Source of the DNA: Hyphomonadaceae bacterium UKL13-1
GTDB taxonomy: Bacteria; Pseudomonadota; Alphaproteobacteria; Caulobacterales; Aquidulcibacteraceae
Length of the DNA stretch: 64,000 nucleotides
Reading direction: 5' to 3'
NCBI GenBank assembly: GCA_001602435.1
Contig: CP012156.1
Location: forward strand, 640,001 to 704,000
Each line of letters starts with the position of its first letter. Within the stretch, counting starts at the first letter, position 1. The position numbers and the translations under genes are program-made. The notes below the pieces were generated by a model. That model made no database searches, was not told the DNA's origin, and worked only from the letters and a program-made list of their open reading frames with translations. Of the stretch, positions 1 to 64,000 are shown piece by piece.

Positions 1-1921
<1,921 letters not shown>

Positions 1922-2018
1922 CTACGATCTCATACGCAGTGAAGACTGCGCCGTTCATAAGCACATAAATGTGCCAAACCAGACGATGTCAGACAATAAG
2001 ATACGAGTGCATTCCGCC

Positions 2019-2136
2019 GACCTGGCGGCTATGCCGGGGGGTCCCCACCCGATCCCATCCCGAACTCGGTCGTTAAGTCCCCCAGGGCCGATGGTACTGC
2101 GTCTTAAGGCGCGGGAGAGTAGGTCGCTGCCGGGTC
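2019..2136 (+). rRNA. rrf: 5S ribosomal RNA
   Basis: A 118-base 5S rRNA lies about 100 bases after the 23S end. The terminal helix pairs GACCTGGC at 2019-2026 with GCCGGGTC at 2129-2136. The internal CCGATCCCATCCCGAACTCG box and the GGCGCGGGAGAGTAGGTCG segment are typical of the molecule. It completes the usual 16S-23S-5S order and is followed by tRNA-fMet, a common arrangement in alphaproteobacteria. Confidence 0.95.
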
Positions 2137-2241
2137 TGCCGAATGCACTTGGTATCTTATTCAAAACACCTTCCTTTCCAGACGATGTCAGATCAGACCT
2201 TCCTTTGCATGTTATAACTGTATACATGCGAACACCTTTGA

Positions 2242-2318
<77 letters not shown>

Positions 2319-2331
2319 AAATCTTCGAACC

Positions 2332-2357
2332 AAGCTCGCTCATGCGGGGCTTTTTTG
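2332..2357 (+). terminator. Rho-independent terminator behind tRNA-fMet / rRNA operon
   Basis: AAGCTC and GGGCTT can pair around an 8 to 9-base loop and are followed by TTTTTT. The same structure is repeated behind the tRNA remnant at 3453-3481, which suggests that tRNA and terminator were duplicated together. Confidence 0.6.
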
Positions 2358-2382
2358 CGTTTGGGGGAAATGCGCCGATTGG

Positions 2383-3345
2383 CTACTTCACTACGGTAAC
2401 ATCCATCGGCTGCCGGCTACAGCAACGTTGCCCTGTTGGCACCTCAAAGGGTCGACCATTTAAGAATTGAACGCTGCGCGTCACATCATCAATTCGGATT
2501 TGAAGTTCACTTACAGACGTCGGCATGCCGACCTGATAGCCGTCATAGTCAACAATTGTATGGGTCACATTGTTAGCGCTCATCGAGATCCGATAGGTTG
2601 GCATATCGGTTACTTGGTTGAAGTATTCTTTTTTTACCCCCTCATCGCGCAGCCGCATAAAATCTCGAGCCAGTGCCACGGAGTCATTTTTTTGGATAGT
2701 ATATCGTTTAGTGCCAATGAATTTGACATATTTCTTACCAATAAACTCGACATCACCATCCTGGTTCACCGAAACAGAATAGCTGGGGCAAGTGCCATAG
2801 CATTCTGTTCGTTCAAGTTTTATCACGAACCTCCCAGCTAGCAATTTCGCCTGTTCCATTAAGTGAGGCGTCAGGTTGAACTGTGCTGTTCGCGCTGCTT
2901 CGTCGATGCGCGCTTGCAATTTGATAACGCCTGAAGGCACGTCTGGGGGATTTCCGCAAACACTCAAAACGTCCTTTCGATGGGCACCGGCATCGATATT
3001 GATTGCGCAAACGGGCGCGTCCACAGGCGCTCCATAGTTGTCTTCTGCCTTCAAGATATCGTAGCGCTTGATATCGCGGATTAACGCAGACACTTCTGCT
3101 TTAGGGACAGTGTAGATTCTGGTGCCCACAAAATTGACGAACTCCCGCCCAACAAAGGTGACTCGGCCATTACCTTCAATCGTGACCTTATAGTCTGGGC
3201 ATGTTCCAAGACATCCGTTCCGCGATAGCGATATACGATATTGCTCTGGTGCGACATCTGGCCAAGGGCCTGTGGCTTGCGTGCAGCCGCAAAGAAGGGC
3301 GAACATGGACCCCACACGAAGATGGCTTATGAGTACTTTTGTCAT
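2383..3345 (-). CDS. Lipoprotein with two DUF6438 repeats
   Basis: About 320 residues. The chosen ATG at 3345 gives a short lipoprotein signal (VGSMFALLCGC) with Cys21 as the likely lipidated residue; a longer reading from a TTG at 3378 only adds hydrophilic residues before the signal. Two homologous repeats follow, at about residues 36-80 and 175-220. Each carries a GCLGTCP or CYGTCP motif, then a beta-rich segment of the type GREFVNFVGTRIYTV / GKKYVKFIGTKRYTI. This matches DUF6438, a family of unknown function usually found once per protein. The gene is alone, transcribed against the rRNA operon, and lies exactly between tRNA-fMet and a decayed copy of the tRNA 3' half. That suggests it is cargo of a collapsed integrated element. 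Function unknown; likely outer-membrane or periplasmic. Confidence 0.8.
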   Translation of the reverse strand: MTKVLISHLRVGSMFALLCGCTQATGPWPDVAPEQYRISLSRNGCLGTCPDYKVTIEGNGRVTFVGREFVNFVGTRIYTVPKAEVSALIRDIKRYDILKAEDNYGAPVDAPVCAINIDAGAHRKDVLSVCGNPPDVPSGVIKLQARIDEAARTAQFNLTPHLMEQAKLLAGRFVIKLERTECYGTCPSYSVSVNQDGDVEFIGKKYVKFIGTKRYTIQKNDSVALARDFMRLRDEGVKKEYFNQVTDMPTYRISMSANNVTHTIVDYDGYQVGMPTSVSELQIRIDDVTRSVQFLNGRPFEVPTGQRCCSRQPMDVTVVK

Positions 3346-3400
3346 GTAATCTTGCGGTTTGACATGTGGAGCGGACAAAGCATGTTTTGAGGCCAGTTTC

Positions 3401-3490
3401 TAGCCTGATAACCTGCAGGTCGTAGGTTCACCCTCGCACCCAAAATCTTCGAACCAGCCTCGCTTATGCGGGGCTTTTTTGTGTTCGGGG
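3401..3490 (+). repeat. Degenerate copy of tRNA-fMet 3' half plus terminator
   Basis: This stretch repeats 2270-2365 in direct orientation. AACCTGCAGGTCGTAGGTTC matches the anticodon-stem/T-arm region, CGCACCCAAAATCTTCGAAC matches the CCA end and spacer, and GCGGGGCTTTTTTG matches the terminator, with a few substitutions and a short deletion in the T-arm. The copy starts at the anticodon loop, where tyrosine integrases often cross over at tRNA genes. It is read as the far attachment site of a small element whose integrase has been lost. An alternative is simple local duplication with decay. Confidence 0.75.
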
Positions 3491-3509
3491 GGCCTTTGTC
3501 CTCGCCGGC

Positions 3510-4052
3510 TCACGGAAAGCGAGCGCCGAACGGCTCATTTGGCAATCGCGCTGCATTGGCGACGAAGCTGATGGTATGATACGTGCCGCAGAGGGCAAAT
3601 ATTTCCAATTGCTGCTCTTTACTCCAGTCGCGTGCAAATTGCGCGCTGATGCTGTTGTCCATTTTTCCCGAAGCGCAAAGGTTGTCCACGGCCCTTAAAA
3701 GGCATGCTTCGGCTGGCGACCATATGGCGTCGTCGACCTGATCGCTTCGGGTTGCCGCGATTTGTGCGTCCGTGAGCTTAGCATGAGACCCAAATGCGCT
3801 GACATGCACGCCCCATTCGTATTCGCAATTCTTGTTGGCCGTCACGCGTAAGATAACAATTTCTCGAATGCGCAAGGGTAGCGGACTGTCTTTATCGAGC
3901 AGATTTGGAACCGCTTTCTTCAAGAATCTCAAGCTGTTGGCGAAGACACGGAAGAGGGCCAGTATGTAGCCGCCTTGTTGTGGATAGCTGGCTAAGACCT
4001 TGGCTACGTCTTCAGGATAGGGTTCAGTAATTGGCGTTAATTGAGTGGTCAT
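3510..4052 (-). CDS. Carboxymuconolactone decarboxylase-family (AhpD-like) protein
   Basis: 180 residues with the CMD/AhpD fold. The conserved helix REIVILRVTANKNCEYEWGV at about residues 62-81 holds the E-W-x-x-H proton-relay pattern, although the CxxC pair of true AhpD peroxidase partners is reduced to a single Cys. This points to a decarboxylase-like or gamma-carboxymuconolactone-type protein, not a thiol peroxidase. The start ATG at 4052 faces the HxlR-type regulator beginning at 4072 or 4129, and the very short divergent spacer implies that this regulator controls it. The substrate cannot be inferred. The tRNA remnant lies just downstream of its 3' end. Confidence 0.85.
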   Translation of the reverse strand: MTTQLTPITEPYPEDVAKVLASYPQQGGYILALFRVFANSLRFLKKAVPNLLDKDSPLPLRIREIVILRVTANKNCEYEWGVHVSAFGSHAKLTDAQIAATRSDQVDDAIWSPAEACLLRAVDNLCASGKMDNSISAQFARDWSKEQQLEIFALCGTYHTISFVANAARLPNEPFGARFP

Positions 4053-4071
4053 TGCGGGCTCGCTTTGCTAA

Positions 4072-4473
4072 ATGATTGCAAGCCGAAAGTATGCTACTAA
4101 ATATGTAGCGTCAATATGGGGACGGAAATTGCACAAGCTTCCCGGAACGCCTGTTCGCGGTTCACAGACTGGCCGTCCAATCATGGTTTTGCTGGATGTC
4201 CTCGGACAGCGCTGGACCCTGCGTCTCCTTTGGGAACTCAGCCATGACACCGCGACGTTTCGCGCGCTCCGATCCAGATGCGATGATGTCTCTCCGACCG
4301 TGTTAAATCAACGCCTTAAGGAGCTGAGAGGCCTAGGCTTGGTTGATCTTGGCGAAAACGGATACGAGTTGACGAGCATGGGAATGGCGCTCGCAGGGAA
4401 GTTTGCCTCACTGGACGCTTGGGCAAATGAATGGGCGGAAAATCTTGAAAAGCATGATATTTCAAAAGATTAG
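4072..4473 (+). CDS. HxlR-family winged-helix transcriptional regulator
   Basis: Up to 133 residues. The HxlR signature is clear: RPIMVLLDVLGQRWTLRLLW followed by RALRSRCDDVSPTVLNQRLK and the wing region LGLVDLGENGYELT. The ATG at 4072 would leave only 19 bases to the divergent CMD gene and would place an inverted repeat (4093-4109) inside the coding region. A TTG at 4129, with GGGGACGG just upstream, gives a more typical length and leaves space for promoters, so I think it is the likelier start. It probably represses or activates the divergent CMD gene; such regulators often respond to quinones or aldehydes, but the inducer here is unknown. Confidence 0.85.
   Translation: MIASRKYATKYVASIWGRKLHKLPGTPVRGSQTGRPIMVLLDVLGQRWTLRLLWELSHDTATFRALRSRCDDVSPTVLNQRLKELRGLGLVDLGENGYELTSMGMALAGKFASLDAWANEWAENLEKHDISKD
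4093..4109. promoter_or_regulatory. Inverted repeat in the CMD/HxlR divergent region, candidate operator
   Basis: GCTAC at 4093-4097 and GTAGC at 4105-4109 form a symmetrical pair around TAAATAT. It lies between the AhpD-like gene and the likely TTG start of the HxlR regulator, a suitable place for autoregulation. Assignment is by position and symmetry only. Confidence 0.45.
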
Positions 4474-4497
4474 ATCGTCCAAAAGCTTACCCAAACC

Positions 4498-4947
4498 TCA
4501 CCCCTCTAACGCCTTTATCATATCCACACGGGTCCCATGCCGGCCGCCTTCAAACTCGGCGGTTAAGAATGCGTCGACGATATCGAGGGCGAGGCCAAAG
4601 CCAACCACGCGGGCGCCGATGGACAGCATATTGGCGTCATTGTGCTGGCGGATCATGCGGGCAGAGAATGTGTCCATACACACGCCACAACGTATCCCTT
4701 TGACCTTATTGGCCGCCATCATAATGCCCTGGCCGGTCCCGCACAAAAGAATGCCGAATTGATATTGGCCAGCTGCGACAAGGTGGGCGGCCTCGGCACC
4801 GCGTTCGGGATAGGGCGTGCTTTCAGAGGTCATGGGCCCAATGTCATCGACTGCCCAGCCCTTGGCGGTCACATGGTCGTAGATGGCACGCCGCAACTCA
4901 ATCGCGGCGTGGTCGCTGGTCAACACGAGGCGGTTTGGCTGGGTCAT
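4498..4947 (-). CDS. rpiB: Ribose-5-phosphate isomerase B
   Basis: 149 residues, the normal length for the RpiB/LacA family. It interconverts ribose 5-phosphate and ribulose 5-phosphate in the non-oxidative pentose phosphate pathway. Family hallmarks are the phosphate-site SDHAA near residue 10, the catalytic-cysteine loop LLCGTGQGIMMAANK around residues 65-79, the HNDANML motif after residue 100 and the C-terminal EGGRHGTRVDMI. It follows the crotonase gene with only 9 bases between stop and start, so the two are probably one transcript. Convergence with the HxlR gene leaves 24 bases between their ends. Confidence 0.95.
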   Translation of the reverse strand: MTQPNRLVLTSDHAAIELRRAIYDHVTAKGWAVDDIGPMTSESTPYPERGAEAAHLVAAGQYQFGILLCGTGQGIMMAANKVKGIRCGVCMDTFSARMIRQHNDANMLSIGARVVGFGLALDIVDAFLTAEFEGGRHGTRVDMIKALEG

Positions 4948-4956
4948 GGCTCAGGC

Positions 4957-5637
4957 CTATTTGCCGTGGTGGCGGCCGATGCTGGCCTTGATACGGTCCA
5001 AAGTCGCGCCGCGAATAGCAAGTTTGTTGCCGTGATAGGCATGGCCCGGCAATTGGGCGAGCTGGCCCGCTAAGGCAATCGCTTCAGCTTCGACCTTGTC
5101 CAAGCTGGTCAGGTGGTCGAGATAGCCTGCCTCCACAGCGCCTTCTGAGTCATAGATAAAGGCTTGGACGACGGCTTTGGTCATATGCAGCGGGTTCAGG
5201 CGGTCCTTGGACAGCTCCAGCGCGAAGATTGGCAAGACCATGCCATTAATCGTCTCATTCGCGCCTATCTTATAAGGTCCGGCCGCGCCAATGCGGGTAT
5301 CACACGCGTGCAGGATGAATACGCCCATCGCAATCGCATGGCCGGTACAGGCGGCAACAACGGGCAGGGGGTTGCCATAAAGGCGCACCAGAAGGCCCGC
5401 TCCGGCATCAAGGAGTGCAATCGCTGCCTCTGGCCCAGAGCCTGTCAGCGCTTGCAGATCAAAGCCGCCTGAAAAACGACCTTCACGGCCCGCCAACACA
5501 ATGGCTTTGGCTTTCGCCTCGGCTTCATCCAAGGCCGCATGAAGGGACGCCACCATGGCTTGATTGATCACATTGGCCTTGCCGTCATCCATGCGGATTA
5601 CAGCCACATCGCCAATCATCTCCACGCTCGCACTCAT
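4957..5637 (-). CDS. Enoyl-CoA hydratase/isomerase (crotonase) family protein
   Basis: 226 residues from the ATG at 5637, which has GGAGCAG in front of it; upstream in-frame sequence lacks crotonase similarity. The crotonase fold is visible: AIVLAGREGRFSGGFDL at about residues 44-60 forms the first oxyanion-hole element, and a second GHAIAMGVFILHACD-type segment lies near residue 100. The usual glutamate pair of true hydratases is not obvious, so the reaction may differ from water addition; short crotonases of this kind act in fatty acid or amino acid breakdown. It is the first gene of the pair with rpiB and is divergent from pyrC, with 176 bases between. Confidence 0.85.
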   Translation of the reverse strand: MSASVEMIGDVAVIRMDDGKANVINQAMVASLHAALDEAEAKAKAIVLAGREGRFSGGFDLQALTGSGPEAAIALLDAGAGLLVRLYGNPLPVVAACTGHAIAMGVFILHACDTRIGAAGPYKIGANETINGMVLPIFALELSKDRLNPLHMTKAVVQAFIYDSEGAVEAGYLDHLTSLDKVEAEAIALAGQLAQLPGHAYHGNKLAIRGATLDRIKASIGRHHGK

Positions 5638-5813
5638 GCCACTGCTCCCTGTTTGTTTCTGGTTTCTTTGTCGCCGGACTAGAAGAGATATCGCTGTGCG
5701 GGTCAACAGGGCAGATGCAAGTTCGGGGCGCTGCCGCAACATCCGTGATTTGACCTTGGTCACCTGCCTGTCTAATCCAAGCGGCACTGGGGTTGGATAG
5801 AAAGAGGCATGAG

Positions 5814-6890
5814 ATGATGGATGTGGCGACACAAGGCGATGATGTGCAAGCTGGATTGACCCGCCTCACGATCCGTCGGCCCGATGATTGGCATGTGCAT
5901 CTGCGCGATGGCGCGATGTTGGCCGCGGTCGTCAATTACACGGCGCGCCAATTTGCCCGCGCGATTGTGATGCCAAATCTCGCCCCGCCTGTGACCACAA
6001 CCGCACTGGGTGCGGCCTACCGTGACCGCATCGTGGCGGTGACCGATCCAAGCCTCAAATTCACCCCGCTAATGACCTGCTATCTTACCGATCACAGTGA
6101 CCCGGTGGATATCTCAAACGGTTTTTTGACCGGGGTTTTCACAGCTTGCAAGCTCTATCCTGCCCATGCGACCACCAATTCCAGCCATGGTGTGACGGAC
6201 TTTAACAAGCTCTATCCCGTGTTTGCCGCGATGGAGAAAATCGGCATGCCGCTTTTGTTGCATGGCGAAGTGACCGAATCCCACATCGATATTTTTGACC
6301 GGGAAGCGGTCTTCATCGAGCGGATCTTGAGCCAAATTGTCCGTGATTTTCCGGGTCTCAAGATCGTGTTTGAGCATATTACGACCGCCGATGCCGTTTC
6401 CTTCGTCGAAGGTTCCAGCCACCCGATTGCCGCTACCATCACGCCCCACCACCTTGATTTTAATCGCAATGCGATGTTCGAGGGTGGCATTCGCCCGCAC
6501 TTTTATTGCCTGCCCGTCGCGAAGCGCGAGACCCACCGATTGGCCCTTCGCAAGGCCGCCATTTCTGGCTCTCCCAAATTCTTTCTCGGCACCGATTCTG
6601 CTCCCCATGCGATTGGCGACAAGGAATCGGCCTGCGGCTGTGCAGGCATTTTCAACGCGCCATATGCCATTGAAAGCTATGCCAAGACGTTTGAAGAAGA
6701 GGGCGCACTCGACAAGCTCGAAGGCTTCGCCAGCCTCTTCGGCCCGCGCTTTTACGGCCTGCCGGTAAACGATGACAGCGTGGCGTTAGAGAAGGTGACG
6801 GTCGACGTGCCAAGCACATTGTCCGCCGCCGGCACGCAAGTCGTTCCCTTCCATGCCGGCCAGACCTTGGCTTGGAAGTTTGTCGGTTAA
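5814..6890 (+). CDS. pyrC: Dihydroorotase (class II, E. coli PyrC type)
   Basis: 358 residues from the ATG at 5814, preceded by AAAGAGG at 5801-5807; a TTG at 5793 is less likely. It closes carbamoyl aspartate to dihydroorotate in de novo pyrimidine synthesis. All metal-binding elements can be read in order: [15 protein letters not shown], the carbamylated-lysine segment [25 protein letters not shown] and the catalytic aspartate region LGTDSAPHA. The length is normal and the gene looks intact. It stands alone, divergent from the crotonase-rpiB pair. Confidence 0.97.
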
Positions 6891-7221
6891 CGACCCTAGC
6901 CAAGCAGACCCTGTCAGCCTGATGACTAGCTGAAGTGGCCTTGCGGTCGCGTCACAGCCTTAAACTTTGCTGTCGAACAAACGAGGTGCCCGATTCGGAT
7001 TGATCGAGCGCATGATTGCCCTTGAGTTCGCGCAAGACGTCGCTTGCGACACTTCCGGCATGCGCGATGCCAAGTCTAGTTTGATTTTTCTGCTTTTCGG
7101 TCTCTGCTTTACCCCGTTTGAGGTATGACAACGCTCCGTATCAATGAGAATGATCACCCTTGATTGTTGGTCTTCCAAGCGGAAGGCCAAATTCCTGACA
7201 ATTATAGAGTGAGTAGACGCC
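6891..7221. other. Intergenic stretch of about 330 bases without a recognisable gene
   Basis: I see no coding region, RNA or clear repeat here. It must carry the promoter of the LuxR-type gene that begins at 7222, but no convincing -35/-10 pair stands out. Confidence 0.5.
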
Positions 7222-7794
7222 TTGGATTCGTCAGAAGCATTAGTGGCTTGGCATGCTATAGCTGAGGAACCAAGATTAGTCTGCAATCGCGAGGGCGAGG
7301 TTGTTTGGACCAACGCCGCCGCAAGAGATTATGCTCGAAAGAACCTTGCACGGGGCGATAGTGCAGAAGATCCCCATACGATCTGGCGTTCAATGATGGC
7401 TTCCGGGCTTTTCACCCAGATTTTGAACCGCGCTGTCACCTGCCCAGTGGGCAAGATGCGGAGCGTTCATTTCGATTTGAATGACCCCGAGAGCCCAATC
7501 ATCCTGAAAGTTATTCCACTGGCGGCGGATTCCGAGGCACCAATTGGGATTACGATCCCGCTTGAACATAAGCTCAGCCCCGAAGTCGGCTCTGATCTCA
7601 AAGCGATTTATGGTTTGAGTGGCGCGGAACTGCGCATTCTCGCCGATCTGGTCGCTGGCAAAACGTTGAGCACGTCCGCGATGACGTCAGGCACATCCAT
7701 ATACACGGTGCGGACCCATCTCAGGAACATTTACCAAAAGCTCCGGGTCAGTAACCGGGAAGCGATGTTCAATCTTCTGGCTCCCTATCTTTGA
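7222..7794 (+). CDS. LuxR-type (GerE HTH) transcriptional regulator, short PAS-like N-terminus
   Basis: 190 residues read from a TTG at 7222 because no ATG lies near the N-terminus; the start is uncertain. The C-terminal third is a LuxR/GerE helix-turn-helix: YGLSGAELRILADLVAGKTL followed by SIYTVRTHLRNIYQKL. The N-terminal part includes a PAS-like opening (RLVCNREGEVVWTNAAARDY). It is neither an autoinducer-binding LuxR nor a response regulator with a phospho-acceptor domain. A second protein with the same plan is encoded at 8498-9634, so the two may work together or be diverged duplicates. Confidence 0.75.
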   Translation: MDSSEALVAWHAIAEEPRLVCNREGEVVWTNAAARDYARKNLARGDSAEDPHTIWRSMMASGLFTQILNRAVTCPVGKMRSVHFDLNDPESPIILKVIPLAADSEAPIGITIPLEHKLSPEVGSDLKAIYGLSGAELRILADLVAGKTLSTSAMTSGTSIYTVRTHLRNIYQKLRVSNREAMFNLLAPYL

Positions 7795-8042
7795 GCGTCA
7801 TTTTTGTTTCGACCTCAGCGATAGATCGATCACGTGGTTGTTACTTCATAGCGGCACCTTTCGGTAGTTTAATTGGCAAAACAACCCATGTTTTAGGCGT
7901 TTAAGGCATTGCTCGAGCTGTTGGGGTTCGGCAGGCGTAGTCTGAGGTTCGATCCTTGCTTCATGATGCTTCTGACTTTGCGGCACCTGACATCCAACTA
8001 AAGGATCAATCCCGCTCGTCGCATCTGATCCGGCAGGTCGGA

Positions 8043-8480
8043 ATGGGCCTGCAAGCGCGACTGCAAGCGCTCGACGCAATCCATGCGGCTATCTTGGATC
8101 CCGTTCTAATACCCTGGGCCGAAGATTGCCTCCAAAGCTGGCTTCAGTCTGGCCTTGTGGTGCTTAAGTTAGGCCTCATCCAGAAAAAGCGACACCCGAG
8201 TTCGTCGGAAGCGGGAGAGGTGCTTTTCGCACCACCAAATGTGAAGCGGCGGACCGGGATTGCGTCGATTTTCGTTACGACGCCCAAACATTTTGCGCTT
8301 TGTTTCATTCAAGAAGTCGAGGCTGACTCCGAACAAGATCGACCAAATTTGGACGCGATAGAGCGCCAACTACAAAGTAGCCTCAACTCGATCTCAAGTG
8401 TCATCGCCTTAGTCGCGAACGAAAAAGCTCAACTCGCACAAGGGCAGAAGAACCATTTGGCTGATCATAATCCAATTTGA
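8043..8480 (+). CDS. Hypothetical protein, upstream of a LuxR-type regulator
   Basis: 145 residues from the ATG at 8043 (AGG at 8034-8036); the frame is open from a TTG at 7956, but that part overlaps a tRNA-like degenerate stretch. No family is recognised. The sequence is mixed alpha/beta with a C-terminal helical part (NLDAIERQLQSSLNSISSVI) and no membrane segment or HTH. It ends 17 bases before the following LuxR-type gene, whose ribosome site lies in that gap, so the two are probably cotranscribed. The product might modulate that regulator. Confidence 0.55.
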   Translation: MGLQARLQALDAIHAAILDPVLIPWAEDCLQSWLQSGLVVLKLGLIQKKRHPSSSEAGEVLFAPPNVKRRTGIASIFVTTPKHFALCFIQEVEADSEQDRPNLDAIERQLQSSLNSISSVIALVANEKAQLAQGQKNHLADHNPI

Positions 8481-8497
8481 ACGCAGGGGGATAGAAC

Positions 8498-9634
8498 TTG
8501 TTCAAGATGAATTTTGCCAAGGATGGCACACCTATTCCTTCCCAAGATACAGCGCGCGCTCCGTTTCCTGTTCCAGAGCTGATTGTTCAAGAGCCTGACG
8601 AAGCGCTGCAAGAGGTCGTCTCCTTGCTCTATCGGGCGGCAGGCGGGCAATCGGATTTATGGTTGGAAGCTCTGTCCCAATTGCGCGATGCGTTCTCAAG
8701 TGATTCCGCGCAACTGACACAGGTGAATCTGGCACAGAAGAAATTCAATTTGATGCTGATGGCTGTCACGGATTTAGACCTTATTTCGCTAGATAATTAT
8801 GAAGCGGGGGCTTTTGATGATCCGATTGGCGGGGTCATTGCGGCATTCCCCGGACGCCCCCTATCCTCAGACATTCACTTTGATCCCGATGTGCTGCAAT
8901 TTCGCGTCGAGCGTGGCTTTGTGCCGTTCGAACACTCGCGATTTTTGGTCGTTGCGCATTTAAAGGACGGCCTTTGGACTATTTTTGGCTTAACACGCTC
9001 ACCCTTGGGAGAGCCCTTCACGCCGCAAGACTGCGCCCGATTTGGGGCGCTAAGTTCTGACTTTGCGCGGATCGGTAGCACGTTGTCGCTGGCCAGGGCC
9101 CTGCAGGAAAGTCCTACCGCGGTTCTCGCAACCTTAAACGCGCTCGATGTCCCCTTGGCCTTGGTGCATGGAAACGGAGACTTCATCGCCGCAAACCCTT
9201 CCGCTCAGACCCTTTTGGGTAGCCAGAATCTTCCTTGGACGGGCGAAGCGGATTGGGTTGCTGCGACAATCGAAGCTGCACGCTACGGCTTCGCCCACTA
9301 TACCAGTCGCCATGGCTTGGTGAAGCTCAAGCGGCTTTCATCCGATCCGATCAACAATTTGGGGGCCGCCCGTTCTTATTCGTCCATTGATGTGCTGGTT
9401 GATTTATCTGATTTGAGGAAGTCCTTAGAAAAGTCTCTGGATCGGGTAGCCTCAACATTTGGCCTCACGGCTGCAGAGACAGACATCATCCGGTTGCTTG
9501 GCGAGGGTAAATCGGCCAGCGAGATTGCTTCTTTGCGACACAGCAGCAAGGAGACTGTTCGTGCCCAATTGAGGGCCATTCGAACCAAGACAGGCAAATC
9601 AAGACAAGCCGAACTTGCCGCCTTACTCAGGTAG
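8498..9634 (+). CDS. LuxR-type (GerE HTH) regulator with long N-terminal sensor region
   Basis: 378 residues. A TTG at 8498 is well placed behind AGGGGGA at 8485-8491 (6-base gap), whereas the ATG at 8507 is too far, so TTG is preferred. The C-terminus is a GerE-type helix-turn-helix: FGLTAAETDIIRLLGEGKSA, then SSKETVRAQLRAIRTKT. The region at about residues 210-300 resembles a PAS sensor (NALDVPLALVHGNGDFIAAN). There is no receiver domain. It follows the unknown gene at 8043 and lies 45 bases before an integration site, so it marks the edge of the ordinary chromosome here. The signal is unknown. Confidence 0.8.
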   Translation: MFKMNFAKDGTPIPSQDTARAPFPVPELIVQEPDEALQEVVSLLYRAAGGQSDLWLEALSQLRDAFSSDSAQLTQVNLAQKKFNLMLMAVTDLDLISLDNYEAGAFDDPIGGVIAAFPGRPLSSDIHFDPDVLQFRVERGFVPFEHSRFLVVAHLKDGLWTIFGLTRSPLGEPFTPQDCARFGALSSDFARIGSTLSLARALQESPTAVLATLNALDVPLALVHGNGDFIAANPSAQTLLGSQNLPWTGEADWVAATIEAARYGFAHYTSRHGLVKLKRLSSDPINNLGAARSYSSIDVLVDLSDLRKSLEKSLDRVASTFGLTAAETDIIRLLGEGKSASEIASLRHSSKETVRAQLRAIRTKTGKSRQAELAALLR

Positions 9635-9679
9635 CGACGCACGGGACTTGCGGACGTCGCTGGGGTCTTTGGGAAAAAA

Positions 9680-9725
9680 TGGTGCCACAGGGGAGGATTG
9701 AACTCCCGACCTCATCATTACCAAA
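9680..9725 (-). repeat. Attachment site: 3' half of a tRNA-Thr (GGT) cut at the anticodon loop
   Basis: On the minus strand the 46 bases read anticodon loop TTGGTAA, the 3' anticodon strand TGATG, the T-arm GGGAGTTCAATCCTCCC, the acceptor strand CTGTGGCA and CCA. The 5' half is absent: immediately right of 9725 the stem partner is missing. This is the classic product of integration by a tyrosine recombinase that crosses over in the anticodon loop, and such an enzyme is encoded 227 bases away. Polarity puts the chromosome on the left and the island on the right. No intact tRNA-Thr was seen in the rest of the window. Confidence 0.8.
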
Positions 9726-9951
9726 ATTGAACCCCGCGTTTTTTCGCGTTTTCACGGCTTGTCACGATTTTTCGTAATATATTGCGATACATAGTTTTTC
9801 TTGTAATATTATGGGGCAGCTTGTTACTGAATTTTTCCCATTTGGTAGCAAATTGGTAGCAAAAAAAGCTGAAATTGGGTCCAAACTTCGCCATTTTTGA
9901 GATGATGGTGTCGCGTGATGGGGTCGATTGGTATCATAAAGATGGCATAGG

Positions 9952-11250
9952 ATGTTGACAATGTCAGACGTTTTGAAGGCGAAAATCAACAAGAGATTTG
10001 TCGATTCCGCGATGCCGCCCGAGACCGGCGACACGCGGATTTGGGATATTGAGCTGCGTGGTTTCATGCTGCGGATCTCGTCGAGTGGCCGAAAGACCTA
10101 TTGCGTGAAGTATCGCGTGAACCGTCAACAACGATGGATGACGATTGGCGAACATGGTTTGCCTTGGACGCCGGAAGCGGCGCGCAACCGTGCACGGGAA
10201 GTCATCACAGAGGCGACCAAAGGCGTTGACCTATCAGAGACGCCGAGTGAACGGGTAAAGGCTTTGGCCGGAAAAGGTGGTCTGGTCATAGCGAAGGCCA
10301 TGCGCGACGCCACCATCGGCCAGTTGTTTGAGATGTATTTCCGCGATGGACCTAGTGATAAGCCGCTGAAGAGGGAGTCGTCTTGGTCAGTTGATGCCAC
10401 TTCTTACAAGCGCCATATCAAGCCCCTTCTGGATGATGTCATTGCAAAGGACGTTCGGCCTAGTGATCTCGCCGCTTGGCAAAGGGACGTAGCGGCGGGC
10501 AAGACTTCACACGACATCAAGACTGGCCCCCGGGGCCGTTCGATTGTTAAGGGCGGACCGAGTGCTGCCTCCCGCGGAATGAGGTGCCTGTCCGCGATGT
10601 TCTCGTGGGCGATCTGGCGGGAGATTTTGGAAACCAATCCCTGCTCCAAAGTCCAGAAGCTGCGCGACAACCGGCGGGAACGATCCATCACCATGGAAGA
10701 GGCAAAGAAGCTTTGGACGGTCCTCGATGAGGCGCAAGCCGCATGGGTCATCGCGCCTCATTATGCCAACATCATTCGCCTGATCATGCTGACGGGAGCG
10801 CGCCGTAACGAAATCACTGAACTCAATTGGTCTGAAGTTGACATAGAGCGCTCGCGTCTCGTTCTACCGCCGATCCGAACAAAAATGGGTAGTCAGAATA
10901 AATCACGCACGATCATTCTGTCCGAGCAAGCGCGCGCTATCCTCGAATACCTGCCGCGATTGGGGCCTTATGTCTTTATGTCTCAAATCTCCGGTAAGCC
11001 GGTTTTGGGGGTCAATAAGGCATGGCTGAAAGTCCGCGAGCTCGCGGGGCTCTCAGATGTTCGGCTCCATGACCTACGCCATAGCTTTGCGACTTTCGCT
11101 GTCGAAGATGGTGCCTCACTCTATCTCGTAGGTCGAGCTTTAGGACATGCGAACGCCTCTTCAACCGAACGCTATGCGCACCCCGGCGATACCGCCGCAC
11201 GGATTATTGCTGAGAAGGTGGCCGAGCGGTTCGCCATAGGGCGGGAGTGA
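9952..11250 (+). CDS. Tyrosine-type integrase with DUF4102-like arm-binding domain
   Basis: 432 residues (ATG at 9952, with an equally possible ATG at 9961). The N-terminus is the arm-site binding domain seen in P4-type island integrases (IWDIELRGFMLRISSSGRKT, WMTIGEHG). The catalytic core has the conserved residues in order: Arg in LTGARRNEITELNW, the His-x-x-Arg box in RLHDLRHSFATFA, then LGHANASSTERYAH with the nucleophilic tyrosine. It lies just inside the tRNA-Thr half site at 9680-9725, which it presumably used for integration. It looks intact and overlaps the start of the next frame (TGATG). Confidence 0.93.
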   Translation: MLTMSDVLKAKINKRFVDSAMPPETGDTRIWDIELRGFMLRISSSGRKTYCVKYRVNRQQRWMTIGEHGLPWTPEAARNRAREVITEATKGVDLSETPSERVKALAGKGGLVIAKAMRDATIGQLFEMYFRDGPSDKPLKRESSWSVDATSYKRHIKPLLDDVIAKDVRPSDLAAWQRDVAAGKTSHDIKTGPRGRSIVKGGPSAASRGMRCLSAMFSWAIWREILETNPCSKVQKLRDNRRERSITMEEAKKLWTVLDEAQAAWVIAPHYANIIRLIMLTGARRNEITELNWSEVDIERSRLVLPPIRTKMGSQNKSRTIILSEQARAILEYLPRLGPYVFMSQISGKPVLGVNKAWLKVRELAGLSDVRLHDLRHSFATFAVEDGASLYLVGRALGHANASSTERYAHPGDTAARIIAEKVAERFAIGRE

Positions 11251-11514
11251 TGCAGCCCTTTGGCGATAAAGCATCAATCTCAGAGGCCAAGTTGACGGAA
11301 TATACTCTGTCTCCGATCCATCGAATTGGTGCCAGCAAGGCAAGAGTGTTTATGTTTGCATCTGGCTTAGGGCTGGAAACTTATTCATGGAACCAAGTCA
11401 GCTTTTGTGCGATCATTGTGGGTGATGGGGACTGGAGACGACGTCGCAAAGTTTGTTTCGGCCTTTGTTGTGACTGATAAGCGCGCCGGATCTGAGGACA
11501 AGAACCATGACTAA
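11250..11514 (+). pseudogene. DUF6883 gene remnant (deleted and frameshifted)
   Basis: The start overlaps the integrase stop (TGATG). The first 50 residues are DUF6883-like (AKLTEYTLSPIHRIGASKAR, then FASGLGLETYSW). The frame then runs into a short unrelated tail and stops at 11477. In the adjoining frame a plausible DUF6883 end can be read (VAKFVSAFVVTDK) up to a TAA at 11512-11514, which overlaps the start of the DUF4926 gene. A deletion with frameshift near 11400 explains both. DUF6883 proteins are about 110 residues long. The family has no established function. Confidence 0.6.
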
Positions 11515-11725
11515 AGTGCAACCCACTTTGCTAGATGCCGTCGCGCTTTTGAGCGATCAGAGCGACTTGGGTCTCGTGCAAGGCCAAGTTGGAACCGTGG
11601 TTGAATTGTTGGATGACGACTTTGCACTCGTTGAGTTCTGTGACCGAGATGGCGCGACTTTTTCAATGCCGACTTTGCCTATCTCTTCGCTTCTTCGTTT
11701 GTCCTATGAGCAAGTCGCGGCCTGA
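11507..11725 (+). CDS. DUF4926-family small protein
   Basis: 72 residues, ATG at 11507 behind GAGGA at 11493-11497. The pattern DAVALLSDQSDLGLVQGQVG followed by TVVELLDDDFALVEFCDRDG is typical of DUF4926, small beta-barrel-like proteins of unknown function often encoded next to DUF6883. That partner is present but broken just upstream, so this gene may be a leftover of a two-gene module carried by the island. It is small and acidic, with no membrane segment. Confidence 0.8.
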   Translation: MTKVQPTLLDAVALLSDQSDLGLVQGQVGTVVELLDDDFALVEFCDRDGATFSMPTLPISSLLRLSYEQVAA

Positions 11726-11799
11726 GGCAACTAGCCTTCAGTCTCAAATGTCCACTTTGGATTCGACTCCGACGTCATTGATTTTCATATTTTATGATG

Positions 11800-11822
11800 A
11801 ATTCGTATTTTGAGTACGAATT
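11800..11822. repeat. Perfect inverted repeat behind the DUF4926 gene
   Basis: AATTCGTA at 11800-11807 and TACGAATT at 11815-11822 are exact complements around the loop TTTTGAG. There is no T-run after it on either strand, so it is more likely a protein-binding site or bidirectional structure than a standard terminator. It lies between the DUF4926 gene and the 3' end of the esterase gene. Confidence 0.55.
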
Positions 11823-11934
11823 GAGCGTCCAAAATACAAAAAATCCGAGATGAATTTGCTGGTTCGAGACTTGTCACTGAAGGGCGTCTGCAAGCGCTTT
11901 CGCGGCGCGGTGGCAAATGTTCCCCGGCACTTCG

Positions 11935-13341
11935 CTACTTTGTTGATCCGACCACCTCTTTGGGTGGAAACATTGACATCAAGTTGTCGGCGAACGCCCG
12001 ATCCCACTGATCGGGATTATGGCCATCGCTAAACCATCTTGCCAAGACATCGCCCCCTGAATTCTGGATAGCGCTGGTGGCGAGTTGCGAATTCACCAAA
12101 AAGGTCTCTTCATAATAACCGGCGCTAAACCGAAATTTTGACTTCATTACTGGGGTAGCGAAAGTCTCGAATTCTGGATTTGTCCCCGCAATCGACATTG
12201 GCCATGAATGCCCAAAGATGTCCGGGCGCTCAAGAGCCGCATTTAATGCTAGAGCACCGCCTTGCGACGCGCCTGTAACCACCCAATCTATTCGTTGTTC
12301 AGACGCGGAGAACCGGTCGATCAACATTGGCCGCACCGTTTCAACCAAAAAGCTCAAGTACTGTTTGAAGGTACTATCAGGTCTATTGGGACTATAGTCC
12401 TGTGCTCTCGCAATATGTTGTGGGACGGCCCGAGCTGGACCTACAATGCCATCATTCCCGGCAACTACTCCAACCAAAATGACTGGCCGGATCTTCCCAT
12501 TTTTCACCAATGCTTCGGAAATCGAAGCAAAGTTTTCAACATCACCGCCTTCGGAAATCACGACTGGAAAGCGATAATCTTGATCTTCGCGTGGAGGCAG
12601 ATAAACAACCACTGACCTCGTTTCATTGAGTTGCGGGCTAAAAACCTCATAACGCTCAATCTTACCTTTTAAGGTTTCGACTTTAGCAGGACCAGCCGGA
12701 CCGAGGTCGCCGCGGTATGTAAATGAGGTGCTGGGAGTAGGATCCAAACTTCGACTCGTTTGTTGGGAAATGGTTGCATACCGAAGACCCTTTAGTCGAA
12801 GCCGCATCACCCAAAGATCGGTACCTTCAAACCGACGCCATACTCCATTTTGGATGCTGCAGCATGTTTCCGGCCCTTGAGAAACGCCCCGCATTCTGAT
12901 GATTTCAGGATCATCGACTGGACCACGCTGGAAAATTGTAAAGCTTTCGCCGTTAACTTTAAAAGCTATATCGCGATCCTTGAGTGCGCGACGAATGTCA
13001 GTCGATGAAACGTCGGTTGTTGGAAGGTTGCAGAATCCTCTCATCGCATTGAGCAGCGTCCTAGCGTCGGCGGTCAGGTTGAGTGACGCTAAACGATCTA
13101 CATCAGCACACATTCTTTCCCCGGTCGGAGCCTTTGGTAACATCGCCCGCAATGCCAAGGCATTAATTTCCGGCTCTCTTTGGCTTGATTGATCGGGATT
13201 GGTTCGAGGGGCCTCAACGGGTGGCTTCACTTCACTACTGGCCTGCCAGTTAGGAGGCAGCGGCTGGGATTGGCCCAATCCAGCAAGGCAAACGTTTCCG
13301 AGTACGGCCAAAAAAGCGGCTAAAGACAGGGACGCTTCCAA
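11935..13341 (-). CDS. Secreted esterase, enterochelin-esterase (Fes/YieL) like
   Basis: About 468 residues. A TTG at 13341 has AGGAAG five bases upstream and opens directly into a signal peptide (EASLSLAAFLAVLGNVCLA), so it is preferred over a TTG at 13362. The C-terminal half is an alpha/beta hydrolase of the putative-esterase type: the strand FPVVISEGGD, the nucleophile elbow GASQGGALALN, and a likely catalytic His in FSDGHNPDQWDRA. The N-terminal 150 residues have no recognised domain. Export to the periplasm or outside is likely. The substrate could be a siderophore ester, a carbohydrate ester or something else; no iron genes adjoin it. Confidence 0.85.
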   Translation of the reverse strand: MEASLSLAAFLAVLGNVCLAGLGQSQPLPPNWQASSEVKPPVEAPRTNPDQSSQREPEINALALRAMLPKAPTGERMCADVDRLASLNLTADARTLLNAMRGFCNLPTTDVSSTDIRRALKDRDIAFKVNGESFTIFQRGPVDDPEIIRMRGVSQGPETCCSIQNGVWRRFEGTDLWVMRLRLKGLRYATISQQTSRSLDPTPSTSFTYRGDLGPAGPAKVETLKGKIERYEVFSPQLNETRSVVVYLPPREDQDYRFPVVISEGGDVENFASISEALVKNGKIRPVILVGVVAGNDGIVGPARAVPQHIARAQDYSPNRPDSTFKQYLSFLVETVRPMLIDRFSASEQRIDWVVTGASQGGALALNAALERPDIFGHSWPMSIAGTNPEFETFATPVMKSKFRFSAGYYEETFLVNSQLATSAIQNSGGDVLARWFSDGHNPDQWDRAFADNLMSMFPPKEVVGSTK

Positions 13342-13515
13342 GTCACTTCCTCGATCAAGCAAAGGCCAAATTAAACTTTAAGTCGGCTGCAATTTGAACG
13401 AAGAGTCAAGCGTTGGGGGGCAAATTGGTGATTGCCTCAGTTGGTTAATACACAGTGGCCGAACGCAAAGGGCTGCTTCAGAATTGCCGTTGAACTCGTC
13501 CAACTGTTTAGCCTG

Positions 13516-13581
13516 AGCCCCGTGTTCGACCTGCCAGAGGCAAGGTCGAGGGGGTGATGACGGGACGCGCCCCGCGTCCCG
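13516..13581. repeat. 66-bp direct repeat, copy 1 (two hairpins), downstream of hicB
   Basis: Matches 14499-14564 at nearly every position over 66 bases. Each copy contains two stem-loops: CGACCT with AGGTCG around GCCAGAGGCA, and CGGGACGCG with CGCGTCCCG around CCC. The pair brackets the hicBA operon. Structure and GC-rich palindromes recall REP-type elements; either the repeats mark insertion of the toxin-antitoxin block or they act as terminators. Confidence 0.8.
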
Positions 13582-13607
13582 TCAGCATCACGCCCAAAAG
13601 CTAATAT

Positions 13608-14048
13608 CTAAGCGATAAGACGACGCGCAGCTTCTGCGAGCCATGCACTTCTATTCATGCCGACACTCTCAGCAACTTGGTCGACACGCGCAAGCAAACC
13701 CTCGTTCATCGTGATCTGAACGCGAACTGATCGGGATTTGAGTTCACCAGCATCAGATTCCAGAACGATGGCTCCTTCTAGTCTCTCCCGCATATCTGCG
13801 TCGGTTTCTGCTATCCTTAGAATGTTCTCTAACCCTAAGGGGCTTGGAACTGTTCCGGTCTCTTCTTGTACATCAGCAATGTAAAGGGCGATCGCTTCAC
13901 GTACATTGCTTCTGGCTTCCTCCAAACTGTCTCCACCCGATGTGCATCCGGGAAGATCCAGAACCACTGCTCCCCACATCCCGACCTCGGGATCGTGGTC
14001 GAAAGCAACAGACCATTTAGGTCTGCTGCTGGTTATATTCTGTGTCAT
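13608..14048 (-). CDS. hicB: HicB-type antitoxin with C-terminal ribbon-helix-helix domain
   Basis: 146 residues, ATG at 14048 with GGAG eight bases before it. The N-terminal half is the HicB partial RNase-H-like fold (MWGAVVLDLPGCTSGGDSLE, then EEARSNVREAIALYI). The C-terminal 40 residues (VRVQITMNEGLLARVDQVAE, then SVGMNRSAWLAEAARRLI) form a ribbon-helix-helix DNA-binding domain. It should neutralise HicA and repress the operon. It is the second gene, 57 bases behind hicA, and probably binds the palindrome at 14330-14348. Confidence 0.92.
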   Translation of the reverse strand: MTQNITSSRPKWSVAFDHDPEVGMWGAVVLDLPGCTSGGDSLEEARSNVREAIALYIADVQEETGTVPSPLGLENILRIAETDADMRERLEGAIVLESDAGELKSRSVRVQITMNEGLLARVDQVAESVGMNRSAWLAEAARRLIA

Positions 14049-14105
14049 GGGGTGTTCTCCACTTAATAAATATCTTTTTGCTTTGTTTGAGAGGGGGTGG
14101 CCTGG

Positions 14106-14312
14106 CTATTCAGGTGGCCACTTCCATTTGGCCTGCCGATAGATTTCCCGAAGTACCCCTATGGACTGTTCGGCCTTGCTCACGACCACAGTGATCTTGC
14201 CCGGAAAGTCAGGGTGGACAAAGTGCTTGTGAGACCCTTCCGTGGCCTTCTGCACATATCCTTCGCTTTTCAGCCGCTTGATAATGTCCTTGGTCTTTGG
14301 TCGCTTCGGCAA
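14106..14312 (-). CDS. hicA: HicA-type mRNA interferase toxin
   Basis: 68 residues from a TTG at 14312, which has GAGGGGG five bases upstream; in-frame sequence above it is not HicA-like and runs through the promoter. The HicA double-stranded-RNA-binding-like fold is clear: DIIKRLKSEGYVQKATEGSH with the catalytic histidine in GSHKHFVHP, then a short C-terminal strand/helix. HicA cleaves mRNA and tmRNA in a ribosome-independent manner in characterised systems. It is the first gene of the operon and of normal length. The pair probably stabilises the island. Confidence 0.9.
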   Translation of the reverse strand: MPKRPKTKDIIKRLKSEGYVQKATEGSHKHFVHPDFPGKITVVVSKAEQSIGVLREIYRQAKWKWPPE

Positions 14313-14329
14313 TGTTGCCCCCTCTTTGA

Positions 14330-14363
14330 GTGTGTATAATATACACACCTTCTTTAAAGTCAA
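14330..14363 (-). promoter_or_regulatory. hicAB promoter with palindromic operator over the -10 box
   Basis: On the minus strand, TTGACT (14358-14363) and TATTAT (14336-14341) lie 16 bases apart, a good -35/-10 pair. Overlapping the -10 box is a perfect palindrome, arms GTGTGTATA and TATACACAC around one central base (14330-14348). This is an ideal site for the ribbon-helix-helix domain of HicB. Confidence 0.75.
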
Positions 14364-14498
14364 AACAAGATGTGGATGCGATGTGTGTGTTTCATTCCTG
14401 CGCCAGTAGCTCGGCGTTCGCCCATTCAAGTGATCGACGACAGTTGAGGGTGCGAAGCCAGAACCAACGTTTCTGCTAACTCTTTAGCTGTTCCCTCT

Positions 14499-14564
14499 AG
14501 CCCCGTGTTCGACCTGCCAGAGGCGAGGTCGAGGGAGTGATGACGGGACGCGCCCCGCGTCCCG
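14499..14564. repeat. 66-bp direct repeat, copy 2, upstream of hicA
   Basis: Second copy of the element at 13516-13581, same orientation, 983 bases away start to start, differing at only a few positions. It carries the same two hairpins. Position relative to the hicAB promoter: about 140 bases upstream. Confidence 0.8.
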
Positions 14565-14684
14565 ACACCTAATGCTGCGCTGGAGCGTAATGGGCGGGTC
14601 AAGGTGGGCAGAGCCCCCTTCAAGAAGGTTACCTTGACCCGCCCAAACGCTCTGGCATTTGGCGAAGATCGGCAATGCAAGAGC

Positions 14685-14888
14685 CTAACGTCCGTATTGG
14701 CTGGTGTTGGCGAACATGCGCTCCTGCGCCCACACATCAAGCGTGGTGACGAGATAACGAACCAAGCGTGGGCCATATTTGATGAAGGGGGGACCTTCAC
14801 CGGTTACGCGCCAGCGGTTCAGTGTGTGCTTGGAAATCTTCAAATGGGCGGCGGCATCTTCGACGGTGAGTAGTGTGTCGGTATTCAT
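14685..14888 (-). CDS. Small helix-turn-helix (excisionase/AlpA-like) protein
   Basis: 67 residues from the ATG at 14888; GAGG lies nine bases upstream, and a second ATG at 14897 is possible. The motif LLTVEDAAAHLKISKHTLNR followed by WRVTGEGPPFIKYG is the HTH_17 winged-helix pattern of excisionases and AlpA-type activators that serve integrated elements. It probably controls excision or integrase expression for the island whose integrase lies at 9952-11250. The C-terminus (DVWAQERMF) is normal for the family. Confidence 0.8.
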   Translation of the reverse strand: MNTDTLLTVEDAAAHLKISKHTLNRWRVTGEGPPFIKYGPRLVRYLVTTLDVWAQERMFANTSQYGR

Positions 14889-15193
14889 AGGTTTCATCCT
14901 CTATCAGGCTCGACAAGTATCGCGGAACTGCGATCTCGTAAGACCAAGAGAACTCAGAAAAACCACACTAATCCAGCATGTTCACCAAAATCGGGAAGCC
15001 CAAAAAAGGGACTTATCCACCTAATATCCACAGATGGAACGATCTGTTTCGAAGGGTTCCAGCACGCACCAGCTTGGCCAAATATGACCCACCATGTCCC
15101 GTCGCCACAATGCTCGCGATTGGGGAATCCAGAGGGCCAGTAGGCGCGCAACTGCCCAATCAGCTGCATAAAAATTCTGCGCCAAAGAAAAAA

Positions 15194-15568
15194 TCAACTG
15201 ATCCGAGCGGCGATCCAGTCCGATAAATCAGCACGGCGATAGCCAATAGCCCGTCCACCTAACCGAACAAAGCGAGGGCCAGCACCTTCGGCTCGCCACT
15301 TCTTCAGCAAGCTCAATGACACTGAAAGAACCAATGCTGCTTCTGCGGGTCGCACGACTTCGGAGGGAAGGGCACCGAGGCTCTTACGCGGGACTGGTTC
15401 GACTTTGGCAGATCCGGTGGAGTGCTTGTGAAAAGCCATCGGTTTCGGAATTTGGCCAGGCCTAACAGGCAGGGCCTTCTCGACCTTTGGCTTCTGGCCG
15501 AGCGCCAAACTCTCGCCAAACAAACCAAGCTGGCGCTGATCCACATCTGCTCTGAGCCCTCTTCCCAT
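15194..15568 (-). CDS. AlpA-like HTH protein with long N-terminal extension
   Basis: 124 residues from the ATG at 15568, which has GGAG seven bases before it; the open frame continues to 15700 without a better start. The C-terminal 55 residues (VVRPAEAALVLSVSLSLLKK, then WRAEGAGPRFVRLG and YRRADLSDWI) are an HTH_17/AlpA domain. The N-terminal half is basic and low in structure, with the short box RQLGLFGE. Another HTH_17 protein is encoded 300 bases away. Both are likely island regulators; the N-terminal part is unexplained. Confidence 0.7.
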   Translation of the reverse strand: MGRGLRADVDQRQLGLFGESLALGQKPKVEKALPVRPGQIPKPMAFHKHSTGSAKVEPVPRKSLGALPSEVVRPAEAALVLSVSLSLLKKWRAEGAGPRFVRLGGRAIGYRRADLSDWIAARIS

Positions 15569-15739
15569 TAGACATCTCCGCGTTCGGATTGGGATCGGAG
15601 TAAGTTTTGGGCCAGCTTCCGAGAGCTGCGGGAGGTGAGCCAAAGTGGCTCCAAGGAACGCGCCTAAATGACTGATGCTGTCCGCAATGGGGTGAATCAA
15701 GATCAGTCATATCTTTCCCGATCAGGAAATCATCGCCGC

Positions 15740-16198
15740 GCTAGCTATAAAATCATCATCAAATGTCCGGTTCGGGAGGCTGTACCCGCGACTTAAGACG
15801 ACTTACATGCCGCGACACACTGCAAGTTATGGCCCCTTCAACATGACTTGCAAAAACACTCATCAAAACATCGTACTGGAGACGTCGGCAAGTCGCCCTC
15901 TTATATCTTGTAATTCTACCTCAAATCCAACTCACTTTGCCGCACTCTGATTTAGCCGACTTAGCTGCCATTAGATCCAAGGCAGTAAGTCATGTTTGGC
16001 TGAACAAATGCATTAGCCGCCTATGCTTAACCGAGGCGGCGTGTCTGCTCTAAGCCAGTTGTTCCCATTTCGGACAGGTGCGGGGCTTCGCAAAAGGGGA
16101 CATTGAGGAGGCTGACGACTGCGGGTATGTCAGTGTTTGTCTAGGGCGGCTCTTTCGCTTTTTGATGTTATTGAGGTTCGAAACGGGGACGTTTAACA
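15740..16198. other. Non-coding stretch between island regulators and rhamnosidase gene
   Basis: About 460 bases with no gene I can support. Several short CGACTTA/ACTTGC words recur, and 16050-16107 resembles a weak, decayed copy of the dispersed repeat (GCGGGGCTTCG... GGGGACATT). No second tRNA half site was found, so the island's right boundary is not marked here. Confidence 0.4.
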
Positions 16199-18772
16199 AT
16201 GCGTTTGAATCCGCCTGCCCCCTTCATTTGGTCGCCACGCCAACCTATTGATCCAATGGGGCAGATTGCCGCTATGCGGGGCGGCGCAGGCCGCACCGAA
16301 AAGCCCAATCGGTGGTTTCTGTTTCGTCGGGTGGTGACCTTGTCGGATGTGCCGACCCAGGCCGAGCTCTCAATCACAGTTGACGGCCGCTATGTGGCTT
16401 TCGTCAATGGAAACGAGATTGGCCGCGGACCGGTTCGGTGCAGCCCCTTGTTTCAACGCTATGATACCTGGTCAATCGATTCCCATCTGCAAATTGGCGT
16501 GAACGCAATCTGTGTTCTGATCCATACCTATGGCGTCGACACCGCCTTTTATGAAGGCGTCAAAGGTATGTGGAATCCTGTGTTTGGCGAAGGTGGCCTT
16601 TGGGTTGAAGGACAGATTACGACACAATCTGAGTCACAACGCTTGATAAGCGATCGCGCGTGGCGCTGTATTGAAACTCATGCTTGGGAGCAAGCAACGC
16701 CGCGCATCAATCATGGCCTTGGCTTTATCGAAAGCCTTGACGCCAATCTGTTGCCGGATAATTGGTTGCAGCCAGATTTTGATGATGCCGCATGGGACGA
16801 GGCTCAAATCCTGCAGGCGGGAGGAGGTGGACCAGAGGCTTTCTTTGGCGGTTTGGAAGTCAAACCTTTCCCGACCCTTGTGCCGCGCGGCATTCCACCG
16901 ATGCGCTATGGTTTGGAAGGCGCAAAACGTGTTGTTTGGATCAAAGGGCAACGTCCTGATCCCAGTCTACCGATTGAGCGCCGTCTCTATGAGGAAGCGT
17001 TGCTGGTTGGCGCTGAAGACGCAGTTTCTGATCCAGAAGGGCTTTTGAAGACAGAGCAGACCAATGTCACAATCAAGACGACGTCAGAGCAAGATGTCTC
17101 CTTTCTGCTGGATTTTGGTCGTATCATCACAGGCCGCCCCCGCGTCTCAATGATCGCCAAGGGCGGCGAAATGATCGAGATTGCCTGCTCGGAGCATTTG
17201 CCCGGTGAATGGGACCCTGCTGGGCTAACGGAAGATGTGCGACTTACGCGGAAACCGCTTCTTGGGCTCGATGCTCATATTTGTCGGTATATTGCGCGGC
17301 CGGGCGAGCAAATCTTCGAGCGGTTTGAATGGTGTGCGATCCGATGGATGCAAGTTGTTATTCGCAATGCCCCTGACGGTGTAACATTGACTGGCCTTGG
17401 TGCCAAAACTGAGAATTATCCAGTCGACAAACACGGCAGTTTCACTTGCTCCGATCCCTTTCTCAATCAGCTTTGGGCCACAGGGGCCTATACACTCGAA
17501 ATGTGTATGCATGATGCGTGGGAGGATTGTCCAAGCCGGGAGCAGCGCCAATGGCTGGGTGATGCGACCGTTGAAAATCTTGTGGGTTGGGCGGCGTTTG
17601 GGCCAAGTATTGTGCCGTTAAACGCGAAGTTCCTTTGCCAAGCGGCGGAAAGTCAGCGACCTGACGGGCTGACACAAATGTTTGCCCCCGGCGACCATCA
17701 TACAGATCGACTTTTGATCCCGGATTGGACCTTGCAGTGGATATTGAATGCGGGAGATCATTATCAGCACAGCGGTGATTTAGCGACGATCGAGACCATT
17801 TTGCCTTCGATCCAAAAGGCTTTGGCATGGTTTGAGCGACTATTGGCCGACAATGGGCTTTTGCCAAATATGCCCTATTGGCATTTTATGGACTGGGCAG
17901 GTGTTGGTCGCCATGGCTTTGCCGCTGCCTTGAATGCACAATTGGTCGGCGCATGGAAAGCCGCCGCCGCGTTGTGTGAAGCCTGCGACATGGGTCGGGC
18001 GGCGGCTGCATATCGAGCCCGCGCGCTCAAGGCACAAACAGCATTGCATGATCTCCATTGGGATGAGCGGCGCGGGGTCTATGTGGACGTCCTTGACCCT
18101 GCAAATGGAAAACAGGAATTGCGTGTATCCCAACATGCCAATGCAGCTCTCATGCTGTGGGGCGAGATGCCCGATAGCCGCGCGGGCTCTGCGATCGCGC
18201 GTATTACAGATGCGGCGCGTCTCACCTTCACTGCCGCGCCGCCCATAGCCAATAGCGGTGAAACCTTGGATCCCGAAAATGGCGTGGTCCTTGCCAATAC
18301 CTTCTACAGTCACTTCGTCTATGAGGCTTTGGCCGAGCGCGGCGAATTGGGCGCAGCTATTGAGCTGATGCGCGCGCGTTTTGGTCCGATGCTCGCGCGC
18401 GGCGCTACCACTTTATGGGAGAGCTTTGAACCAACGGCTAGCCTTTGCCACGCCTTCTCTGCCTCGCCTACTTGGCAATTAAGTCGCAGGGTGCTTGGCG
18501 TTCATCCATTGTCACCGGGTTATCTCAGTATTGGTGTCGCGCCGAACTTGGTTAATCTCGATCACGCGTCGGGCATTTTTCCAACCCCAGTCGGCGATGT
18601 GCATGTTGAACTAACCCGCGAAGCTGACGGCTTTCTCGCGCGCGTCCAAGGCCCCGCTGGAACTGCCCTACACATGACGACGGCTGCAGGCCTGCGTCAT
18701 ATATCCGGCGATCTGGTAGCTAATTCCGATGGTTTTGCGCAAGCTCGCTATCGAAGGGCATCTCAAGGTTGA
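16199..18772 (+). CDS. Alpha-L-rhamnosidase, glycoside hydrolase family 78
   Basis: 857 residues. It should remove terminal alpha-L-rhamnose from plant glycosides or polysaccharides. The N-terminal 400 residues are beta-sandwich modules (KRVVTLSDVPTQAEL region near 45 and FLLDFGRIITGRPRV near 300). The (alpha/alpha)6 catalytic barrel begins around residue 410, with the family box HDAWEDCPSREQRQWLGDA at about 438-456 carrying acidic catalytic candidates, and MPYWHFMDWAGVGRHG near 559-574. A C-terminal beta-domain closes the protein. There is no signal peptide, so it is probably cytoplasmic and acts on imported oligosaccharides. No rhamnose catabolic or transport genes adjoin it. Confidence 0.9.
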   Translation: MRLNPPAPFIWSPRQPIDPMGQIAAMRGGAGRTEKPNRWFLFRRVVTLSDVPTQAELSITVDGRYVAFVNGNEIGRGPVRCSPLFQRYDTWSIDSHLQIGVNAICVLIHTYGVDTAFYEGVKGMWNPVFGEGGLWVEGQITTQSESQRLISDRAWRCIETHAWEQATPRINHGLGFIESLDANLLPDNWLQPDFDDAAWDEAQILQAGGGGPEAFFGGLEVKPFPTLVPRGIPPMRYGLEGAKRVVWIKGQRPDPSLPIERRLYEEALLVGAEDAVSDPEGLLKTEQTNVTIKTTSEQDVSFLLDFGRIITGRPRVSMIAKGGEMIEIACSEHLPGEWDPAGLTEDVRLTRKPLLGLDAHICRYIARPGEQIFERFEWCAIRWMQVVIRNAPDGVTLTGLGAKTENYPVDKHGSFTCSDPFLNQLWATGAYTLEMCMHDAWEDCPSREQRQWLGDATVENLVGWAAFGPSIVPLNAKFLCQAAESQRPDGLTQMFAPGDHHTDRLLIPDWTLQWILNAGDHYQHSGDLATIETILPSIQKALAWFERLLADNGLLPNMPYWHFMDWAGVGRHGFAAALNAQLVGAWKAAAALCEACDMGRAAAAYRARALKAQTALHDLHWDERRGVYVDVLDPANGKQELRVSQHANAALMLWGEMPDSRAGSAIARITDAARLTFTAAPPIANSGETLDPENGVVLANTFYSHFVYEALAERGELGAAIELMRARFGPMLARGATTLWESFEPTASLCHAFSASPTWQLSRRVLGVHPLSPGYLSIGVAPNLVNLDHASGIFPTPVGDVHVELTREADGFLARVQGPAGTALHMTTAAGLRHISGDLVANSDGFAQARYRRASQG

Positions 18773-18871
18773 GGCTCCTTGGACACCTCCCTTTTGGAAG
18801 ATTTTGCGACAGGCGGAGTCCTTCCGCATGGCCAAAATTGATGACCACCTAGAAGCCAGACCCACCGCACA

Positions 18872-18960
18872 CGGCCAAGTTCTGCGGAAATGCGGCTAGT
18901 CCGCTTTGCGCCACGGGTTGCCGTTTAGGGCGGTTTAGCGGCTTATCGAAAGCAGACATT
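18872..18960 (+). repeat. Dispersed MITE-like repeat, right part, copy A
   Basis: Contains the internal words GGCCAAGTTCTGC, TGCGCCACGGGTTGCCG and TTTAGGGCGG and ends in TCGAAAGCAGACATT, closely matching the copy at 31786-31916. Any left end is too decayed to place. Confidence 0.7.
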
Positions 18961-19142
18961 CACGAGATGGTAGGATAGTTACACTTCAATACGGTTGATT
19001 TTCGAAAAACTTCTGGCTGGATTATGAGGGGCTGGGTCACCGTCGAAGGGGCCGTGGCATTGCGCCTATCCTCATCTTTGTCGGGACTTGGGCGCACCCG
19101 ACTAAACGGTGTCGGTAGCAACAAATTCTCTGCAATGGATCT

Positions 19143-19157
19143 GCAACATTTCCACAA
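19143..19157 (+). promoter_or_regulatory. Candidate response-regulator box upstream of cytochrome b561 gene
   Basis: GCAACATTTCCACAA here and GCAACATTTCCGCAA at 21686-21700 differ at one base. One precedes the first gene of the group and the other precedes the receptor gene, with the response regulator between them. The box is 49-63 bases from the start codon at 19206, suitable for promoter control. Confidence 0.55.
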
Positions 19158-19205
19158 CAAAGCGACAAATCCCTTGGTGCATTAGGGATCGAGGAGGAAA
19201 TGTTC

Positions 19206-19775
19206 ATGATCGAAAGATATCCACGATTGATGCGGCTTATGCATTGGAGTGCAGCGGCGCTGATCCTGCCCGCCGTGCTGATCGGACTTGCGCTTGCTTA
19301 TAAACTTGTCGTCCCCGATAGCCCAGCCGCAGACTGGTGGACGGATGTTCATGTGTTGTTGGGGCTGAGCGCATTGGGTATCATGCTCCTGCGGATTATC
19401 ATTGCGCTACGTTCCGCCAAGCCGCCGATCGCCGGCACGCGCACAGAAGTTTTAGCTGCAAGGGGCGCGCATTTTGCTTTGTATCTGCTGGTGATCGTCC
19501 TGCCGTTGTCGGGATATGCAGGCTGGATTGCTTATGGAGAGGCGCCAAAGCCCTTCGGTATTCCTTTGCCAAACTTTGAGCCGCTCGCCACCTTCTTAGA
19601 AAGCAAAAAAGCTGGTGAGTGGCTTTGGCCCGTCCACGAATATGCCGGCCTTGCGCTTACCGCCTTGCTGGTCATCCATGTGGCGGCTGTTGTTCGCCGG
19701 AGCTGGCTTGCGCGCAACAGCGACAGGGTCGACGGTCTCAATCGAATGCGCGCCGGCCCAGCTAAACCGCTCTAA
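19206..19775 (+). CDS. Cytochrome b561-family membrane protein
   Basis: 189 residues from the ATG at 19206, eight bases behind GAGGAGG; the ATG at 19200 is too close to that site. Four membrane helices are visible. Histidines suited to bind two b-type hemes lie in RLMHWSAAALI (His13), WTDVHVLLGLSAL (about 49), GAHFALYLLVIVL (about 88), WPVHEYAGLALT (about 144) and LLVIHVAAVV (about 158). Such proteins carry electrons from the quinone pool to periplasmic acceptors. It heads the group with the two-component system and the receptor. Confidence 0.9.
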   Translation: MIERYPRLMRLMHWSAAALILPAVLIGLALAYKLVVPDSPAADWWTDVHVLLGLSALGIMLLRIIIALRSAKPPIAGTRTEVLAARGAHFALYLLVIVLPLSGYAGWIAYGEAPKPFGIPLPNFEPLATFLESKKAGEWLWPVHEYAGLALTALLVIHVAAVVRRSWLARNSDRVDGLNRMRAGPAKPL

Positions 19776-19803
19776 CAAACAACGCTCATTAAGGCCCTTG
19801 CGT

Positions 19804-20520
19804 ATGACGACTGCAGCAATTATCCCTAACAGTGTGACGCTCGCCGGGGTCAAAATTCTGATTGTTGAAGACGAACCCGAAATAGCGGAGATCGTCGATG
19901 CGTTTTTTCGCCGCGAAAACGCCGATTGCCTCATTGTCGGAGATGGCGAAAGTGCGGTGGATAGTTCACGCTGGTGGCAGCCTGATATCGTCATCCTTGA
20001 TCTGGGTCTCCCCCGGCGTGATGGTATGTCGGTTTTGGCTCAATTGCGCGTTGGGCCAGTCCAACCCGGTGTCATCATCCTCAGTGCCCTCGGTGAGCCG
20101 ATCGACAAGCTGGCGGGGTTCCGGCTCGGGTGCGATGATTATGTCGTCAAACCTTTCGACCCACATGAAATCGTTGCGCGTGCCAAGGTGCTGGCGGGCA
20201 GGCAACGCCGCGAGGCGGCACACACCGTTCGGTCTTTTGGCAATATTCGGATCGATGTGGATGCGTTCTGCGCGTTCGTTGGACCCCAGCCCCTTGACCT
20301 GACGCCGACCGAATTCAAGTTGCTGGATCTGTTCGTCGAGCGGGGGGGCAGACTCATCACACGCGGCCAGATTGTCGATCTCGCGCTGGACGAGGAAGCG
20401 TTTGACCGCTCCGTCGATCCCCATATCAGCCGTCTACGCCAGAAAATAAAACGCCAGCCCGGCAGTGGCGTACGCCTCACCAGCATTCGCGGCCAAGGCT
20501 ATCGATTGGATCTCGTATGA
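19804..20520 (+). CDS. OmpR/PhoB-type response regulator
   Basis: 238 residues from the ATG at 19804. The receiver domain shows KILIVEDEPEIAEIVDAFF, the phospho-acceptor aspartate in DIVILDLGLPRRDG, the switch Ser in VIILSALGEP and the conserved Lys in DDYVVKPFD. The winged-helix output domain contains LTPTEFKLLDLFVERGGRLI and SRLRQKIKRQPGSG...IRGQGYRL. It overlaps the kinase gene by four bases (ATGA), so the two are translationally coupled. It likely controls the cytochrome and receptor genes that flank the pair through the box at 19143 and 21686. Confidence 0.95.
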   Translation: MTTAAIIPNSVTLAGVKILIVEDEPEIAEIVDAFFRRENADCLIVGDGESAVDSSRWWQPDIVILDLGLPRRDGMSVLAQLRVGPVQPGVIILSALGEPIDKLAGFRLGCDDYVVKPFDPHEIVARAKVLAGRQRREAAHTVRSFGNIRIDVDAFCAFVGPQPLDLTPTEFKLLDLFVERGGRLITRGQIVDLALDEEAFDRSVDPHISRLRQKIKRQPGSGVRLTSIRGQGYRLDLV

Positions 20521-21668
20521 TATTGGGTTTACGTGCGAGGATCGCGCTTAGCGCCATCCTCATGAGTGTGATCGCAGCACTGGTAGCGGCGTTGGCGCCC
20601 GACTATGTCTATAGTCTGCGCGACCAGCTATTCATGGCCAGTCTAGCACCTGCCGAGAAGATGCAATTGGGGCGCTTACTTGAAACATCTGGACAGTGCT
20701 CGCCGTTGGTTTACGACTTCAAGATGGATCACGGCTTTGCGCCTTGGCGACTGAATTACGGCTGGGCTTTAGGCGGACTTATCGGGTTGACCGCCATCTG
20801 TTGCGCCGGGTTTGCGGTCATCTCTGCAGGACGGATCGCGGCACCTATCGAGGCAATTGCCAGCAGCGCACGCAAAATCGCAACAGGTGACCGGCACGCC
20901 CCGGCACCAATTGGTCGGGGCGTCCCGCTGGAAATCGCCGCACTGCACCGCGACTTTACGGCAATGACCAATGCCTTGTCCGCTGCCGACAATGATGTGC
21001 GCATGCGTTCTGCCGCCATCGCCCATGAACTCCGCACACCTTTGTCAGTCTTGCGTGGCCGTTTGATCGGCGTGCAATCAGGTGTTTTCCCGCTTGACGC
21101 CACATTACTAAACGGTCTGTTGCGCCAGATCGGTCTTGTCGATCAGCTAGTCGCCGACCTCAATATGCTGGCGTCACCGCTGGGCATCGACATGCAGCTA
21201 GACCTCGAGCCTGTTGCAATGGACCGTCTCGCCGCGTCGGTCATTGAGACGTTGCAACTTGACGCAGCTGAACAGGGCAACACCTTGAAGTTGGTTGCCA
21301 CGCCGATTGTTGCACAGGTTGATCCTGGGCGCATTGAGCGCGCGTTAGTTAATCTGGTTGCCAACGCCATTCGTTATGCGCCGGGAAGCGAAATTCAAGT
21401 GTCTGTGCGCTCTGCCGCCGATCAAATCCTATTGTCGGTGCTCGACACTGGCCCCGGATGGCCCAGTGACGACCCACAATCTTTTGCTGCCGCCTTTGTT
21501 CGTGGCGACCAGTCACGATCCCGCCAATCGGGTGGCTCGGGGCTGGGCCTCGCAATCGTCACTGCCATCGCCCGCGCACATGGCGGATCATTGCGACTGA
21601 GCGCAGGGCAAGGTGGCGGCGCGCTCGCCGAAATCATCATCCCCATTGGCGGAGAAGGTAAAGCCTGA
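20517..21668 (+). CDS. Sensor histidine kinase (HAMP, HisKA, HATPase)
   Basis: 383 residues. Two membrane helices (about residues 8-28 and 81-102) bracket a small periplasmic loop of some 50 residues with one cysteine (SGQCSPLVYDF). A HAMP linker follows, then the H-box AAIAHELRTPLSVLRGRLI, N-box NLVANAIRYAPGS, G1 LLSVLDTGPGW and G2 GGSGLGLAIVTAIARAHGG. It is the partner of the preceding response regulator. The short sensor loop suggests detection of a small ligand or of membrane/redox state, and the neighbouring b561 and outer-membrane receptor hint at metal or redox stress. The signal is not known. Confidence 0.94.
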   Translation: MILGLRARIALSAILMSVIAALVAALAPDYVYSLRDQLFMASLAPAEKMQLGRLLETSGQCSPLVYDFKMDHGFAPWRLNYGWALGGLIGLTAICCAGFAVISAGRIAAPIEAIASSARKIATGDRHAPAPIGRGVPLEIAALHRDFTAMTNALSAADNDVRMRSAAIAHELRTPLSVLRGRLIGVQSGVFPLDATLLNGLLRQIGLVDQLVADLNMLASPLGIDMQLDLEPVAMDRLAASVIETLQLDAAEQGNTLKLVATPIVAQVDPGRIERALVNLVANAIRYAPGSEIQVSVRSAADQILLSVLDTGPGWPSDDPQSFAAAFVRGDQSRSRQSGGSGLGLAIVTAIARAHGGSLRLSAGQGGGALAEIIIPIGGEGKA

Positions 21669-21685
21669 ACCATCGTTAGCCGTTC

Positions 21686-21711
21686 GCAACATTTCCGCAA
21701 TTTTCCGCCAA
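21686..21711 (+). promoter_or_regulatory. Candidate response-regulator binding region before the receptor gene
   Basis: GCAACATTTCCGCAA (21686-21700) matches the box at 19143. It continues into a second, 11-base-phased TTTCCGCCAA, the tandem arrangement that OmpR-family regulators bind. It ends about 50 bases before the start at 21762. Confidence 0.55.
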
Positions 21712-21761
21712 CGCTGTTGCAGCTCTGACAAGTTATTGCGTCCCCAGAATTGGGAGCGCAC

Positions 21762-23789
21762 ATGAGACATCTAATCACCATCAGTATTGCCGCGACAATT
21801 GGGTTGTGCACCTCATCGAGTGCGCAAACGGCGTCGGAATCACCTGCTCGCGCGAGCTATCCTGCAGCATACTTCGCAGATATTCAGGCGCAGAACGCCT
21901 TCGATATGCTGGCCCGGGTCCCAGGTTTCACGCTGGTTGCGAGCGAAGACCTGCGCGGCTTTGGCGACGCGGCCGGCAATGTTCTGGTCAATGGCGCGCG
22001 GCCCGCGACTAAGGACGTCTCCCTGACCGAACTGTTGCGGCGCATTCCGGCACGCACTGTTGAACGCATCGACATGCTCGATGGAGCCGTCACTGGCCTT
22101 CAGGGCGGGGGCAGTCGGCTGGTGGCCAATGTCATCCTAAAGGCCTCCACGAGTAGCAGCGGTACATTGCGTCTGCGGGGCCAAACAACACAAGGGGGCA
22201 GGTTTGGACCATCCGCAGCCGGGTCGTGGCGCGGATCAATTGGCAGCGCCACCGTGTCAGCCAGTCTGGAAGCCGGAAACAAGTCGCTCGCGCGACTCGA
22301 AGGCCAACAGCGGCTAATTGATGGTAGCGGCGGGGTCGTCGAGGCTGGTCCTCTATTGGACCGTCGGCGCTACAATGACTATTCTGGCTCGTTGAGTATC
22401 GCCACCCCGATTGCCGGCATCAACACCACGTTGGCGACATCGCTACGGACAGATGACTTTAAGCGACGCCATCGTTTCACCGCTTTTGCGTCAGGCGCTG
22501 CTTTGCCGATCAGAACCCAGATCGAAGCTGAAAACTATCCTGGCCGCAGCGCCGAGCTGTCGCTCGAATTGACACGCCCTATCGGCCGCGGTGAAGCTAA
22601 ACTGATAGGCCTTAGAACATGGTCAAACAAAAAGGGCTCCTCGCTAGTCGGCGCAGAATTTCCTTCCGGGGCTATTCAGAGTTCGCTTTATACATCCAAT
22701 GATGACCTGTCCGAGAGCATTTTGAGAGCGACTTGGGCACCGCGTTGGCCAAAGCTTGCCGTCAGCGCGGCATTTGAAGGCGTGCGGACGACCTTAGTCT
22801 CAAACACTGAGTTCGTTCAGATCGACAACAAAATTGCAACACCGCTTGAGGCCGGCCGCACCAATGTTGGGGAAACACGCGGCTCAGCAGCTTTGTCGGC
22901 AACCTGGACAGGCATCGACAAGATATCGGTTGAGGGTGCCATCGCCTTTGAAGTATCGCGAATTACCCTAGCCGAGCCGCTACGATCTTCCAATACTTAC
23001 CGCTTTTTCAAACCCCGCGTCGTGGCTGCATGGAACCCAACCAGCCAAATGACCCTGAGCTTGCAGGCCGAACGCAAAGTCGGCCAACTTAACTTTGGCG
23101 ATTTCGTAGGGGCACAACAAGTCGCCGACGGCTCCTCAACCCAGACGAACAGTGCTCTCCAGCCTTCGCAAACCGATGGGCTGCGTCTGACGGCTGAACG
23201 CCGTTGGGGCACACGGGGCAGCGTCAGCATCACCTTCGTGAGCGAACGCCTAACCAATGTGGTGGACATCGTGCCAGTCGGTGATGGCCAAGGCGTTGGC
23301 AATCTGCCTTCGGCCAGCAGTTTCGGGGTCGATTTACTTGCTACAATCCCGCTTGGCTCTTTGCTAGATGGTGCAGAACTGACAGTGGATGCAGCTTGGC
23401 GAGAAACCTCGGTGCAAGATCCGTTCAATGGCGCGACGCGGCAATTACAAAATGCCGAGTTCGCCGGTACGACGATCAACTATCGTCAAATCATCAACCC
23501 GCGCTTCAGCTATGGCGCGGCAGTCAGATATGACCCGCCCTATCGACTTTTTCGCAGCCAGTTGAAAAGTGAGTTTGAGCTTGGGCCAGACTTTTCGATC
23601 TTTAGCGAATGGAACATCTGGCAAGGGACCAAGATGCGCGTCGAAGCCAACCGGCTGTTCGGCCAACGCGTTGATCGCGAACTGACCCGCTATAAGGGAC
23701 TGCGCGGCATTGCACCAATCAGCAGCACCGAGTTTCGCGATCGCACCAGCAGCCCAATTTTCGCGCTTCAAATCGAGAAAACCTTCTGA
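21762..23789 (+). CDS. TonB-dependent receptor-like outer-membrane protein
   Basis: About 675 residues from the ATG at 21762, with GGAG six bases upstream. A signal peptide ends near SSSAQT. Residues 25-130 form a plug domain: NAFDMLARVPGFTLVASED, GNVLVNGARPATK, and the IPARTVERIDMLDG segment. The rest is a long series of amphipathic beta strands ending in an aromatic residue (FALQIEKTF), as required for barrel insertion. No clear TonB box is seen, which fits the small receptor-like branch of the family. Gene order with b561 and the two-component system, and the shared upstream box, suggest a single regulon. Confidence 0.85.
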   Translation: MRHLITISIAATIGLCTSSSAQTASESPARASYPAAYFADIQAQNAFDMLARVPGFTLVASEDLRGFGDAAGNVLVNGARPATKDVSLTELLRRIPARTVERIDMLDGAVTGLQGGGSRLVANVILKASTSSSGTLRLRGQTTQGGRFGPSAAGSWRGSIGSATVSASLEAGNKSLARLEGQQRLIDGSGGVVEAGPLLDRRRYNDYSGSLSIATPIAGINTTLATSLRTDDFKRRHRFTAFASGAALPIRTQIEAENYPGRSAELSLELTRPIGRGEAKLIGLRTWSNKKGSSLVGAEFPSGAIQSSLYTSNDDLSESILRATWAPRWPKLAVSAAFEGVRTTLVSNTEFVQIDNKIATPLEAGRTNVGETRGSAALSATWTGIDKISVEGAIAFEVSRITLAEPLRSSNTYRFFKPRVVAAWNPTSQMTLSLQAERKVGQLNFGDFVGAQQVADGSSTQTNSALQPSQTDGLRLTAERRWGTRGSVSITFVSERLTNVVDIVPVGDGQGVGNLPSASSFGVDLLATIPLGSLLDGAELTVDAAWRETSVQDPFNGATRQLQNAEFAGTTINYRQIINPRFSYGAAVRYDPPYRLFRSQLKSEFELGPDFSIFSEWNIWQGTKMRVEANRLFGQRVDRELTRYKGLRGIAPISSTEFRDRTSSPIFALQIEKTF

Positions 23790-23966
23790 CCGACCAATCC
23801 GAAACATGCACTTGTTGTGGGGAGAGCCGTTGCCACGGGCGCGCTCGCAGCGCGCACTTAAATCTTAAGCCTCCCTCCACGCTATCTCCTCCGACCCTCC
23901 ATAAATCGCGGCTACAACAAACCATAAACCCGCTCCTCCCTGAGCTTCACACCAAGGATAAAAAAC

Positions 23967-24047
23967 ATGATCAACCTTATTGTCGCCGCCTGGCTTTCCG
24001 TCCTCACTTCTGGCCTTCTGGGCATGGCTGCTTCTGACCGCCATTAG
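23967..24047 (+). CDS. Small hydrophobic protein of 26 residues
   Basis: ATG at 23967 with AAGGA at 23954-23958, then a 26-codon frame: MINLIVAAWLSVLTSGLLGM followed by AASDRH and TAG. It would form one membrane helix with a polar C-terminus. A strong terminator follows at 24118-24146, so a short transcript of its own is plausible. Too short for homology claims; it could also be a non-coding RNA carrying a chance frame. Confidence 0.5.
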   Translation: MINLIVAAWLSVLTSGLLGMAASDRH

Positions 24048-24117
24048 AGCAACGCCTTCCGTATTCGGACCGGCATCGTCAGCCCCACGCCTCCAACGTC
24101 CTCACGATGCCCAACCT

Positions 24118-24146
24118 AGGGCCGGCTCAGCCGGCCCTATCTTTTT
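24118..24146 (+). terminator. Strong Rho-independent terminator
   Basis: AGGGCCGGC and GCCGGCCCT pair perfectly around TCA and are followed by ATCTTTTT. The structure ends the short transcription unit containing the 26-codon frame; the receptor gene stop lies 330 bases further upstream. Confidence 0.9.
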
Positions 24147-24419
24147 GCCCGATCCTTTTGTTTGCGGTCTTGTGCGGTCCAAGCCTTGGATGGCGCGCTC
24201 TACACTCTGCCCGCAAACATACACGTATTTCGGGATGCGCGCAGAGGGGCAAGAGAGGTCTTGCGGCGGTCATTGCGGGTCGTTTAAAAAAGCGAAGACG
24301 CGGCCCGAGCATAGCTTCACTTGGCAAAACACAGTGGCGCTCCTAGTGATGTCCCATCCGTTGGGACGGACGACCCCTCCCCCACTCGACTGGGGCCAAG
24401 AGGCTAAACTATCACTTGC

Positions 24420-26609
24420 TCAAGCAGCTTCAAACGAGCGCCCTGCATCGTCGCGGCAGTGTTGCCGGAGGTGAATCGTGAACGTGGAGCCAGCACCCAA
24501 CGCGCTCTCAACCTGGATAGATCCGCCCAAGAGATAGAGCAGCTTCTTGGTAATCGCTAGGCCGAGGCCTGTGCCCTCGGCCCGGCGGCTCAAAGAATCG
24601 TCGACCTGTATGAATTCGCTGAACAGACGGGCTTGTTGCTCCGGAGACAAGCCGATGCCCGTGTCCGAGACCGAAATTGCAATGCCAAGCGCACCGTCGT
24701 GTTGAACGGGCCGCGCGGAAACCGTGATCCGCCCCGCCTGTGTAAACTTGCAAGCGTTGGAAACAAGATTGAACACGCATTGGCGCAGGCGCTGGGCGTC
24801 CGTAATGATCGTGCCAAAGGACGGATCAATCTCTAGAGCAAACGCATTTCCGTTTCGGGCTGAGAGCGGTGCCGCCAGGTCGGCGACCTCCTGCAAGAGC
24901 TCCACAAGCGAGGTTTCCCCCAGCACCACTTCCAGCTTGTCGGCCTCAATCTTGGCGAGATCCAGCACATCGTTAATCAAGCCAAGAAGGTGGCGTGCGG
25001 AGCGGTTGATCTTTTCGCAGTCGCGTGCATCGACGGTGCCACCTTCCAGGATTTCCTCGCGCATCAGCTCAGAATACCCGATCACTGCATTCAGTGGCGT
25101 GCGCAGTTCATGGCTCATTGTGGCGAGGAAACGGGACTTCGCGGCGCTTGCTGCGCGAGCGGCTTCCAGCTCGCGCTCGGTGGCATGCAAATCCGTGACG
25201 TCTAGGAAAGCTGTGGAGCAGCGCGACCAATCCGCCTCGGCCCCTGGTAAGGCGGTTGAAACGACCACACACTCAACGAGACGTCCATCGCAGGTCTGCG
25301 CCTTTCCGCGAAATGTCATCTGGTCCGGCAGGGGGAAGTCTTGGTTGGCATTGTCGAGCCCCTCAAGGGCCGCTGCCACGAAATCGGCAGAGAAGATCTC
25401 CTTTTGTCGGCGCTGCAAATCCCCCAAGGATCCAGCAAAGAGCTTCAACGCCGCCGCATTGGCCTTGCCGATCTGAGCGTGACCCATCAGTTCAACGAGG
25501 GTTGTGGGGTTGGTCTTGCCCCAAACTGACGGCGCTTGTCCCAATGCCTGAGCCCGGCGCAATACCTCGCGCAGCCAGCCGAGATTAGTCTCGAACAGCG
25601 CCAGCGGCGACTGGGAAAAGTGTGCGGCCGCCAAGCGACCAGCAGCCTCTGCGTCAGAAATCGCTTGCAATTCTGCGGTGCGGCTGGCGGTGACGTCGAT
25701 AAAATGGACCAGTGTACGCGACCAATCCTCTTCATGGCCAGGCCATGGGCGCGACCAGTGGATGACGTGGCGCGCACTGCCATCAGGCAGTTCGACCGGC
25801 GAGAGCCAAGGGCGTTGCAGAGACTTTCGCCGTAGCGATTCAATCCAAGCATCGACCGCGTCAATGCGGTTTTGCCCGCTCACAGTCAGGAACGGGTCTC
25901 CGATCAGCTCTGCTTCGCTACGCTTAAATAGTTTCTCTGCCGCTGGATTGACCCGCCGGATCCGGATGAAATCATGCGCACTGTCAATACCGGCGCGCAA
26001 CTCCGAGGGCGCAGGGCCAGTGGCCAGGAAAGCCTTGATGCTGCCAGCCATTTCCATCATATCATATTCGATCGTCGGGATCGGATTGGTCTCAAACCAG
26101 ATATCGGACTCGCGGCGCTGTTCGGTGATGTCGGTGATCAGGTTGGCCCATTGCCGCGTGGCACCTGGCTCGGCCTGAGGCAGCGGGCGCAGCTTCAACA
26201 CACCGTAGCGGATGGCCCCATCCGGGCGGACATGCTGAAAGCGCCAAGAAAAGCCCTCATCGCCCTGGGCAAAGGCGCGGAATACCTCCCGTGCGCTGAC
26301 CATATTAAAAGCGTCCGCTGAAATCTGAGGCCAGGCCGCCTTCAGGTCGTCTTCCGCGAAACCGAAGAACGCGCACGCCGCCAAATTGGCACGGACCAAG
26401 GCATTTTTGGCATGCGCACCTGCCAAGCGATCTAAAAGGGCACCACGATCGGGATCAGGCTCCGCCGCCTCAGCATTAAGCGCCTCTGCAAGAGGGGTAG
26501 AGTGCGTCCAAACCAAAGGTGCCGGGTTTTCATCAAACCAAAAGCCAGCGGGAGGAGACACAAGTTCAGACTGAACCATGGTACCTTGGTTTGTATTTGT
26601 GCTGAGCAT
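24420..26609 (-). CDS. Multi-PAS hybrid-free sensor histidine kinase
   Basis: 729 residues, ATG at 26609. There is no membrane segment, so it is cytoplasmic. At least two and probably three PAS-type modules occupy the first 470 residues (for example WRFQHVRPDGAIRYGVLKLR near 110-130 and WFETNPIPTIEYDMM near 168). The kinase core follows: H-box FLATMSHELRTPLNAVIGYS near 494-512, N-box FNLVSNACKFTQAG, DTGIGLSPEQQ and GTGLGLAITKKLLYLLGG. It ends without a receiver domain and has no adjacent response regulator, so it is an orphan. The first eleven residues and about 220 bases upstream recur at 41358-41585 in front of a different gene. Confidence 0.9.
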   Translation of the reverse strand: MLSTNTNQGTMVQSELVSPPAGFWFDENPAPLVWTHSTPLAEALNAEAAEPDPDRGALLDRLAGAHAKNALVRANLAACAFFGFAEDDLKAAWPQISADAFNMVSAREVFRAFAQGDEGFSWRFQHVRPDGAIRYGVLKLRPLPQAEPGATRQWANLITDITEQRRESDIWFETNPIPTIEYDMMEMAGSIKAFLATGPAPSELRAGIDSAHDFIRIRRVNPAAEKLFKRSEAELIGDPFLTVSGQNRIDAVDAWIESLRRKSLQRPWLSPVELPDGSARHVIHWSRPWPGHEEDWSRTLVHFIDVTASRTAELQAISDAEAAGRLAAAHFSQSPLALFETNLGWLREVLRRAQALGQAPSVWGKTNPTTLVELMGHAQIGKANAAALKLFAGSLGDLQRRQKEIFSADFVAAALEGLDNANQDFPLPDQMTFRGKAQTCDGRLVECVVVSTALPGAEADWSRCSTAFLDVTDLHATERELEAARAASAAKSRFLATMSHELRTPLNAVIGYSELMREEILEGGTVDARDCEKINRSARHLLGLINDVLDLAKIEADKLEVVLGETSLVELLQEVADLAAPLSARNGNAFALEIDPSFGTIITDAQRLRQCVFNLVSNACKFTQAGRITVSARPVQHDGALGIAISVSDTGIGLSPEQQARLFSEFIQVDDSLSRRAEGTGLGLAITKKLLYLLGGSIQVESALGAGSTFTIHLRQHCRDDAGRSFEAA

Positions 26610-26830
26610 TTCTAGCCCTTACTGCTAAACACTCCCCTACTTCGAGCGGGGCGCGCCCACTGTGCACGCCCGGTAACATTACCGATGAGTTCTAAATGTT
26701 TCATTGAAGAATATAGTTAATATTATCTTTAAGTAATACATAATGTTACTATCTTTGGTATTTGCCAGCAACTCTGCATCAGACAATAATCAGAATCATT
26801 ATATATTGTTCTTAAAAGATATTCTATATA
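26610..26830 (-). promoter_or_regulatory. Upstream region of the PAS kinase, twin of 41359-41585
   Basis: Blocks shared with the second copy include ACTTCGAGC, the palindrome GGTAACATTACC (GGTAACGTTACC in the twin), ATCTTTGGT, AGACAATAATCAGAAT and TGTTCTTAAA, in the same order and nearly the same spacing. Overall identity is roughly 70 percent by eye. IS66 has inserted 17 bases beyond its far edge. Confidence 0.75.
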
Positions 26831-26877
26831 CTAGACCTGCGCCTTAAGTATCCATCCGGCGAGGGCCACGGCGTGGC

Positions 26878-28527
26878 TTAGGGCGCTGGTTTCCAGTTCC
26901 AAGGTGCGAGTTCATGTAGGCGTGATGCTGGCCATGAGGGCATGTGGGCGAGCAGGTGTGCGAGCCAAGCTTGGGGATCGATGTTATTGAGCTTGGCAGT
27001 GCTGATGAGGGTATAGATCAGGGCGGCGCGTTCGCCTCCGGCTTGTGAGCCTGCGAACAGCCAGGCTTTGCGGCCAAGGGCGGCTGGTCGCAGGGAGCGC
27101 TCTGCGGCATTGTTGCTAAGGCAGGCCCGGCCATCGGTGAGAAAGACGCTAAACGCGGGCTGTCGCTTGAGCATATAATCCATGGCAGCGGCAACGGGTG
27201 CGTGGCGGGATAATTTTTGACGTTGTTCGCTCATCCAGTCGAACAGGTTGGCGACCAGTGGGGCGGACTGGCTGGTGCGGGTGGCGAGGCGCTCGTTGGC
27301 GGTTGCACCATTGATCTCGCGTTCGATGGCGAAGAGTTCGTCGATCTTCTTGACAGCTTGTAGGGCAAGGGGTGCAGCGGCCTGCACAGCTGACCCTGCC
27401 TTGTCTTTCTGGGGACCCTTCTTGGGCAGGCTGGCGATCTCGAAGAACTTGCGCCGGGCATGGGCCCAACAGGCCGCCTCGATGAACGGGGCAGGGCTTC
27501 GGGCTTGCTCGAACAGATGGTTATAGCCAGCAAAGGCATCGGCTTGCAGGATGGCACCACCATGGCACTTCAGATGTGCCTTCGGGTGATCGCCAGACCT
27601 GGTATCGGAGAACTTGAACAAAACTGCTGGCGGGTCAGCACCCCCGAACGGTCGGTCATCGCGCACATAGGTCCACAATCGTGCGGTCTTTGTCTTACCC
27701 TTATCGAGTAATGGGACTGGCGTGTCATCACCATGGATGCGACCCGCAGCCAAGACATGGGCTTCGATCAGTTCAGCCATGGGGGTAAGCGCGTGGGCAC
27801 AGGCACCGACCTGATCGGCCAGCGTCGATAGCGCGATGGGAACCCCTTCGCGGGCATAGCGCTCGGCTTGCCGGTTGAGCGGCACATGTTGGCCGTACTT
27901 CTCATACAAGATCATGGCCAGAAGTGATGGGCCAGCCCGCCCTCGTGCAATCGCATGAAACGGGGCTGATGCCTGGGAGAAGCCTTCGCACGCCCTGCAG
28001 GAGAAGCGCTCGCGGACATGCTGGACTACCTTCCAGCTGCGGGGGATCACTTCGAGCGTCTCTGTGACGTCTTCGCCGACCTTGACCAGTCTGTGTGAGC
28101 CGCAGTGATCACAGGCGCAGGGGGATGGTTCGACCACGCGTTCACGCGGCAGATGCTCTGGTAGAGGCGCACGCGCTGGCTTCTTGCGTTCAAAGCCTGC
28201 GACCTTAACCACACCACCATCAATACCGGCATCAGCAGCTGCTTCCTCGGCGACGATCTCGGCCTGGGTGGCATCGCCAACCGCTTCGACTAAGGCCAGC
28301 TCAAGCTGGTCGATGATCTGGCGCGAGCGTTCGGCGCTGCGGCCATAGAGTTGATGCCTGAGCTTGGCGATCTCGAGTGCTTGATGGGCGGCCAGTTCCT
28401 TGAACGCCAGAGCCTCTGCAAGCTGGGCCAGAACTTCTGCCCGGGCCAGTCGCTCGGCAACCAGTTCTGCCTTCATGGCAGCCATCTGAGCCCTCAGGGC
28501 TGCTATGTCATCAGGGCGTTCCAACAC
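26878..28527 (-). CDS. tnpC: IS66 transposase TnpC
   Basis: 549 residues, read from a GTG at 28527. Typical IS66 large transposase: a coiled-coil N-terminus (LRAQMAAMKAELVAERLARA), the zinc-finger-like CACDHCGSHRLVKVG, and the DDE core with RIHGDDTPVPLLDKGKTKTA, AGYNHLF and the C-terminal CLSNNAAERSLRPAALGRK. It ends with the family tail LHELAPWNWKP. Intact, third gene of the element. A decayed tail of another IS66 transposase is present at 55940-56140. Confidence 0.95.
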   Translation of the reverse strand: MLERPDDIAALRAQMAAMKAELVAERLARAEVLAQLAEALAFKELAAHQALEIAKLRHQLYGRSAERSRQIIDQLELALVEAVGDATQAEIVAEEAAADAGIDGGVVKVAGFERKKPARAPLPEHLPRERVVEPSPCACDHCGSHRLVKVGEDVTETLEVIPRSWKVVQHVRERFSCRACEGFSQASAPFHAIARGRAGPSLLAMILYEKYGQHVPLNRQAERYAREGVPIALSTLADQVGACAHALTPMAELIEAHVLAAGRIHGDDTPVPLLDKGKTKTARLWTYVRDDRPFGGADPPAVLFKFSDTRSGDHPKAHLKCHGGAILQADAFAGYNHLFEQARSPAPFIEAACWAHARRKFFEIASLPKKGPQKDKAGSAVQAAAPLALQAVKKIDELFAIEREINGATANERLATRTSQSAPLVANLFDWMSEQRQKLSRHAPVAAAMDYMLKRQPAFSVFLTDGRACLSNNAAERSLRPAALGRKAWLFAGSQAGGERAALIYTLISTAKLNNIDPQAWLAHLLAHMPSWPASRLHELAPWNWKPAP

Positions 28528-28591
28528 CTCAGAAGAGAATCACGAAACGGTGTCAAACACCAGCAAAAATGGGCACATGGAGCAGGAAATA

Positions 28592-28939
28592 TCAGCCCGC
28601 AGCTGTTGGTCTCCACGTCTTCTGCGGATGACGCCAGTCGATACCTTCGAGCATATATCCAAGTTGACCAGGCGAGATCGACACCACACCATCAGCCGGG
28701 CTCGGCCAGATGAACCGGCCCCGCTCCAGTCGCTTGATATAGAGCGAGCAGCCCAGCCCATCGTACCACAACACCTTCACACTGTGGCCAGCTCTGCCCC
28801 GAAACACGAACAGGTCCCCGCCATGGGGATCACGGCCTAAGCCACCCTGCACCATGGTGGTCAGGCTGTTCATGCCCTTCCGCATATCGGTGACGCCTGA
28901 CGCCAGCCATACCCGCACACCAGACGGAACCGGGATCAT
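28592..28939 (-). CDS. tnpB: IS66 accessory protein TnpB
   Basis: 115 residues, the normal IS66 Orf2 length. Recognised by MIPVPSGVRVWLASGVTDMR, DLFVFRGRAGHSVKVLWYDG and the C-terminal RFIWPSPADGVVSISPGQL. Its ATG overlaps the stop of tnpA (ATGA). It is required for transposition in IS66 elements, but its biochemical role is unsettled. Confidence 0.95.
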   Translation of the reverse strand: MIPVPSGVRVWLASGVTDMRKGMNSLTTMVQGGLGRDPHGGDLFVFRGRAGHSVKVLWYDGLGCSLYIKRLERGRFIWPSPADGVVSISPGQLGYMLEGIDWRHPQKTWRPTAAG

Positions 28940-29358
28940 CGTAAATCCTCCAGCGTGGTGACCACTGCTGCCAGCGTGGCCGCATCAAAGCCCGGGTGAA
29001 CCTCAACTCGCCGAGCTCCTGACAACACAATGACCAGTGGGGCACTTACCGGTGCTGGCGAAGGTTCACATAAACCCCCATGGTCGCCAGTCGCAACTAC
29101 CGGAACAAATGCCGGTGGCTCCGAAATCCGGCCAACCCCACCACCATCACCACGAGCCTGCGCACGCCAAACGTAGATCTGACTTGGATGGACCCCATAG
29201 CGGCGCGCAAGCTGAGTAATCACTGCACCAGCCGCATAACTCTCCGCCACAACCGACAGCTTGAAATCATCGGAAAAGCGACGCCGACGGCCCAGATCAA
29301 CAACATCAAGTCGACCCCCATATCCCGCTGCTATCGTCTGTAACGTCTCCATACGCAC
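28936..29358 (-). CDS. tnpA: IS66 accessory protein TnpA
   Basis: 140 residues with an N-terminal helix-turn-helix (RRRFSDDFKLSVVAESYAAG, then AVITQLARRYGVHPSQIYVW), as in IS66 Orf1. First gene of the element, starting 54 bases inside the right inverted repeat. It overlaps tnpB by four bases. Confidence 0.93.
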   Translation of the reverse strand: MRMETLQTIAAGYGGRLDVVDLGRRRRFSDDFKLSVVAESYAAGAVITQLARRYGVHPSQIYVWRAQARGDGGGVGRISEPPAFVPVVATGDHGGLCEPSPAPVSAPLVIVLSGARRVEVHPGFDAATLAAVVTTLEDLR

Positions 29359-29516
29359 AGTAACTAGCCCAGTTCATACCTCACCGGTATGTGGCCCTCG
29401 CCGAATGGATACCGCCTTAATGCCTCTCGTTTATTATGAGAGTGCTGTTTGCTGATGCCGCCGTGTTTGGGGTTAACCAAAATTTTGCCTTAAGTTTGAA
29501 AATGAATCGGTCACAA

Positions 29517-29765
29517 TCAACCAAGTCGGAGCTTCATGTAATGTGTCGCCATTGCAAACGACATAACGATCAAGTTGGAAATCGTCACAGGCCCACTGCC
29601 AATTGCCACCCCACATGCTGACCAGAGCACCGTTCCAACCGCTACAAGGGCTACCGCTGTCAACGACAGATCGTGCGTTTGGCGTGTTTGCAACGCGCGG
29701 GTGGCTTGCGGCAAGAAAGCACCGCCCGACGCTGCCGACGCTGCTTAGCCTAGTATCTATATCAA
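29517..29765 (-). pseudogene. SemiSWEET (PQ-loop) sugar transporter remnant with two internal stops
   Basis: The frame translates as a SemiSWEET protein: FLPQATRALQTRQTHDLSLT with the PQ motif at the end of helix 1, then helix 2 and helix 3 (SNLIVMSFAMATHYMKLRL). The part upstream that should form helix 1 (ILG, then AASAASGGAFLPQ) is in the same frame but interrupted by TAG and TAA. About 85 residues is normal for the family, and the total here fits. It is read as a decayed gene, not a short real protein. It lies just outside the IS66 element. Confidence 0.65.
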
Positions 29766-29889
29766 TAGCCGCGTTTCACCTCGATGCTGTGCTGAGCTGC
29801 AGCTTTATGACGGGCCTTAATCGCACACAAGTGGTCGACTAGGATCGTAAAGGTCTTAAGTTTTCGCTAGAAAAGGGCAGTCTGGAAAC

Positions 29890-29974
29890 GGCCAGTTCTG
29901 TTGAAATGCCGCCGGTCCCAAATGCGCCAAGGGTTGCCGTTTCGAGTGGGTTGGGGGGTGCTTGAAAGCGGACG
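29890..29974 (+). repeat. Dispersed MITE-like repeat, right part, copy B
   Basis: Shares GGCCAGTTCTG, CAAATGCGCCAAGGGTTGCC and the end CTTGAAAGCGGACGT with the reference copy at 31786-31916. Non-coding; about 70 bases from the alpha/beta hydrolase stop. Confidence 0.75.
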
Positions 29975-30042
29975 TGCGCCGTTAAAAGCGATGAAGTTGC
30001 TTCAGATAGGTCAAAGTTCATCTTACCGCCTTTGAATTATGC

Positions 30043-30993
30043 TCAACTACGCTCTGAATCAGCGGTAGCGACGTTACTCAGGACAACCTCATTCAAAAAC
30101 CGATCTGCCTCACAGATCAGTTCAACGTTGGCCGGTGCCTCCACGGGCAAATGCGACCCGTTGCTCAATTCAAGGAAGCACTTTGCCGTCTGAATCTTTT
30201 CGTAGACCACAAGGCTGAGTTCCGTTGGGGTCCAAGCATCCTGCCCAGGATGAACCAGCAGAAGAGGGCAACGGAGCGCCAAGTTCTCGATTCGGGTCTG
30301 ATGGACCATTCGAAAAAAGCGCGCAGCCTTCCAACTCTTGCCGATGAACGGATCATTCTCAAAATAGGCCTGCATACGCTTATTACCGCTCATGGCAGCT
30401 AATGGCGTGACCAGCGATAGTGGCATGACCAAGCGGTCAAATAACCATGGCATCAACGCCATGCTGAGCAGGCTCAACCGACCGAGCCAGTTCCAACGGG
30501 CAGCGCGGACGAAAACGGTTGGATCAGAAAGGTCTAGGAGTGTCGTGGCAATAACGCCACTGACGTTCCGACTCATTTGAGCCGCCATGAAAGCTGTCAG
30601 CCCGCCCATCGACAGGCCAATCAAGACGGTTGGTCCTGGTTCTGCGTCCGCAATCTCGCTGATCACAGCTGGCCACTCTGCATACTCGCCAGTGTAACCG
30701 GGTTTCGGCCTTGTCAGACCATAGCCAGGTAAGTCGGGCGCGAGCACTTTCCATCCGCGCTGTGCAAAGGGTTCCGCCAGCGGCGCGAGAATTCGCCCAT
30801 TTCCGCCAGCACCATGGACAAGGATCAGCGTACCTTTTTCTAAACCTGAGGGGCTCCACTGATCAATGCGAACGTTGTGGCCTCGAATAACCTTGTAACA
30901 TTCTTCGGGCTCTGTTGTGAGAAGGATGCCAAACTCGTCAGCGAGAATGGCGCGGTAATTGGTCCAAGACGGGCTGTTGCGAAAGTACTTCAT
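30043..30993 (-). CDS. Alpha/beta-fold hydrolase
   Basis: 316 residues. The fold is evident: LILVHGAGGNGRILAPLAEP with the oxyanion HG motif near residue 58, the nucleophile elbow IGLSMGGLTAFMA near 147, an acid in VHPGQDAWTP near 252 and the catalytic His in SNGSHLPVEAP near 282. No signal peptide, so cytoplasmic. The 48-base divergent spacer to a TetR-type regulator implies that the hydrolase is its target. The substrate is unknown; small ester or lactone cleavage is a reasonable guess. Confidence 0.88.
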   Translation of the reverse strand: MKYFRNSPSWTNYRAILADEFGILLTTEPEECYKVIRGHNVRIDQWSPSGLEKGTLILVHGAGGNGRILAPLAEPFAQRGWKVLAPDLPGYGLTRPKPGYTGEYAEWPAVISEIADAEPGPTVLIGLSMGGLTAFMAAQMSRNVSGVIATTLLDLSDPTVFVRAARWNWLGRLSLLSMALMPWLFDRLVMPLSLVTPLAAMSGNKRMQAYFENDPFIGKSWKAARFFRMVHQTRIENLALRCPLLLVHPGQDAWTPTELSLVVYEKIQTAKCFLELSNGSHLPVEAPANVELICEADRFLNEVVLSNVATADSERS

Positions 30994-31040
30994 AGCACTA
31001 ATATCGAGGAATTACTCAGTTTTAGATACTCGGGTTTCTT

Positions 31041-31664
31041 ATGTCTGGAAAGCAACCGAAAAAGGCAACAAAGCGCCCTATACGGCAGGCTAAACAACAG
31101 CGCTCCAAGGCAACCGTGGACGCAATTGTGCAAGCCGCTGCTCAGATTCTGTCCGAGTCTGGATGGTCTGCACTCAACACAAATGCTGTCGCTACGCGCG
31201 CCGGTGTATCGATTGGATCGCTTTACGAGTACTTCCCAGACAAGCATGCGATACTCACTGTGATAGTTGATGAACATCTCGCAGCTGGAGAAGCCAAGCT
31301 AGCTGAAGGCATGCGCGCTATGTTTGGTATTAAGAGCATGGAAGAAGTGGTCGAAGCAGTGGTCTCAGGATTTGTACACCTGCACCAAGAAGATCCGCGA
31401 TTGCATCGGGTGTTGTCGAGTGAGGTCCCTCTTTCGTTTGAGCAGCAACGACGGGTGGCCGGCCTTAGGTCTCAAATCGTAGGAGGCGTAGCTGTCGCAC
31501 TGTCCAAACACGGATGCGACAACGAAATCAAAGCAACATTACTTGTCGACACGGCAGATGCCCTCACGCACAAATGGTTCATTGACAAAGCGGGCCTGCC
31601 TGCATCAGCAGATATCATGGCCGAAGAGGTCTCGAAGATGCTGAAGGGTTACTTGTCTGCGTGA
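31041..31664 (+). CDS. TetR-family transcriptional regulator
   Basis: 207 residues with a long basic N-terminus, then the TetR helix-turn-helix (VDAIVQAAAQILSESGWSAL, TNAVATRAGVSIGSLYEYFP). The ligand-binding domain (residues 80-207) is generic. Divergent from the alpha/beta hydrolase. In the 47-base spacer TACTCAGTTTT and TACTCGGGTTT form a direct repeat 15 bases apart, a possible binding site. Confidence 0.92.
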   Translation: MSGKQPKKATKRPIRQAKQQRSKATVDAIVQAAAQILSESGWSALNTNAVATRAGVSIGSLYEYFPDKHAILTVIVDEHLAAGEAKLAEGMRAMFGIKSMEEVVEAVVSGFVHLHQEDPRLHRVLSSEVPLSFEQQRRVAGLRSQIVGGVAVALSKHGCDNEIKATLLVDTADALTHKWFIDKAGLPASADIMAEEVSKMLKGYLSA

Positions 31665-31785
31665 AAAACTGTGTTCAACAAACGACGACGGTTTGACGCA
31701 TTGGCCAATCAAAGCGGGTTGTAGCGGGTAGCGTGCCGCTGCGAATTTGGGCCAGAAAGAGTTGGCGTTATCCGTTTCGATCATT

Positions 31786-31916
31786 GTCCGCTTTCACCCT
31801 CATCGACGCCCAAAGCAGACCATCCCCTTTCGGCCAAGTTCGGCCAAAATGCAGACAGTCTCAAATGCGCCAGAGGTTGCCGGTTAGGGCGGGTTCGGGG
31901 CTTCTCGAAAGCGGAC
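31786..31916 (+). repeat. Dispersed MITE-like repeat, most complete copy (reference)
   Basis: 131 bases with terminal inverted repeats GTCCGCTTTC (31786-31795) and GAAAGCGGAC (31907-31916). Internal landmarks: AAAGCAGACCATC, TTTCGGCCAAGTTCGGCC, TCAAATGCGCCAG, GGTTGCCGGTTAGGGCGGG. No open frame is conserved between copies. Size and ends fit a miniature inverted-repeat element, but no transposase with matching ends was found in the window. Confidence 0.8.
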
Positions 31917-31973
31917 ATAGAAAAGTTGCTCTGCAATCCGAAATTTGGACTATACTGAATTGGAGTTTTTTCC

Positions 31974-33140
31974 TTATTGAGCCAGTTGGCTTGCTCGAAA
32001 GTCTGACGGCGTTTGGCCTGTTATTACTTTGAAAGCATTGTAGAAAGCTGACCTTGAATTGTAGCCAACCGCAAATGCGATATCAACGATGAGCTCATCT
32101 GTCTCTTTGAGCCGAGTTTTTGCTGTCTCAATTCGGTAGAGATTCACATAATCATAAAAGCTAGTGTTCAGCCGCCGAGTGAATGTCTGAGACAAATGTT
32201 GCTCCGGGATCGAAAGGTGCTTTGAAAGCTTACTTAGGGACAAAACTGGGTTTAGGTGCAACGCGTCTTGCGTGAAGGCGTGGGCAATTTTCGATGCAAT
32301 GCGTTCCAACCGCTCTTCCGGCAACAGTGAGCGCTCGTACTTTACTGATGTTTGGGATGTCTCAATGAAGGACTCTTCCAGATCAGGCGAAGCATTTCGC
32401 GTTCCATCCTCCCCTAGAAAGGTTGGTCTTTGCTGGATGGACCAAACGCTGAAGGAAACTGCAAACGCGAAGGCAAGAACACCAAAGATATAGGACGGGA
32501 CCATCAAGAGGCCGAAATTGAAAATGAATGTGACGAGCCAGTTTAAGCCCAACACGCTAATGACAAGCCACAACCATGTCGGTCTTCGGTCGACGGCATC
32601 CGAGAACAAATGCTGTAGCTTTTCAGAGAGCCCGCTGAGCCGCTTGATCGTTTGCCACACATAATAGCTGGACTGCAAAAGGATGCAGATCTGGACAAAA
32701 AATCCATAGAAAAAGTACGAATAGCTCAAGGTCGACGGCGAGTCGGTTTGGTAAGTAAGCTCCTGAATGACATCTTGGGGCAGGCTCGCCGCAAAGCCAA
32801 CTAATGTCAGGGCGAGACCAACGGTCCAAAATTTCCAAATGTCTGCCAACTTCCACGTTCTGACGACTGGGGAAGTGATGTCATCCACGTATAACCACAT
32901 AAAGGGAGTTAATCCGGCAAGTGAGACAGCCGAAAAATTTTGTAGCCAAAGGGGCGCACTAGGCCAAATCAGCCATATTACATTGAGAATGCAATTCACG
33001 CTGAGCAGGGCTGTAAACGCGACAGCTGACTGTGACGCAACAGAGCGGTCATCCTTCATCGACACCTGAATCGCTGACAGGGCTGCAGCACCAGATGCCG
33101 CTGCATAGAAACCGACAGCAATTTCGTCAAAGAGTTCCAT
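31974..33140 (-). CDS. AraC-family regulator with N-terminal membrane domain
   Basis: 388 residues. Six or seven hydrophobic helices fill residues 1-240 (for example FTALLSVNCILNVIWLIW and WLWLVISVLGLNWLVTFIF). The C-terminal 100 residues are a double HTH of the AraC type: LSLSKLSKHLSIPEQHLSQT and VDIAFAVGYNSRSAFYNAFK with the closing TGQTPSDFR. Membrane-bound AraC proteins sense envelope or extracellular signals in characterised cases. It is divergent from the autotransporter esterase. TGTCC and GGACA at 33232-33236 and 33246-33250 form an inverted repeat in the spacer that could be its site. Confidence 0.9.
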   Translation of the reverse strand: MELFDEIAVGFYAAASGAAALSAIQVSMKDDRSVASQSAVAFTALLSVNCILNVIWLIWPSAPLWLQNFSAVSLAGLTPFMWLYVDDITSPVVRTWKLADIWKFWTVGLALTLVGFAASLPQDVIQELTYQTDSPSTLSYSYFFYGFFVQICILLQSSYYVWQTIKRLSGLSEKLQHLFSDAVDRRPTWLWLVISVLGLNWLVTFIFNFGLLMVPSYIFGVLAFAFAVSFSVWSIQQRPTFLGEDGTRNASPDLEESFIETSQTSVKYERSLLPEERLERIASKIAHAFTQDALHLNPVLSLSKLSKHLSIPEQHLSQTFTRRLNTSFYDYVNLYRIETAKTRLKETDELIVDIAFAVGYNSRSAFYNAFKVITGQTPSDFRASQLAQ

Positions 33141-33349
33141 CTTTCGTGGGGTAACGGAAACCTCCTACCTGCTCAAGCAAAAAAGCACTTCAGGTCGCCC
33201 TGTCCTGCCAAAGTGGGAAGGACGTAATCCGTGTCCTCGACCATTGGACAGGACGCATGACGCGTAGGTTCTACCGTAGGGGAGCCGCACTTCGAATGCG
33301 GCCAAGGCGGTCACATTCAGTGAACTTCAAACTGAGGACCCTCCCACCT

Positions 33350-35215
33350 ATGTTACGCTCAAATTCGAAAAATAATTCGCCGTTGGTACAAGGCCCGATC
33401 AAGCTCGCCTCCTTCGTCGCGCCAATCCTTCTCCTGACCACCACCACAATGGTCCCAACCCATCTGCTAGCTCAGTCGATTGTCGTCTTTGGCGACTCCA
33501 GCGCCGATCTAGGATCCCAAGGTCCTAGCATGCGCCCAACAAATAAGGGCGAGATGTGGAGTGAGGCTCTGGCCAAAAGAGTGGGGAAAACCACAACGTT
33601 TGCACGCAGCTTAACCTACGATGCAAACGGCGACCTGGTTAGCAACAAATTCACCGGCGGCAATTCCTACGCGATCAACGGCTCCACAGCCTCGCGATTT
33701 GCCGGCGTTCCAACGCTCTCGGATCAAGTCAGTTTCTATATTCAAGACAGGAAGTCGTTTAATAAGGACGACCTCGTCTTTGTCTGGATCACACGAAACG
33801 ACATCACCAGCGCATTCTTTGAGGGGTCCGTTTACAATCCTGAGACCTACGCCAATGATTACGTCACTGCCATCAAATCCATGCAGGGCGCAGGTGCGCG
33901 CAACATCGTGGCATTCGGGGCTGAAACAAAGCTGCTGCCAACTCAACTCTTGTTTGACGGAGGCTTGACGCAAACCGAAGTCGACGCCTTAAGCTTAGCG
34001 AGCGAAGCTTCCAATGCCGCTCTATGGCCAAAACTTACCGCAAGAAATGTCTATATTCTCGATACCGATCGACTGGCTGAGGACGTTAGGACTAACCCAA
34101 CAAAATATGGGTTCAAGTTTACGACCAACAACTATCTGGGCCGCGGCGACACGTCAGGCACTTCCCCGCAATCGCGTCCGAACGATGGAAATGTCTTTAC
34201 GGAAGACGGCCATTACACAACGGCGATGCAATTGGTTGTATCGGACTTCACTTTGGCGCAAGTGCGGGCGCGAGACCAATATCTGACAAACCTTTTACAG
34301 ACGGGCTACCGCTTCCGCGCCAATCTCGCGACAATTGATGCTAATCGGGTCGAAGGGCAAGTAATCGAATCGACTGGTTGGCGTATCTTTGGCGGAACCA
34401 GCTTTGATAGAGCGGAATCGGGCGGCGAGCGCTTCGCCGACGTCAAGCTGGAGCAAGAGACGCTTTACGGCCAAGCAGGTGCCGACTATAGAACTGAGGG
34501 CGGCTTATTGATTGGCGGCAGCCTTGATCTTGGCATTGGGTCAGGTGACTATGCCGATAAGGCCGGGAAGGTTGAGCAAAACACGGCTCAGATCTCCGGC
34601 TATGTTTCAAGAGAGTTTGGATCTGGCTTCTTCGTCCATGCCACTGCATCAGGTGGGGGTGTCCGCTTCACTAAGATCGAGCGAGCGACCAACTTGGGTG
34701 AAACTGCGAAGGCCACAGTCAAAGGCGACACGGGCGCACAATATCAAAGTGCGGCCTTTGGCCTTGGTCAAACAACGCGCCTACGTGGCTTAATCTTGAC
34801 TGGCGACGTTCAACTGGCGGCGGAGAAAACTAAGATCAAAGGCTATCGTGAAGACGAAGGTGTGCTGGCCCTATCTTACGGGGATTCTGAGTTTACTTCA
34901 GAAATGTTAAGCCTTGGATTTCGTGTCGAGCGCGAACCGGAAATGGGCCATATCAATCCGTTTGCGACGGTAAAATGGTCGCACGACTTCAAAGATGACA
35001 GCGTTAAAGTGAAGGTTGGACCAACAAGCACAACCATCGTCGATTATGTCACAGAGCGTCCATTCACCGATGAGTTCACGTTGCAAATTGGGGCAAGCTA
35101 TCAAAACAAAAACGGTCTTGAAGTGCGTGGTGGTCTGACGACGACCCAATATTCAGGGGCGTCTGGCGATTGGGGCACCGTTGGAATTGCCCTCAACTTG
35201 AACAAGAAGTTGTAA
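33350..35215 (+). CDS. Autotransporter with SGNH/GDSL esterase passenger
   Basis: 621 residues from the ATG at 33350, which opens a signal peptide (KLASFVAPILLLTTTTMV, cut near LLAQS); upstream in-frame codons give no better start. The passenger is a GDSL esterase: block I VFGDSSADLG with Ser50, the block III-like WITRNDI, and the catalytic His in TEDGHYTTAMQ near residue 290. The last 270 residues are an autotransporter beta-barrel (GWRIFGGTSFDRAESGG start, strands ending GIALNLNKKL). It should display a lipase or esterase on the cell surface. The divergent membrane AraC protein is its likely regulator. Confidence 0.92.
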   Translation: MLRSNSKNNSPLVQGPIKLASFVAPILLLTTTTMVPTHLLAQSIVVFGDSSADLGSQGPSMRPTNKGEMWSEALAKRVGKTTTFARSLTYDANGDLVSNKFTGGNSYAINGSTASRFAGVPTLSDQVSFYIQDRKSFNKDDLVFVWITRNDITSAFFEGSVYNPETYANDYVTAIKSMQGAGARNIVAFGAETKLLPTQLLFDGGLTQTEVDALSLASEASNAALWPKLTARNVYILDTDRLAEDVRTNPTKYGFKFTTNNYLGRGDTSGTSPQSRPNDGNVFTEDGHYTTAMQLVVSDFTLAQVRARDQYLTNLLQTGYRFRANLATIDANRVEGQVIESTGWRIFGGTSFDRAESGGERFADVKLEQETLYGQAGADYRTEGGLLIGGSLDLGIGSGDYADKAGKVEQNTAQISGYVSREFGSGFFVHATASGGGVRFTKIERATNLGETAKATVKGDTGAQYQSAAFGLGQTTRLRGLILTGDVQLAAEKTKIKGYREDEGVLALSYGDSEFTSEMLSLGFRVEREPEMGHINPFATVKWSHDFKDDSVKVKVGPTSTTIVDYVTERPFTDEFTLQIGASYQNKNGLEVRGGLTTTQYSGASGDWGTVGIALNLNKKL

Positions 35216-35328
35216 GGCAAGCTTTGATCCATCCTAATCAAGAGCAAACCCTCCAACATAGTCGTCGTGACAGCTTAGCCCTACTGTTGAAAACCAATAG
35301 AGCTAATTTTGTTCTGAAGACTTAACGC

Positions 35329-35367
35329 TTGGCTCAGCAGATCAACGTCGGTGATCTGTTGAGCCAA
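35329..35367. repeat. Long hairpin downstream of the autotransporter gene
   Basis: TTGGCTCAGCAGATCA (35329-35344) pairs with TGATCTGTTGAGCCAA (35352-35367) over 16 bases with only one G-U step, loop ACGTCGG. There is no T-run on the + strand, so it may be a 3'-end-stabilising structure or a recombination target. It lies 114 bases after the stop. Confidence 0.65.
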
Positions 35368-35519
35368 GTTGCGTCAGGTCAATTCAACCGTGTCCCGCCC
35401 ACTTGAGAGATCGGGAAGCGCGCTCAGCAATGCGTTTCGCGCAGCAGGGTGTCCTTAAGGAATGCACCATCTCCTATGCCACAGGGGACCCCCAAACTCG
35501 CCTTGGTCTGCTTCTCAGG

Positions 35520-35566
35520 GTCCGCTTTCGCTCCAAGCCCGCCTTAAAGCAGACCATCTCCTTTCG
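35520..35566 (+). repeat. MITE-like repeat copy C, left piece (cut by IS91-type element)
   Basis: Begins with the inverted-repeat end GTCCGCTTTC and continues AAAGCAGACCATCTCCTTTC, which aligns with 31786-31835. The match stops at 35566 and resumes at 38225 on the far side of the IS91-type element. Confidence 0.75.
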
Positions 35567-35891
35567 TGAAGGGTTTCGGATGCTTTTGGGCGTCCGAAAG
35601 TGTCCGGAGAACGAATCTTTGTTGTTGAGGGCTGTGGCTATGGGGATTTCGGTTGGGGGCGTGGTTTGTTGGGGCTGCTTGGGGCGTGGACTGGCTGGGC
35701 TGAGGCTGACATCTGTGTATTGCGTGGTGTCTGTATCGGCTTGAGAAGGCGCATTTCAGACTGGATCGTACCATTTTCCCACTTGTTTGGTGTGCTGTTT
35801 ATGGCTTTTGGAGCGTTAGGCACGCGGGCGGCATATCGCCAGATGCGGGTACATTTGGCGGTGAGCTGCGGTTGTATTTGCGCAAGCCCGA

Positions 35892-37100
35892 TCATGACGG
35901 CCTCCCATGGTTTGATGGCCCTGTTGGTGGTGCGCGGGGTTGGGCTTTGCACTGGAAGATGTCGGTAATGACCATGTCGCCCCCACAACAGGGGCAGATA
36001 AGCCAAGGCTTTTTGGGCGCGGTATCATCTTGGGGCGTGTCATCAGGCTTTTGCGGCGAGCTCTGAGATACACCTAAAAGCGCGCGAATGGCCATGATCT
36101 CCTTGACCCGGACGCCACTGGACAAGAAGCCGTAGTGGCGGATGCGATGAAAGCCTTTGGGCAGGACATGGAGTAAGAAGCGGGTGATGAACGCGTCAGG
36201 GGTGAGCGTCATGGTCTGTTGCTGGTCGCCAGTTGGGCGGCGGTAATCCTTATAGGCAAAGGTGATGCCCTGATCCTTGATGGCGATGAGCCGCTTGTTG
36301 GAGATGGCGACACGGTGGGTGTAGCGGGCAAGATAGGCCAGAACCGCGTCTGGCCCCGAGAAGGGGGCCTTGGCGTAGACCACCCACTTCTTAGCGCGCA
36401 TGGACGCTATAAAGCTGGCAAATAGCTTGGGATCAGCCAAGGGGGCGTGATCACCAAAGAAGCGCAACTGACCGTCACGATGTAGGGCCATGAGCTTGTC
36501 CAAGAACAAGCGCCGAAATAGCTTGGACAAGACCCGCACGGGCAGAAGGAACTTCGCGCGTGATCGGATCCAGCGTTTACCATCCTTGCTGAGGCCACCT
36601 CCTGGCACGATCATATGAATGTGGGGATGATGGGTGAGAGCTGACCCCCATGTATGCAGGACAGCCGTGATACCGATCCTGGCCCCCAAATGCTTGTGGT
36701 CAGCGGCAATGGTCATCAGGGTCTGTGAGGCGGCTTTGAATAAGAGGTCATAGATGACGGTCTTGTTGTACCAAGCGATATCGCCAATCTCGCTAGGCAG
36801 GGTGAAGACCACATGGAAATAGCCAATGGGCAATAGGTCCTCTTGGCGCTTGGCCAGCCACTCGCGCGCCGCTGCCCCCTGACACTTGGGACAATGGCGG
36901 TTGCGACAGCTGTTGTAGGCGATCTTGGTATGATCACACTTGGTACAGCCTTCGACATGACCGCCAAGGACGGCGGTCCTGCAAGACACGACGGCTGACA
37001 TGACCTTGAGTTGGCTTAGGCTGAGATGGCCCTTGTGGGCCTTCCGGTAAGCATCGCCAAAGCGGGCCAAGATATCAGCCACCTCCAAAGAGGGGCGCAT
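35892..37100 (-). CDS. IS91-family HUH transposase
   Basis: 402 residues. The N-terminal zinc-binding region is CTKCDHTKIAYNSCRNRHCP, and the HUH nuclease core shows SALTHHPHIHMIVPGGGLS near residue 155. Further family boxes are LARYTHRVAISNKRL and YKDYRRPTGDQQQT. The C-terminus (PWLICPCCGGDMVITDIF) carries a second Cys pair. It nicks DNA through a tyrosine and moves by rolling-circle transposition in characterised relatives. Intact. Confidence 0.95.
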   Translation of the reverse strand: MRPSLEVADILARFGDAYRKAHKGHLSLSQLKVMSAVVSCRTAVLGGHVEGCTKCDHTKIAYNSCRNRHCPKCQGAAAREWLAKRQEDLLPIGYFHVVFTLPSEIGDIAWYNKTVIYDLLFKAASQTLMTIAADHKHLGARIGITAVLHTWGSALTHHPHIHMIVPGGGLSKDGKRWIRSRAKFLLPVRVLSKLFRRLFLDKLMALHRDGQLRFFGDHAPLADPKLFASFIASMRAKKWVVYAKAPFSGPDAVLAYLARYTHRVAISNKRLIAIKDQGITFAYKDYRRPTGDQQQTMTLTPDAFITRFLLHVLPKGFHRIRHYGFLSSGVRVKEIMAIRALLGVSQSSPQKPDDTPQDDTAPKKPWLICPCCGGDMVITDIFQCKAQPRAPPTGPSNHGRPS

Positions 37101-37113
37101 GGCAACTCAATGG

Positions 37114-38088
37114 CTAGAACTGAACCTGTCGGACTTCCTCAGGCTCTTGGCCAAACTGGTTGAGGCCGATCTTGCTGTGCTGACCCCTATCAGGATCACA
37201 GCCGCCTAGAGAGGCCAGCACTTTATCAAGCGGGCTGATGATGGCGCGCACGGTACGGGTCGCAACTTGGGTGTAAAAGGCGGTGTTCTCCAGCTTGGCA
37301 TGTCCCAACAGGACTTGGATCACGCGGATATCTACCCCGTCCTCCAACAAATGGGTGGCGAAGCTATGGCGCAAGGTATGGGGGCTGACGCGCTTAGTGA
37401 GGCCAGCGGCCTTCGCTGCCTCATGGACAATGCGACCAAGGTGGCGGGTCGACATGTGGTTATCAATATCCATGCCAGGAAACAGCCATCCGTCAGGCAC
37501 CATGACACCTTTGCTGTGGCCCTCAAGCCACCATGCACGCAGAAGTGTCAGAAGATCTTGGGACAGGATGGCGTTGCGGTAGCGGCCACCCTTACCCCGC
37601 TCAACGCGGATCACCATACGCTGGCTATCAATATGGCCAACCTTGAGGGCTGCCACTTCGCCAGCCCGCAGGCCTGCACCATAAGCCACACTCAACATAG
37701 CACGGTGCTTCAGGCATGTTGTTGCCGCCAAGAGCGCGCCAACTTCATCAGGGCTAAGCACGCTGGGCAACTTGCGCGGTTGAAACACCCGCACCAGACG
37801 GCGCGATAAATCAGGCCGGTCCAATGTCATGGTGAACAGAAACCGCAAAGCTGCAATCCGGGCGTTGGTTGCCCCAGTTGGCACACCCTTCTGCGATAAA
37901 TGGATCTGATAGGCTCGCACGTCTTCTGGGGTCGCGGTCTCTGGTGATCTACCCAGAAACTCTGCAAAGGCGCTGACAATGCGAATATAGCCCCGCTGGG
38001 TCTTATCTTGGAACCCCCGCAGGGTCATGTCTTCGATCATGCGTTGGCGCAAAGATGTGGCTGGGGTCGGTAAAAAGGCTCTGGTCAT
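37114..38088 (-). CDS. Tyrosine recombinase/integrase of the IS91-type element
   Basis: 324 residues, XerD-like plan: a SAM-like N-terminal domain (LRQRMIEDMTLRGFQDKTQR) and a catalytic domain with Arg in AYGAGLRAGEVAALK, the HTLRHSFATHLLEDG box, VLLGHAKLENTAFYTQV with the nucleophilic tyrosine. Its stop is 13 bases from the transposase start, so they share a transcript. Integrase genes of this kind accompany a subset of IS91 elements; whether the protein resolves intermediates is not established. Confidence 0.93.
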   Translation of the reverse strand: MTRAFLPTPATSLRQRMIEDMTLRGFQDKTQRGYIRIVSAFAEFLGRSPETATPEDVRAYQIHLSQKGVPTGATNARIAALRFLFTMTLDRPDLSRRLVRVFQPRKLPSVLSPDEVGALLAATTCLKHRAMLSVAYGAGLRAGEVAALKVGHIDSQRMVIRVERGKGGRYRNAILSQDLLTLLRAWWLEGHSKGVMVPDGWLFPGMDIDNHMSTRHLGRIVHEAAKAAGLTKRVSPHTLRHSFATHLLEDGVDIRVIQVLLGHAKLENTAFYTQVATRTVRAIISPLDKVLASLGGCDPDRGQHSKIGLNQFGQEPEEVRQVQF

Positions 38089-38224
38089 GACTGGTCGCTC
38101 CTATCTTGCTAAAGGAGCCACCATCGTCAGAGCCTAAACCCACCTCTTCAATCAAAATCGCAATCAACCCAAATCCATGCCCCCAGACCACCACGCACAA
38201 ACCTCCCGCGGAGCGGGTTCGTTC

Positions 38225-38267
38225 TTCGGCCAAGTTCTGCCAAAGAGCAGCCTGTCCGAGATGCGCC
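38225..38267 (+). repeat. MITE-like repeat copy C, middle piece
   Basis: TTCGGCCAAGTTCTGCC, then AGCAGCCTGTCCGAGATGCGCC. It continues the piece at 35520-35566 and is cut again at CGCC by the IS1182-type element. Confidence 0.8.
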
Positions 38268-39853
38268 GATATTGTTGAAAAACTCGTCGTTGTCAGGGTT
38301 TGCGGGTCATGATTCACTGGTTTCATTGATTTGCGGGGGATCTGGTGATGATGGGACATCAAGAAGTATCGGCCCAGTTGTTTTATGACTTTCAGATTGA
38401 GGATCATGTTCCAGCTGACCATATTCTGCGGCGCATTGATGCTCATTTAGACCTTGAGTGCGTTCGTTCGGCCCTGAAGCCCTTTTATAGCAAGACGGGG
38501 CGGCCATCGATTGATCCTGATTTAATGATGCGGATGCTGATCGTTGGATATGCGATGGGCATCAGGTCAGAACGTAGATTGTGCGAGGAGGTCCACCTTA
38601 ACCTTGCCTATCGCTTGTTCTGCAAGCTTGGCCTAGACGGCAAAGTTCCCGATCACTCGAGTTTCTCCAAGAACCGCCATGGTCGGTTCCGCGAGAGTGA
38701 TGTCTTGCGCCACCTCTTTGAGACGGTGGTTGCACGTTGTCTGTCAGAAGGACTTGTTGGCGGTGAAGGCTTTGCGGTTGACGCCAGTCTAATCGCGGCC
38801 GACGCGAACAAGCAGCGCTCCGTGTCGGGTGAACAATGGCGATCTGGGCAAGACCTAGAGATGGCGGGACGCGCGGTCCAAGAGTATCTGGCTGTCCTTG
38901 ATCACGAGGCCTTTGGCGCAGCCTCACCGGTTCCACCAAAGTTTGTTGCAAAGTCCGATCCTGCTGCACAATGGACCGGTGCCCATAAAGGTCATGCCTT
39001 CTTTGCTTATGCGACCAACTATTTGATCGATACCGATCATGGCGTCATTGTTGATGTTGAAGCTACACGCGCAATTCGCCAGGCTGAAGTTGGCGCATCG
39101 CGCACGATGATTGATCGTACCGAAGCTCGATTTGGCCTAAAGCCCAGTTATCTGGCAGCCGATAGCGCTTATGGCTCAGCCCATAACCTAGCTTGGTTGG
39201 TGAAAGAGCGAGATATCGCACCTCATATTCCTGTCTTTGACCAGTCCATACGAACAGACGGAACATTCTCGCGATCTGACTTTACTTGGGAGGCCGAAAG
39301 AGACCGCTATACCTGTCCCGCTGGCAAAGAGTTGGTGCAGTTCCATCGCACTTACCAAACGCCACGATCTGGCATCACCAAAGCCGGCCAAAGACTATAT
39401 CGAGCGAGCACAAAGGACTGCCGTGTCTGCCCGCTCAAAGAACAATGCTGTCCCAAAGCCAAAGTTCGAAAAATCCCCCGCGACCTCAACGAAGACTCCC
39501 GCGATATCGCCCGCCTCATCGCAACCACGCCTGCCTATGCCAGATCACGTGATCGCCGCAAGAAAGTCGAGATGCTCTTTGCTCACCTAAAGCGTATTCT
39601 CAAAATGGGCAGGCTAAGATTACGAGGCCCAAACGGAGCCAGAGACGAGTTCCTACTCGCAGCTACAGCCCAAAACCTGCGAAAACTAGCCAAACTGCGA
39701 CCAAATCCACATAAACGATCAGCCTTTGCCGCCTAATCTACCTCAAAAGAGGTACTCCACCGACCTTTAAGCGAAAATCGATCAGCAATCGCAAACCAAC
39801 TGCGCTGCCCAAGCACCCAATCTCGTCTAAACTTCGAGTTTTTCAACAATATC
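38268..39853 (+). mobile_element. Complete IS1182-type insertion sequence
   Basis: 1586 bases with 19-bp perfect terminal inverted repeats GATATTGTTGAAAAACTCG (38268-38286 and complement at 39835-39853), flanked by the 4-bp duplication CGCC (38264-38267 and 39854-39857). It carries one intact transposase gene. It inserted in the dispersed repeat copy C, only 43 bases from the IS91-type element. Confidence 0.92.
38345..39736 (+). CDS. IS1182-family transposase
   Basis: 463 residues. The N-terminal domain (LFYDFQIEDHVPADHILRRI) and VPDHSSFSKNRHGRFRESDV are typical of the family. Catalytic acids fit GEGFAVDASLIAADANKQ, PSYLAADSAYGSAHNLAWL and the C-terminal RRKKVEMLFAHLKRIL (DDE). A cysteine-rich insert RVCPLKEQCCP precedes the last block. 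Start is the ATG at 38345 or one of the next two codons. Intact. Confidence 0.93.
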   Translation: MMMGHQEVSAQLFYDFQIEDHVPADHILRRIDAHLDLECVRSALKPFYSKTGRPSIDPDLMMRMLIVGYAMGIRSERRLCEEVHLNLAYRLFCKLGLDGKVPDHSSFSKNRHGRFRESDVLRHLFETVVARCLSEGLVGGEGFAVDASLIAADANKQRSVSGEQWRSGQDLEMAGRAVQEYLAVLDHEAFGAASPVPPKFVAKSDPAAQWTGAHKGHAFFAYATNYLIDTDHGVIVDVEATRAIRQAEVGASRTMIDRTEARFGLKPSYLAADSAYGSAHNLAWLVKERDIAPHIPVFDQSIRTDGTFSRSDFTWEAERDRYTCPAGKELVQFHRTYQTPRSGITKAGQRLYRASTKDCRVCPLKEQCCPKAKVRKIPRDLNEDSRDIARLIATTPAYARSRDRRKKVEMLFAHLKRILKMGRLRLRGPNGARDEFLLAATAQNLRKLAKLRPNPHKRSAFAA

Positions 39854-39904
39854 CGCCAACAGCTGCCGCTTAATGCGGTCCTGCGGCGTTTCGAAGCCAG
39901 ACAT
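39854..39904 (+). repeat. MITE-like repeat copy C, right piece
   Basis: CGCCAACAGCTGCCGCTTAA, then TGCGG and TTTCGAAGCCAGACATT. It aligns with 31867-31918 of the reference copy once the IS1182-type element is removed and CGCC collapsed. Confidence 0.75.
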
Positions 39905-39994
39905 TTAGTTGAGGCAAAGAAGGCGGGCACTTTATCCTCCCTAGCAGCTTATGATGCCAATGCCTGAAGCCCAATAAAGCGGTAAAGTGCCAAA

Positions 39995-41119
39995 CTACCA
40001 AGGCTGGGAATAGGATTGGCGGGGCGCAAGCCCCATCTCAAATTCGCTTAGAATGTCGCGGAATTCTTCCGAAGTCGGCAACTCTGTGGAACCGCCTTTG
40101 AAACGATAGACCCAAAAGGAGGAGATGTGCGAAATCATGCCCATCGAGTGACCGAGGTCCAAGAAAAAAATCGGGGCTTCCAGAAGGAACCTGCGAAAGG
40201 CTGCGGTGTTGCCACGCTGGACAAGATCGGCAAAAGCATCATCATAGAGCGCGAGAACCTTGCTACAATTGCGGGCCGCGTCCCGGATCCGGTTACGTAT
40301 GGAAGTCTTCAGCACGCGGATTTCCTCGCGCGTGGCAGCATCATTTCGTCCTGACGGTTTCATCTGATCCATTTCCTGCGTCACGCGAATCAGGCTTTGG
40401 ATCATTTCTGAGAATTGCCATTTGTAGTAGATGAAGCCCTTCCAGCTGAAGATGCCTTGGGTGAATTGGTCACCTTGTAGCCCCAATGTCTCTCGCAACG
40501 GGTCGAGGAGTGAATCAGCATTTGCAGACAGAAGCGCGTCGGCCAACTTGCCAACCATGCCACCGCTGCCGCTGGCATTACCCCTTGTGGAGCCAAAAGC
40601 CATACGAATGAGGGGGGCCATCTCAGCGCTGGTAAAGTTTTGCATGCGACTGGTGTCAGCGGGGGATATCGAGAAATAGCATTCCGCAGGTTTGTGATTG
40701 TTCCGACGCAATTGTTCCCGCACCAAAAACGGATCGAGTGAGGGTAGGTCGTTCAACAGGCTTAAGACTAGAAAGTCTCTCTCGAGTTCAAGTTCACGAT
40801 CGCCAACCACGTCGCAAATCGCTTGTCGGAACCCTTTTTGGTTCACAAAAATAGACCGCCCACCCAATTCCAGATTGTCAAAATCGAGTGGGAAAATAAT
40901 CTTCGTCGCGACAGTGGTTGAAGTTGGCAGAAGGTAAACCTCATCGCGTCGTAGTCGGTGCTTGACTAAGATTGATCGGTTTAAGAGGGCATCCGTAAAA
41001 AGCGGAGCCTTTTTGCGCATCGGATCATTTGGGTAGCGCTTTGCGACCAGATTTAAATTAAGCACCCGACTGGTAGAAGCCGAAGTCGCGAGAGCGGCTA
41101 AGTTACGTAACCCTGACAT
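39995..41119 (-). CDS. Protein of unknown function behind a duplicated promoter region
   Basis: 374 residues from the ATG at 41119, which has AAAGG seven bases before it; the frame is open to an ATG at 41170 that overlaps the stop of an upstream leader frame (TAATG), so coupled initiation there is the alternative. No family is recognised. The protein is soluble, mixed alpha/beta, with a Gly/Ser-rich turn (GSTRGNASGSGGMVGKLADA) in the middle and long helices after it (LKTSIRNRIRDAARNCSKVL). There is no signal peptide, membrane helix or HTH. The upstream region is the twin of the one preceding the PAS kinase at 24420, so the two genes may be controlled alike. Confidence 0.7.
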   Translation of the reverse strand: MSGLRNLAALATSASTSRVLNLNLVAKRYPNDPMRKKAPLFTDALLNRSILVKHRLRRDEVYLLPTSTTVATKIIFPLDFDNLELGGRSIFVNQKGFRQAICDVVGDRELELERDFLVLSLLNDLPSLDPFLVREQLRRNNHKPAECYFSISPADTSRMQNFTSAEMAPLIRMAFGSTRGNASGSGGMVGKLADALLSANADSLLDPLRETLGLQGDQFTQGIFSWKGFIYYKWQFSEMIQSLIRVTQEMDQMKPSGRNDAATREEIRVLKTSIRNRIRDAARNCSKVLALYDDAFADLVQRGNTAAFRRFLLEAPIFFLDLGHSMGMISHISSFWVYRFKGGSTELPTSEEFRDILSEFEMGLAPRQSYSQPW

Positions 41120-41169
41120 AGTCCAGCCTTTTCCAACCACGCACTTAGGCGAAAAACAGAACTTTCTCA

Positions 41170-41358
41170 TTAGTAACAGCCGGTGAAAATAGGCCTAAGC
41201 AATTCAATAAATTTTGTATAAAGACGAGGTTCTGCTAGGGAAACGTGTATTTGCGCAGCACGAAACAACGAAAGACAACCACTCCAACTCCGGTCGTCGT
41301 TACATTCGTTGGTTGCAGATTTGCGCATGGCACCTTGGTTTGTGTTTACGCTGAGCAT
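41170..41358 (-). other. Leader-like frame sharing its first 11 codons with the PAS kinase
   Basis: 62 codons beginning MLSVNTNQGAM; the kinase begins MLSTNTNQGTM. After this point the two differ entirely. Its stop overlaps an ATG of the downstream frame (TAATG). It may be a truncated kinase start left by recombination, or a real leader peptide coupled to the unknown gene. Confidence 0.5.
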
Positions 41359-41585
41359 TTCCAACCATTGCTACTAAGCACTCGCCCACTTCGAGCACGG
41401 CGTATCCACAGTGAACGCTGGGTAACGTTACCAACCGGCTCTAAACGGTCCATTGAGAAATAGGGTCACTATTACCCGCAAGTCAAAGAAAACTGTGATT
41501 ATCTTTGGTGTTTGTCAGTAAATAGGTAACAGACAACAATCAGAATGATTAGATGCTGTTCTTAAAGGGTATTTTATAAAATTCT
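41359..41585 (-). promoter_or_regulatory. Upstream region, twin of 26610-26830
   Basis: Same ordered blocks as the kinase upstream region: CCACTTCGAGC, the perfect palindrome GGTAACGTTACC, TTATCTTTGGTGTTTG, CAGACAACAATCAGAATGAT and GCTGTTCTTAAA. Retention of spacing over more than 200 bases while the genes behind differ suggests functional constraint. Confidence 0.75.
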
Positions 41586-42050
41586 CAGAATTATCCACCG
41601 TGCCTGCGAATGATGAGTTGTTTACCTTTTTTCTAAAATTTTCACGGTGCAGATGCAATGCTACTCGTAAGCTATATTTGATCAAGATAAACATTTGAAT
41701 GGATCAGCAGCGCGCAACAAGTATGCTCTCAGAAGCCTTTTTCTTTCGGAGAATATGGTCGCTTGGGATTGTCCGTGTTCGACTTCCACATCCTAGAAAC
41801 CAGATCATCCGCATTCGGCTAGTTTTGTCTTAAACCCGTCAGTCCCCCATCCGCCACGGATGTCATTGGCTTCAGGGGAAGTAAAGTTCAAATGTAGACA
41901 TTGGCCTACTCTGCCGCATTCGAACTTTCGTTTGCCGAGCGCCGCCTGTGCCCAAACCTGCTTTCACTTAATCATAGCGTATCGGGATAAAGCGGTGTCC
42001 CGGACAGGCTTCGGCCCAACGACCGCGCAACTCCCCTTGGAGTAAGCGCT
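41586..42050. other. Non-coding stretch with a weak repeat trace
   Basis: About 465 bases without a supported gene. AAACCAGATCATCCGCATTC near 41798 matches a word at 58262 in another repeat copy, so a decayed dispersed repeat probably lies at about 41795-41910. Confidence 0.4.
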
Positions 42051-42569
42051 ATGGCTCGTTCATTGACAACACATCACATTCTTACCCGCCGCACCTTAGG
42101 CCTCGGCCTCCTGCTGGTCCCCACATTGGCCAGCGCGCAGGATGCACCCTGTGCCCCGATCAGCGTGCTGTTCGTCTGCCAGGCAGGAACTGTAAAGATT
42201 GCCATCGCGAGTGAGACCCTTAAGCGTCGCGCTACTGAAGCCGGCGTTCAGGTCCGCGTGAGTTCGCGTGGCATACATCCCGAGGACCATGTTTCTGCCG
42301 CCCTCGTGGCAAACCTTAAGGCTGACGGATTATATCTAGGTAAGCAACCAGCGCTGCGCCTTTCCAAGGCCGACGTTGCGACGGCGGACATCGTCATCGC
42401 TTTCGATAAAGCCGTCCAAGCCCCAGAGTTAAGAGGTGCACGATCCTGGGACATACCCTCATGGAACGCCGACTATGAGGGCGCTAAGGCTGCACTTTCA
42501 GCACAGCTTGACCGTCTGATGGCGGAGTTGCGTGTCTGTCCCAATGCGGCAGTAAACAAAGAGCGATAA
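42051..42569 (+). CDS. Exported low-molecular-weight phosphatase/arsenate reductase-like protein
   Basis: 172 residues. The N-terminus has a twin-arginine signal (TRRTLGLGLLLVPTLASAQ), so export folded through Tat is likely. The mature part follows the low-molecular-weight tyrosine phosphatase fold: SVLFVCQAGTVKIAIASETL at the P-loop position, VSSRGIHPEDHVS after it, and an acid-loop candidate SWDIPSW. The P-loop is CQAGTVK, so the invariant Arg of C-x5-R is Lys and the following Ser is Ile. Phosphatase activity is therefore doubtful; it could bind an oxyanion or be inactive. Cytoplasmic relatives have no signal peptide, which makes this version unusual. Confidence 0.75.
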   Translation: MARSLTTHHILTRRTLGLGLLLVPTLASAQDAPCAPISVLFVCQAGTVKIAIASETLKRRATEAGVQVRVSSRGIHPEDHVSAALVANLKADGLYLGKQPALRLSKADVATADIVIAFDKAVQAPELRGARSWDIPSWNADYEGAKAALSAQLDRLMAELRVCPNAAVNKER

Positions 42570-42673
42570 AGCGGGCGAGTCTCTAGCTCGTCCAACCCCA
42601 AGTGGCCATGGCTCCCGCGCGGCGCAAACCTATGAGGGCACGCGCGCCAACCTGCAGTGACTATGTCAGGTCC

Positions 42674-43066
42674 TCAAATTCCATCATCGGCGCGCCTAGC
42701 CCGCCACAAAGGCCAAAACAGGGAAATGCCGCCAGCCAAGATCCAAACGTCGCCAAATAGATGGCTGAGGTGCGTCTGATCATGCAAGGCATGAAACAAC
42801 ATGACAGCGCCGTGAGTGAAACTCGAGATCGCTACGAACCAAAGGAAACTGCTGTGTCCAATAGGGTTTTTAATGGCGCGTACAGCGCAAATGCCGAGCG
42901 CAAAATACACACTTACGATCATTTGATCATAGATTGCATTATAAGGTGGCCAGCGCCAACCACCTAGAAAATCAAAAAATACCGCCAGCGGTATGCCCAA
43001 GAGGCCAAGGAAGGCCCAAAGAATTACCACTGGGCGCAGCGCGCGATTTGCTTGTTCGACTGTCAT
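42674..43066 (-). CDS. Four-helix membrane protein, DUF6632-like
   Basis: 130 residues with four hydrophobic segments: PVVILWAFLGLLGIPLAVFF, MIVSVYFALGICAV, SFLWFVAISSFTHGAVMLF and LFGDVWILAGGISLFWPLW. The layout and the SSF-HG-VM motif in helix 3 resemble DUF6632 proteins, whose function is unknown. It is monocistronic and convergent with the phosphatase-like gene; the next gene, the S33 hydrolase, ends 261 bases away. Confidence 0.65.
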   Translation of the reverse strand: MTVEQANRALRPVVILWAFLGLLGIPLAVFFDFLGGWRWPPYNAIYDQMIVSVYFALGICAVRAIKNPIGHSSFLWFVAISSFTHGAVMLFHALHDQTHLSHLFGDVWILAGGISLFWPLWRARRADDGI

Positions 43067-43327
43067 GACGTGATTGACCTTAAACTATCTTTTTCTTCGA
43101 CGCTGGTTCAAAGTAACACAAATCACATTCCCGACCAGTAATAGCCGGGCAGTCAATGACAGGGTCAGAGCGTTGGCTCGACTGCAGGCTCCCTTCTACC
43201 CTCGTCACTCTGGATTCAATATCACCGACAGGAAACGGATTGTTTCCGGCTTGGATAGGCGACACTGGGTTCATTACTGCCGATTGTTTACTGTCCCTAA
43301 GGCAGTCTGCGCACTTCTAGCCGGCCC

Positions 43328-45109
43328 TCACGGTGAGGTGATGGAGCGTGCAATCCGCTTTGCAAAGGTGCTGACATCACCGCCATTGCTCAATCCAACA
43401 ACGAGCACAACCACTGAGTTCTTTGCTTGATAGAATAGTAGGCTTGTGTCGGGTCCGCTGACTTGTGTCCACGTCAGATTGCCAATCATCTCTTGCTTTG
43501 GTGCGACAGTTTCTAAGCCGACTTGACTGGCAACGGCAGCAATAGCGTCCTTGATACGCCCAGGTGCCCGCGCAAAACCGACTACGCCTCCAGCAGTCCT
43601 CCAAGTAGCGTGGTCCAGAGTTATCCAACCCTCAGGGACATCAGCCGAGAACCCCAATGAGGTAATAAAGGCCGACTGGAAACTTGCATCAAGCGGCAAG
43701 GGCAACTTTTCAATTGGCTTTGCTTTCCCAACGCATTTTGTTTTCACCGATGCTGCCGGCTCCAGAAAGAACGCAGCCAAAATCGATTCACCGCATGGGG
43801 TGCCGCCCTGATGAACCGCAAAGTGGCCGGTCGAAGGGAAGGTTACAATCGTTGAATTTGTGAGATGAGAAGCTGCGAATTGCGCATTTTCTAATGGGGT
43901 GTTGCTATCTATCGCCCCAGTTAGCACGAGGGTTGGCACATCGCTAAGTACCGGCTGGTTTGTCATTGTAGGATCAACCGGCCATCCCGCGCACGGCTTA
44001 ACATACTGCTCTATCGTCTGGGCTCGACGCGCTTGGCTAAGCAAATTTTCAGTGGACGCAGCGTTGCGACCCATTGCAGCGGCGGCATTAAACGGCGCAA
44101 TGTCCGTGCAATTAACCAGCCTATTCATTGCTTCCGAGAACTGCCCGCCGGGGAAGGGCAAGGACAAAATCACGCCCCGAAACGCCTCAGCTGCTGCAGC
44201 ATCTCGGTCGCGAACCGAAGCAATATAGGCAGGGACAAATGAGATACCTCGAGACCACTCCATCAGCGATGAAACGTCCGAAAGGAACATGTTTGTATCG
44301 ATGATCCCCAGCTGGGTAACCAGTGGGGCGGTGGCAAGTGTCTTTGCGGTGGCTTCGGTGGTGGCTACCAAGTCAGGAATAACGCCATTACAGGCAGCAT
44401 TGCTGGCACACTCAGAACCAACACGCGTTAGAGCCGCGAGAATATCTTGAGCATCGTCGAGCTGACTGTCTGAGGTATCGACCGATTCAATAACTAAGGA
44501 GCGGACTAAGTTCGCGTGACGGCGGACCGTCTCTAAAGCGAGCCGACTTCCATAGCTTGCGCCCCATACATCGATCGACGAGAGACCAAGGGCACCCGCG
44601 ACAGCAGCAAGATCGTCGGCGGCATTTGGGGTGGTGAAGGCAAGCGGATCGATTTTGGCGGCAGCCCAAGCCGCGCTGCATTTGGCCGGCACAGCTATAT
44701 CACTGCATTCGAGGAAAGGTTTGCTGCGACCGGTGCCGCGCTGATCCACAAAAATGATGGGCTTGCCGACGGCCTCACTCAGGGGCAAGTAAGTTGATGC
44801 AAGGATTGGTGCGTATGACTCGGCCGAGGCACCGGGCCCACCGGGAAGATGAAAGACAGCCTGCTTGGCACCTTTGGAGTTGCTTCCGACTATGGTAACA
44901 AACAGCGTCACAACGCCCTTGCCTCCACTGACCATCGGCACCTGCACGGTACCGCAGCGCATGGTGGAGCCCTCAACCAAACCTGGAGCGGAAAAACATC
45001 GAGTAGGTTTAAAACTCGCACTGACAGGAGCCGCCCCGCTTGGGCCAAAGAAACTACTTGCTGCGATGCCGATCGCTAGCGAGAGGGAGACAAAAGTACC
45101 GCGAACCAT
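43328..45109 (-). CDS. Secreted alpha/beta hydrolase, S33 peptidase/TAP-like
   Basis: 593 residues with a signal peptide (VSLSLAIGIAASSFFG). The proline-iminopeptidase/tripeptidyl-aminopeptidase pattern is clear: HLPGGPGASAESYAP, FVDQRGTGRSKPFLEC, nucleophile elbow VWGASYGSRLALE near residue 190, an Asp in LVLTGAIDSNTPLENAQ and His in TFPSTGHFAVHQGG near 428. The TAP-like C-terminal region follows. It probably trims peptides or cleaves esters in the periplasm. A TetR-family gene diverges from it with 67 bases between them, including an inverted repeat. Confidence 0.9.
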   Translation of the reverse strand: MVRGTFVSLSLAIGIAASSFFGPSGAAPVSASFKPTRCFSAPGLVEGSTMRCGTVQVPMVSGGKGVVTLFVTIVGSNSKGAKQAVFHLPGGPGASAESYAPILASTYLPLSEAVGKPIIFVDQRGTGRSKPFLECSDIAVPAKCSAAWAAAKIDPLAFTTPNAADDLAAVAGALGLSSIDVWGASYGSRLALETVRRHANLVRSLVIESVDTSDSQLDDAQDILAALTRVGSECASNAACNGVIPDLVATTEATAKTLATAPLVTQLGIIDTNMFLSDVSSLMEWSRGISFVPAYIASVRDRDAAAAEAFRGVILSLPFPGGQFSEAMNRLVNCTDIAPFNAAAAMGRNAASTENLLSQARRAQTIEQYVKPCAGWPVDPTMTNQPVLSDVPTLVLTGAIDSNTPLENAQFAASHLTNSTIVTFPSTGHFAVHQGGTPCGESILAAFFLEPAASVKTKCVGKAKPIEKLPLPLDASFQSAFITSLGFSADVPEGWITLDHATWRTAGGVVGFARAPGRIKDAIAAVASQVGLETVAPKQEMIGNLTWTQVSGPDTSLLFYQAKNSVVVLVVGLSNGGDVSTFAKRIARSITSP

Positions 45110-45133
45110 GGATAAAAACCTCGCCAGCTATTT

Positions 45134-45148
45134 GTATACAACATATAC
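45134..45148. promoter_or_regulatory. Inverted repeat between S33 hydrolase and TetR genes, candidate operator
   Basis: GTATA (45134-45138) and TATAC (45144-45148) flank CAACA, in the middle of the divergent spacer, where a TetR-type repressor would block both promoters. Confidence 0.5.
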
Positions 45149-45176
45149 TAAATGACTAACTCTGTAAAGCACGACC

Positions 45177-45704
45177 ATGACCGAAAACCGAGGCAGACCT
45201 TCTGTACTAAGTGAGGAGCACATTCTTGCTGCTGCAATCCTATGTGCTGACAGCAACGGAATTGGCGGTTGCACCATGCGCGCAGTTGCTGATCGGCTAG
45301 GTGTGACGCCGATGGCGCTTTACCGTCATTTCAAAGACAAAGACGCGCTACTTGCCCGAATCCCCGATACGCTTTTGCTGGACGTTATGGTGGCCACGAC
45401 CCGACAACAGTCTGCAATCGTGGCACTTCGTTCGATTGCGTATGGTTTGGCGGAGATACTGAAAGCCCACCCGTGGGTGACCCGCCTTTTCGAGCAACCA
45501 GTGCTCGGCCCGAATATGCAAGTTTCAGCTAAATACTGCATTGGACTTCTGGTTGCTGAAGGATGTTCGCCTGATCAAGCCTTCCGATGGATTCGCGCGC
45601 TTATTGCACAAGTAGTCGGCGAAATGCTGACTTCGCATGGAACTTTTGACGGGACGGGGGTCGACTTACTACTGACCGCAATCGAGACAGAGTTGGGTGA
45701 TTGA
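45177..45704 (+). CDS. TetR-family transcriptional regulator
   Basis: 175 residues. The N-terminal DNA-binding domain reads SEEHILAAAILCADSNGIGG, CTMRAVADRLGVTPMALYRH and FKDKDALLARIPD. The C-terminal domain is helical and non-specific. It faces the S33 hydrolase gene and most likely represses it. Immediately after it come 440 bases without a gene, holding one copy of the dispersed repeat and a 24-bp palindrome. Confidence 0.92.
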   Translation: MTENRGRPSVLSEEHILAAAILCADSNGIGGCTMRAVADRLGVTPMALYRHFKDKDALLARIPDTLLLDVMVATTRQQSAIVALRSIAYGLAEILKAHPWVTRLFEQPVLGPNMQVSAKYCIGLLVAEGCSPDQAFRWIRALIAQVVGEMLTSHGTFDGTGVDLLLTAIETELGD

Positions 45705-45941
45705 AGTCTCGGTGCTGATCTTAGCTTTCAGCAAAAGATCGGGAATGATTTCCCACAGCAAAAAGCCTTCATTTAGAATTCAAGATCGACCTCGTGGAGC
45801 CTAATGGCTTTCCTTTTGCTTCGCTGCTTTGCCGACAAGCTGGCTAACGCCAAAATGTGCTTCAGTTCTCGAAGAGAGCTTAAGATCTTTGGCGCCTTCT
45901 CCGTAAGCCCAACAACGCGCACGCGAGCTTCGTCAAGATTC

Positions 45942-46048
45942 CAAACCGGCCAGCCTTCTTTCGGCCAAGTTCGGCCGAAATCTGTTAGTTCCTAATGCGG
46001 CAGTTTAGGTCGCTGAAGGCGGGTTTCCAGATTCTCAAAAGCGGACGT
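45942..46048 (+). repeat. Dispersed MITE-like repeat, copy D
   Basis: Carries TTTCGGCCAAGTTCGGCC, then TAATGCGGCAG, GGCGGGTTTCC and the end CTCAAAAGCGGACGTTC. It aligns to the second half of the reference copy with one 5- to 8-base insertion. Confidence 0.75.
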
Positions 46049-46081
46049 TCTCCTGAAGGGGCATCGGGTTATCGTGTTTAG

Positions 46082-46105
46082 GGTGCAGTCCTGCAGGACT
46101 GCACC
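46082..46105. repeat. Perfect 24-bp palindrome downstream of the isochorismatase gene
   Basis: The 12-base arm GGTGCAGTCCTG is followed directly by its exact complement with no loop. It lies 40 bases after the stop at 46145 (minus strand). It could be a terminator-like hairpin without T-run or a protein-binding site. Confidence 0.7.
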
Positions 46106-46144
46106 ACCACCGATTGACTGGGTTGAGCGCCCAAAGAAATGAAC

Positions 46145-46780
46145 TCAGCTCTGTTGACCTGGTAGGTTCGCCAAGATGTATTCAACGGCCCATTGCACGC
46201 CACCGCCGTGTTGAAGGGCAATTGGGTACATTGCTGGATATTCAGGGGCTGTGTTGTCAGGCGTCCACTCTGCTGCAACAGCAAACCAACTCATTGGAAT
46301 CGCACCGGCTTGGATCATACGTTGGCAGGCCCGCTCATGAGACTCTGGGCTGAGACCACCAGAAGCGTCAGCAATGAAATACACCTGATATCCGTCCTTA
46401 AGCGCCGAGAGTACCGTTTGGGCCAAACAGACCTCTGTCCAAAGGCCGGCCATAACCAGTTTCTTGCGCCCTTTAGCCTTCACAGCATCCACAAAAGCCG
46501 CGTCGGACCAGGCATTCGTGTTATGGCGGTCAATCGGTTCGACATCTGGCCATAGTGCGCTAAGACCTTGGAAAAGTGGGTCCTTTAGGGGACCTGACTT
46601 TCCGTTTATCGTTGACAGGACCGTCGGCACGTTCATAGCCTTAGCCGTCTTGGCAATCGCCAATACATTGTTGGTTAGGTGTTCAGGGCTTATCGAGTTA
46701 ATCGGAAATGCAACCCAGGGCTGATGATCGATCAGGCAAAGAGTGGAATTTTCAGTGGTCAGTTCATTGATGTTAGACAT
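46145..46780 (-). CDS. Isochorismatase-family hydrolase (YcaC-like)
   Basis: 211 residues. The cysteine-hydrolase triad positions can be read: Asp in LCLIDHQPWVAFP near residue 18, Lys in KAKGRKKLVMAGLWTEVCLA near 105 and Cys in the same box (EVCLAQT) near 117. YcaC-type proteins have a related but uncertain substrate; isochorismate is unlikely here. It follows a DoxX gene on the same strand, 36 bases away, and a LysR regulator diverges from the pair. This combination is common around stress- or quinone-related LysR regulons. Confidence 0.9.
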   Translation of the reverse strand: MSNINELTTENSTLCLIDHQPWVAFPINSISPEHLTNNVLAIAKTAKAMNVPTVLSTINGKSGPLKDPLFQGLSALWPDVEPIDRHNTNAWSDAAFVDAVKAKGRKKLVMAGLWTEVCLAQTVLSALKDGYQVYFIADASGGLSPESHERACQRMIQAGAIPMSWFAVAAEWTPDNTAPEYPAMYPIALQHGGGVQWAVEYILANLPGQQS

Positions 46781-46816
46781 TGTGGTTCCTTTTGTCGCGA
46801 TGTTCGGAAAATGGTG

Positions 46817-47176
46817 TTAGGTCGGCACTGCCTTTGACTTACGTGCGCGCCAGATGCTTCCAGCCAAAAATATGAGCAAGATCATGGCTGGGAACACTGA
46901 TGGGATTTGATAGGCTAGGTGATAATAGACAGCCCCCAGCATGATTAAGCTAAGCCCGATGCCTGCAGGGATACGTGTGCGTGCGATGAGCAGTCCTATG
47001 CCACCCGCAATTTCGCAGATACCGATGAACAGGCCAAATGCAGGGGGAAACCCCAAAATCGCAAAGGGTTTTATCACTTCTGGCACTTCAGAGAGCTTTG
47101 CCGCGCCTGCTCCTAAAAAGGCCAAGGCCGGCAGAATGTAGAGCAGCGCGGGAGCATATTTTTTGATCACATCCAT
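46817..47176 (-). CDS. DoxX-family membrane protein
   Basis: 119 residues with four membrane helices and the family pattern ALAFLGAGAAKLSEVPEVIK in helix 1, then GICEIAGGIGLLIARTRIP. DoxX-like proteins are linked to thiol/oxidative stress and quinone-related functions in characterised cases. First gene of the unit with the isochorismatase-family gene, controlled by the divergent LysR protein. Confidence 0.85.
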   Translation of the reverse strand: MDVIKKYAPALLYILPALAFLGAGAAKLSEVPEVIKPFAILGFPPAFGLFIGICEIAGGIGLLIARTRIPAGIGLSLIMLGAVYYHLAYQIPSVFPAMILLIFLAGSIWRARKSKAVPT

Positions 47177-47258
47177 TAGAACCGACCTCCTTTTGTTTTA
47201 AAAGTCTGACTTTTACGTCGTGTCAGATACGGCAATATAGGCATCCACATACAATTTG

Positions 47259-47272
47259 ATTATATTAGTAAT
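47259..47272. promoter_or_regulatory. AT-rich inverted repeat, candidate LysR site
   Basis: ATTATATTAGTAAT has complementary ends ATTA/TAAT and fits the loose T-N11-A pattern of LysR-type sites. It lies 17 bases before the LysR start codon in the divergent spacer. Confidence 0.4.
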
Positions 47273-47289
47273 ATGGATATGATAAATTC

Positions 47290-48165
47290 ATGAGTGAATG
47301 GATTGGGCGCGACATTGAGGACATGGCGCTGTTTGCGCAGGTCGTTGAGCGCGGCGGTTTTATGGCTGCCGCTCGATATACGGGCGTGCCGCAACCCACT
47401 ATCAGCCGCCGGCTACTGGCGTTGGAAGCCCGTATTGGGGCAAGCCTTCTCGATAGAACGACACGCCGCGTACATCTGACAGAAGTGGGACGCCTCACGT
47501 ATGACCACGTTCGGATCATGCTGGTGGAGGCACAGGCAGCCAGAAATGCGGTCGATGTTTTATCTGCAACGCCCCGTGGCTTGCTGCGGGTGGCCGCGCC
47601 CGTATTGATGGGACGTTCGGCACTTCCCTTGGTCGTAAACCGCTTCTTGGAGCGCTATCCGGATGTCTCCATCGCGTTGGAACTCACAACGCGCAATCTT
47701 GATCCTGTCGAGGATGACGTCGATGTGGTGGTTCGCCTTGATGTCCCCAACCATTCGCAAGCCTGGGTCGATCCACTGCGAATTATTCGTCTGGGTTTTT
47801 ACGTTGCGCCATCTCATCCGGGTCCAATCGCAAAAGATCCAAGCGAATTAACAGGACAGGAGATTTTTGGCGCAACCCGAGGGCCAATCCTGCAGACGCT
47901 GACTTTTACCCGCGACAGTACAGAGACTTTGGTTCCGATCTCGCTTCGACTTAGGTCAAATGATGTAGTTCCAGTTATTCAGGCGGCTGAAGCCTGCAAA
48001 GGCTACGCTCTCTTGCCTGATTTTGCTGCCCCACAAGGCTGGAGGCGTGTATGTTCAGAATGGCAATTGCCAGCTTCCCAAATCGTAGCCCTAACAACCC
48101 GCCACGGCAGGAAACAACCAAGGGTGATGGTGTTCATTGAAGCATTGAAAGAAGGCTTAACCTAG
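47290..48165 (+). CDS. LysR-family transcriptional regulator
   Basis: 291 residues. The winged HTH is in residues 8-66 (DMALFAQVVERGGFMAAARY, then TGVPQPTISRRLLALEARIG). The effector domain begins about residue 92 (GLLRVAAPVLMGRSALPLV). It faces the DoxX and isochorismatase-family genes and most likely controls them. Length and domain layout are standard. Confidence 0.93.
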   Translation: MSEWIGRDIEDMALFAQVVERGGFMAAARYTGVPQPTISRRLLALEARIGASLLDRTTRRVHLTEVGRLTYDHVRIMLVEAQAARNAVDVLSATPRGLLRVAAPVLMGRSALPLVVNRFLERYPDVSIALELTTRNLDPVEDDVDVVVRLDVPNHSQAWVDPLRIIRLGFYVAPSHPGPIAKDPSELTGQEIFGATRGPILQTLTFTRDSTETLVPISLRLRSNDVVPVIQAAEACKGYALLPDFAAPQGWRRVCSEWQLPASQIVALTTRHGRKQPRVMVFIEALKEGLT

Positions 48166-48311
48166 GCTCAGGACCTATTAAAGGGTTCGCCAATGGACAA
48201 ATATTTGATTCACTCTCGGGGCTGGGAGGGCTTCGAGATGGGCGATTTATTTGGCCGGCCGGCCGCCCCTGATCACCGACATCTGTCCAGTCTGGCACTC
48301 AAGTTTAAAGC

Positions 48312-49628
48312 CTATGTGCTGGTAGGCTCCAGCGCAGCAAGGCGTAAGCGATAGGCTCGACCAATCGCTGGCAGCAGAATCAGAGGAATAACGCCAAAGA
48401 TGACCGGCAATATGGCAATCGCCCAACGTAAGTTGGCTTCGCCGAACAGGTTGGTCGACAGCCAGCCCACCGTTGTAGGTCCAAGGAACAAGCCCGTGAT
48501 ATTGATCGCAACATAATAAAGCGCCACCACTTGGCCGCGCACGGATGATGGTGTGATTGCCAGCAGCGCCAGCATCGCCCCAGCAGTTAGCATCGACAGG
48601 GGAATGGTACTTAGAATGTTCAGCGCCAACGTGGCCACAGGCATGTTTACGAGAAACGGCAGAGTGCACAGCACAACCATCAAAATAAAGGCCCACATGC
48701 TAACCTGATAGGGGGCATCAGACATGCCTTTGGCCTGCATCCGCATAATCAGCCAACTGGTCAAAACAAGTGACCCGGGTCCAACGATCATCGTGCCGAT
48801 ACCATTGTAAAGCGCATAAATTTCTGTCGGCCAACCATAGGCACGGTTAAACGCAGCAGGACCAAAACTACCTTGGCCATATGTCACTGTCGTCATGACG
48901 CAAACCAACAAAATCACACCCAAATAGGCTTGCCAATTCCCGCCGATCAGGCGTGCAGCGTCGCGCACACCATTACCTTCCTCGCCTTTGACGGCTGGCT
49001 GACGCGGTGGTTCGGGCAGAAGCAGGAATATCAGTGCGATCAACAATCCTGGTAGACCGACTGCAACGAAGGAAAATTGCCACGGCTTTAGGTCGCCGAG
49101 TAGTGGCACGGCAATAGTGGCAGAGCCTTTGGCCCAGCTGATAATGCCCCAGGTCGCGATGGCACTTAAACCAACCGCTAGCGAGAGCGCAGCAGAATAG
49201 AAAGCAACGGGTCGGGCGCGCTTTTCTTCAGGAAAGCTGTCACCGATGAGCGACATGGCTGATGGGCTCAATACCGCTTCACCAATCCCGACGGCCATTC
49301 GGGCAGCGAACAATTGCCAGAAGCCGGTCACGAAGCCGGTCACAGCGGTTGCCAACGACCAAAAGGCAATACCGGCTGAGACCAAGCGGGTTCGTTTGAC
49401 GCGATCTGCCAGCCAGCCAAAAGGAAGGCCCATTGTCGCGTAAAAAATCGCGAAAGCTGGGCCAATGACATAGCCTAACTGATCATCTCGCAAACCCAGA
49501 TCTTGCTTGATCGGACCAATCAACAAGCCAAGAATATTTCGATCTAGATAAGAGAAAATGTAAGCAATGGTCAGCATGACGGTGAGCGTCCAGCCTGCCC
49601 GCGCTGTTGGATAACGATCCCCCATCAT
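48312..49628 (-). CDS. MFS transporter, spinster-like
   Basis: 438 residues with twelve predicted membrane helices. The MFS signature between helices 2 and 3 is GLPFGWLADRVKRTRLVSAG, and helix 1 reads MLTIAYIFSYLDRNILGLLI, the D-R-x-I pattern of the spinster/ACS-like branch. A central loop (LPEPPRQPAVKGEEGNG) splits the halves. It is the last gene of a four-gene unit; its ATG overlaps the stop of the VOC gene (ATGA). The unit's other products suggest import of an organic compound for breakdown. Confidence 0.92.
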   Translation of the reverse strand: MMGDRYPTARAGWTLTVMLTIAYIFSYLDRNILGLLIGPIKQDLGLRDDQLGYVIGPAFAIFYATMGLPFGWLADRVKRTRLVSAGIAFWSLATAVTGFVTGFWQLFAARMAVGIGEAVLSPSAMSLIGDSFPEEKRARPVAFYSAALSLAVGLSAIATWGIISWAKGSATIAVPLLGDLKPWQFSFVAVGLPGLLIALIFLLLPEPPRQPAVKGEEGNGVRDAARLIGGNWQAYLGVILLVCVMTTVTYGQGSFGPAAFNRAYGWPTEIYALYNGIGTMIVGPGSLVLTSWLIMRMQAKGMSDAPYQVSMWAFILMVVLCTLPFLVNMPVATLALNILSTIPLSMLTAGAMLALLAITPSSVRGQVVALYYVAINITGLFLGPTTVGWLSTNLFGEANLRWAIAILPVIFGVIPLILLPAIGRAYRLRLAALEPTST

Positions 49629-50068
49629 GCTTCTCCTAGAATTTTGTAGAGCACCACCAGATTATCGTCAAAGTCGACAATCCCGATTTCGCGGCCGATG
49701 CGCCCATCGTTGGTGTGCAAAACTTCCTCATCATAGACGGTCAGACCTAAGGCGAGCGCGCCAGCAATTGCTGCATCAAGCTCGTCAATCTCTAGGACAA
49801 TTGCAGACCGACGAGGATGGGGGATTGCAGACAAGGATAGGTTGGCGACCTCTGTTAGCGCCATAACGCGCACTTGAGTTTGTGTTGACAACACGCAGAA
49901 GCGCATCACGGCTTCGGCCGGAATAGCGAACACCGAATAGGAATAGCTCGTTGGATTGGGGGGCAGGATGTAGGTCACCTGAAAGCCCAGAACATCCTGA
50001 TAGAAGGTCAACGCCCGATCCAAGTCGGCGACAACATAATTCCCGCGCTGGAAACGAAGACCCGTCAT
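49625..50068 (-). CDS. VOC-family (glyoxalase/dioxygenase fold) protein
   Basis: 147 residues from the ATG at 50068, which overlaps the stop of the oxidoreductase gene (TAATG). A single vicinal-oxygen-chelate module pair: VVADLDRALTFYQDVLGFQV at residues 12-31 and EIDELDAAIAGALALGLTVY in the second half, closing with GIVDFDDNLVVLYK. Metal ligands are not obvious at the usual positions, so the reaction is open. Another VOC protein is encoded two genes upstream. Confidence 0.85.
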   Translation of the reverse strand: MTGLRFQRGNYVVADLDRALTFYQDVLGFQVTYILPPNPTSYSYSVFAIPAEAVMRFCVLSTQTQVRVMALTEVANLSLSAIPHPRRSAIVLEIDELDAAIAGALALGLTVYDEEVLHTNDGRIGREIGIVDFDDNLVVLYKILGEA

Positions 50069-51147
50069 TACCAATCCTTTGGTTCGCCGCGAACCGAGCA
50101 GCATTGCACACCTACATTTTGACCATAGTAAAGTTGGGCCAAGGCCTTAGGCATGTTTTCGAACCCTGTGATGATGTCTTGAACTGGCTTCAGCTTGCCT
50201 TCACGGATCCAGCCCGCCAGATCCGCCATGACAGCGTCCCAGCGGTGAATGTGGTTGTAAACAAAGAAGCCCTGCATGCGGCTATCGGTTCTGCGAAGTC
50301 TTGTATAATTGGCCAAAGCGAAAGGATCGGTGCGCGCATACTCGCTGATTGACCCGCACAGAACCACGCGCGCATGCATGCGTAGGCGCTCCATACAGGC
50401 TTCCAAGGTTTCTCCACCGACATTGTCAAAATACAGATCAATGCCATCCGGCCTAAGCGCATCGAGCCGTTCGACCAGATTTTCATTCTTATAATCGATT
50501 GCTGCAGAGCAGCCATGATTGCGCACAAAAGCGCATTTGCCCGCCCCACCGGCAATGCCAACGACATCACAACCAACCACATTGGCTGCAATCTGGCTGA
50601 CCATTGAACCAACACCGCCCGCAGCACCCGATAAGACCATGAGGTCGCCTTTGCGCGGGTCGCCAGTTGGAAACAGGCCCGCATAGGCGGAGAGCCCCGT
50701 CATCCCTAGTACGCCTGACCCTAGCGCTGCTGGCAGGCCATTTTTTGGCATTGGGAAGAATTTTTCTTGCGGGGTCATGGCAGAGACTTTGTAAGTCTGC
50801 CAACCCATCTGGCCCTGTACGAGGTCACCTTCGCGCCAATTGGGATTGCGCGACTTGATAATCTGGGCGACCCCACGGCCATGGATGACATCCCCGATCC
50901 CGAGCGGCACTTCGCCCGACGGGCTGCCGCCCATCATGTACATGCGCATAACCGGCGCAAGGCCAAGGTAGTGTGTCTTAAGCAAGACCTGCCCTGGTTC
51001 TGGCTCGGGAATCGCGCCCTGCGCCCAGTTGAAGTCATCTGGTGTGACATTGCCCCTCGGATGCCGCGCCACGCGCCAGCTGAAATTAGCGTCGTCATGG
51101 ATGGACTTGCCAGCCGCTAAAGCATCAAAGGCGTCGATTTCTCTCAT
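50068..51147 (-). CDS. NADP-dependent oxidoreductase, medium-chain (CurA/leukotriene B4 dehydrogenase type)
   Basis: 359 residues. The zinc-free MDR plan is seen: GIGDVIHGRGVAQIIKSRN in the N-terminal half, GVLGMTGLSAYAGLF at about 150-164, the nucleotide-binding AAGGVGSMVSQIAANVVGC near 178-196, and IDLYFDNVGGETLEACMERL with RVVLCGSISEY. Relatives reduce alpha,beta-unsaturated ketones with NADPH. Both ends overlap neighbours (ATGA with the upstream VOC gene, TAATG with the downstream one), so it sits in a tightly coupled operon. Confidence 0.9.
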   Translation of the reverse strand: MREIDAFDALAAGKSIHDDANFSWRVARHPRGNVTPDDFNWAQGAIPEPEPGQVLLKTHYLGLAPVMRMYMMGGSPSGEVPLGIGDVIHGRGVAQIIKSRNPNWREGDLVQGQMGWQTYKVSAMTPQEKFFPMPKNGLPAALGSGVLGMTGLSAYAGLFPTGDPRKGDLMVLSGAAGGVGSMVSQIAANVVGCDVVGIAGGAGKCAFVRNHGCSAAIDYKNENLVERLDALRPDGIDLYFDNVGGETLEACMERLRMHARVVLCGSISEYARTDPFALANYTRLRRTDSRMQGFFVYNHIHRWDAVMADLAGWIREGKLKPVQDIITGFENMPKALAQLYYGQNVGVQCCSVRGEPKDW

Positions 51148-51608
51148 TTAATGTGCTCATTCACTTCAAAGAAGTAACCGTCTAGGTCAAAGAAACTGGC
51201 TGCGATTAGTTGCTTTTCGTTTCCATCCGCACCGGTGACCGTTGAATCACAGGGCTCGCAATAAATGAACGATCCTAAGGCGCGCGCGCGCTCGACAGAT
51301 GCCCTGCAATCCTTGGCCGCGACAACAAAAATTGGCGCGCCGAAGGCAATTTTTGTCGGCAATTCGGCGGGCGCATCCTGCTTAGGGTCCAGCCATTCCA
51401 GAAGGCCAATCATCCCAATCGTATCATGGTCGCATTTAAGGATCACCAATCGAGTCTGATCACCTTTTTTGCCGGCAGCCAGCTGAGTGCCTGACAAAGT
51501 AAAAGGCACATCCATCCATCGGCTCATCCCAAAAACAGTTTCATACCACTGAGCGGCCCGTTCTGCGTTGCGCACCATCAGGGTCGTACGTTTGATGATG
51601 TCGACCAT
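51144..51608 (-). CDS. VOC-family protein, first gene of the oxidoreductase operon
   Basis: 154 residues with VOC hallmarks: KRTTLMVRNAERAAQWYETV, FGMSRWMDV, then IFVVAAKDCRASVERARALG and the closing FFDLDGYFFEVNEH, whose Glu is the usual metal ligand. It starts the four-gene unit; the stop overlaps the oxidoreductase start by four bases. No regulator lies next to it; over 1 kb of non-coding DNA precedes it. Confidence 0.87.
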   Translation of the reverse strand: MVDIIKRTTLMVRNAERAAQWYETVFGMSRWMDVPFTLSGTQLAAGKKGDQTRLVILKCDHDTIGMIGLLEWLDPKQDAPAELPTKIAFGAPIFVVAAKDCRASVERARALGSFIYCEPCDSTVTGADGNEKQLIAASFFDLDGYFFEVNEHIK

Positions 51609-51863
51609 TCCTACTTCCCGCTTTGTCCGTCGTCAGACGATTTTTTGTCACCCGCTGTGCCGATCCTCAGCATATTTGCTAAAGTACAAAGAGTAGAGTT
51701 ATGGGCGAATTCCGCCCAGTTGCAAGCGCTGTTACACGCAGCAGGCCAAAACATTGTTCGTTTCCGTATCCCGCGGTGCCGACCTCTTCTATTGACGGTG
51801 CTCCATGCACTAAATCCAAACGCCCAGACAAAGCGTGAGCAGCTGAAACCTCGCTAGTGTTCT

Positions 51864-51952
51864 GAAACCAATTATACTGGAAAGCCGCGGGTCTTCTTTG
51901 CGCCAGGGGTGGTCATTTGGGGCACGTTGGAGGTTGCTCTAAAGCGGACGTT
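51864..51952 (+). repeat. Dispersed MITE-like repeat, copy E
   Basis: TTTGCGCCAGGGGTGGTC, TTTGGGGCACGTT and CTAAAGCGGACGTTTA match the right part of the reference copy. The left part is weak. Confidence 0.65.
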
Positions 51953-52826
51953 TAATGGCCCCAAAAAATGAGTGCATCTCAAACTTGTTTGGGGATACCA
52001 AAACTCTTGGCCGGATTTTGAAGTGCTGGGTCAGCTTTTGGCATTTGCTCGACCGTGAGATCTGCTTTAGTCAAGTTCAACAAAGTTCGAAAGGATAACA
52101 CGTTCGGTGACCCGCCTATCTTCTTCAGAGGGCTATACAACATTGGGTTTAGCCTTTTCGATTTCACAGGTTTAATTCTCATCTCAAGGGAGTTTCACGC
52201 GATTAGTTCTGCTTATGTCGCTCCTTGGGTTTCAGCAATTTTGTAGGTTGGCTTATCTGCCGGTATCATCTCATTTTTTCAGACCGAAGCGTTCCGGGAG
52301 GGTTACCAGAAAGCCTGGGTCCATGCTCGGCAGCGGTTTCCGGGTTCAAATGGATCTGAAGGAAGCGAATAGGAATCGCGCTTTGGTCAACTGCGGCGCT
52401 AGCTTAGTTGAGGATTTGACGTTACTAGTCGCCAGTTACCGCTCCGAGTCCCATCAATGCCGTCGCGGCTAACCAAATTTGCAGCCAGCTAGGAAGTGTC
52501 TTTCGCGACTGCCTGCGTTGGCACAGCTGCTTGTTCGTGCGCCATAGCTGGCCAACTCATCTTGCAAGCTGTGATGGATTGTCCTTGCAATCAGTATGCG
52601 ATTTGGTTGCACGCCGTCTAAGTGTCTGGTGTGACCATGCTCCCTGGCTGTCTTGCCCGAATACTTGGCAATGCTGTCCAAGTGGATTGGCAATCAGGCT
52701 GGACGGCGATCTCTCCCAAGCAAAACATTATGATTTCCCTAGAATACTAAATGGTAGCATATTCATCGAATAATGATAAATGCGAATCGATCCGTATCTT
52801 CAATAGCGTGTTTGGGGTCAAAATCT
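51953..52826. other. Non-coding stretch upstream of luxR
   Basis: About 870 bases without a supported gene. Near 52008-52033 AAACTCTTGGCCGGATTTTG, then GTGCTGGGTCA resembles 19007-19040 (AAACTTCTGGCTGGATTATG), a second decayed repeated segment that follows a dispersed-repeat copy in both places. No lux-box-like dyad was recognised. The luxR promoter should lie in the last 100 bases. Confidence 0.4.
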
Positions 52827-53543
52827 ATGATGGATGTGATATCGCAGTTTATCTCAGATTGCAGGACTGCGTCAACTTATCATGAGCTTGAAGCTAAATT
52901 TAAGCACGTCTTTCGTTCTTTCGGCGCAGACACTGGTACATTGTCCTGCATTGGATCTCCCGCGAACCTATTAAATTCTTTGAAAGTTGTTGGCTCTCCT
53001 GATTCTGAATTTGTAAGAACTTATGCGGAGAATAACTTTATTCGTTACGATCCAGCCGCCAAAAAGAGCATCACGACCCTTTCAGGTTTTTCATGGGACG
53101 AATGTCGTTTTGAGTCTAGAAATGACCCAAGTGCTCTTAACGTATTAGATGTCGCTCATGATTTTGGTTACGAGAATGGCTTTGTTGTTCCTATCCACAG
53201 CGGGTTGGGCAATTTTTCTGTGGTTACGTTTACCGGTGATCGTCTTGACCTTAACGCGACCACGAGAGGCTGTCTTCACCTTATGGCCATTTATTATCAC
53301 GTAGCTTTGGAGCGCCTCATGCTAATTGATACCGCTCCGTCTAAACCCGATTTGACCGAGCGTCAGATAGAGGTGTTACGATGGGTTTCGGCGGGCAAGA
53401 CTGATTGGGAGATCGGCCGCATACTTTCTATCAGCGAAGCGACGGTAAATAGACATGTTGAACGTGCGAAGGAGCGTATTGGCGTGCGCACACGCGCCCA
53501 GGCGATAGTGGAGTGCTTGGTGAATGGCATTGTCAGTTTGTAA
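52827..53543 (+). CDS. luxR: LuxR-family quorum-sensing regulator
   Basis: 238 residues from the ATG at 52827 (GGGG 10 bases upstream); an ATG at 52773 adds 18 residues without a ribosome site. The N-terminal autoinducer-binding domain includes the aromatic/acidic pocket features NFIRYDPAAKKSITTLSGFS and WDECRFESRNDPS, then VAHDFGYENGFVVPIHSGLG. The GerE domain is LTERQIEVLRWVSAGKTDWE, IGRILSISEATVNRHVERAK. It should bind an acyl-homoserine lactone made by the LuxI protein encoded 83 bases downstream in the same direction. Confidence 0.92.
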   Translation: MMDVISQFISDCRTASTYHELEAKFKHVFRSFGADTGTLSCIGSPANLLNSLKVVGSPDSEFVRTYAENNFIRYDPAAKKSITTLSGFSWDECRFESRNDPSALNVLDVAHDFGYENGFVVPIHSGLGNFSVVTFTGDRLDLNATTRGCLHLMAIYYHVALERLMLIDTAPSKPDLTERQIEVLRWVSAGKTDWEIGRILSISEATVNRHVERAKERIGVRTRAQAIVECLVNGIVSL

Positions 53544-53596
53544 GCCTTCCAGCTTTGTACCTGCCCTTTCTGAAACTGGCACGCACATTGCATGTT

Positions 53597-53620
53597 ACTC
53601 CCGGGTTCTTACTCGGGAGT
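53597..53620 (+). promoter_or_regulatory. Hairpin that includes the luxI ribosome binding site
   Basis: ACTCCCG (53597-53603) pairs exactly with CGGGAGT (53614-53620) around a 10-base loop. The 3' arm contains GGGAG, the only good ribosome site for the luxI ATG at 53627. In mRNA the structure would hide it. Confidence 0.65.
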
Positions 53621-53626
53621 TCCATT

Positions 53627-54379
53627 ATGATACATGCGGTTACATCGGCAAATCGGGACTTGTATGCCAAGCAGCTCGCAGCGATGCACAAGCTGCGGTA
53701 TCATTTTTATGTTGTCCAAAGGGGTTGGTCTGATGGCCTGACCATAGAGAACGACCGTGAGTATGACGAGTTTGATCGCCCAGACACGGTTTATCTTATG
53801 AATTTGACTCACGATGGCCAAATCAAATCGACTTTTCGATTGATGCCGACAATGAATCATTACTTGCTCGACAAGCTATCACATTTCGTAGATGGGCCGG
53901 TTCCTAGGGGCAATCATATCTGGGACATGACTCGTTGGATTATCTCGCCTTCCTTTCGCAAGGTGAGCGGAGAAAAGTACAGTAAGGCACATAGCGAATT
54001 AGCTTGTGGATTGTTTGAGTTCGCCGCCACACGGGGCATCACACACTATACGACTTTGATGGATACCAGATTTCTGCCGGCCGTTGAGCAAGCCGGTTGG
54101 AAGTATGAGCTGTTGGGACTACCTGTGCCATTTGGTGATCGGGGTGAGACCGCCATCGCAATCATCATTGATGCTGGGCCGAAGTCGTTGGCCCACAACC
54201 GTATGATTTACGATATTGATTACTCTATTTTATTCGAGTCTCCGCCTCCAAGGATCGGAGAGCGGCTTGAAGACGTGCTCGCACGATTAGATGTAATTGA
54301 AACCATTGAGCAAATTTCGGATCGGGAAGCTAGAATGGCTGCGTGGGATGGTCTTAACACTCAGTTTAGTGCCGCTTAG
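53627..54379 (+). CDS. luxI: Acyl-homoserine-lactone synthase (LuxI family)
   Basis: 250 residues from the ATG at 53627 (GGGAG at 53615-53619). LuxI-family landmarks are all present: MHKLRYHFYVVQRGW with the conserved Arg, Phe and Trp, ENDREYDEFDRPDTVYLM with the E-x-D-x-x-D pattern, STFRLMPT, and DMTRWIISPSF for the W-E/D-x-x-R-like box. It makes an acyl-homoserine lactone from S-adenosylmethionine and acyl-ACP or acyl-CoA. The C-terminus is about 40 residues longer than the shortest members. Partner of luxR just upstream; the pair is on one strand. Confidence 0.94.
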   Translation: MIHAVTSANRDLYAKQLAAMHKLRYHFYVVQRGWSDGLTIENDREYDEFDRPDTVYLMNLTHDGQIKSTFRLMPTMNHYLLDKLSHFVDGPVPRGNHIWDMTRWIISPSFRKVSGEKYSKAHSELACGLFEFAATRGITHYTTLMDTRFLPAVEQAGWKYELLGLPVPFGDRGETAIAIIIDAGPKSLAHNRMIYDIDYSILFESPPPRIGERLEDVLARLDVIETIEQISDREARMAAWDGLNTQFSAA

Positions 54380-54386
54380 TTTCTTC

Positions 54387-54692
54387 TCATCTTTTGATGT
54401 TAAGCCGTGCGCACTTTTTTAGCTGCAGAAGCTCTGCGAGCTCTTTTGCATGATCAATTGCAACCACGATGCCCTCATGTTTCTCAATCTCAAGCAGCCG
54501 TCTTAACATCCGCGACAATACCATCGCGTCGCTGGGACAGATTGGGCCAAAACTTTGGATTGCGGTACGTATGACTTCCAAGACCGGGTCACTCGGCACT
54601 TGGGGCTTTACACCATCAAAGGTGTTCTGGCGGGCTACAGAGGTGGTTTTATGGTTGTCGTTGAGAGGTGTAGCAGGGGAAAAAAAGACCAT
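54387..54692 (-). CDS. Hypothetical protein convergent with luxI
   Basis: 101 residues from the ATG at 54692, with GGA six bases before it; the frame is open to 54797. No family recognised. The C-terminal 65 residues are helical and amphipathic (SDAMVLSRMLRRLLEIEKHE, GIVVAIDHAKELAELLQLKK), which fits a small regulatory or coiled-coil protein. Its stop is only 7 bases from the luxI stop, so transcripts may overlap. It could be antisense-linked to luxI. Confidence 0.5.
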   Translation of the reverse strand: MVFFSPATPLNDNHKTTSVARQNTFDGVKPQVPSDPVLEVIRTAIQSFGPICPSDAMVLSRMLRRLLEIEKHEGIVVAIDHAKELAELLQLKKCARLNIKR

Positions 54693-54859
54693 ATTCGTTC
54701 CAAAAAAGCTGATTGAATCTCCTTTACACCCGTTTTCACACATTTTGGTTGGTGAGAATCCACCAATCCTAAGCTTCGCCTTACTGCGAGTTAACATCTG
54801 CGATCTAGCCGTTCTCCCTCGACCAAGCGACTTTGGCTTGGCAAAGATGTGAGGCTAGG

Positions 54860-55291
54860 ATGTCAGCAAACACAGCGAGGAACGCACTCTTTCGTGTTAC
54901 GCAGACTAATGTTGAGCAGGTCTTTGGCTATATCTTTGCCCCTTGGGTGAAAGAGCTAGGTTTCACAGACTTTATTGTTTCCGCTGGGCATTGCAGTGTC
55001 ATCCTGCCGCTGTCCAGCAAGGTGAAGTTTGTGACATGAGCTATGTGCGGTCAGGCGATTATGGCGGGCATTGATACTGCGTCAGGTCTGGCTACTGGCA
55101 CCAGTGACCGTGTTGGCAAAGGTACGGTATATCAACATACCCATTTTGTTTCGCCGGCCGCCAACGACGACTACCGTTTCGAGGCAATTGTAAAGAGCTT
55201 CCGCTCATCGCGCGCGTACGTCGAATGTGATGTCGTGTCTGTTACGACGGGGGAGCTTGTTGCCCTTGGAGTAAGCGAGTTTGCATTTTAG
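54860..55291 (+). pseudogene. PaaI-type hotdog thioesterase, broken by an in-frame stop
   Basis: One frame gives MSANTARNALFRVTQTNVEQ, then FGYIFAPWVKELGF, up to a TGA at 55037-55039, then continues MCGQAIMAGIDTASGLATGT, HTHFVSPAANDDYRFEAIVK and VSEFAF to 55291. Joined, this is a full-length (about 143 residues) PaaI-like acyl-CoA thioesterase; the stop falls where the family has Gly-Gly before CGQAIM. No shift of frame is needed. Restart at the ATG 55043 would give only the C-terminal half, lacking the hotdog's first strand. Read as a pseudogene. Confidence 0.75.
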
Positions 55292-55396
55292 TGGGCCTAG
55301 CGTACGGACCCCTGATTTTCGCGACTGGGGCTCTCCAAGCTCATCCTAACCTACGTGCTCAAACGATAAACATTCTCAAAAAAGGAGAGGACTTTA

Positions 55397-55642
55397 ATGG
55401 CAGAGAACCATAATGGCCTCAAATTGTACTTTGTTGGAAGCGGCGAAGTTTCAAAGGGCAACACGACCGACGATTGGGATGGATTCAGTAAGACTCTCGT
55501 CGCAGCTACGAGCCGGCGAAATGCGCTCGTGGTCGCGAAACTTTATGATCAAAACAAAGCCTGGCCGGCTACTTTAGAATGGGAGGACCAACCCATAACC
55601 ATAGTTAGCTTCAAGGATCCGAACACTGGGCTTTATCTCTAA
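55397..55642 (+). CDS. Small hypothetical protein of 81 residues
   Basis: A strong ribosome site AAAGGAGAGG precedes the ATG at 55397. The product is soluble and mostly beta (LKLYFVGSGEVSKGNTTDDW, then ATLEWEDQPITIVSFKDP). No family recognised. It is on the same strand as luxR and luxI, after the broken thioesterase, in a region rich in remnants, yet its own frame and ribosome site look well kept. Possibly a quorum-regulated gene. Confidence 0.6.
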   Translation: MAENHNGLKLYFVGSGEVSKGNTTDDWDGFSKTLVAATSRRNALVVAKLYDQNKAWPATLEWEDQPITIVSFKDPNTGLYL

Positions 55643-55781
55643 ACAAATCCATTTGCTATCGACGTGTCGTGTTGTCTGCTCTGCTGATGTTGCAGGTTCA
55701 AAGTTTTAAGTCTGACGTTACGTCATGCGCCTTGGTGGATTCTCCCAATAGCAGATGAAAAATGCTCGTCTATGAAGGATT

Positions 55782-55919
55782 ATGGACAGTTCTTTTGAAA
55801 TGGCTATTTTGTCAATTGTAGCGGGAGTAGTCATTTTTGTGGGTTTGATTTTCCTGATTTATACGTCTCTCCGCTTGCTTGACGAGCCGAGAAGCAACGT
55901 AGATCAAGACATCGATTAG
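55782..55919 (+). CDS. Small single-pass membrane protein of 45 residues
   Basis: ATG at 55782 (AAGGA just upstream, spacing tight; an in-frame ATG at 55800 is the alternative). The product has one strongly hydrophobic helix (AILSIVAGVVIFVGLIFLIY) and a charged tail (DEPRSNVDQDID). Shape fits a small membrane regulator or a type I toxin, but the acidic tail and lack of an antisense RNA signal argue against the latter. No homology can be claimed. Confidence 0.45.
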   Translation: MDSSFEMAILSIVAGVVIFVGLIFLIYTSLRLLDEPRSNVDQDID

Positions 55920-55939
55920 ACTGTTCGCGTTAGCTATTG

Positions 55940-56140
55940 TGTAAGCGACCGACCTGACACACCTTGACCGACCAAGCGAGCTGTCGCGCGATGGCTGGTT
56001 TCCAGTTCCACTGCAACAGTTCGTGGAGGCGTTAGTCGGGATGGTCGTCGATGCTAGGAAAGATGTCTTCGAACCGGGGATGGGGGCCATGGCGTTGAGC
56101 TTTGCGGTTACGATGGGCAGAGCGGCGCTCAACAAGGCAG
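55940..56140 (-). pseudogene. IS66 TnpC C-terminal remnant
   Basis: On the minus strand the frame reads AALPIVTAKLNAMAP, then LASIDDHPD, a stop, and RLHELLQWNWKPAIARQLAW. These correspond to the end of IS66 TnpC (compare LISTAKLNNIDPQ and RLHELAPWNWKP in the intact copy at 26878). The rest of the element is gone. It marks an old insertion beside the quorum-sensing locus. Confidence 0.75.
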
Positions 56141-56168
56141 CATTTTTAATTTTTTTGTCTCATGGCTG

Positions 56169-56471
56169 TCAGACCGCTTTTTGCGCTCTCTTCGCGCGGG
56201 GTTTCAGTTTCCCCATGTCTATTAGTCTTTGGCGAATACTAGGTTTGTGAGCACCGCCTTTTGGAGTGAAATATTTTGCCAAAGCTTTGTAAGCTTCGCT
56301 GCCGGAGCTAAAGTCCACAGCGTTAGTTTCGATCTGTTCTAATAGCTCGTTGAGTTTGTTCTCATTCTGGCGCTGAAGCAGGTGACCCGCTTGTGTAAGT
56401 CTTTGCCGCATTTCGGGTCGGAACATTGAGCCACTGTGTTGTAAGCCTTTAAAGACGGCGCTGATTGCCAC
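56169..56471 (-). CDS. Hypothetical protein with two short internal repeats
   Basis: Up to 100 residues (GTG at 56471 or ATG at 56426; neither has a good ribosome site). RPEMRQRLTQAGHLLQRQ near the start and KPSIRQRLIDMGKLKPR near the end are similar, each with R-Q-R-L-x-x-x-G-x-L. The middle is helical (NENKLNELLEQIETNAVD). The C-terminus is strongly basic, so it may bind nucleic acid. No family recognised and coding status is moderate. Confidence 0.4.
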   Translation of the reverse strand: MAISAVFKGLQHSGSMFRPEMRQRLTQAGHLLQRQNENKLNELLEQIETNAVDFSSGSEAYKALAKYFTPKGGAHKPSIRQRLIDMGKLKPRAKRAQKAV

Positions 56472-56609
56472 AAAAAGAGGTCAGGTTTGGATTAGGTGGC
56501 GGTCGGCCGGGACAGAAAAGCGGACAGCCAACTTTAAGAAATGTTCCCTGCTCACAGCCGGCGTTTCAACGCCAACTTTCCAACGCCTTATGTCTACAAA
56601 CATCAACAG

Positions 56610-56688
56610 TGAATTTTGTCCTGTGGTCTCCTTTGCGCCAAACTAGGTCATGGCGCTTTGTCAACACACACCTCCAAAGCGGACATTG
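56610..56688 (+). repeat. Dispersed MITE-like repeat, copy F (diverged)
   Basis: GTGGTCTCCTTTGCGCCAAA and the end CCTCCAAAGCGGACATTG match the right half of the reference copy; the middle is replaced. Confidence 0.55.
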
Positions 56689-56890
56689 CTGGCTCTAGCG
56701 TTGTATGAATGTCTTTTGGTGGGGAAACTCTGAGCTCTATTCGTTCGAGTTTAGGGGAGTACATCGACCGGGTTCACCACAATCGAAGACTGAAAGATTT
56801 TACTAAAAGCCCTTCTCCGAATCTTTGTGCGGTTTAGGTGCTTATGGTAGATTGTGGGCTTGGCCTCCGACCCATTTACGAGGAATTTTT

Positions 56891-58138
56891 GTGAACCGCA
56901 TTAATGAACAAAAGCCTTTCGACGCATCATTTCAAGTCGATCTGGGAGCGCTTATTAAAGCTGTCGAGTTACTCGCAACTCATGCGCCTTTGGGTGACGC
57001 GTCAGACTTGGCTATGCTGCCTGCCAAGCTGCCAACCTATGGTGTCGACGAGAAAGCGCTACTGTCCGCTCTGTCTAAACTTGTTCTCACCGGAGGTTTT
57101 GACTTAGGTGGCCCAGTTTCCTTTGCGCATATGGACCCGCCTACGCCGTGGCTGACGTGGGTGATGACACTTTGGAATGCGCGTTTGAACCAAAACTTGC
57201 TTCATCCGGCAACTTCACCAAGCGCGCGGATGATAGAAGAGCGTGTGGTTTCCTGGTTGGCGCCTTACTTCGGCATGTCTGGCGGCCACATGGTTCCGGG
57301 ATCGACAATTGCGAATCTGACTGCACTCTGGGCGGCGAGAGACGTTCGTGGCGTTACAGAGATCGTGGCGTCCGATACTGCCCATGTATCAATCGAAAAA
57401 TCAGCCCGTATTTTGGGCCTTCCTTTTCGTAGCGTGCCTACAGATGAAACCGGTCGGCTTATTGCCGATAGCGTCAAGAATGTTGAGAATGCTTGCTTGG
57501 TACTGGTAGCAGGGACAACTTCAACGGGGGCAGTCGATCTCTTATCCCTTTCAGGTCGAGCCGCTTGGACCCACGTGGATGCCGCTTGGGCAGGCCCGTT
57601 ACGTCTAAGCGATCACTATGCCAGTCGTCTTGACGGAATTGAGGCTGCCGATTCCGTGGCGGTGTCGGCGCATAAATGGCTTTTCCAACCTAAGGAATCT
57701 GCCTTGATCTTCTTCCGTGATACCCAAGCCGCAAACGCCGCGCTTTCTTTTGGGGGGGCTTATCTAGCAGCCCCTAATATTGGGCTTTTAGGGTCGCATG
57801 GCGCGGCTGCTGTGCCCTTGCTGGCTATGCTCATGGCATGGGGCAAAGAGGGATTGGCGGATCGCCTTGATCGATGCATGGCAGCAGCGGCAAAGTTTGC
57901 TTCCTTTGTAAAAAGCGAAGAGAGGCTCGAGCTTCTTGGGGAACCCACGACTGGTGTTGTGGTTTGGCGTCCGCGCAAAATCGAAATCGACATGTTTTAC
58001 GCAAGGCTGCCTTCAGGCCTGGCATCACAAACCACCATAAAGGGCAGTCGCTGGCTTCGATGCGTCGCTGCAAATCCGAACACAAATATTGACGCGGTCA
58101 TCGCCGATGTTAGCGAGGCGATTTCGCGGGTCGACTAA
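56891..58138 (+). CDS. Pyridoxal-phosphate-dependent group II decarboxylase-like protein
   Basis: 415 residues from a GTG at 56891 with GAGGA seven bases upstream; the open frame above it (TTG at 56825) has no ribosome site. Fold-type I PLP enzyme: ARMIEERVVSWLAPYFGMSG then GHMVPGSTIANLTALW, the cofactor His in ASDTAHVSIEKSA, LVAGTTSTGAVDLL, the PLP Asp in HVDAAWAGPLR and the Schiff-base Lys in SVAVSAHKWLFQPKESAL. The pattern fits aromatic-amino-acid/glutamate decarboxylases and the related sulfinoalanine enzymes; the substrate is not determined. It stands alone between repeat copies. Confidence 0.88.
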   Translation: MNRINEQKPFDASFQVDLGALIKAVELLATHAPLGDASDLAMLPAKLPTYGVDEKALLSALSKLVLTGGFDLGGPVSFAHMDPPTPWLTWVMTLWNARLNQNLLHPATSPSARMIEERVVSWLAPYFGMSGGHMVPGSTIANLTALWAARDVRGVTEIVASDTAHVSIEKSARILGLPFRSVPTDETGRLIADSVKNVENACLVLVAGTTSTGAVDLLSLSGRAAWTHVDAAWAGPLRLSDHYASRLDGIEAADSVAVSAHKWLFQPKESALIFFRDTQAANAALSFGGAYLAAPNIGLLGSHGAAAVPLLAMLMAWGKEGLADRLDRCMAAAAKFASFVKSEERLELLGEPTTGVVVWRPRKIEIDMFYARLPSGLASQTTIKGSRWLRCVAANPNTNIDAVIADVSEAISRVD

Positions 58139-58254
58139 AGAGAAAACTTGACCTTGGAAAGCTTGATCGCACCAAGAAATTCTGCCCGGTACCGAAGCTT
58201 GTATGGTTTGCACTTGCATTGAAACCATTTCGAGTAACCCTGCGTCAGTTTTCG

Positions 58255-58368
58255 ACTACTCCAAACCCCAAACCAGATCATCCGCAATCAGCCAAGTACT
58301 GCTGGAAGTCTCAAGTGCGCCAAGGGTGGTCATCAAGGGCACTTTGGTGAAGTCTAAAGATCCGACGA
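58255..58368 (+). repeat. Dispersed MITE-like repeat, copy G
   Basis: AAACCAGATCATCCGCAATC, CAGCCAAGTACTG, GTCTCAAGTGCGCCAAGGGT and GTCTAAAGATCCGAC follow the reference order with many substitutions. Confidence 0.6.
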
Positions 58369-58517
58369 TCCCTTCGCGCCGATCTCGAACCAACACAGTT
58401 ATAAGTTAAGTCTTTTGACATCGCCATTGGATCTGCTGGTTCGGCTTTGAGGGTCTATCGTTTACAGCATGGCTTAGGTATCAACTTCACTAAGGATATT
58501 CGGTACAGGGGATGGAT

Positions 58518-59645
58518 ATGCGTGACCAAATGATTGTCAACGGCACTTGCGAACCGGGTTACGAGGCCGTCCGTGATGCCTTTGCCGCCAATTTTGCAGA
58601 GCGCGGCGATGTTGGGGCATCGGTAGCAATGGTTGTTGACGGGCGAATAGTTGTAGATCTATGGGGCGGCGCGGTCGATAATAGCAAGGATGCACAAGCT
58701 TGGCAGTCGGATACGCTGGTCAATATCTGGTCTACCACCAAAGGCGTTACGGCGGCGTGCTTTGCAATGCTCGTCGACCGCGGACTCATTGACTATGATG
58801 TACCGATTGCGCGCTACTGGCCCGAATTCGCGGCTGAGGGTAAGGGCGAGATCACGGTTGCGATGTTGCTGTCGCATCAAGCTGGGCTTTGCGGATTTCG
58901 TGAGCCTGCAACGCTGGAAACATTCTATGGTACGCAAGCGGCTGCTGAACGGCTCGCTGAACAAAAACCGTTTTGGAAGCCAGGAACGCAAGGCGGCTAT
59001 CACGCGATTTCCGTCGGTTTTCTGGCAAGTGCCCTGTGCCGCCGTGTCGATGGACGCAGCTTACGCCAGTTTGTCGCTGAGGAATTAGCTGGACTGGACA
59101 TCACCATCGGTGTGCCCACCAACGCGGCGCACCGCGTAGCGCCGTTGCTTGCCCCGCAGGACATGGGCACCAACGACCTCGTGACCGATTTCAACGAGTC
59201 CCAGATTGCCGCGTTGCTCAATCCCCCGCTTGACCCGCTTGTTCCCAACCAACCCGGTTGGCAGTATGCGGAAATTCCTTCGGCCAACGGCTTTGCGACC
59301 GCACGTGGCCTCGCTAGACTTTATGGTGCCTTTTCAGGTGACGGAATGCTGGATGGGAAACATCTGTGTGGGGTCGAAGCAATTGCAGCTGCAACAACCG
59401 TGCAGTTCACAGGTATCGATAGCATATTGGGTATGCCAGCACGTTGGGGATGCGGATTTCTTTGCAACGTAAATGGAATTTACGGACCTGAACCCCGTGC
59501 CTTTGGTCATTCAGGATGGGGTGGCGCATTTGCGTTCGCTGATCCAGCGCGTAAAATCGGCTTTGCCTACACGATGAACCGAATGGGAAAAGACCTTGTC
59601 GGCGACCCGCGTAATGTCGCGCTAGTCGACGCAATTTACAGGTAA
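58518..59645 (+). CDS. Serine hydrolase, class C beta-lactamase/EstB-like esterase
   Basis: 375 residues from the ATG at 58518, six bases behind AGGGG (an ATG at 58512 touches that site). Catalytic pattern of the family: Ser-x-x-Lys in NIWSTTKGVTAACFA near residue 74, Tyr in GGYHAISVGFLASAL near 160, and the third element as HSGWGGAFAFADPA near 333. No signal peptide. Cytoplasmic members of this branch act as esterases or transacylases, not beta-lactamases. Possibly linked to the catabolic cluster downstream, but 360 bases and a strand change separate them. Confidence 0.9.
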   Translation: MRDQMIVNGTCEPGYEAVRDAFAANFAERGDVGASVAMVVDGRIVVDLWGGAVDNSKDAQAWQSDTLVNIWSTTKGVTAACFAMLVDRGLIDYDVPIARYWPEFAAEGKGEITVAMLLSHQAGLCGFREPATLETFYGTQAAAERLAEQKPFWKPGTQGGYHAISVGFLASALCRRVDGRSLRQFVAEELAGLDITIGVPTNAAHRVAPLLAPQDMGTNDLVTDFNESQIAALLNPPLDPLVPNQPGWQYAEIPSANGFATARGLARLYGAFSGDGMLDGKHLCGVEAIAAATTVQFTGIDSILGMPARWGCGFLCNVNGIYGPEPRAFGHSGWGGAFAFADPARKIGFAYTMNRMGKDLVGDPRNVALVDAIYR

Positions 59646-60006
59646 TGGTCCACACCTAGAGTCCAAAAACTTGGAACATGTACTGGCCAGTTATTCGGCA
59701 TGCCTAACAGACAAGCAGACTGACGTGCTTTCTGGGTGTCGGGTCAGTTGATTTGAGAGCAAGCTACGTTGACTAACGTCAGCTTTCGACTTCTACGCCC
59801 CAATAACCGCCATTCTGCAATCGGCCAAAGCCCGTCAATAAAGACCCATTTGTTCGGTCCAAGAAGTAGTGGTGTAAGAGCCCTGCGGGACGAATGAATT
59901 AGCGACTTGTGTCTTCAAGGCGCGCTGGCAGAACTTTTGGGAGAAACATTACGCGGTGGTTGGCTTCACCCGAAAAATTTCCCGAGGCTAGTTTTCTGAG
60001 CCCGAG
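59646..60006. other. Convergent spacer without a recognisable gene
   Basis: About 360 bases between the esterase and the first SnoaL-like gene. AATCGGCCAAAGCCCGTCAA near 59820 is faintly similar to the dispersed repeat. Nothing else is seen. Confidence 0.4.
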
Positions 60007-60741
60007 CTAATCCGTCAGCAGAATTTCTTCCGTGACTTTGCCGTTTTCCAATCGCAGACAAGCGCTGCCAGCAACCCGGTCGCGATGCCCATTTATGTCG
60101 ATACGGGCCCACTGCCATTGCAAGGCCAGATAATTCTCAAAGGCGATTTCCCGTTCAAAGGTGATGTGCGACTTAGGGTAAGCTAGGAATTGTTGGAGCC
60201 ACCACACCTTGAGTTCTTCTGGCCCACCTTCACAATCTGGTCCGCTCCAGTGGGCCTCACCACAATAAAGGTCTGTAATGCTTGATATCGATCGGCAGTT
60301 CCAGATTTTGTGGAGGCAATCGGCGGTCGCGCTGAATCCACTTAACTCGGCAGGCCTAGTTTGGCCTTTGCCGGAGTCAAGCTCTCCCAAAAGGGGGTGT
60401 TGTTGGTACGGGCGCTCTTCGTGTGGCGAGCGCGTAAGCACGACATCCGAAACTACTCGGCCATTTTCGAGCTTGATCCAGTAATGCCTGCGGACGGATG
60501 ATCCGGCTGGCGACATCCATGAGACATCGGCAAACTCTTCGGTGCTAGCGTTGACCTCGAAGCGCCATCCAGAGAATTGCGCTAGGTCAGTGAGTACATG
60601 TTGGCGAATGGTATTCCGCCCAAACAGAAGTTCTCCGCGCCAGCGTCGGATTGCACGGTGTAAGTATAGGTCTTCAAAGGCACTGACATTCTCGTTGACG
60701 TAAAGTTCGGTCAACATTTCTTTGAGGGTCATGGATGTCAT
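60007..60741 (-). CDS. Tandem NTF2/SnoaL-like protein
   Basis: 244 residues forming two related cone-shaped NTF2-like domains: residues 1-110 (LTELYVNENVSAFEDLYLHR, then VRRHYWIKLENGRVVSDVVL) and 135-244 (LHKIWNCRSISSITDLYCGE, then AGSACLRLENGKVTEEILLT). Each has the helix-W/Y-beta pattern of SnoaL polyketide-cyclase relatives, which bind small hydrophobic substrates. Its start overlaps the stop of the next upstream gene by four bases. Last gene of a three-gene unit with another tandem NTF2 protein and a bicupin. Exact role unknown. Confidence 0.75.
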   Translation of the reverse strand: MTSMTLKEMLTELYVNENVSAFEDLYLHRAIRRWRGELLFGRNTIRQHVLTDLAQFSGWRFEVNASTEEFADVSWMSPAGSSVRRHYWIKLENGRVVSDVVLTRSPHEERPYQQHPLLGELDSGKGQTRPAELSGFSATADCLHKIWNCRSISSITDLYCGEAHWSGPDCEGGPEELKVWWLQQFLAYPKSHITFEREIAFENYLALQWQWARIDINGHRDRVAGSACLRLENGKVTEEILLTD

Positions 60742-61802
60742 GCGCCCCCACTGATTTGATGCCAGAGGGCGATCTCGTCAAAAATCGTTGTCTCCTCGAT
60801 GATCACGCCGTTCAAAGTGCGCCAATGGCTGATTGCCAGAATATAGAGCGGGGCATCGCTTGGCGGCCCATATAGCCCGGTACTATCGTGCTTTCCAGCA
60901 AAGCTCCAACGGACCGCAATATCCGTGTAAGGACCTTCATTGACAGAGCCGATATGGTCGACGCGGACTTTGGCACCCTTCGACATCGACAATAAAGCGC
61001 CAATCCATCCGGCTATTTCGCCGTGGCCAAACAGCAGGCGAGCATCGGGACCTGCCCAATGGGTGTGAGCCGCATAGGCTTCCCTGACGCGCGATAATCG
61101 ACGCAAGTTCCAAATTTGCTGGAACACCAAATGGGCAAATTCCTCTGGATCTTTAGCGGGATCCGGGAAGGCAGGATTCGAAAAATCCACTGCATTATGG
61201 CTTAGGATTTCATCCACTTGCTTCTGGCGCCAAGCTGCTATGCCTGAGCTGGTGGCTGGCGATAGTTTGGCTTGTGCTTGTCCCAACGCCATGGCGCTAA
61301 AGCCGAGGTCTCGTGCAATCTTTGCATTGTCGCGCACGAGCCATTCTTCGATAATTCGGTTCTCGAGGCACAAACAATCAGCAATCGTGGTGAAACAAAC
61401 GCTGCGGCTAGTAGCTGGGCCAAATTCACCATCACCTTGATGAGTTGCGTGGCTGGTGATGCGGTGGGAGGAATGATAGCCGTCCCGCTCATTGCCGGAC
61501 CAGATCACAGCTTCGCCCACTAAGGTTCGGTCCGGAAAGCTGTTCAATGTCTTGAGCGTTCCCGCAATCACGCCCTCAACACCTGATACATCGCCACTCA
61601 TCAAGTGAATCGGACAATCAGCACTATAATGGGTGGTAATCAGACCAATGTCCTTTTCTTCCCAAATCCGGTGGGTACATCGGATGATATAGTCAATTAT
61701 ATCAACATAAATGTCGTCGAAGCCGTGGAGTGGCTGCCGGCGAGCCCCCTGTGGTGCCAGCAGCTCAGCAATATCTCGACCATAGAGGCCTAAGGCAGTC
61801 AT
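60738..61802 (-). CDS. Tandem SnoaL-like (polyketide cyclase fold) protein
   Basis: 354 residues from the ATG at 61802, five bases from the cupin stop; the frame continues upstream into the cupin gene without support. Two SnoaL-like modules: DIIDYIIRCTHRIWEEKDIG to RIIEEWLVRDNAKIARDLGF (about 30-175), and FQQIWNLRRLSRVREAYAAH to GVIIEETTIFDEIALWHQ (about 230-350). GPDARLLFGHGEIAGW between strands resembles HWSGPDCEGG of the next protein, so the two are paralogues. Probably an isomerase, hydratase or binding protein in a catabolic route. Confidence 0.8.
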   Translation of the reverse strand: MTALGLYGRDIAELLAPQGARRQPLHGFDDIYVDIIDYIIRCTHRIWEEKDIGLITTHYSADCPIHLMSGDVSGVEGVIAGTLKTLNSFPDRTLVGEAVIWSGNERDGYHSSHRITSHATHQGDGEFGPATSRSVCFTTIADCLCLENRIIEEWLVRDNAKIARDLGFSAMALGQAQAKLSPATSSGIAAWRQKQVDEILSHNAVDFSNPAFPDPAKDPEEFAHLVFQQIWNLRRLSRVREAYAAHTHWAGPDARLLFGHGEIAGWIGALLSMSKGAKVRVDHIGSVNEGPYTDIAVRWSFAGKHDSTGLYGPPSDAPLYILAISHWRTLNGVIIEETTIFDEIALWHQISGGA

Positions 61803-61806
61803 CGCG

Positions 61807-62781
61807 TTACAGAACCTTTTTGACAACGTGGATGACGCTATCTTGGTTGGCAATGATTGTTGGGTCCTGGTCGTGCGGCACAGAAAGGGTATCGCCAATT
61901 TGCAAGGGCAAGGGGCCTTCTTCCGATGTCAAAGTCATCGCGCCTTTATGGACGAAAATCACAGCACCGGCCACGTCCGCAAGCTCTTGCCCTTTTGGTA
62001 GCGAAACCTGAGAAAGGCTAAAGCCATGCTCGCCCCGCAAAACTCCGTCTTTGTGGATGATTTGCAAAGATCCCGGTTTCGCTTTTGCTACGAACGATTC
62101 CGCCTCCGCTGGCGTCGCTACATGGAGGGCGGCTACCTGCTGCGCCGTCGTTTCAGGCATGATGGTTGCATCCGCTGGCACTTTTTGCCCTGCCACGGTG
62201 TCGATCAGTTGGCCGGTTTCTAGCAAGACAAGCCCGTGTTGCCGCGCCAATTTAAACACGTCCGGTGCCCAGAGAACGCGGCCGGGATCATCTTCCCCCA
62301 AAACTGCCCAAAGGAAACCAATGTCGGTACCAATATTGGTAAAGCCACGAAACATGCCCGTCGGCAGGGAAATGACGTCCCCTGGACCCATTTCGACTTG
62401 TGCGTCCTGGCCGGTTTCGCCCAAGTCGAACCGCCACTGACCCGAATGAACTAGAAATACTTCAGCGGTATCATGACTGTGCTGGGAATTGACGCATGCA
62501 GGGGGTTGTCGCGCGCCGCCAATGTTAAACCCATGCGGCTCGGCAATGTGCACATATTGATCAGGGTTCTCAGATACGCCCGGGCCAATGATGGTGAAAT
62601 TCTCTTTGGCTTCAGAACCGGGCGTGCGACAATCGATGAAGGCATTGTAGCACGGGCGTAGATCTACATAGCGCACAAGGCGCGCCTCCCAATCCTGCAG
62701 GCTCATTGAGAGCTGGACATCTTGGGACATAGAGACAGTATCCTGAGCCACCCGAACCATCCAATCATCGGAGCCTGTCAA
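61807..62781 (-). CDS. Bicupin-domain protein
   Basis: 324 residues from a TTG at 62781 (AAAGGG upstream); ATGs at 62760 and 62730 are alternatives. Two cupin barrels: the first at about residues 90-150 has VNSQHSHDTAEVFLVHSGQW with the metal-binding H-x-H-x(n)-E set and MGPGDVISLPTGMFRGFTNI; the second (about 240-320) has EHGFSLSQVSLPKGQELADV and LQIGDTLSVPHDQDP but lacks the histidines. The layout fits dioxygenase-like or isomerase-like bicupins. First gene of the unit; divergent from another tandem SnoaL gene with 75 bases between. Confidence 0.85.
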   Translation of the reverse strand: MTGSDDWMVRVAQDTVSMSQDVQLSMSLQDWEARLVRYVDLRPCYNAFIDCRTPGSEAKENFTIIGPGVSENPDQYVHIAEPHGFNIGGARQPPACVNSQHSHDTAEVFLVHSGQWRFDLGETGQDAQVEMGPGDVISLPTGMFRGFTNIGTDIGFLWAVLGEDDPGRVLWAPDVFKLARQHGLVLLETGQLIDTVAGQKVPADATIMPETTAQQVAALHVATPAEAESFVAKAKPGSLQIIHKDGVLRGEHGFSLSQVSLPKGQELADVAGAVIFVHKGAMTLTSEEGPLPLQIGDTLSVPHDQDPTIIANQDSVIHVVKKVL

Positions 62782-62856
62782 ACGCAGGCCCTTTCAACAC
62801 CATAAAAGCTACATGCTTCAAAATAAGGGTTTACGACCGTTGCATTCGAAGTCAAT

Positions 62857-63882
62857 ATGCTTTGGATGAACGATCCAAAAAACCTCAAAGCTAATTATTG
62901 GCAAATTATCGACGCGACCCGCGATTTAAGCGCCGGCGCGGCTACTCTGTTGAACCAGCTTTATGCGCCGGACTGTGTCATGTCGGTTTGTGCCCCACTT
63001 GACCGCGCCCAAGGCGACGCCTTGGTCGGCCATGCAGCCATTTATGAAGGGCTTTTTGCGCCTTTATTGGCTTCTTTCTCCAACTTGCAGCGCCGGACTG
63101 AGATCTTGATGCAAGGCCAGTTTAAGGGCGGGGACTGGGTTGCGAGTTACGGTTGGCTCATTGGCAAGTTTGAAAGTGACTTTTTTGGCATCACGCCGAC
63201 ACACCGGCATCACTGGCTAAGATTCGGCTGGTTTGAGCGAATTGAAGATGGGCACGTCGTTGAAAGCATTGTCATCCTGGATGTGCCAAGACTGATGATT
63301 GAGTGTGGCGTTTGGCCAGTTCGGCCGCAATTGGGCGAGAATTGGTCGCCAGCACCGGTTGCGCAAGACGGACTTCAACTCAAACTTTCTGACCCTATTG
63401 CGAGCGAAAAGAGCCTGAAGCTTGTGGAGGCGATGATTGCCGGCCTGATGAGCTATGATGGCAAGTCCCTAAAGAGTATGGGCATGACGCGCTTCTGGAC
63501 GCCCCAATTTCATTGGTATGGTCCGGGCGGCATCGGCAGCGCACGCGGACATCAAGACTATGAGCAGACACACCAGCAACCGTTTCTGACGGCTTTCCCA
63601 GATCGTATCGGCGGCAATCATCGGTGCCGTATTGGCGATGGTGCTTTTGTTGCATCATCCGGTTGGCCCAGCATAAACGCGACACATATGGGCGACGGCT
63701 GGCTGGGGATCCCCGCCACCAACAAGCGTATCACCATGCGCGTCATGGATTTTTGGCGGCGTGAGGGTGACTTCCTCAGTGAAAACTGGGTCTTTATTGA
63801 TATGATCGATCTGCTCCAGCAGTTCGGCATTGATGTGTTTGCTGGCCTTCAAGCAGACGCGAACCTGCGAGGAAAATCATGA
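62857..63882 (+). CDS. Tandem SnoaL-like protein, divergent from the cupin operon
   Basis: 341 residues (ATG 62857, or 62866 giving MNDPKNLK). Again two NTF2-like modules: residues 10-150 (ATLLNQLYAPDCVMSVCAPL, WLRFGWFERIEDGHVVESIV) and 185-325 (SLKLVEAMIAGLMSYDGKSL, then FWTPQFHWYGPGGIGSARGH). The motif HWYGPGGIGSARG parallels HTHWAGPDARLLFGHG in the opposite operon, so three tandem-NTF2 paralogues sit together. The stop overlaps the symporter start (ATGA). Confidence 0.8.
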   Translation: MLWMNDPKNLKANYWQIIDATRDLSAGAATLLNQLYAPDCVMSVCAPLDRAQGDALVGHAAIYEGLFAPLLASFSNLQRRTEILMQGQFKGGDWVASYGWLIGKFESDFFGITPTHRHHWLRFGWFERIEDGHVVESIVILDVPRLMIECGVWPVRPQLGENWSPAPVAQDGLQLKLSDPIASEKSLKLVEAMIAGLMSYDGKSLKSMGMTRFWTPQFHWYGPGGIGSARGHQDYEQTHQQPFLTAFPDRIGGNHRCRIGDGAFVASSGWPSINATHMGDGWLGIPATNKRITMRVMDFWRREGDFLSENWVFIDMIDLLQQFGIDVFAGLQADANLRGKS

Positions 63883-64000
63883 AGTTTGAAGCACTCGATT
63901 GGGCCATCGTCATCGCTTTCTTGGTCGGCAATCTCGTGCTTGGCTATTTCTTAGGCCGTAAAGTCACGACGGCAAAAGAGTTTAATCTCGGCAGTGGTAG
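63879..64000 (+). CDS. Sodium/solute symporter (SSS family), 5' part only
   Basis: The ATG at 63879 lies behind GAGG and overlaps the SnoaL stop. The visible 40 codons read MKFEALDWAIVIAFLVGNLV, then LGYFLGRKVTTAKEFNLGSG, the first helix and the x-Y-F-L-G-R/K...F-x-L-G-S/G-G pattern of sodium:solute symporters. The rest is outside the window. It probably imports the compound processed by the SnoaL/cupin cluster. Confidence 0.8.
   Translation, partial: MKFEALDWAIVIAFLVGNLVLGYFLGRKVTTAKEFNLGSG

Follow-up and report, generated by a model that had tools for sequence, protein, structure and literature searches.

Two similar upstream regions in the window (the whole 64,000-nucleotide stretch of DNA that was analysed) are very probably paralogous 5′ ends of "MLS-type" flagellin genes, one of them captured by a sensor kinase gene and the other left as a stump by a deletion. 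Each of them is homologous to the sequence upstream of a bona fide flagellin gene, which establishes their flagellin ancestry. Neither site carries a complete flagellin gene: the kinase body follows at 26609, and the flagellin body is deleted at 41326. At the former site, the flagellin 5′ end is fused in frame to the kinase gene. The case appears to be a natural, multi-species promoter capture that placed the promoter region, leader, and start codons of a flagellin gene on a selected, apparently spreading sensor kinase, and it suggests that a structured flagellin leader RNA has so far gone uncatalogued.

Flagellin origin of the two regions and their leader RNA

The genome (G000) is a single 3.50-Mb contig with 14 flagellin genes and belongs in or near Aquidulcibacter (Caulobacterales). 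The two regions, at 26577 to 26828 and 41326 to 41578, both on the minus strand, aligned over 255 bp with 75% identity (E = 1.8e-26). The original prediction, which had described them as twin upstream regions of two unrelated genes, was thus right about their similarity, the kept spacing between their blocks, their old duplication, and their common promoter ancestry. It was also right about the palindrome GGTAAYRTTACC, which occurs exactly twice in the window (unstranded, as GGTAACATTACC at 26672 to 26683 and as GGTAACGTTACC at 41421 to 41432), compared with 0.00 copies expected by chance; genome-wide, it is present at the two kinase copies and the 41-kb region and nowhere else.

A DNA search of the same genome for further copies of the block returned six loci: the two in the window, another copy of the kinase at 537355, and the flagellin loci at 171779, 287103, and 496329. 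The pair is not unique, since the same block lies 5′ of flagellin genes. These three flagellins all begin MLSVNTNQGAMVALQTLN, and the same upstream region together with the first 11 codons (MLSVNTNQGAM) is found in front of true flagellin genes elsewhere in the genome. Ten loci genome-wide have an MLS/MIS-NTNQG start, seven of them with a flagellin body, two with a kinase, and one as a remnant. The flagellin-derived region before the kinase (26575 to 26828, minus strand) consists of promoter region, leader, and 11 codons and, over 252 bp, matches the 5′ region of the flagellin at 171779 (G000:C1:171779) with 79% identity. The remnant at 41 kb (41326 to 41737, minus strand), comprising upstream region and 11 codons, shows 72 to 74% DNA identity to the upstream region of the same flagellin (72% over about 416 columns). 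Orthologues of this flagellin in three other genomes (G003, G007, and G008) retain these upstream blocks, and two of them have GGTAATGTTACC. An MLS-type flagellin 5′ end comprises a promoter region, a structured 5′ leader RNA, a ribosome-binding site, and the first 11 codons.

The shared block consists of a flagellin promoter region and this leader, which has two covarying hairpins. In an alignment of 23 leaders, 96.8% of the hairpin cells were paired, and 40 double-sided changes were counted against 14.7 in shuffles, with none of 500 shuffles reaching the score. Although such a shuffle test can be inflated by related sequences, shifting the hairpin columns by one to three, a sliding control that preserves relatedness, abolished the covariation signal. 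The palindrome makes an additional, less general stem in the 171779-type leaders. A covariance model (R1) recovered 25 leader copies in eight of the nine genus genomes: 20 are 5′ of flagellins (for two of these, the contig ends so soon that no more than the flagellin start is visible), four are 5′ of the kinase, and one is at the 41359 remnant. The same model, with the filters used, found no leader in 32 other Caulobacterales genomes, and an Rfam search at gathering cut-offs returned rRNA and tRNA matches only and no leader family. The conserved hairpins were found by R1 in all copies, with one mismatch in hairpin 2 of the kinase leaders, including the window copy (26610 to 26709, minus strand; 93.7 bits and covariation counts), while the remnant copy (41359 to 41458, minus strand; 69.2 bits) is degraded and the weakest of the 25.

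The kinase fusion and the module that carries it

The kinase gene (24423 to 26609, minus strand) encodes a PAS/HisKA/HATPase_c sensor kinase of 729 aa, residues 1 to 11 of which are flagellin-derived, its frame opening MLSTNTNQGTM. Here an intact gene, HisKA and HATPase_c included, continues in frame from a foreign 5′ end, which is not the case at 41358. The kinase would probably be both transcribed and translated from flagellin signals, a natural promoter capture combined with a translational fusion, and flagellin-type expression of the kinase is likely. Among the 61 genomes searched, close kinase copies were present only in G001 (97%) and G004 (99%), both with the same flagellin start, and no close orthologue lacking this 5′ end was found. 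That the fusion ran from flagellin to kinase is therefore an argument from parsimony, the leader being located before flagellins in 8 genomes and before the kinase in 3. With a dN/dS of about 0.2 in comparisons with G001, the kinase protein is, by this measure, under purifying selection.

The kinase belongs to an 8.5-kb module, encoding a cytochrome b561, a response regulator, a sensor kinase, a TonB receptor, and the PAS kinase, that occupies 18899 to 29974 (unstranded) and is duplicated, minus an IS66 insert, at 529645 to 538147 of the same genome. Positions 18899 to 26847 are 99.81% identical to 529645 to 537593 (7949 bp), and the homology picks up again past the IS66 insert at 29413 to 29974 (93% over 562 bp). 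The insert, an IS66-family element (26848 to 29412, minus strand) just upstream of the flagellin-derived region, has an 8-bp target duplication (CGCCTTAA) and is missing from the other kinase copies. Each module edge falls inside a dispersed intergenic repeat of about 86 bp with 16 matches genome-wide; its copies in the window are at 18872 to 18959, 29889 to 29973, and 31831 to 31918. Fourteen of the 15 differences between the kinase segment copies fall in 26493 to 26832, i.e., the kinase 5′ end and leader, a cluster that may reflect gene conversion of the remainder or a mixed history.

The G000 and G004 modules share 99.28% identity over 4042 bp, compared with 83.7%, 84.1%, and 81.4% at three other loci, and those of G004 and G001 share 96.5%, compared with 82.8% at one other locus; these values indicate horizontal transfer involving the G004 lineage. 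The gap between G000 and G001 is small (96.4% compared with 89.9% and 94.4% at other loci), so vertical descent is possible for this pair. Going by these identity levels, the module carrying the fusion, besides being duplicated within the genome, would have moved between Aquidulcibacter species. It is conceivable, though less likely than not, that a genus-specific structured leader RNA controls flagellin synthesis and that a mobile sensor-kinase module captured this whole unit, by which the horizontally spread kinase would be made only in flagella-building cells.

The flagellin remnant and the 374-residue protein gene

At 41 kb, the flagellin homology stops at 41326, and the homology between the window and G001 starts at 41330, at a point that in G001 lies about 285 bp beyond the flagellin stop. 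This deletion joint (41326 to 41330, minus strand) connects flagellin codons 10 and 11 (GCCATG) to the downstream sequence, with a CCAT microhomology common to both sides. The order on G001 contig C158 is flagellin codons 23 to 274, a terminator, the 374-residue gene (with one internal stop), and, 3 kb further on, the fused kinase; compared with this order, the homology limits indicate that both the body of the flagellin gene and its terminator are gone from the window. The G001 flagellin (L083 2447-3352) is itself without its first 22 codons, continuing into foreign 5′ sequence, and adjoins the tyrosine recombinase gene of an IS91-type element. Several of the relatives are draft metagenome assemblies, in which contig ends limit what can be said about them. 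Homology between the 374-residue genes of the window and G001 extends 115 bp further upstream than that with the paralogue at 3113512 (90% identical), an argument for the two occupying the same locus. Comparison with this sister genome suggests that a deletion of about 1.1 kb eliminated the terminator along with the flagellin body, so that only the 5′ stump is left before the 374-residue gene.

The 374-residue protein (39998 to 41119, minus strand) belongs to an uncharacterised, multi-copy family with five copies in this genome and members in many Caulobacterales. It gave no convincing Pfam, PHROG, or NCBIfam match, and a PDB fold search with its structure model (mean pLDDT, 81.8) gave no match better than E = 0.46. 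Its frame starts at 41119, or at 41170 as a 391-residue form, and differs from that of the ATG at 41358, from which the protein had been assumed to start. The first 11 codons (MLS[T/V]NTNQG[T/A]M) are indeed common to both regions and in frame with the kinase, but the 374-residue protein does not begin with them. Instead, the flagellin ATG at 41358 opens a 62-codon frame (41170 to 41358, minus strand) whose stop at 41170 shares bases with the start codon of the 391-residue form (TAATG), so that translational coupling is conceivable but unproven.

Some features of the surroundings were also recorded. In three genus genomes, one copy of the 374-residue family follows a flagellin on the same strand at a distance of 240 to 430 bp. 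The window carries an IS91-type transposase and a tyrosine recombinase at 35546 to 38155; in G004, a 96% copy of this element sits upstream of the kinase, and in G001 the truncated flagellin borders directly on a related element. An IS1182 element at 38265 to 39856 has a 99.9% identical counterpart (L008 11070-12661) that follows the flagellin at 171779 at a distance of about 4 kb.

Alternative readings and known systems

According to the original prediction, a dedicated regulatory region would place the kinase and the 374-residue protein in one regulon. The similarity behind it is genuine, with palindrome and spacing kept, and with the flagellin body and terminator gone, read-through from the remnant into the 374-residue gene would be possible, although its translation would not proceed from the flagellin start, with which the gene is out of frame. 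However, the same block precedes true flagellins in 8 genomes, the 374-residue gene still has about 210 bp of native upstream DNA between the remnant and its start, its four paralogues in the genome are all without the leader, and the remnant is the lowest-scoring leader. Since the shared block derives from the 5′ end of a flagellin gene, we rejected a purpose-built common regulon, which we regard as most improbable. The 41-kb copy is a flagellin stump and the most degraded of the 25 leaders, and it does not follow that the two genes are linked in function. The lesson of this case is that a common upstream block does not have to signal a common regulon.

A different challenge concerns the kinase side, where the flagellin 5′ end could be a functionless fossil, the kinase being expressed from another signal and starting at Met11. 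The kinase leader differs from that of G001 at 5 of 100 positions, which is about the synonymous rate (dS, 0.067) and hence gives no sign of strong selection on the leader, with 100 bases offering little power. The kinase upstream region has altered versions of two flagellin blocks, GACTC and TTAACCAT, and an AAGG is located 4 nt before the Met11 codon, where translation could start as an alternative to codon 1. Nonetheless, the leader, the ribosome-site region, the ATG, and the frame are retained in all four kinase copies across three genomes, and we consider a fossil unlikely. It is more doubtful still that the flagellin 5′ end acts as a recombinogenic or mobile cassette joined at the same GCCATG (codons 10 and 11), perhaps by way of the IS91-like element near the loci. 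The two joints do lie within about 5 bp of one another in the flagellin frame, and both G000 and G004 have IS91-type transposase and tyrosine recombinase genes close to the loci, while G001 has them right beside its truncated flagellin; yet the 41326 joint is a plain CCAT microhomology, the kinase joint may be just the kinase's own ATG, and no further leader fusions were found in 41 genomes. The reading that we prefer is one flagellin 5′ end captured by the kinase and another left behind by a deletion.

Structured 5′ leaders are known in front of alphaproteobacterial flagellin genes, such as the FlbT-bound fljK leader in Caulobacter and the flg-Rhizobiales RNA. The leader described here is likewise structured and precedes flagellin genes, but it has no Rfam match and was found only in this genus. 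With respect to the promoter, we looked for TTAACCAT or TTAA-N7-TTAA near −35, a motif taken from CtrA-activated flagellar promoters (PMC6180460). Four flagellin orthologues have the CtrA-like TTAACCAT upstream of the leader as a candidate site, whereas the kinases have TTAACTAT at this position and the remnant, in which TTAACCAT is absent, has GTGACCCT; a sigma-70 consensus scan of the remnant gave no match on the relevant strand. The probable expression of the kinase from flagellin signals may involve a CtrA-type promoter. Promoter capture by gene fusion has been described in the wrinkly spreaders of Pseudomonas fluorescens (PMC4395868), in which a signalling gene likewise came under the promoter of an upstream gene through an in-frame fusion by rearrangement. 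Those fusions arose from laboratory-selected deletions, and their expression was measured, whereas the present one is natural, has a flagellin donor, is duplicated, and occurs in three species.
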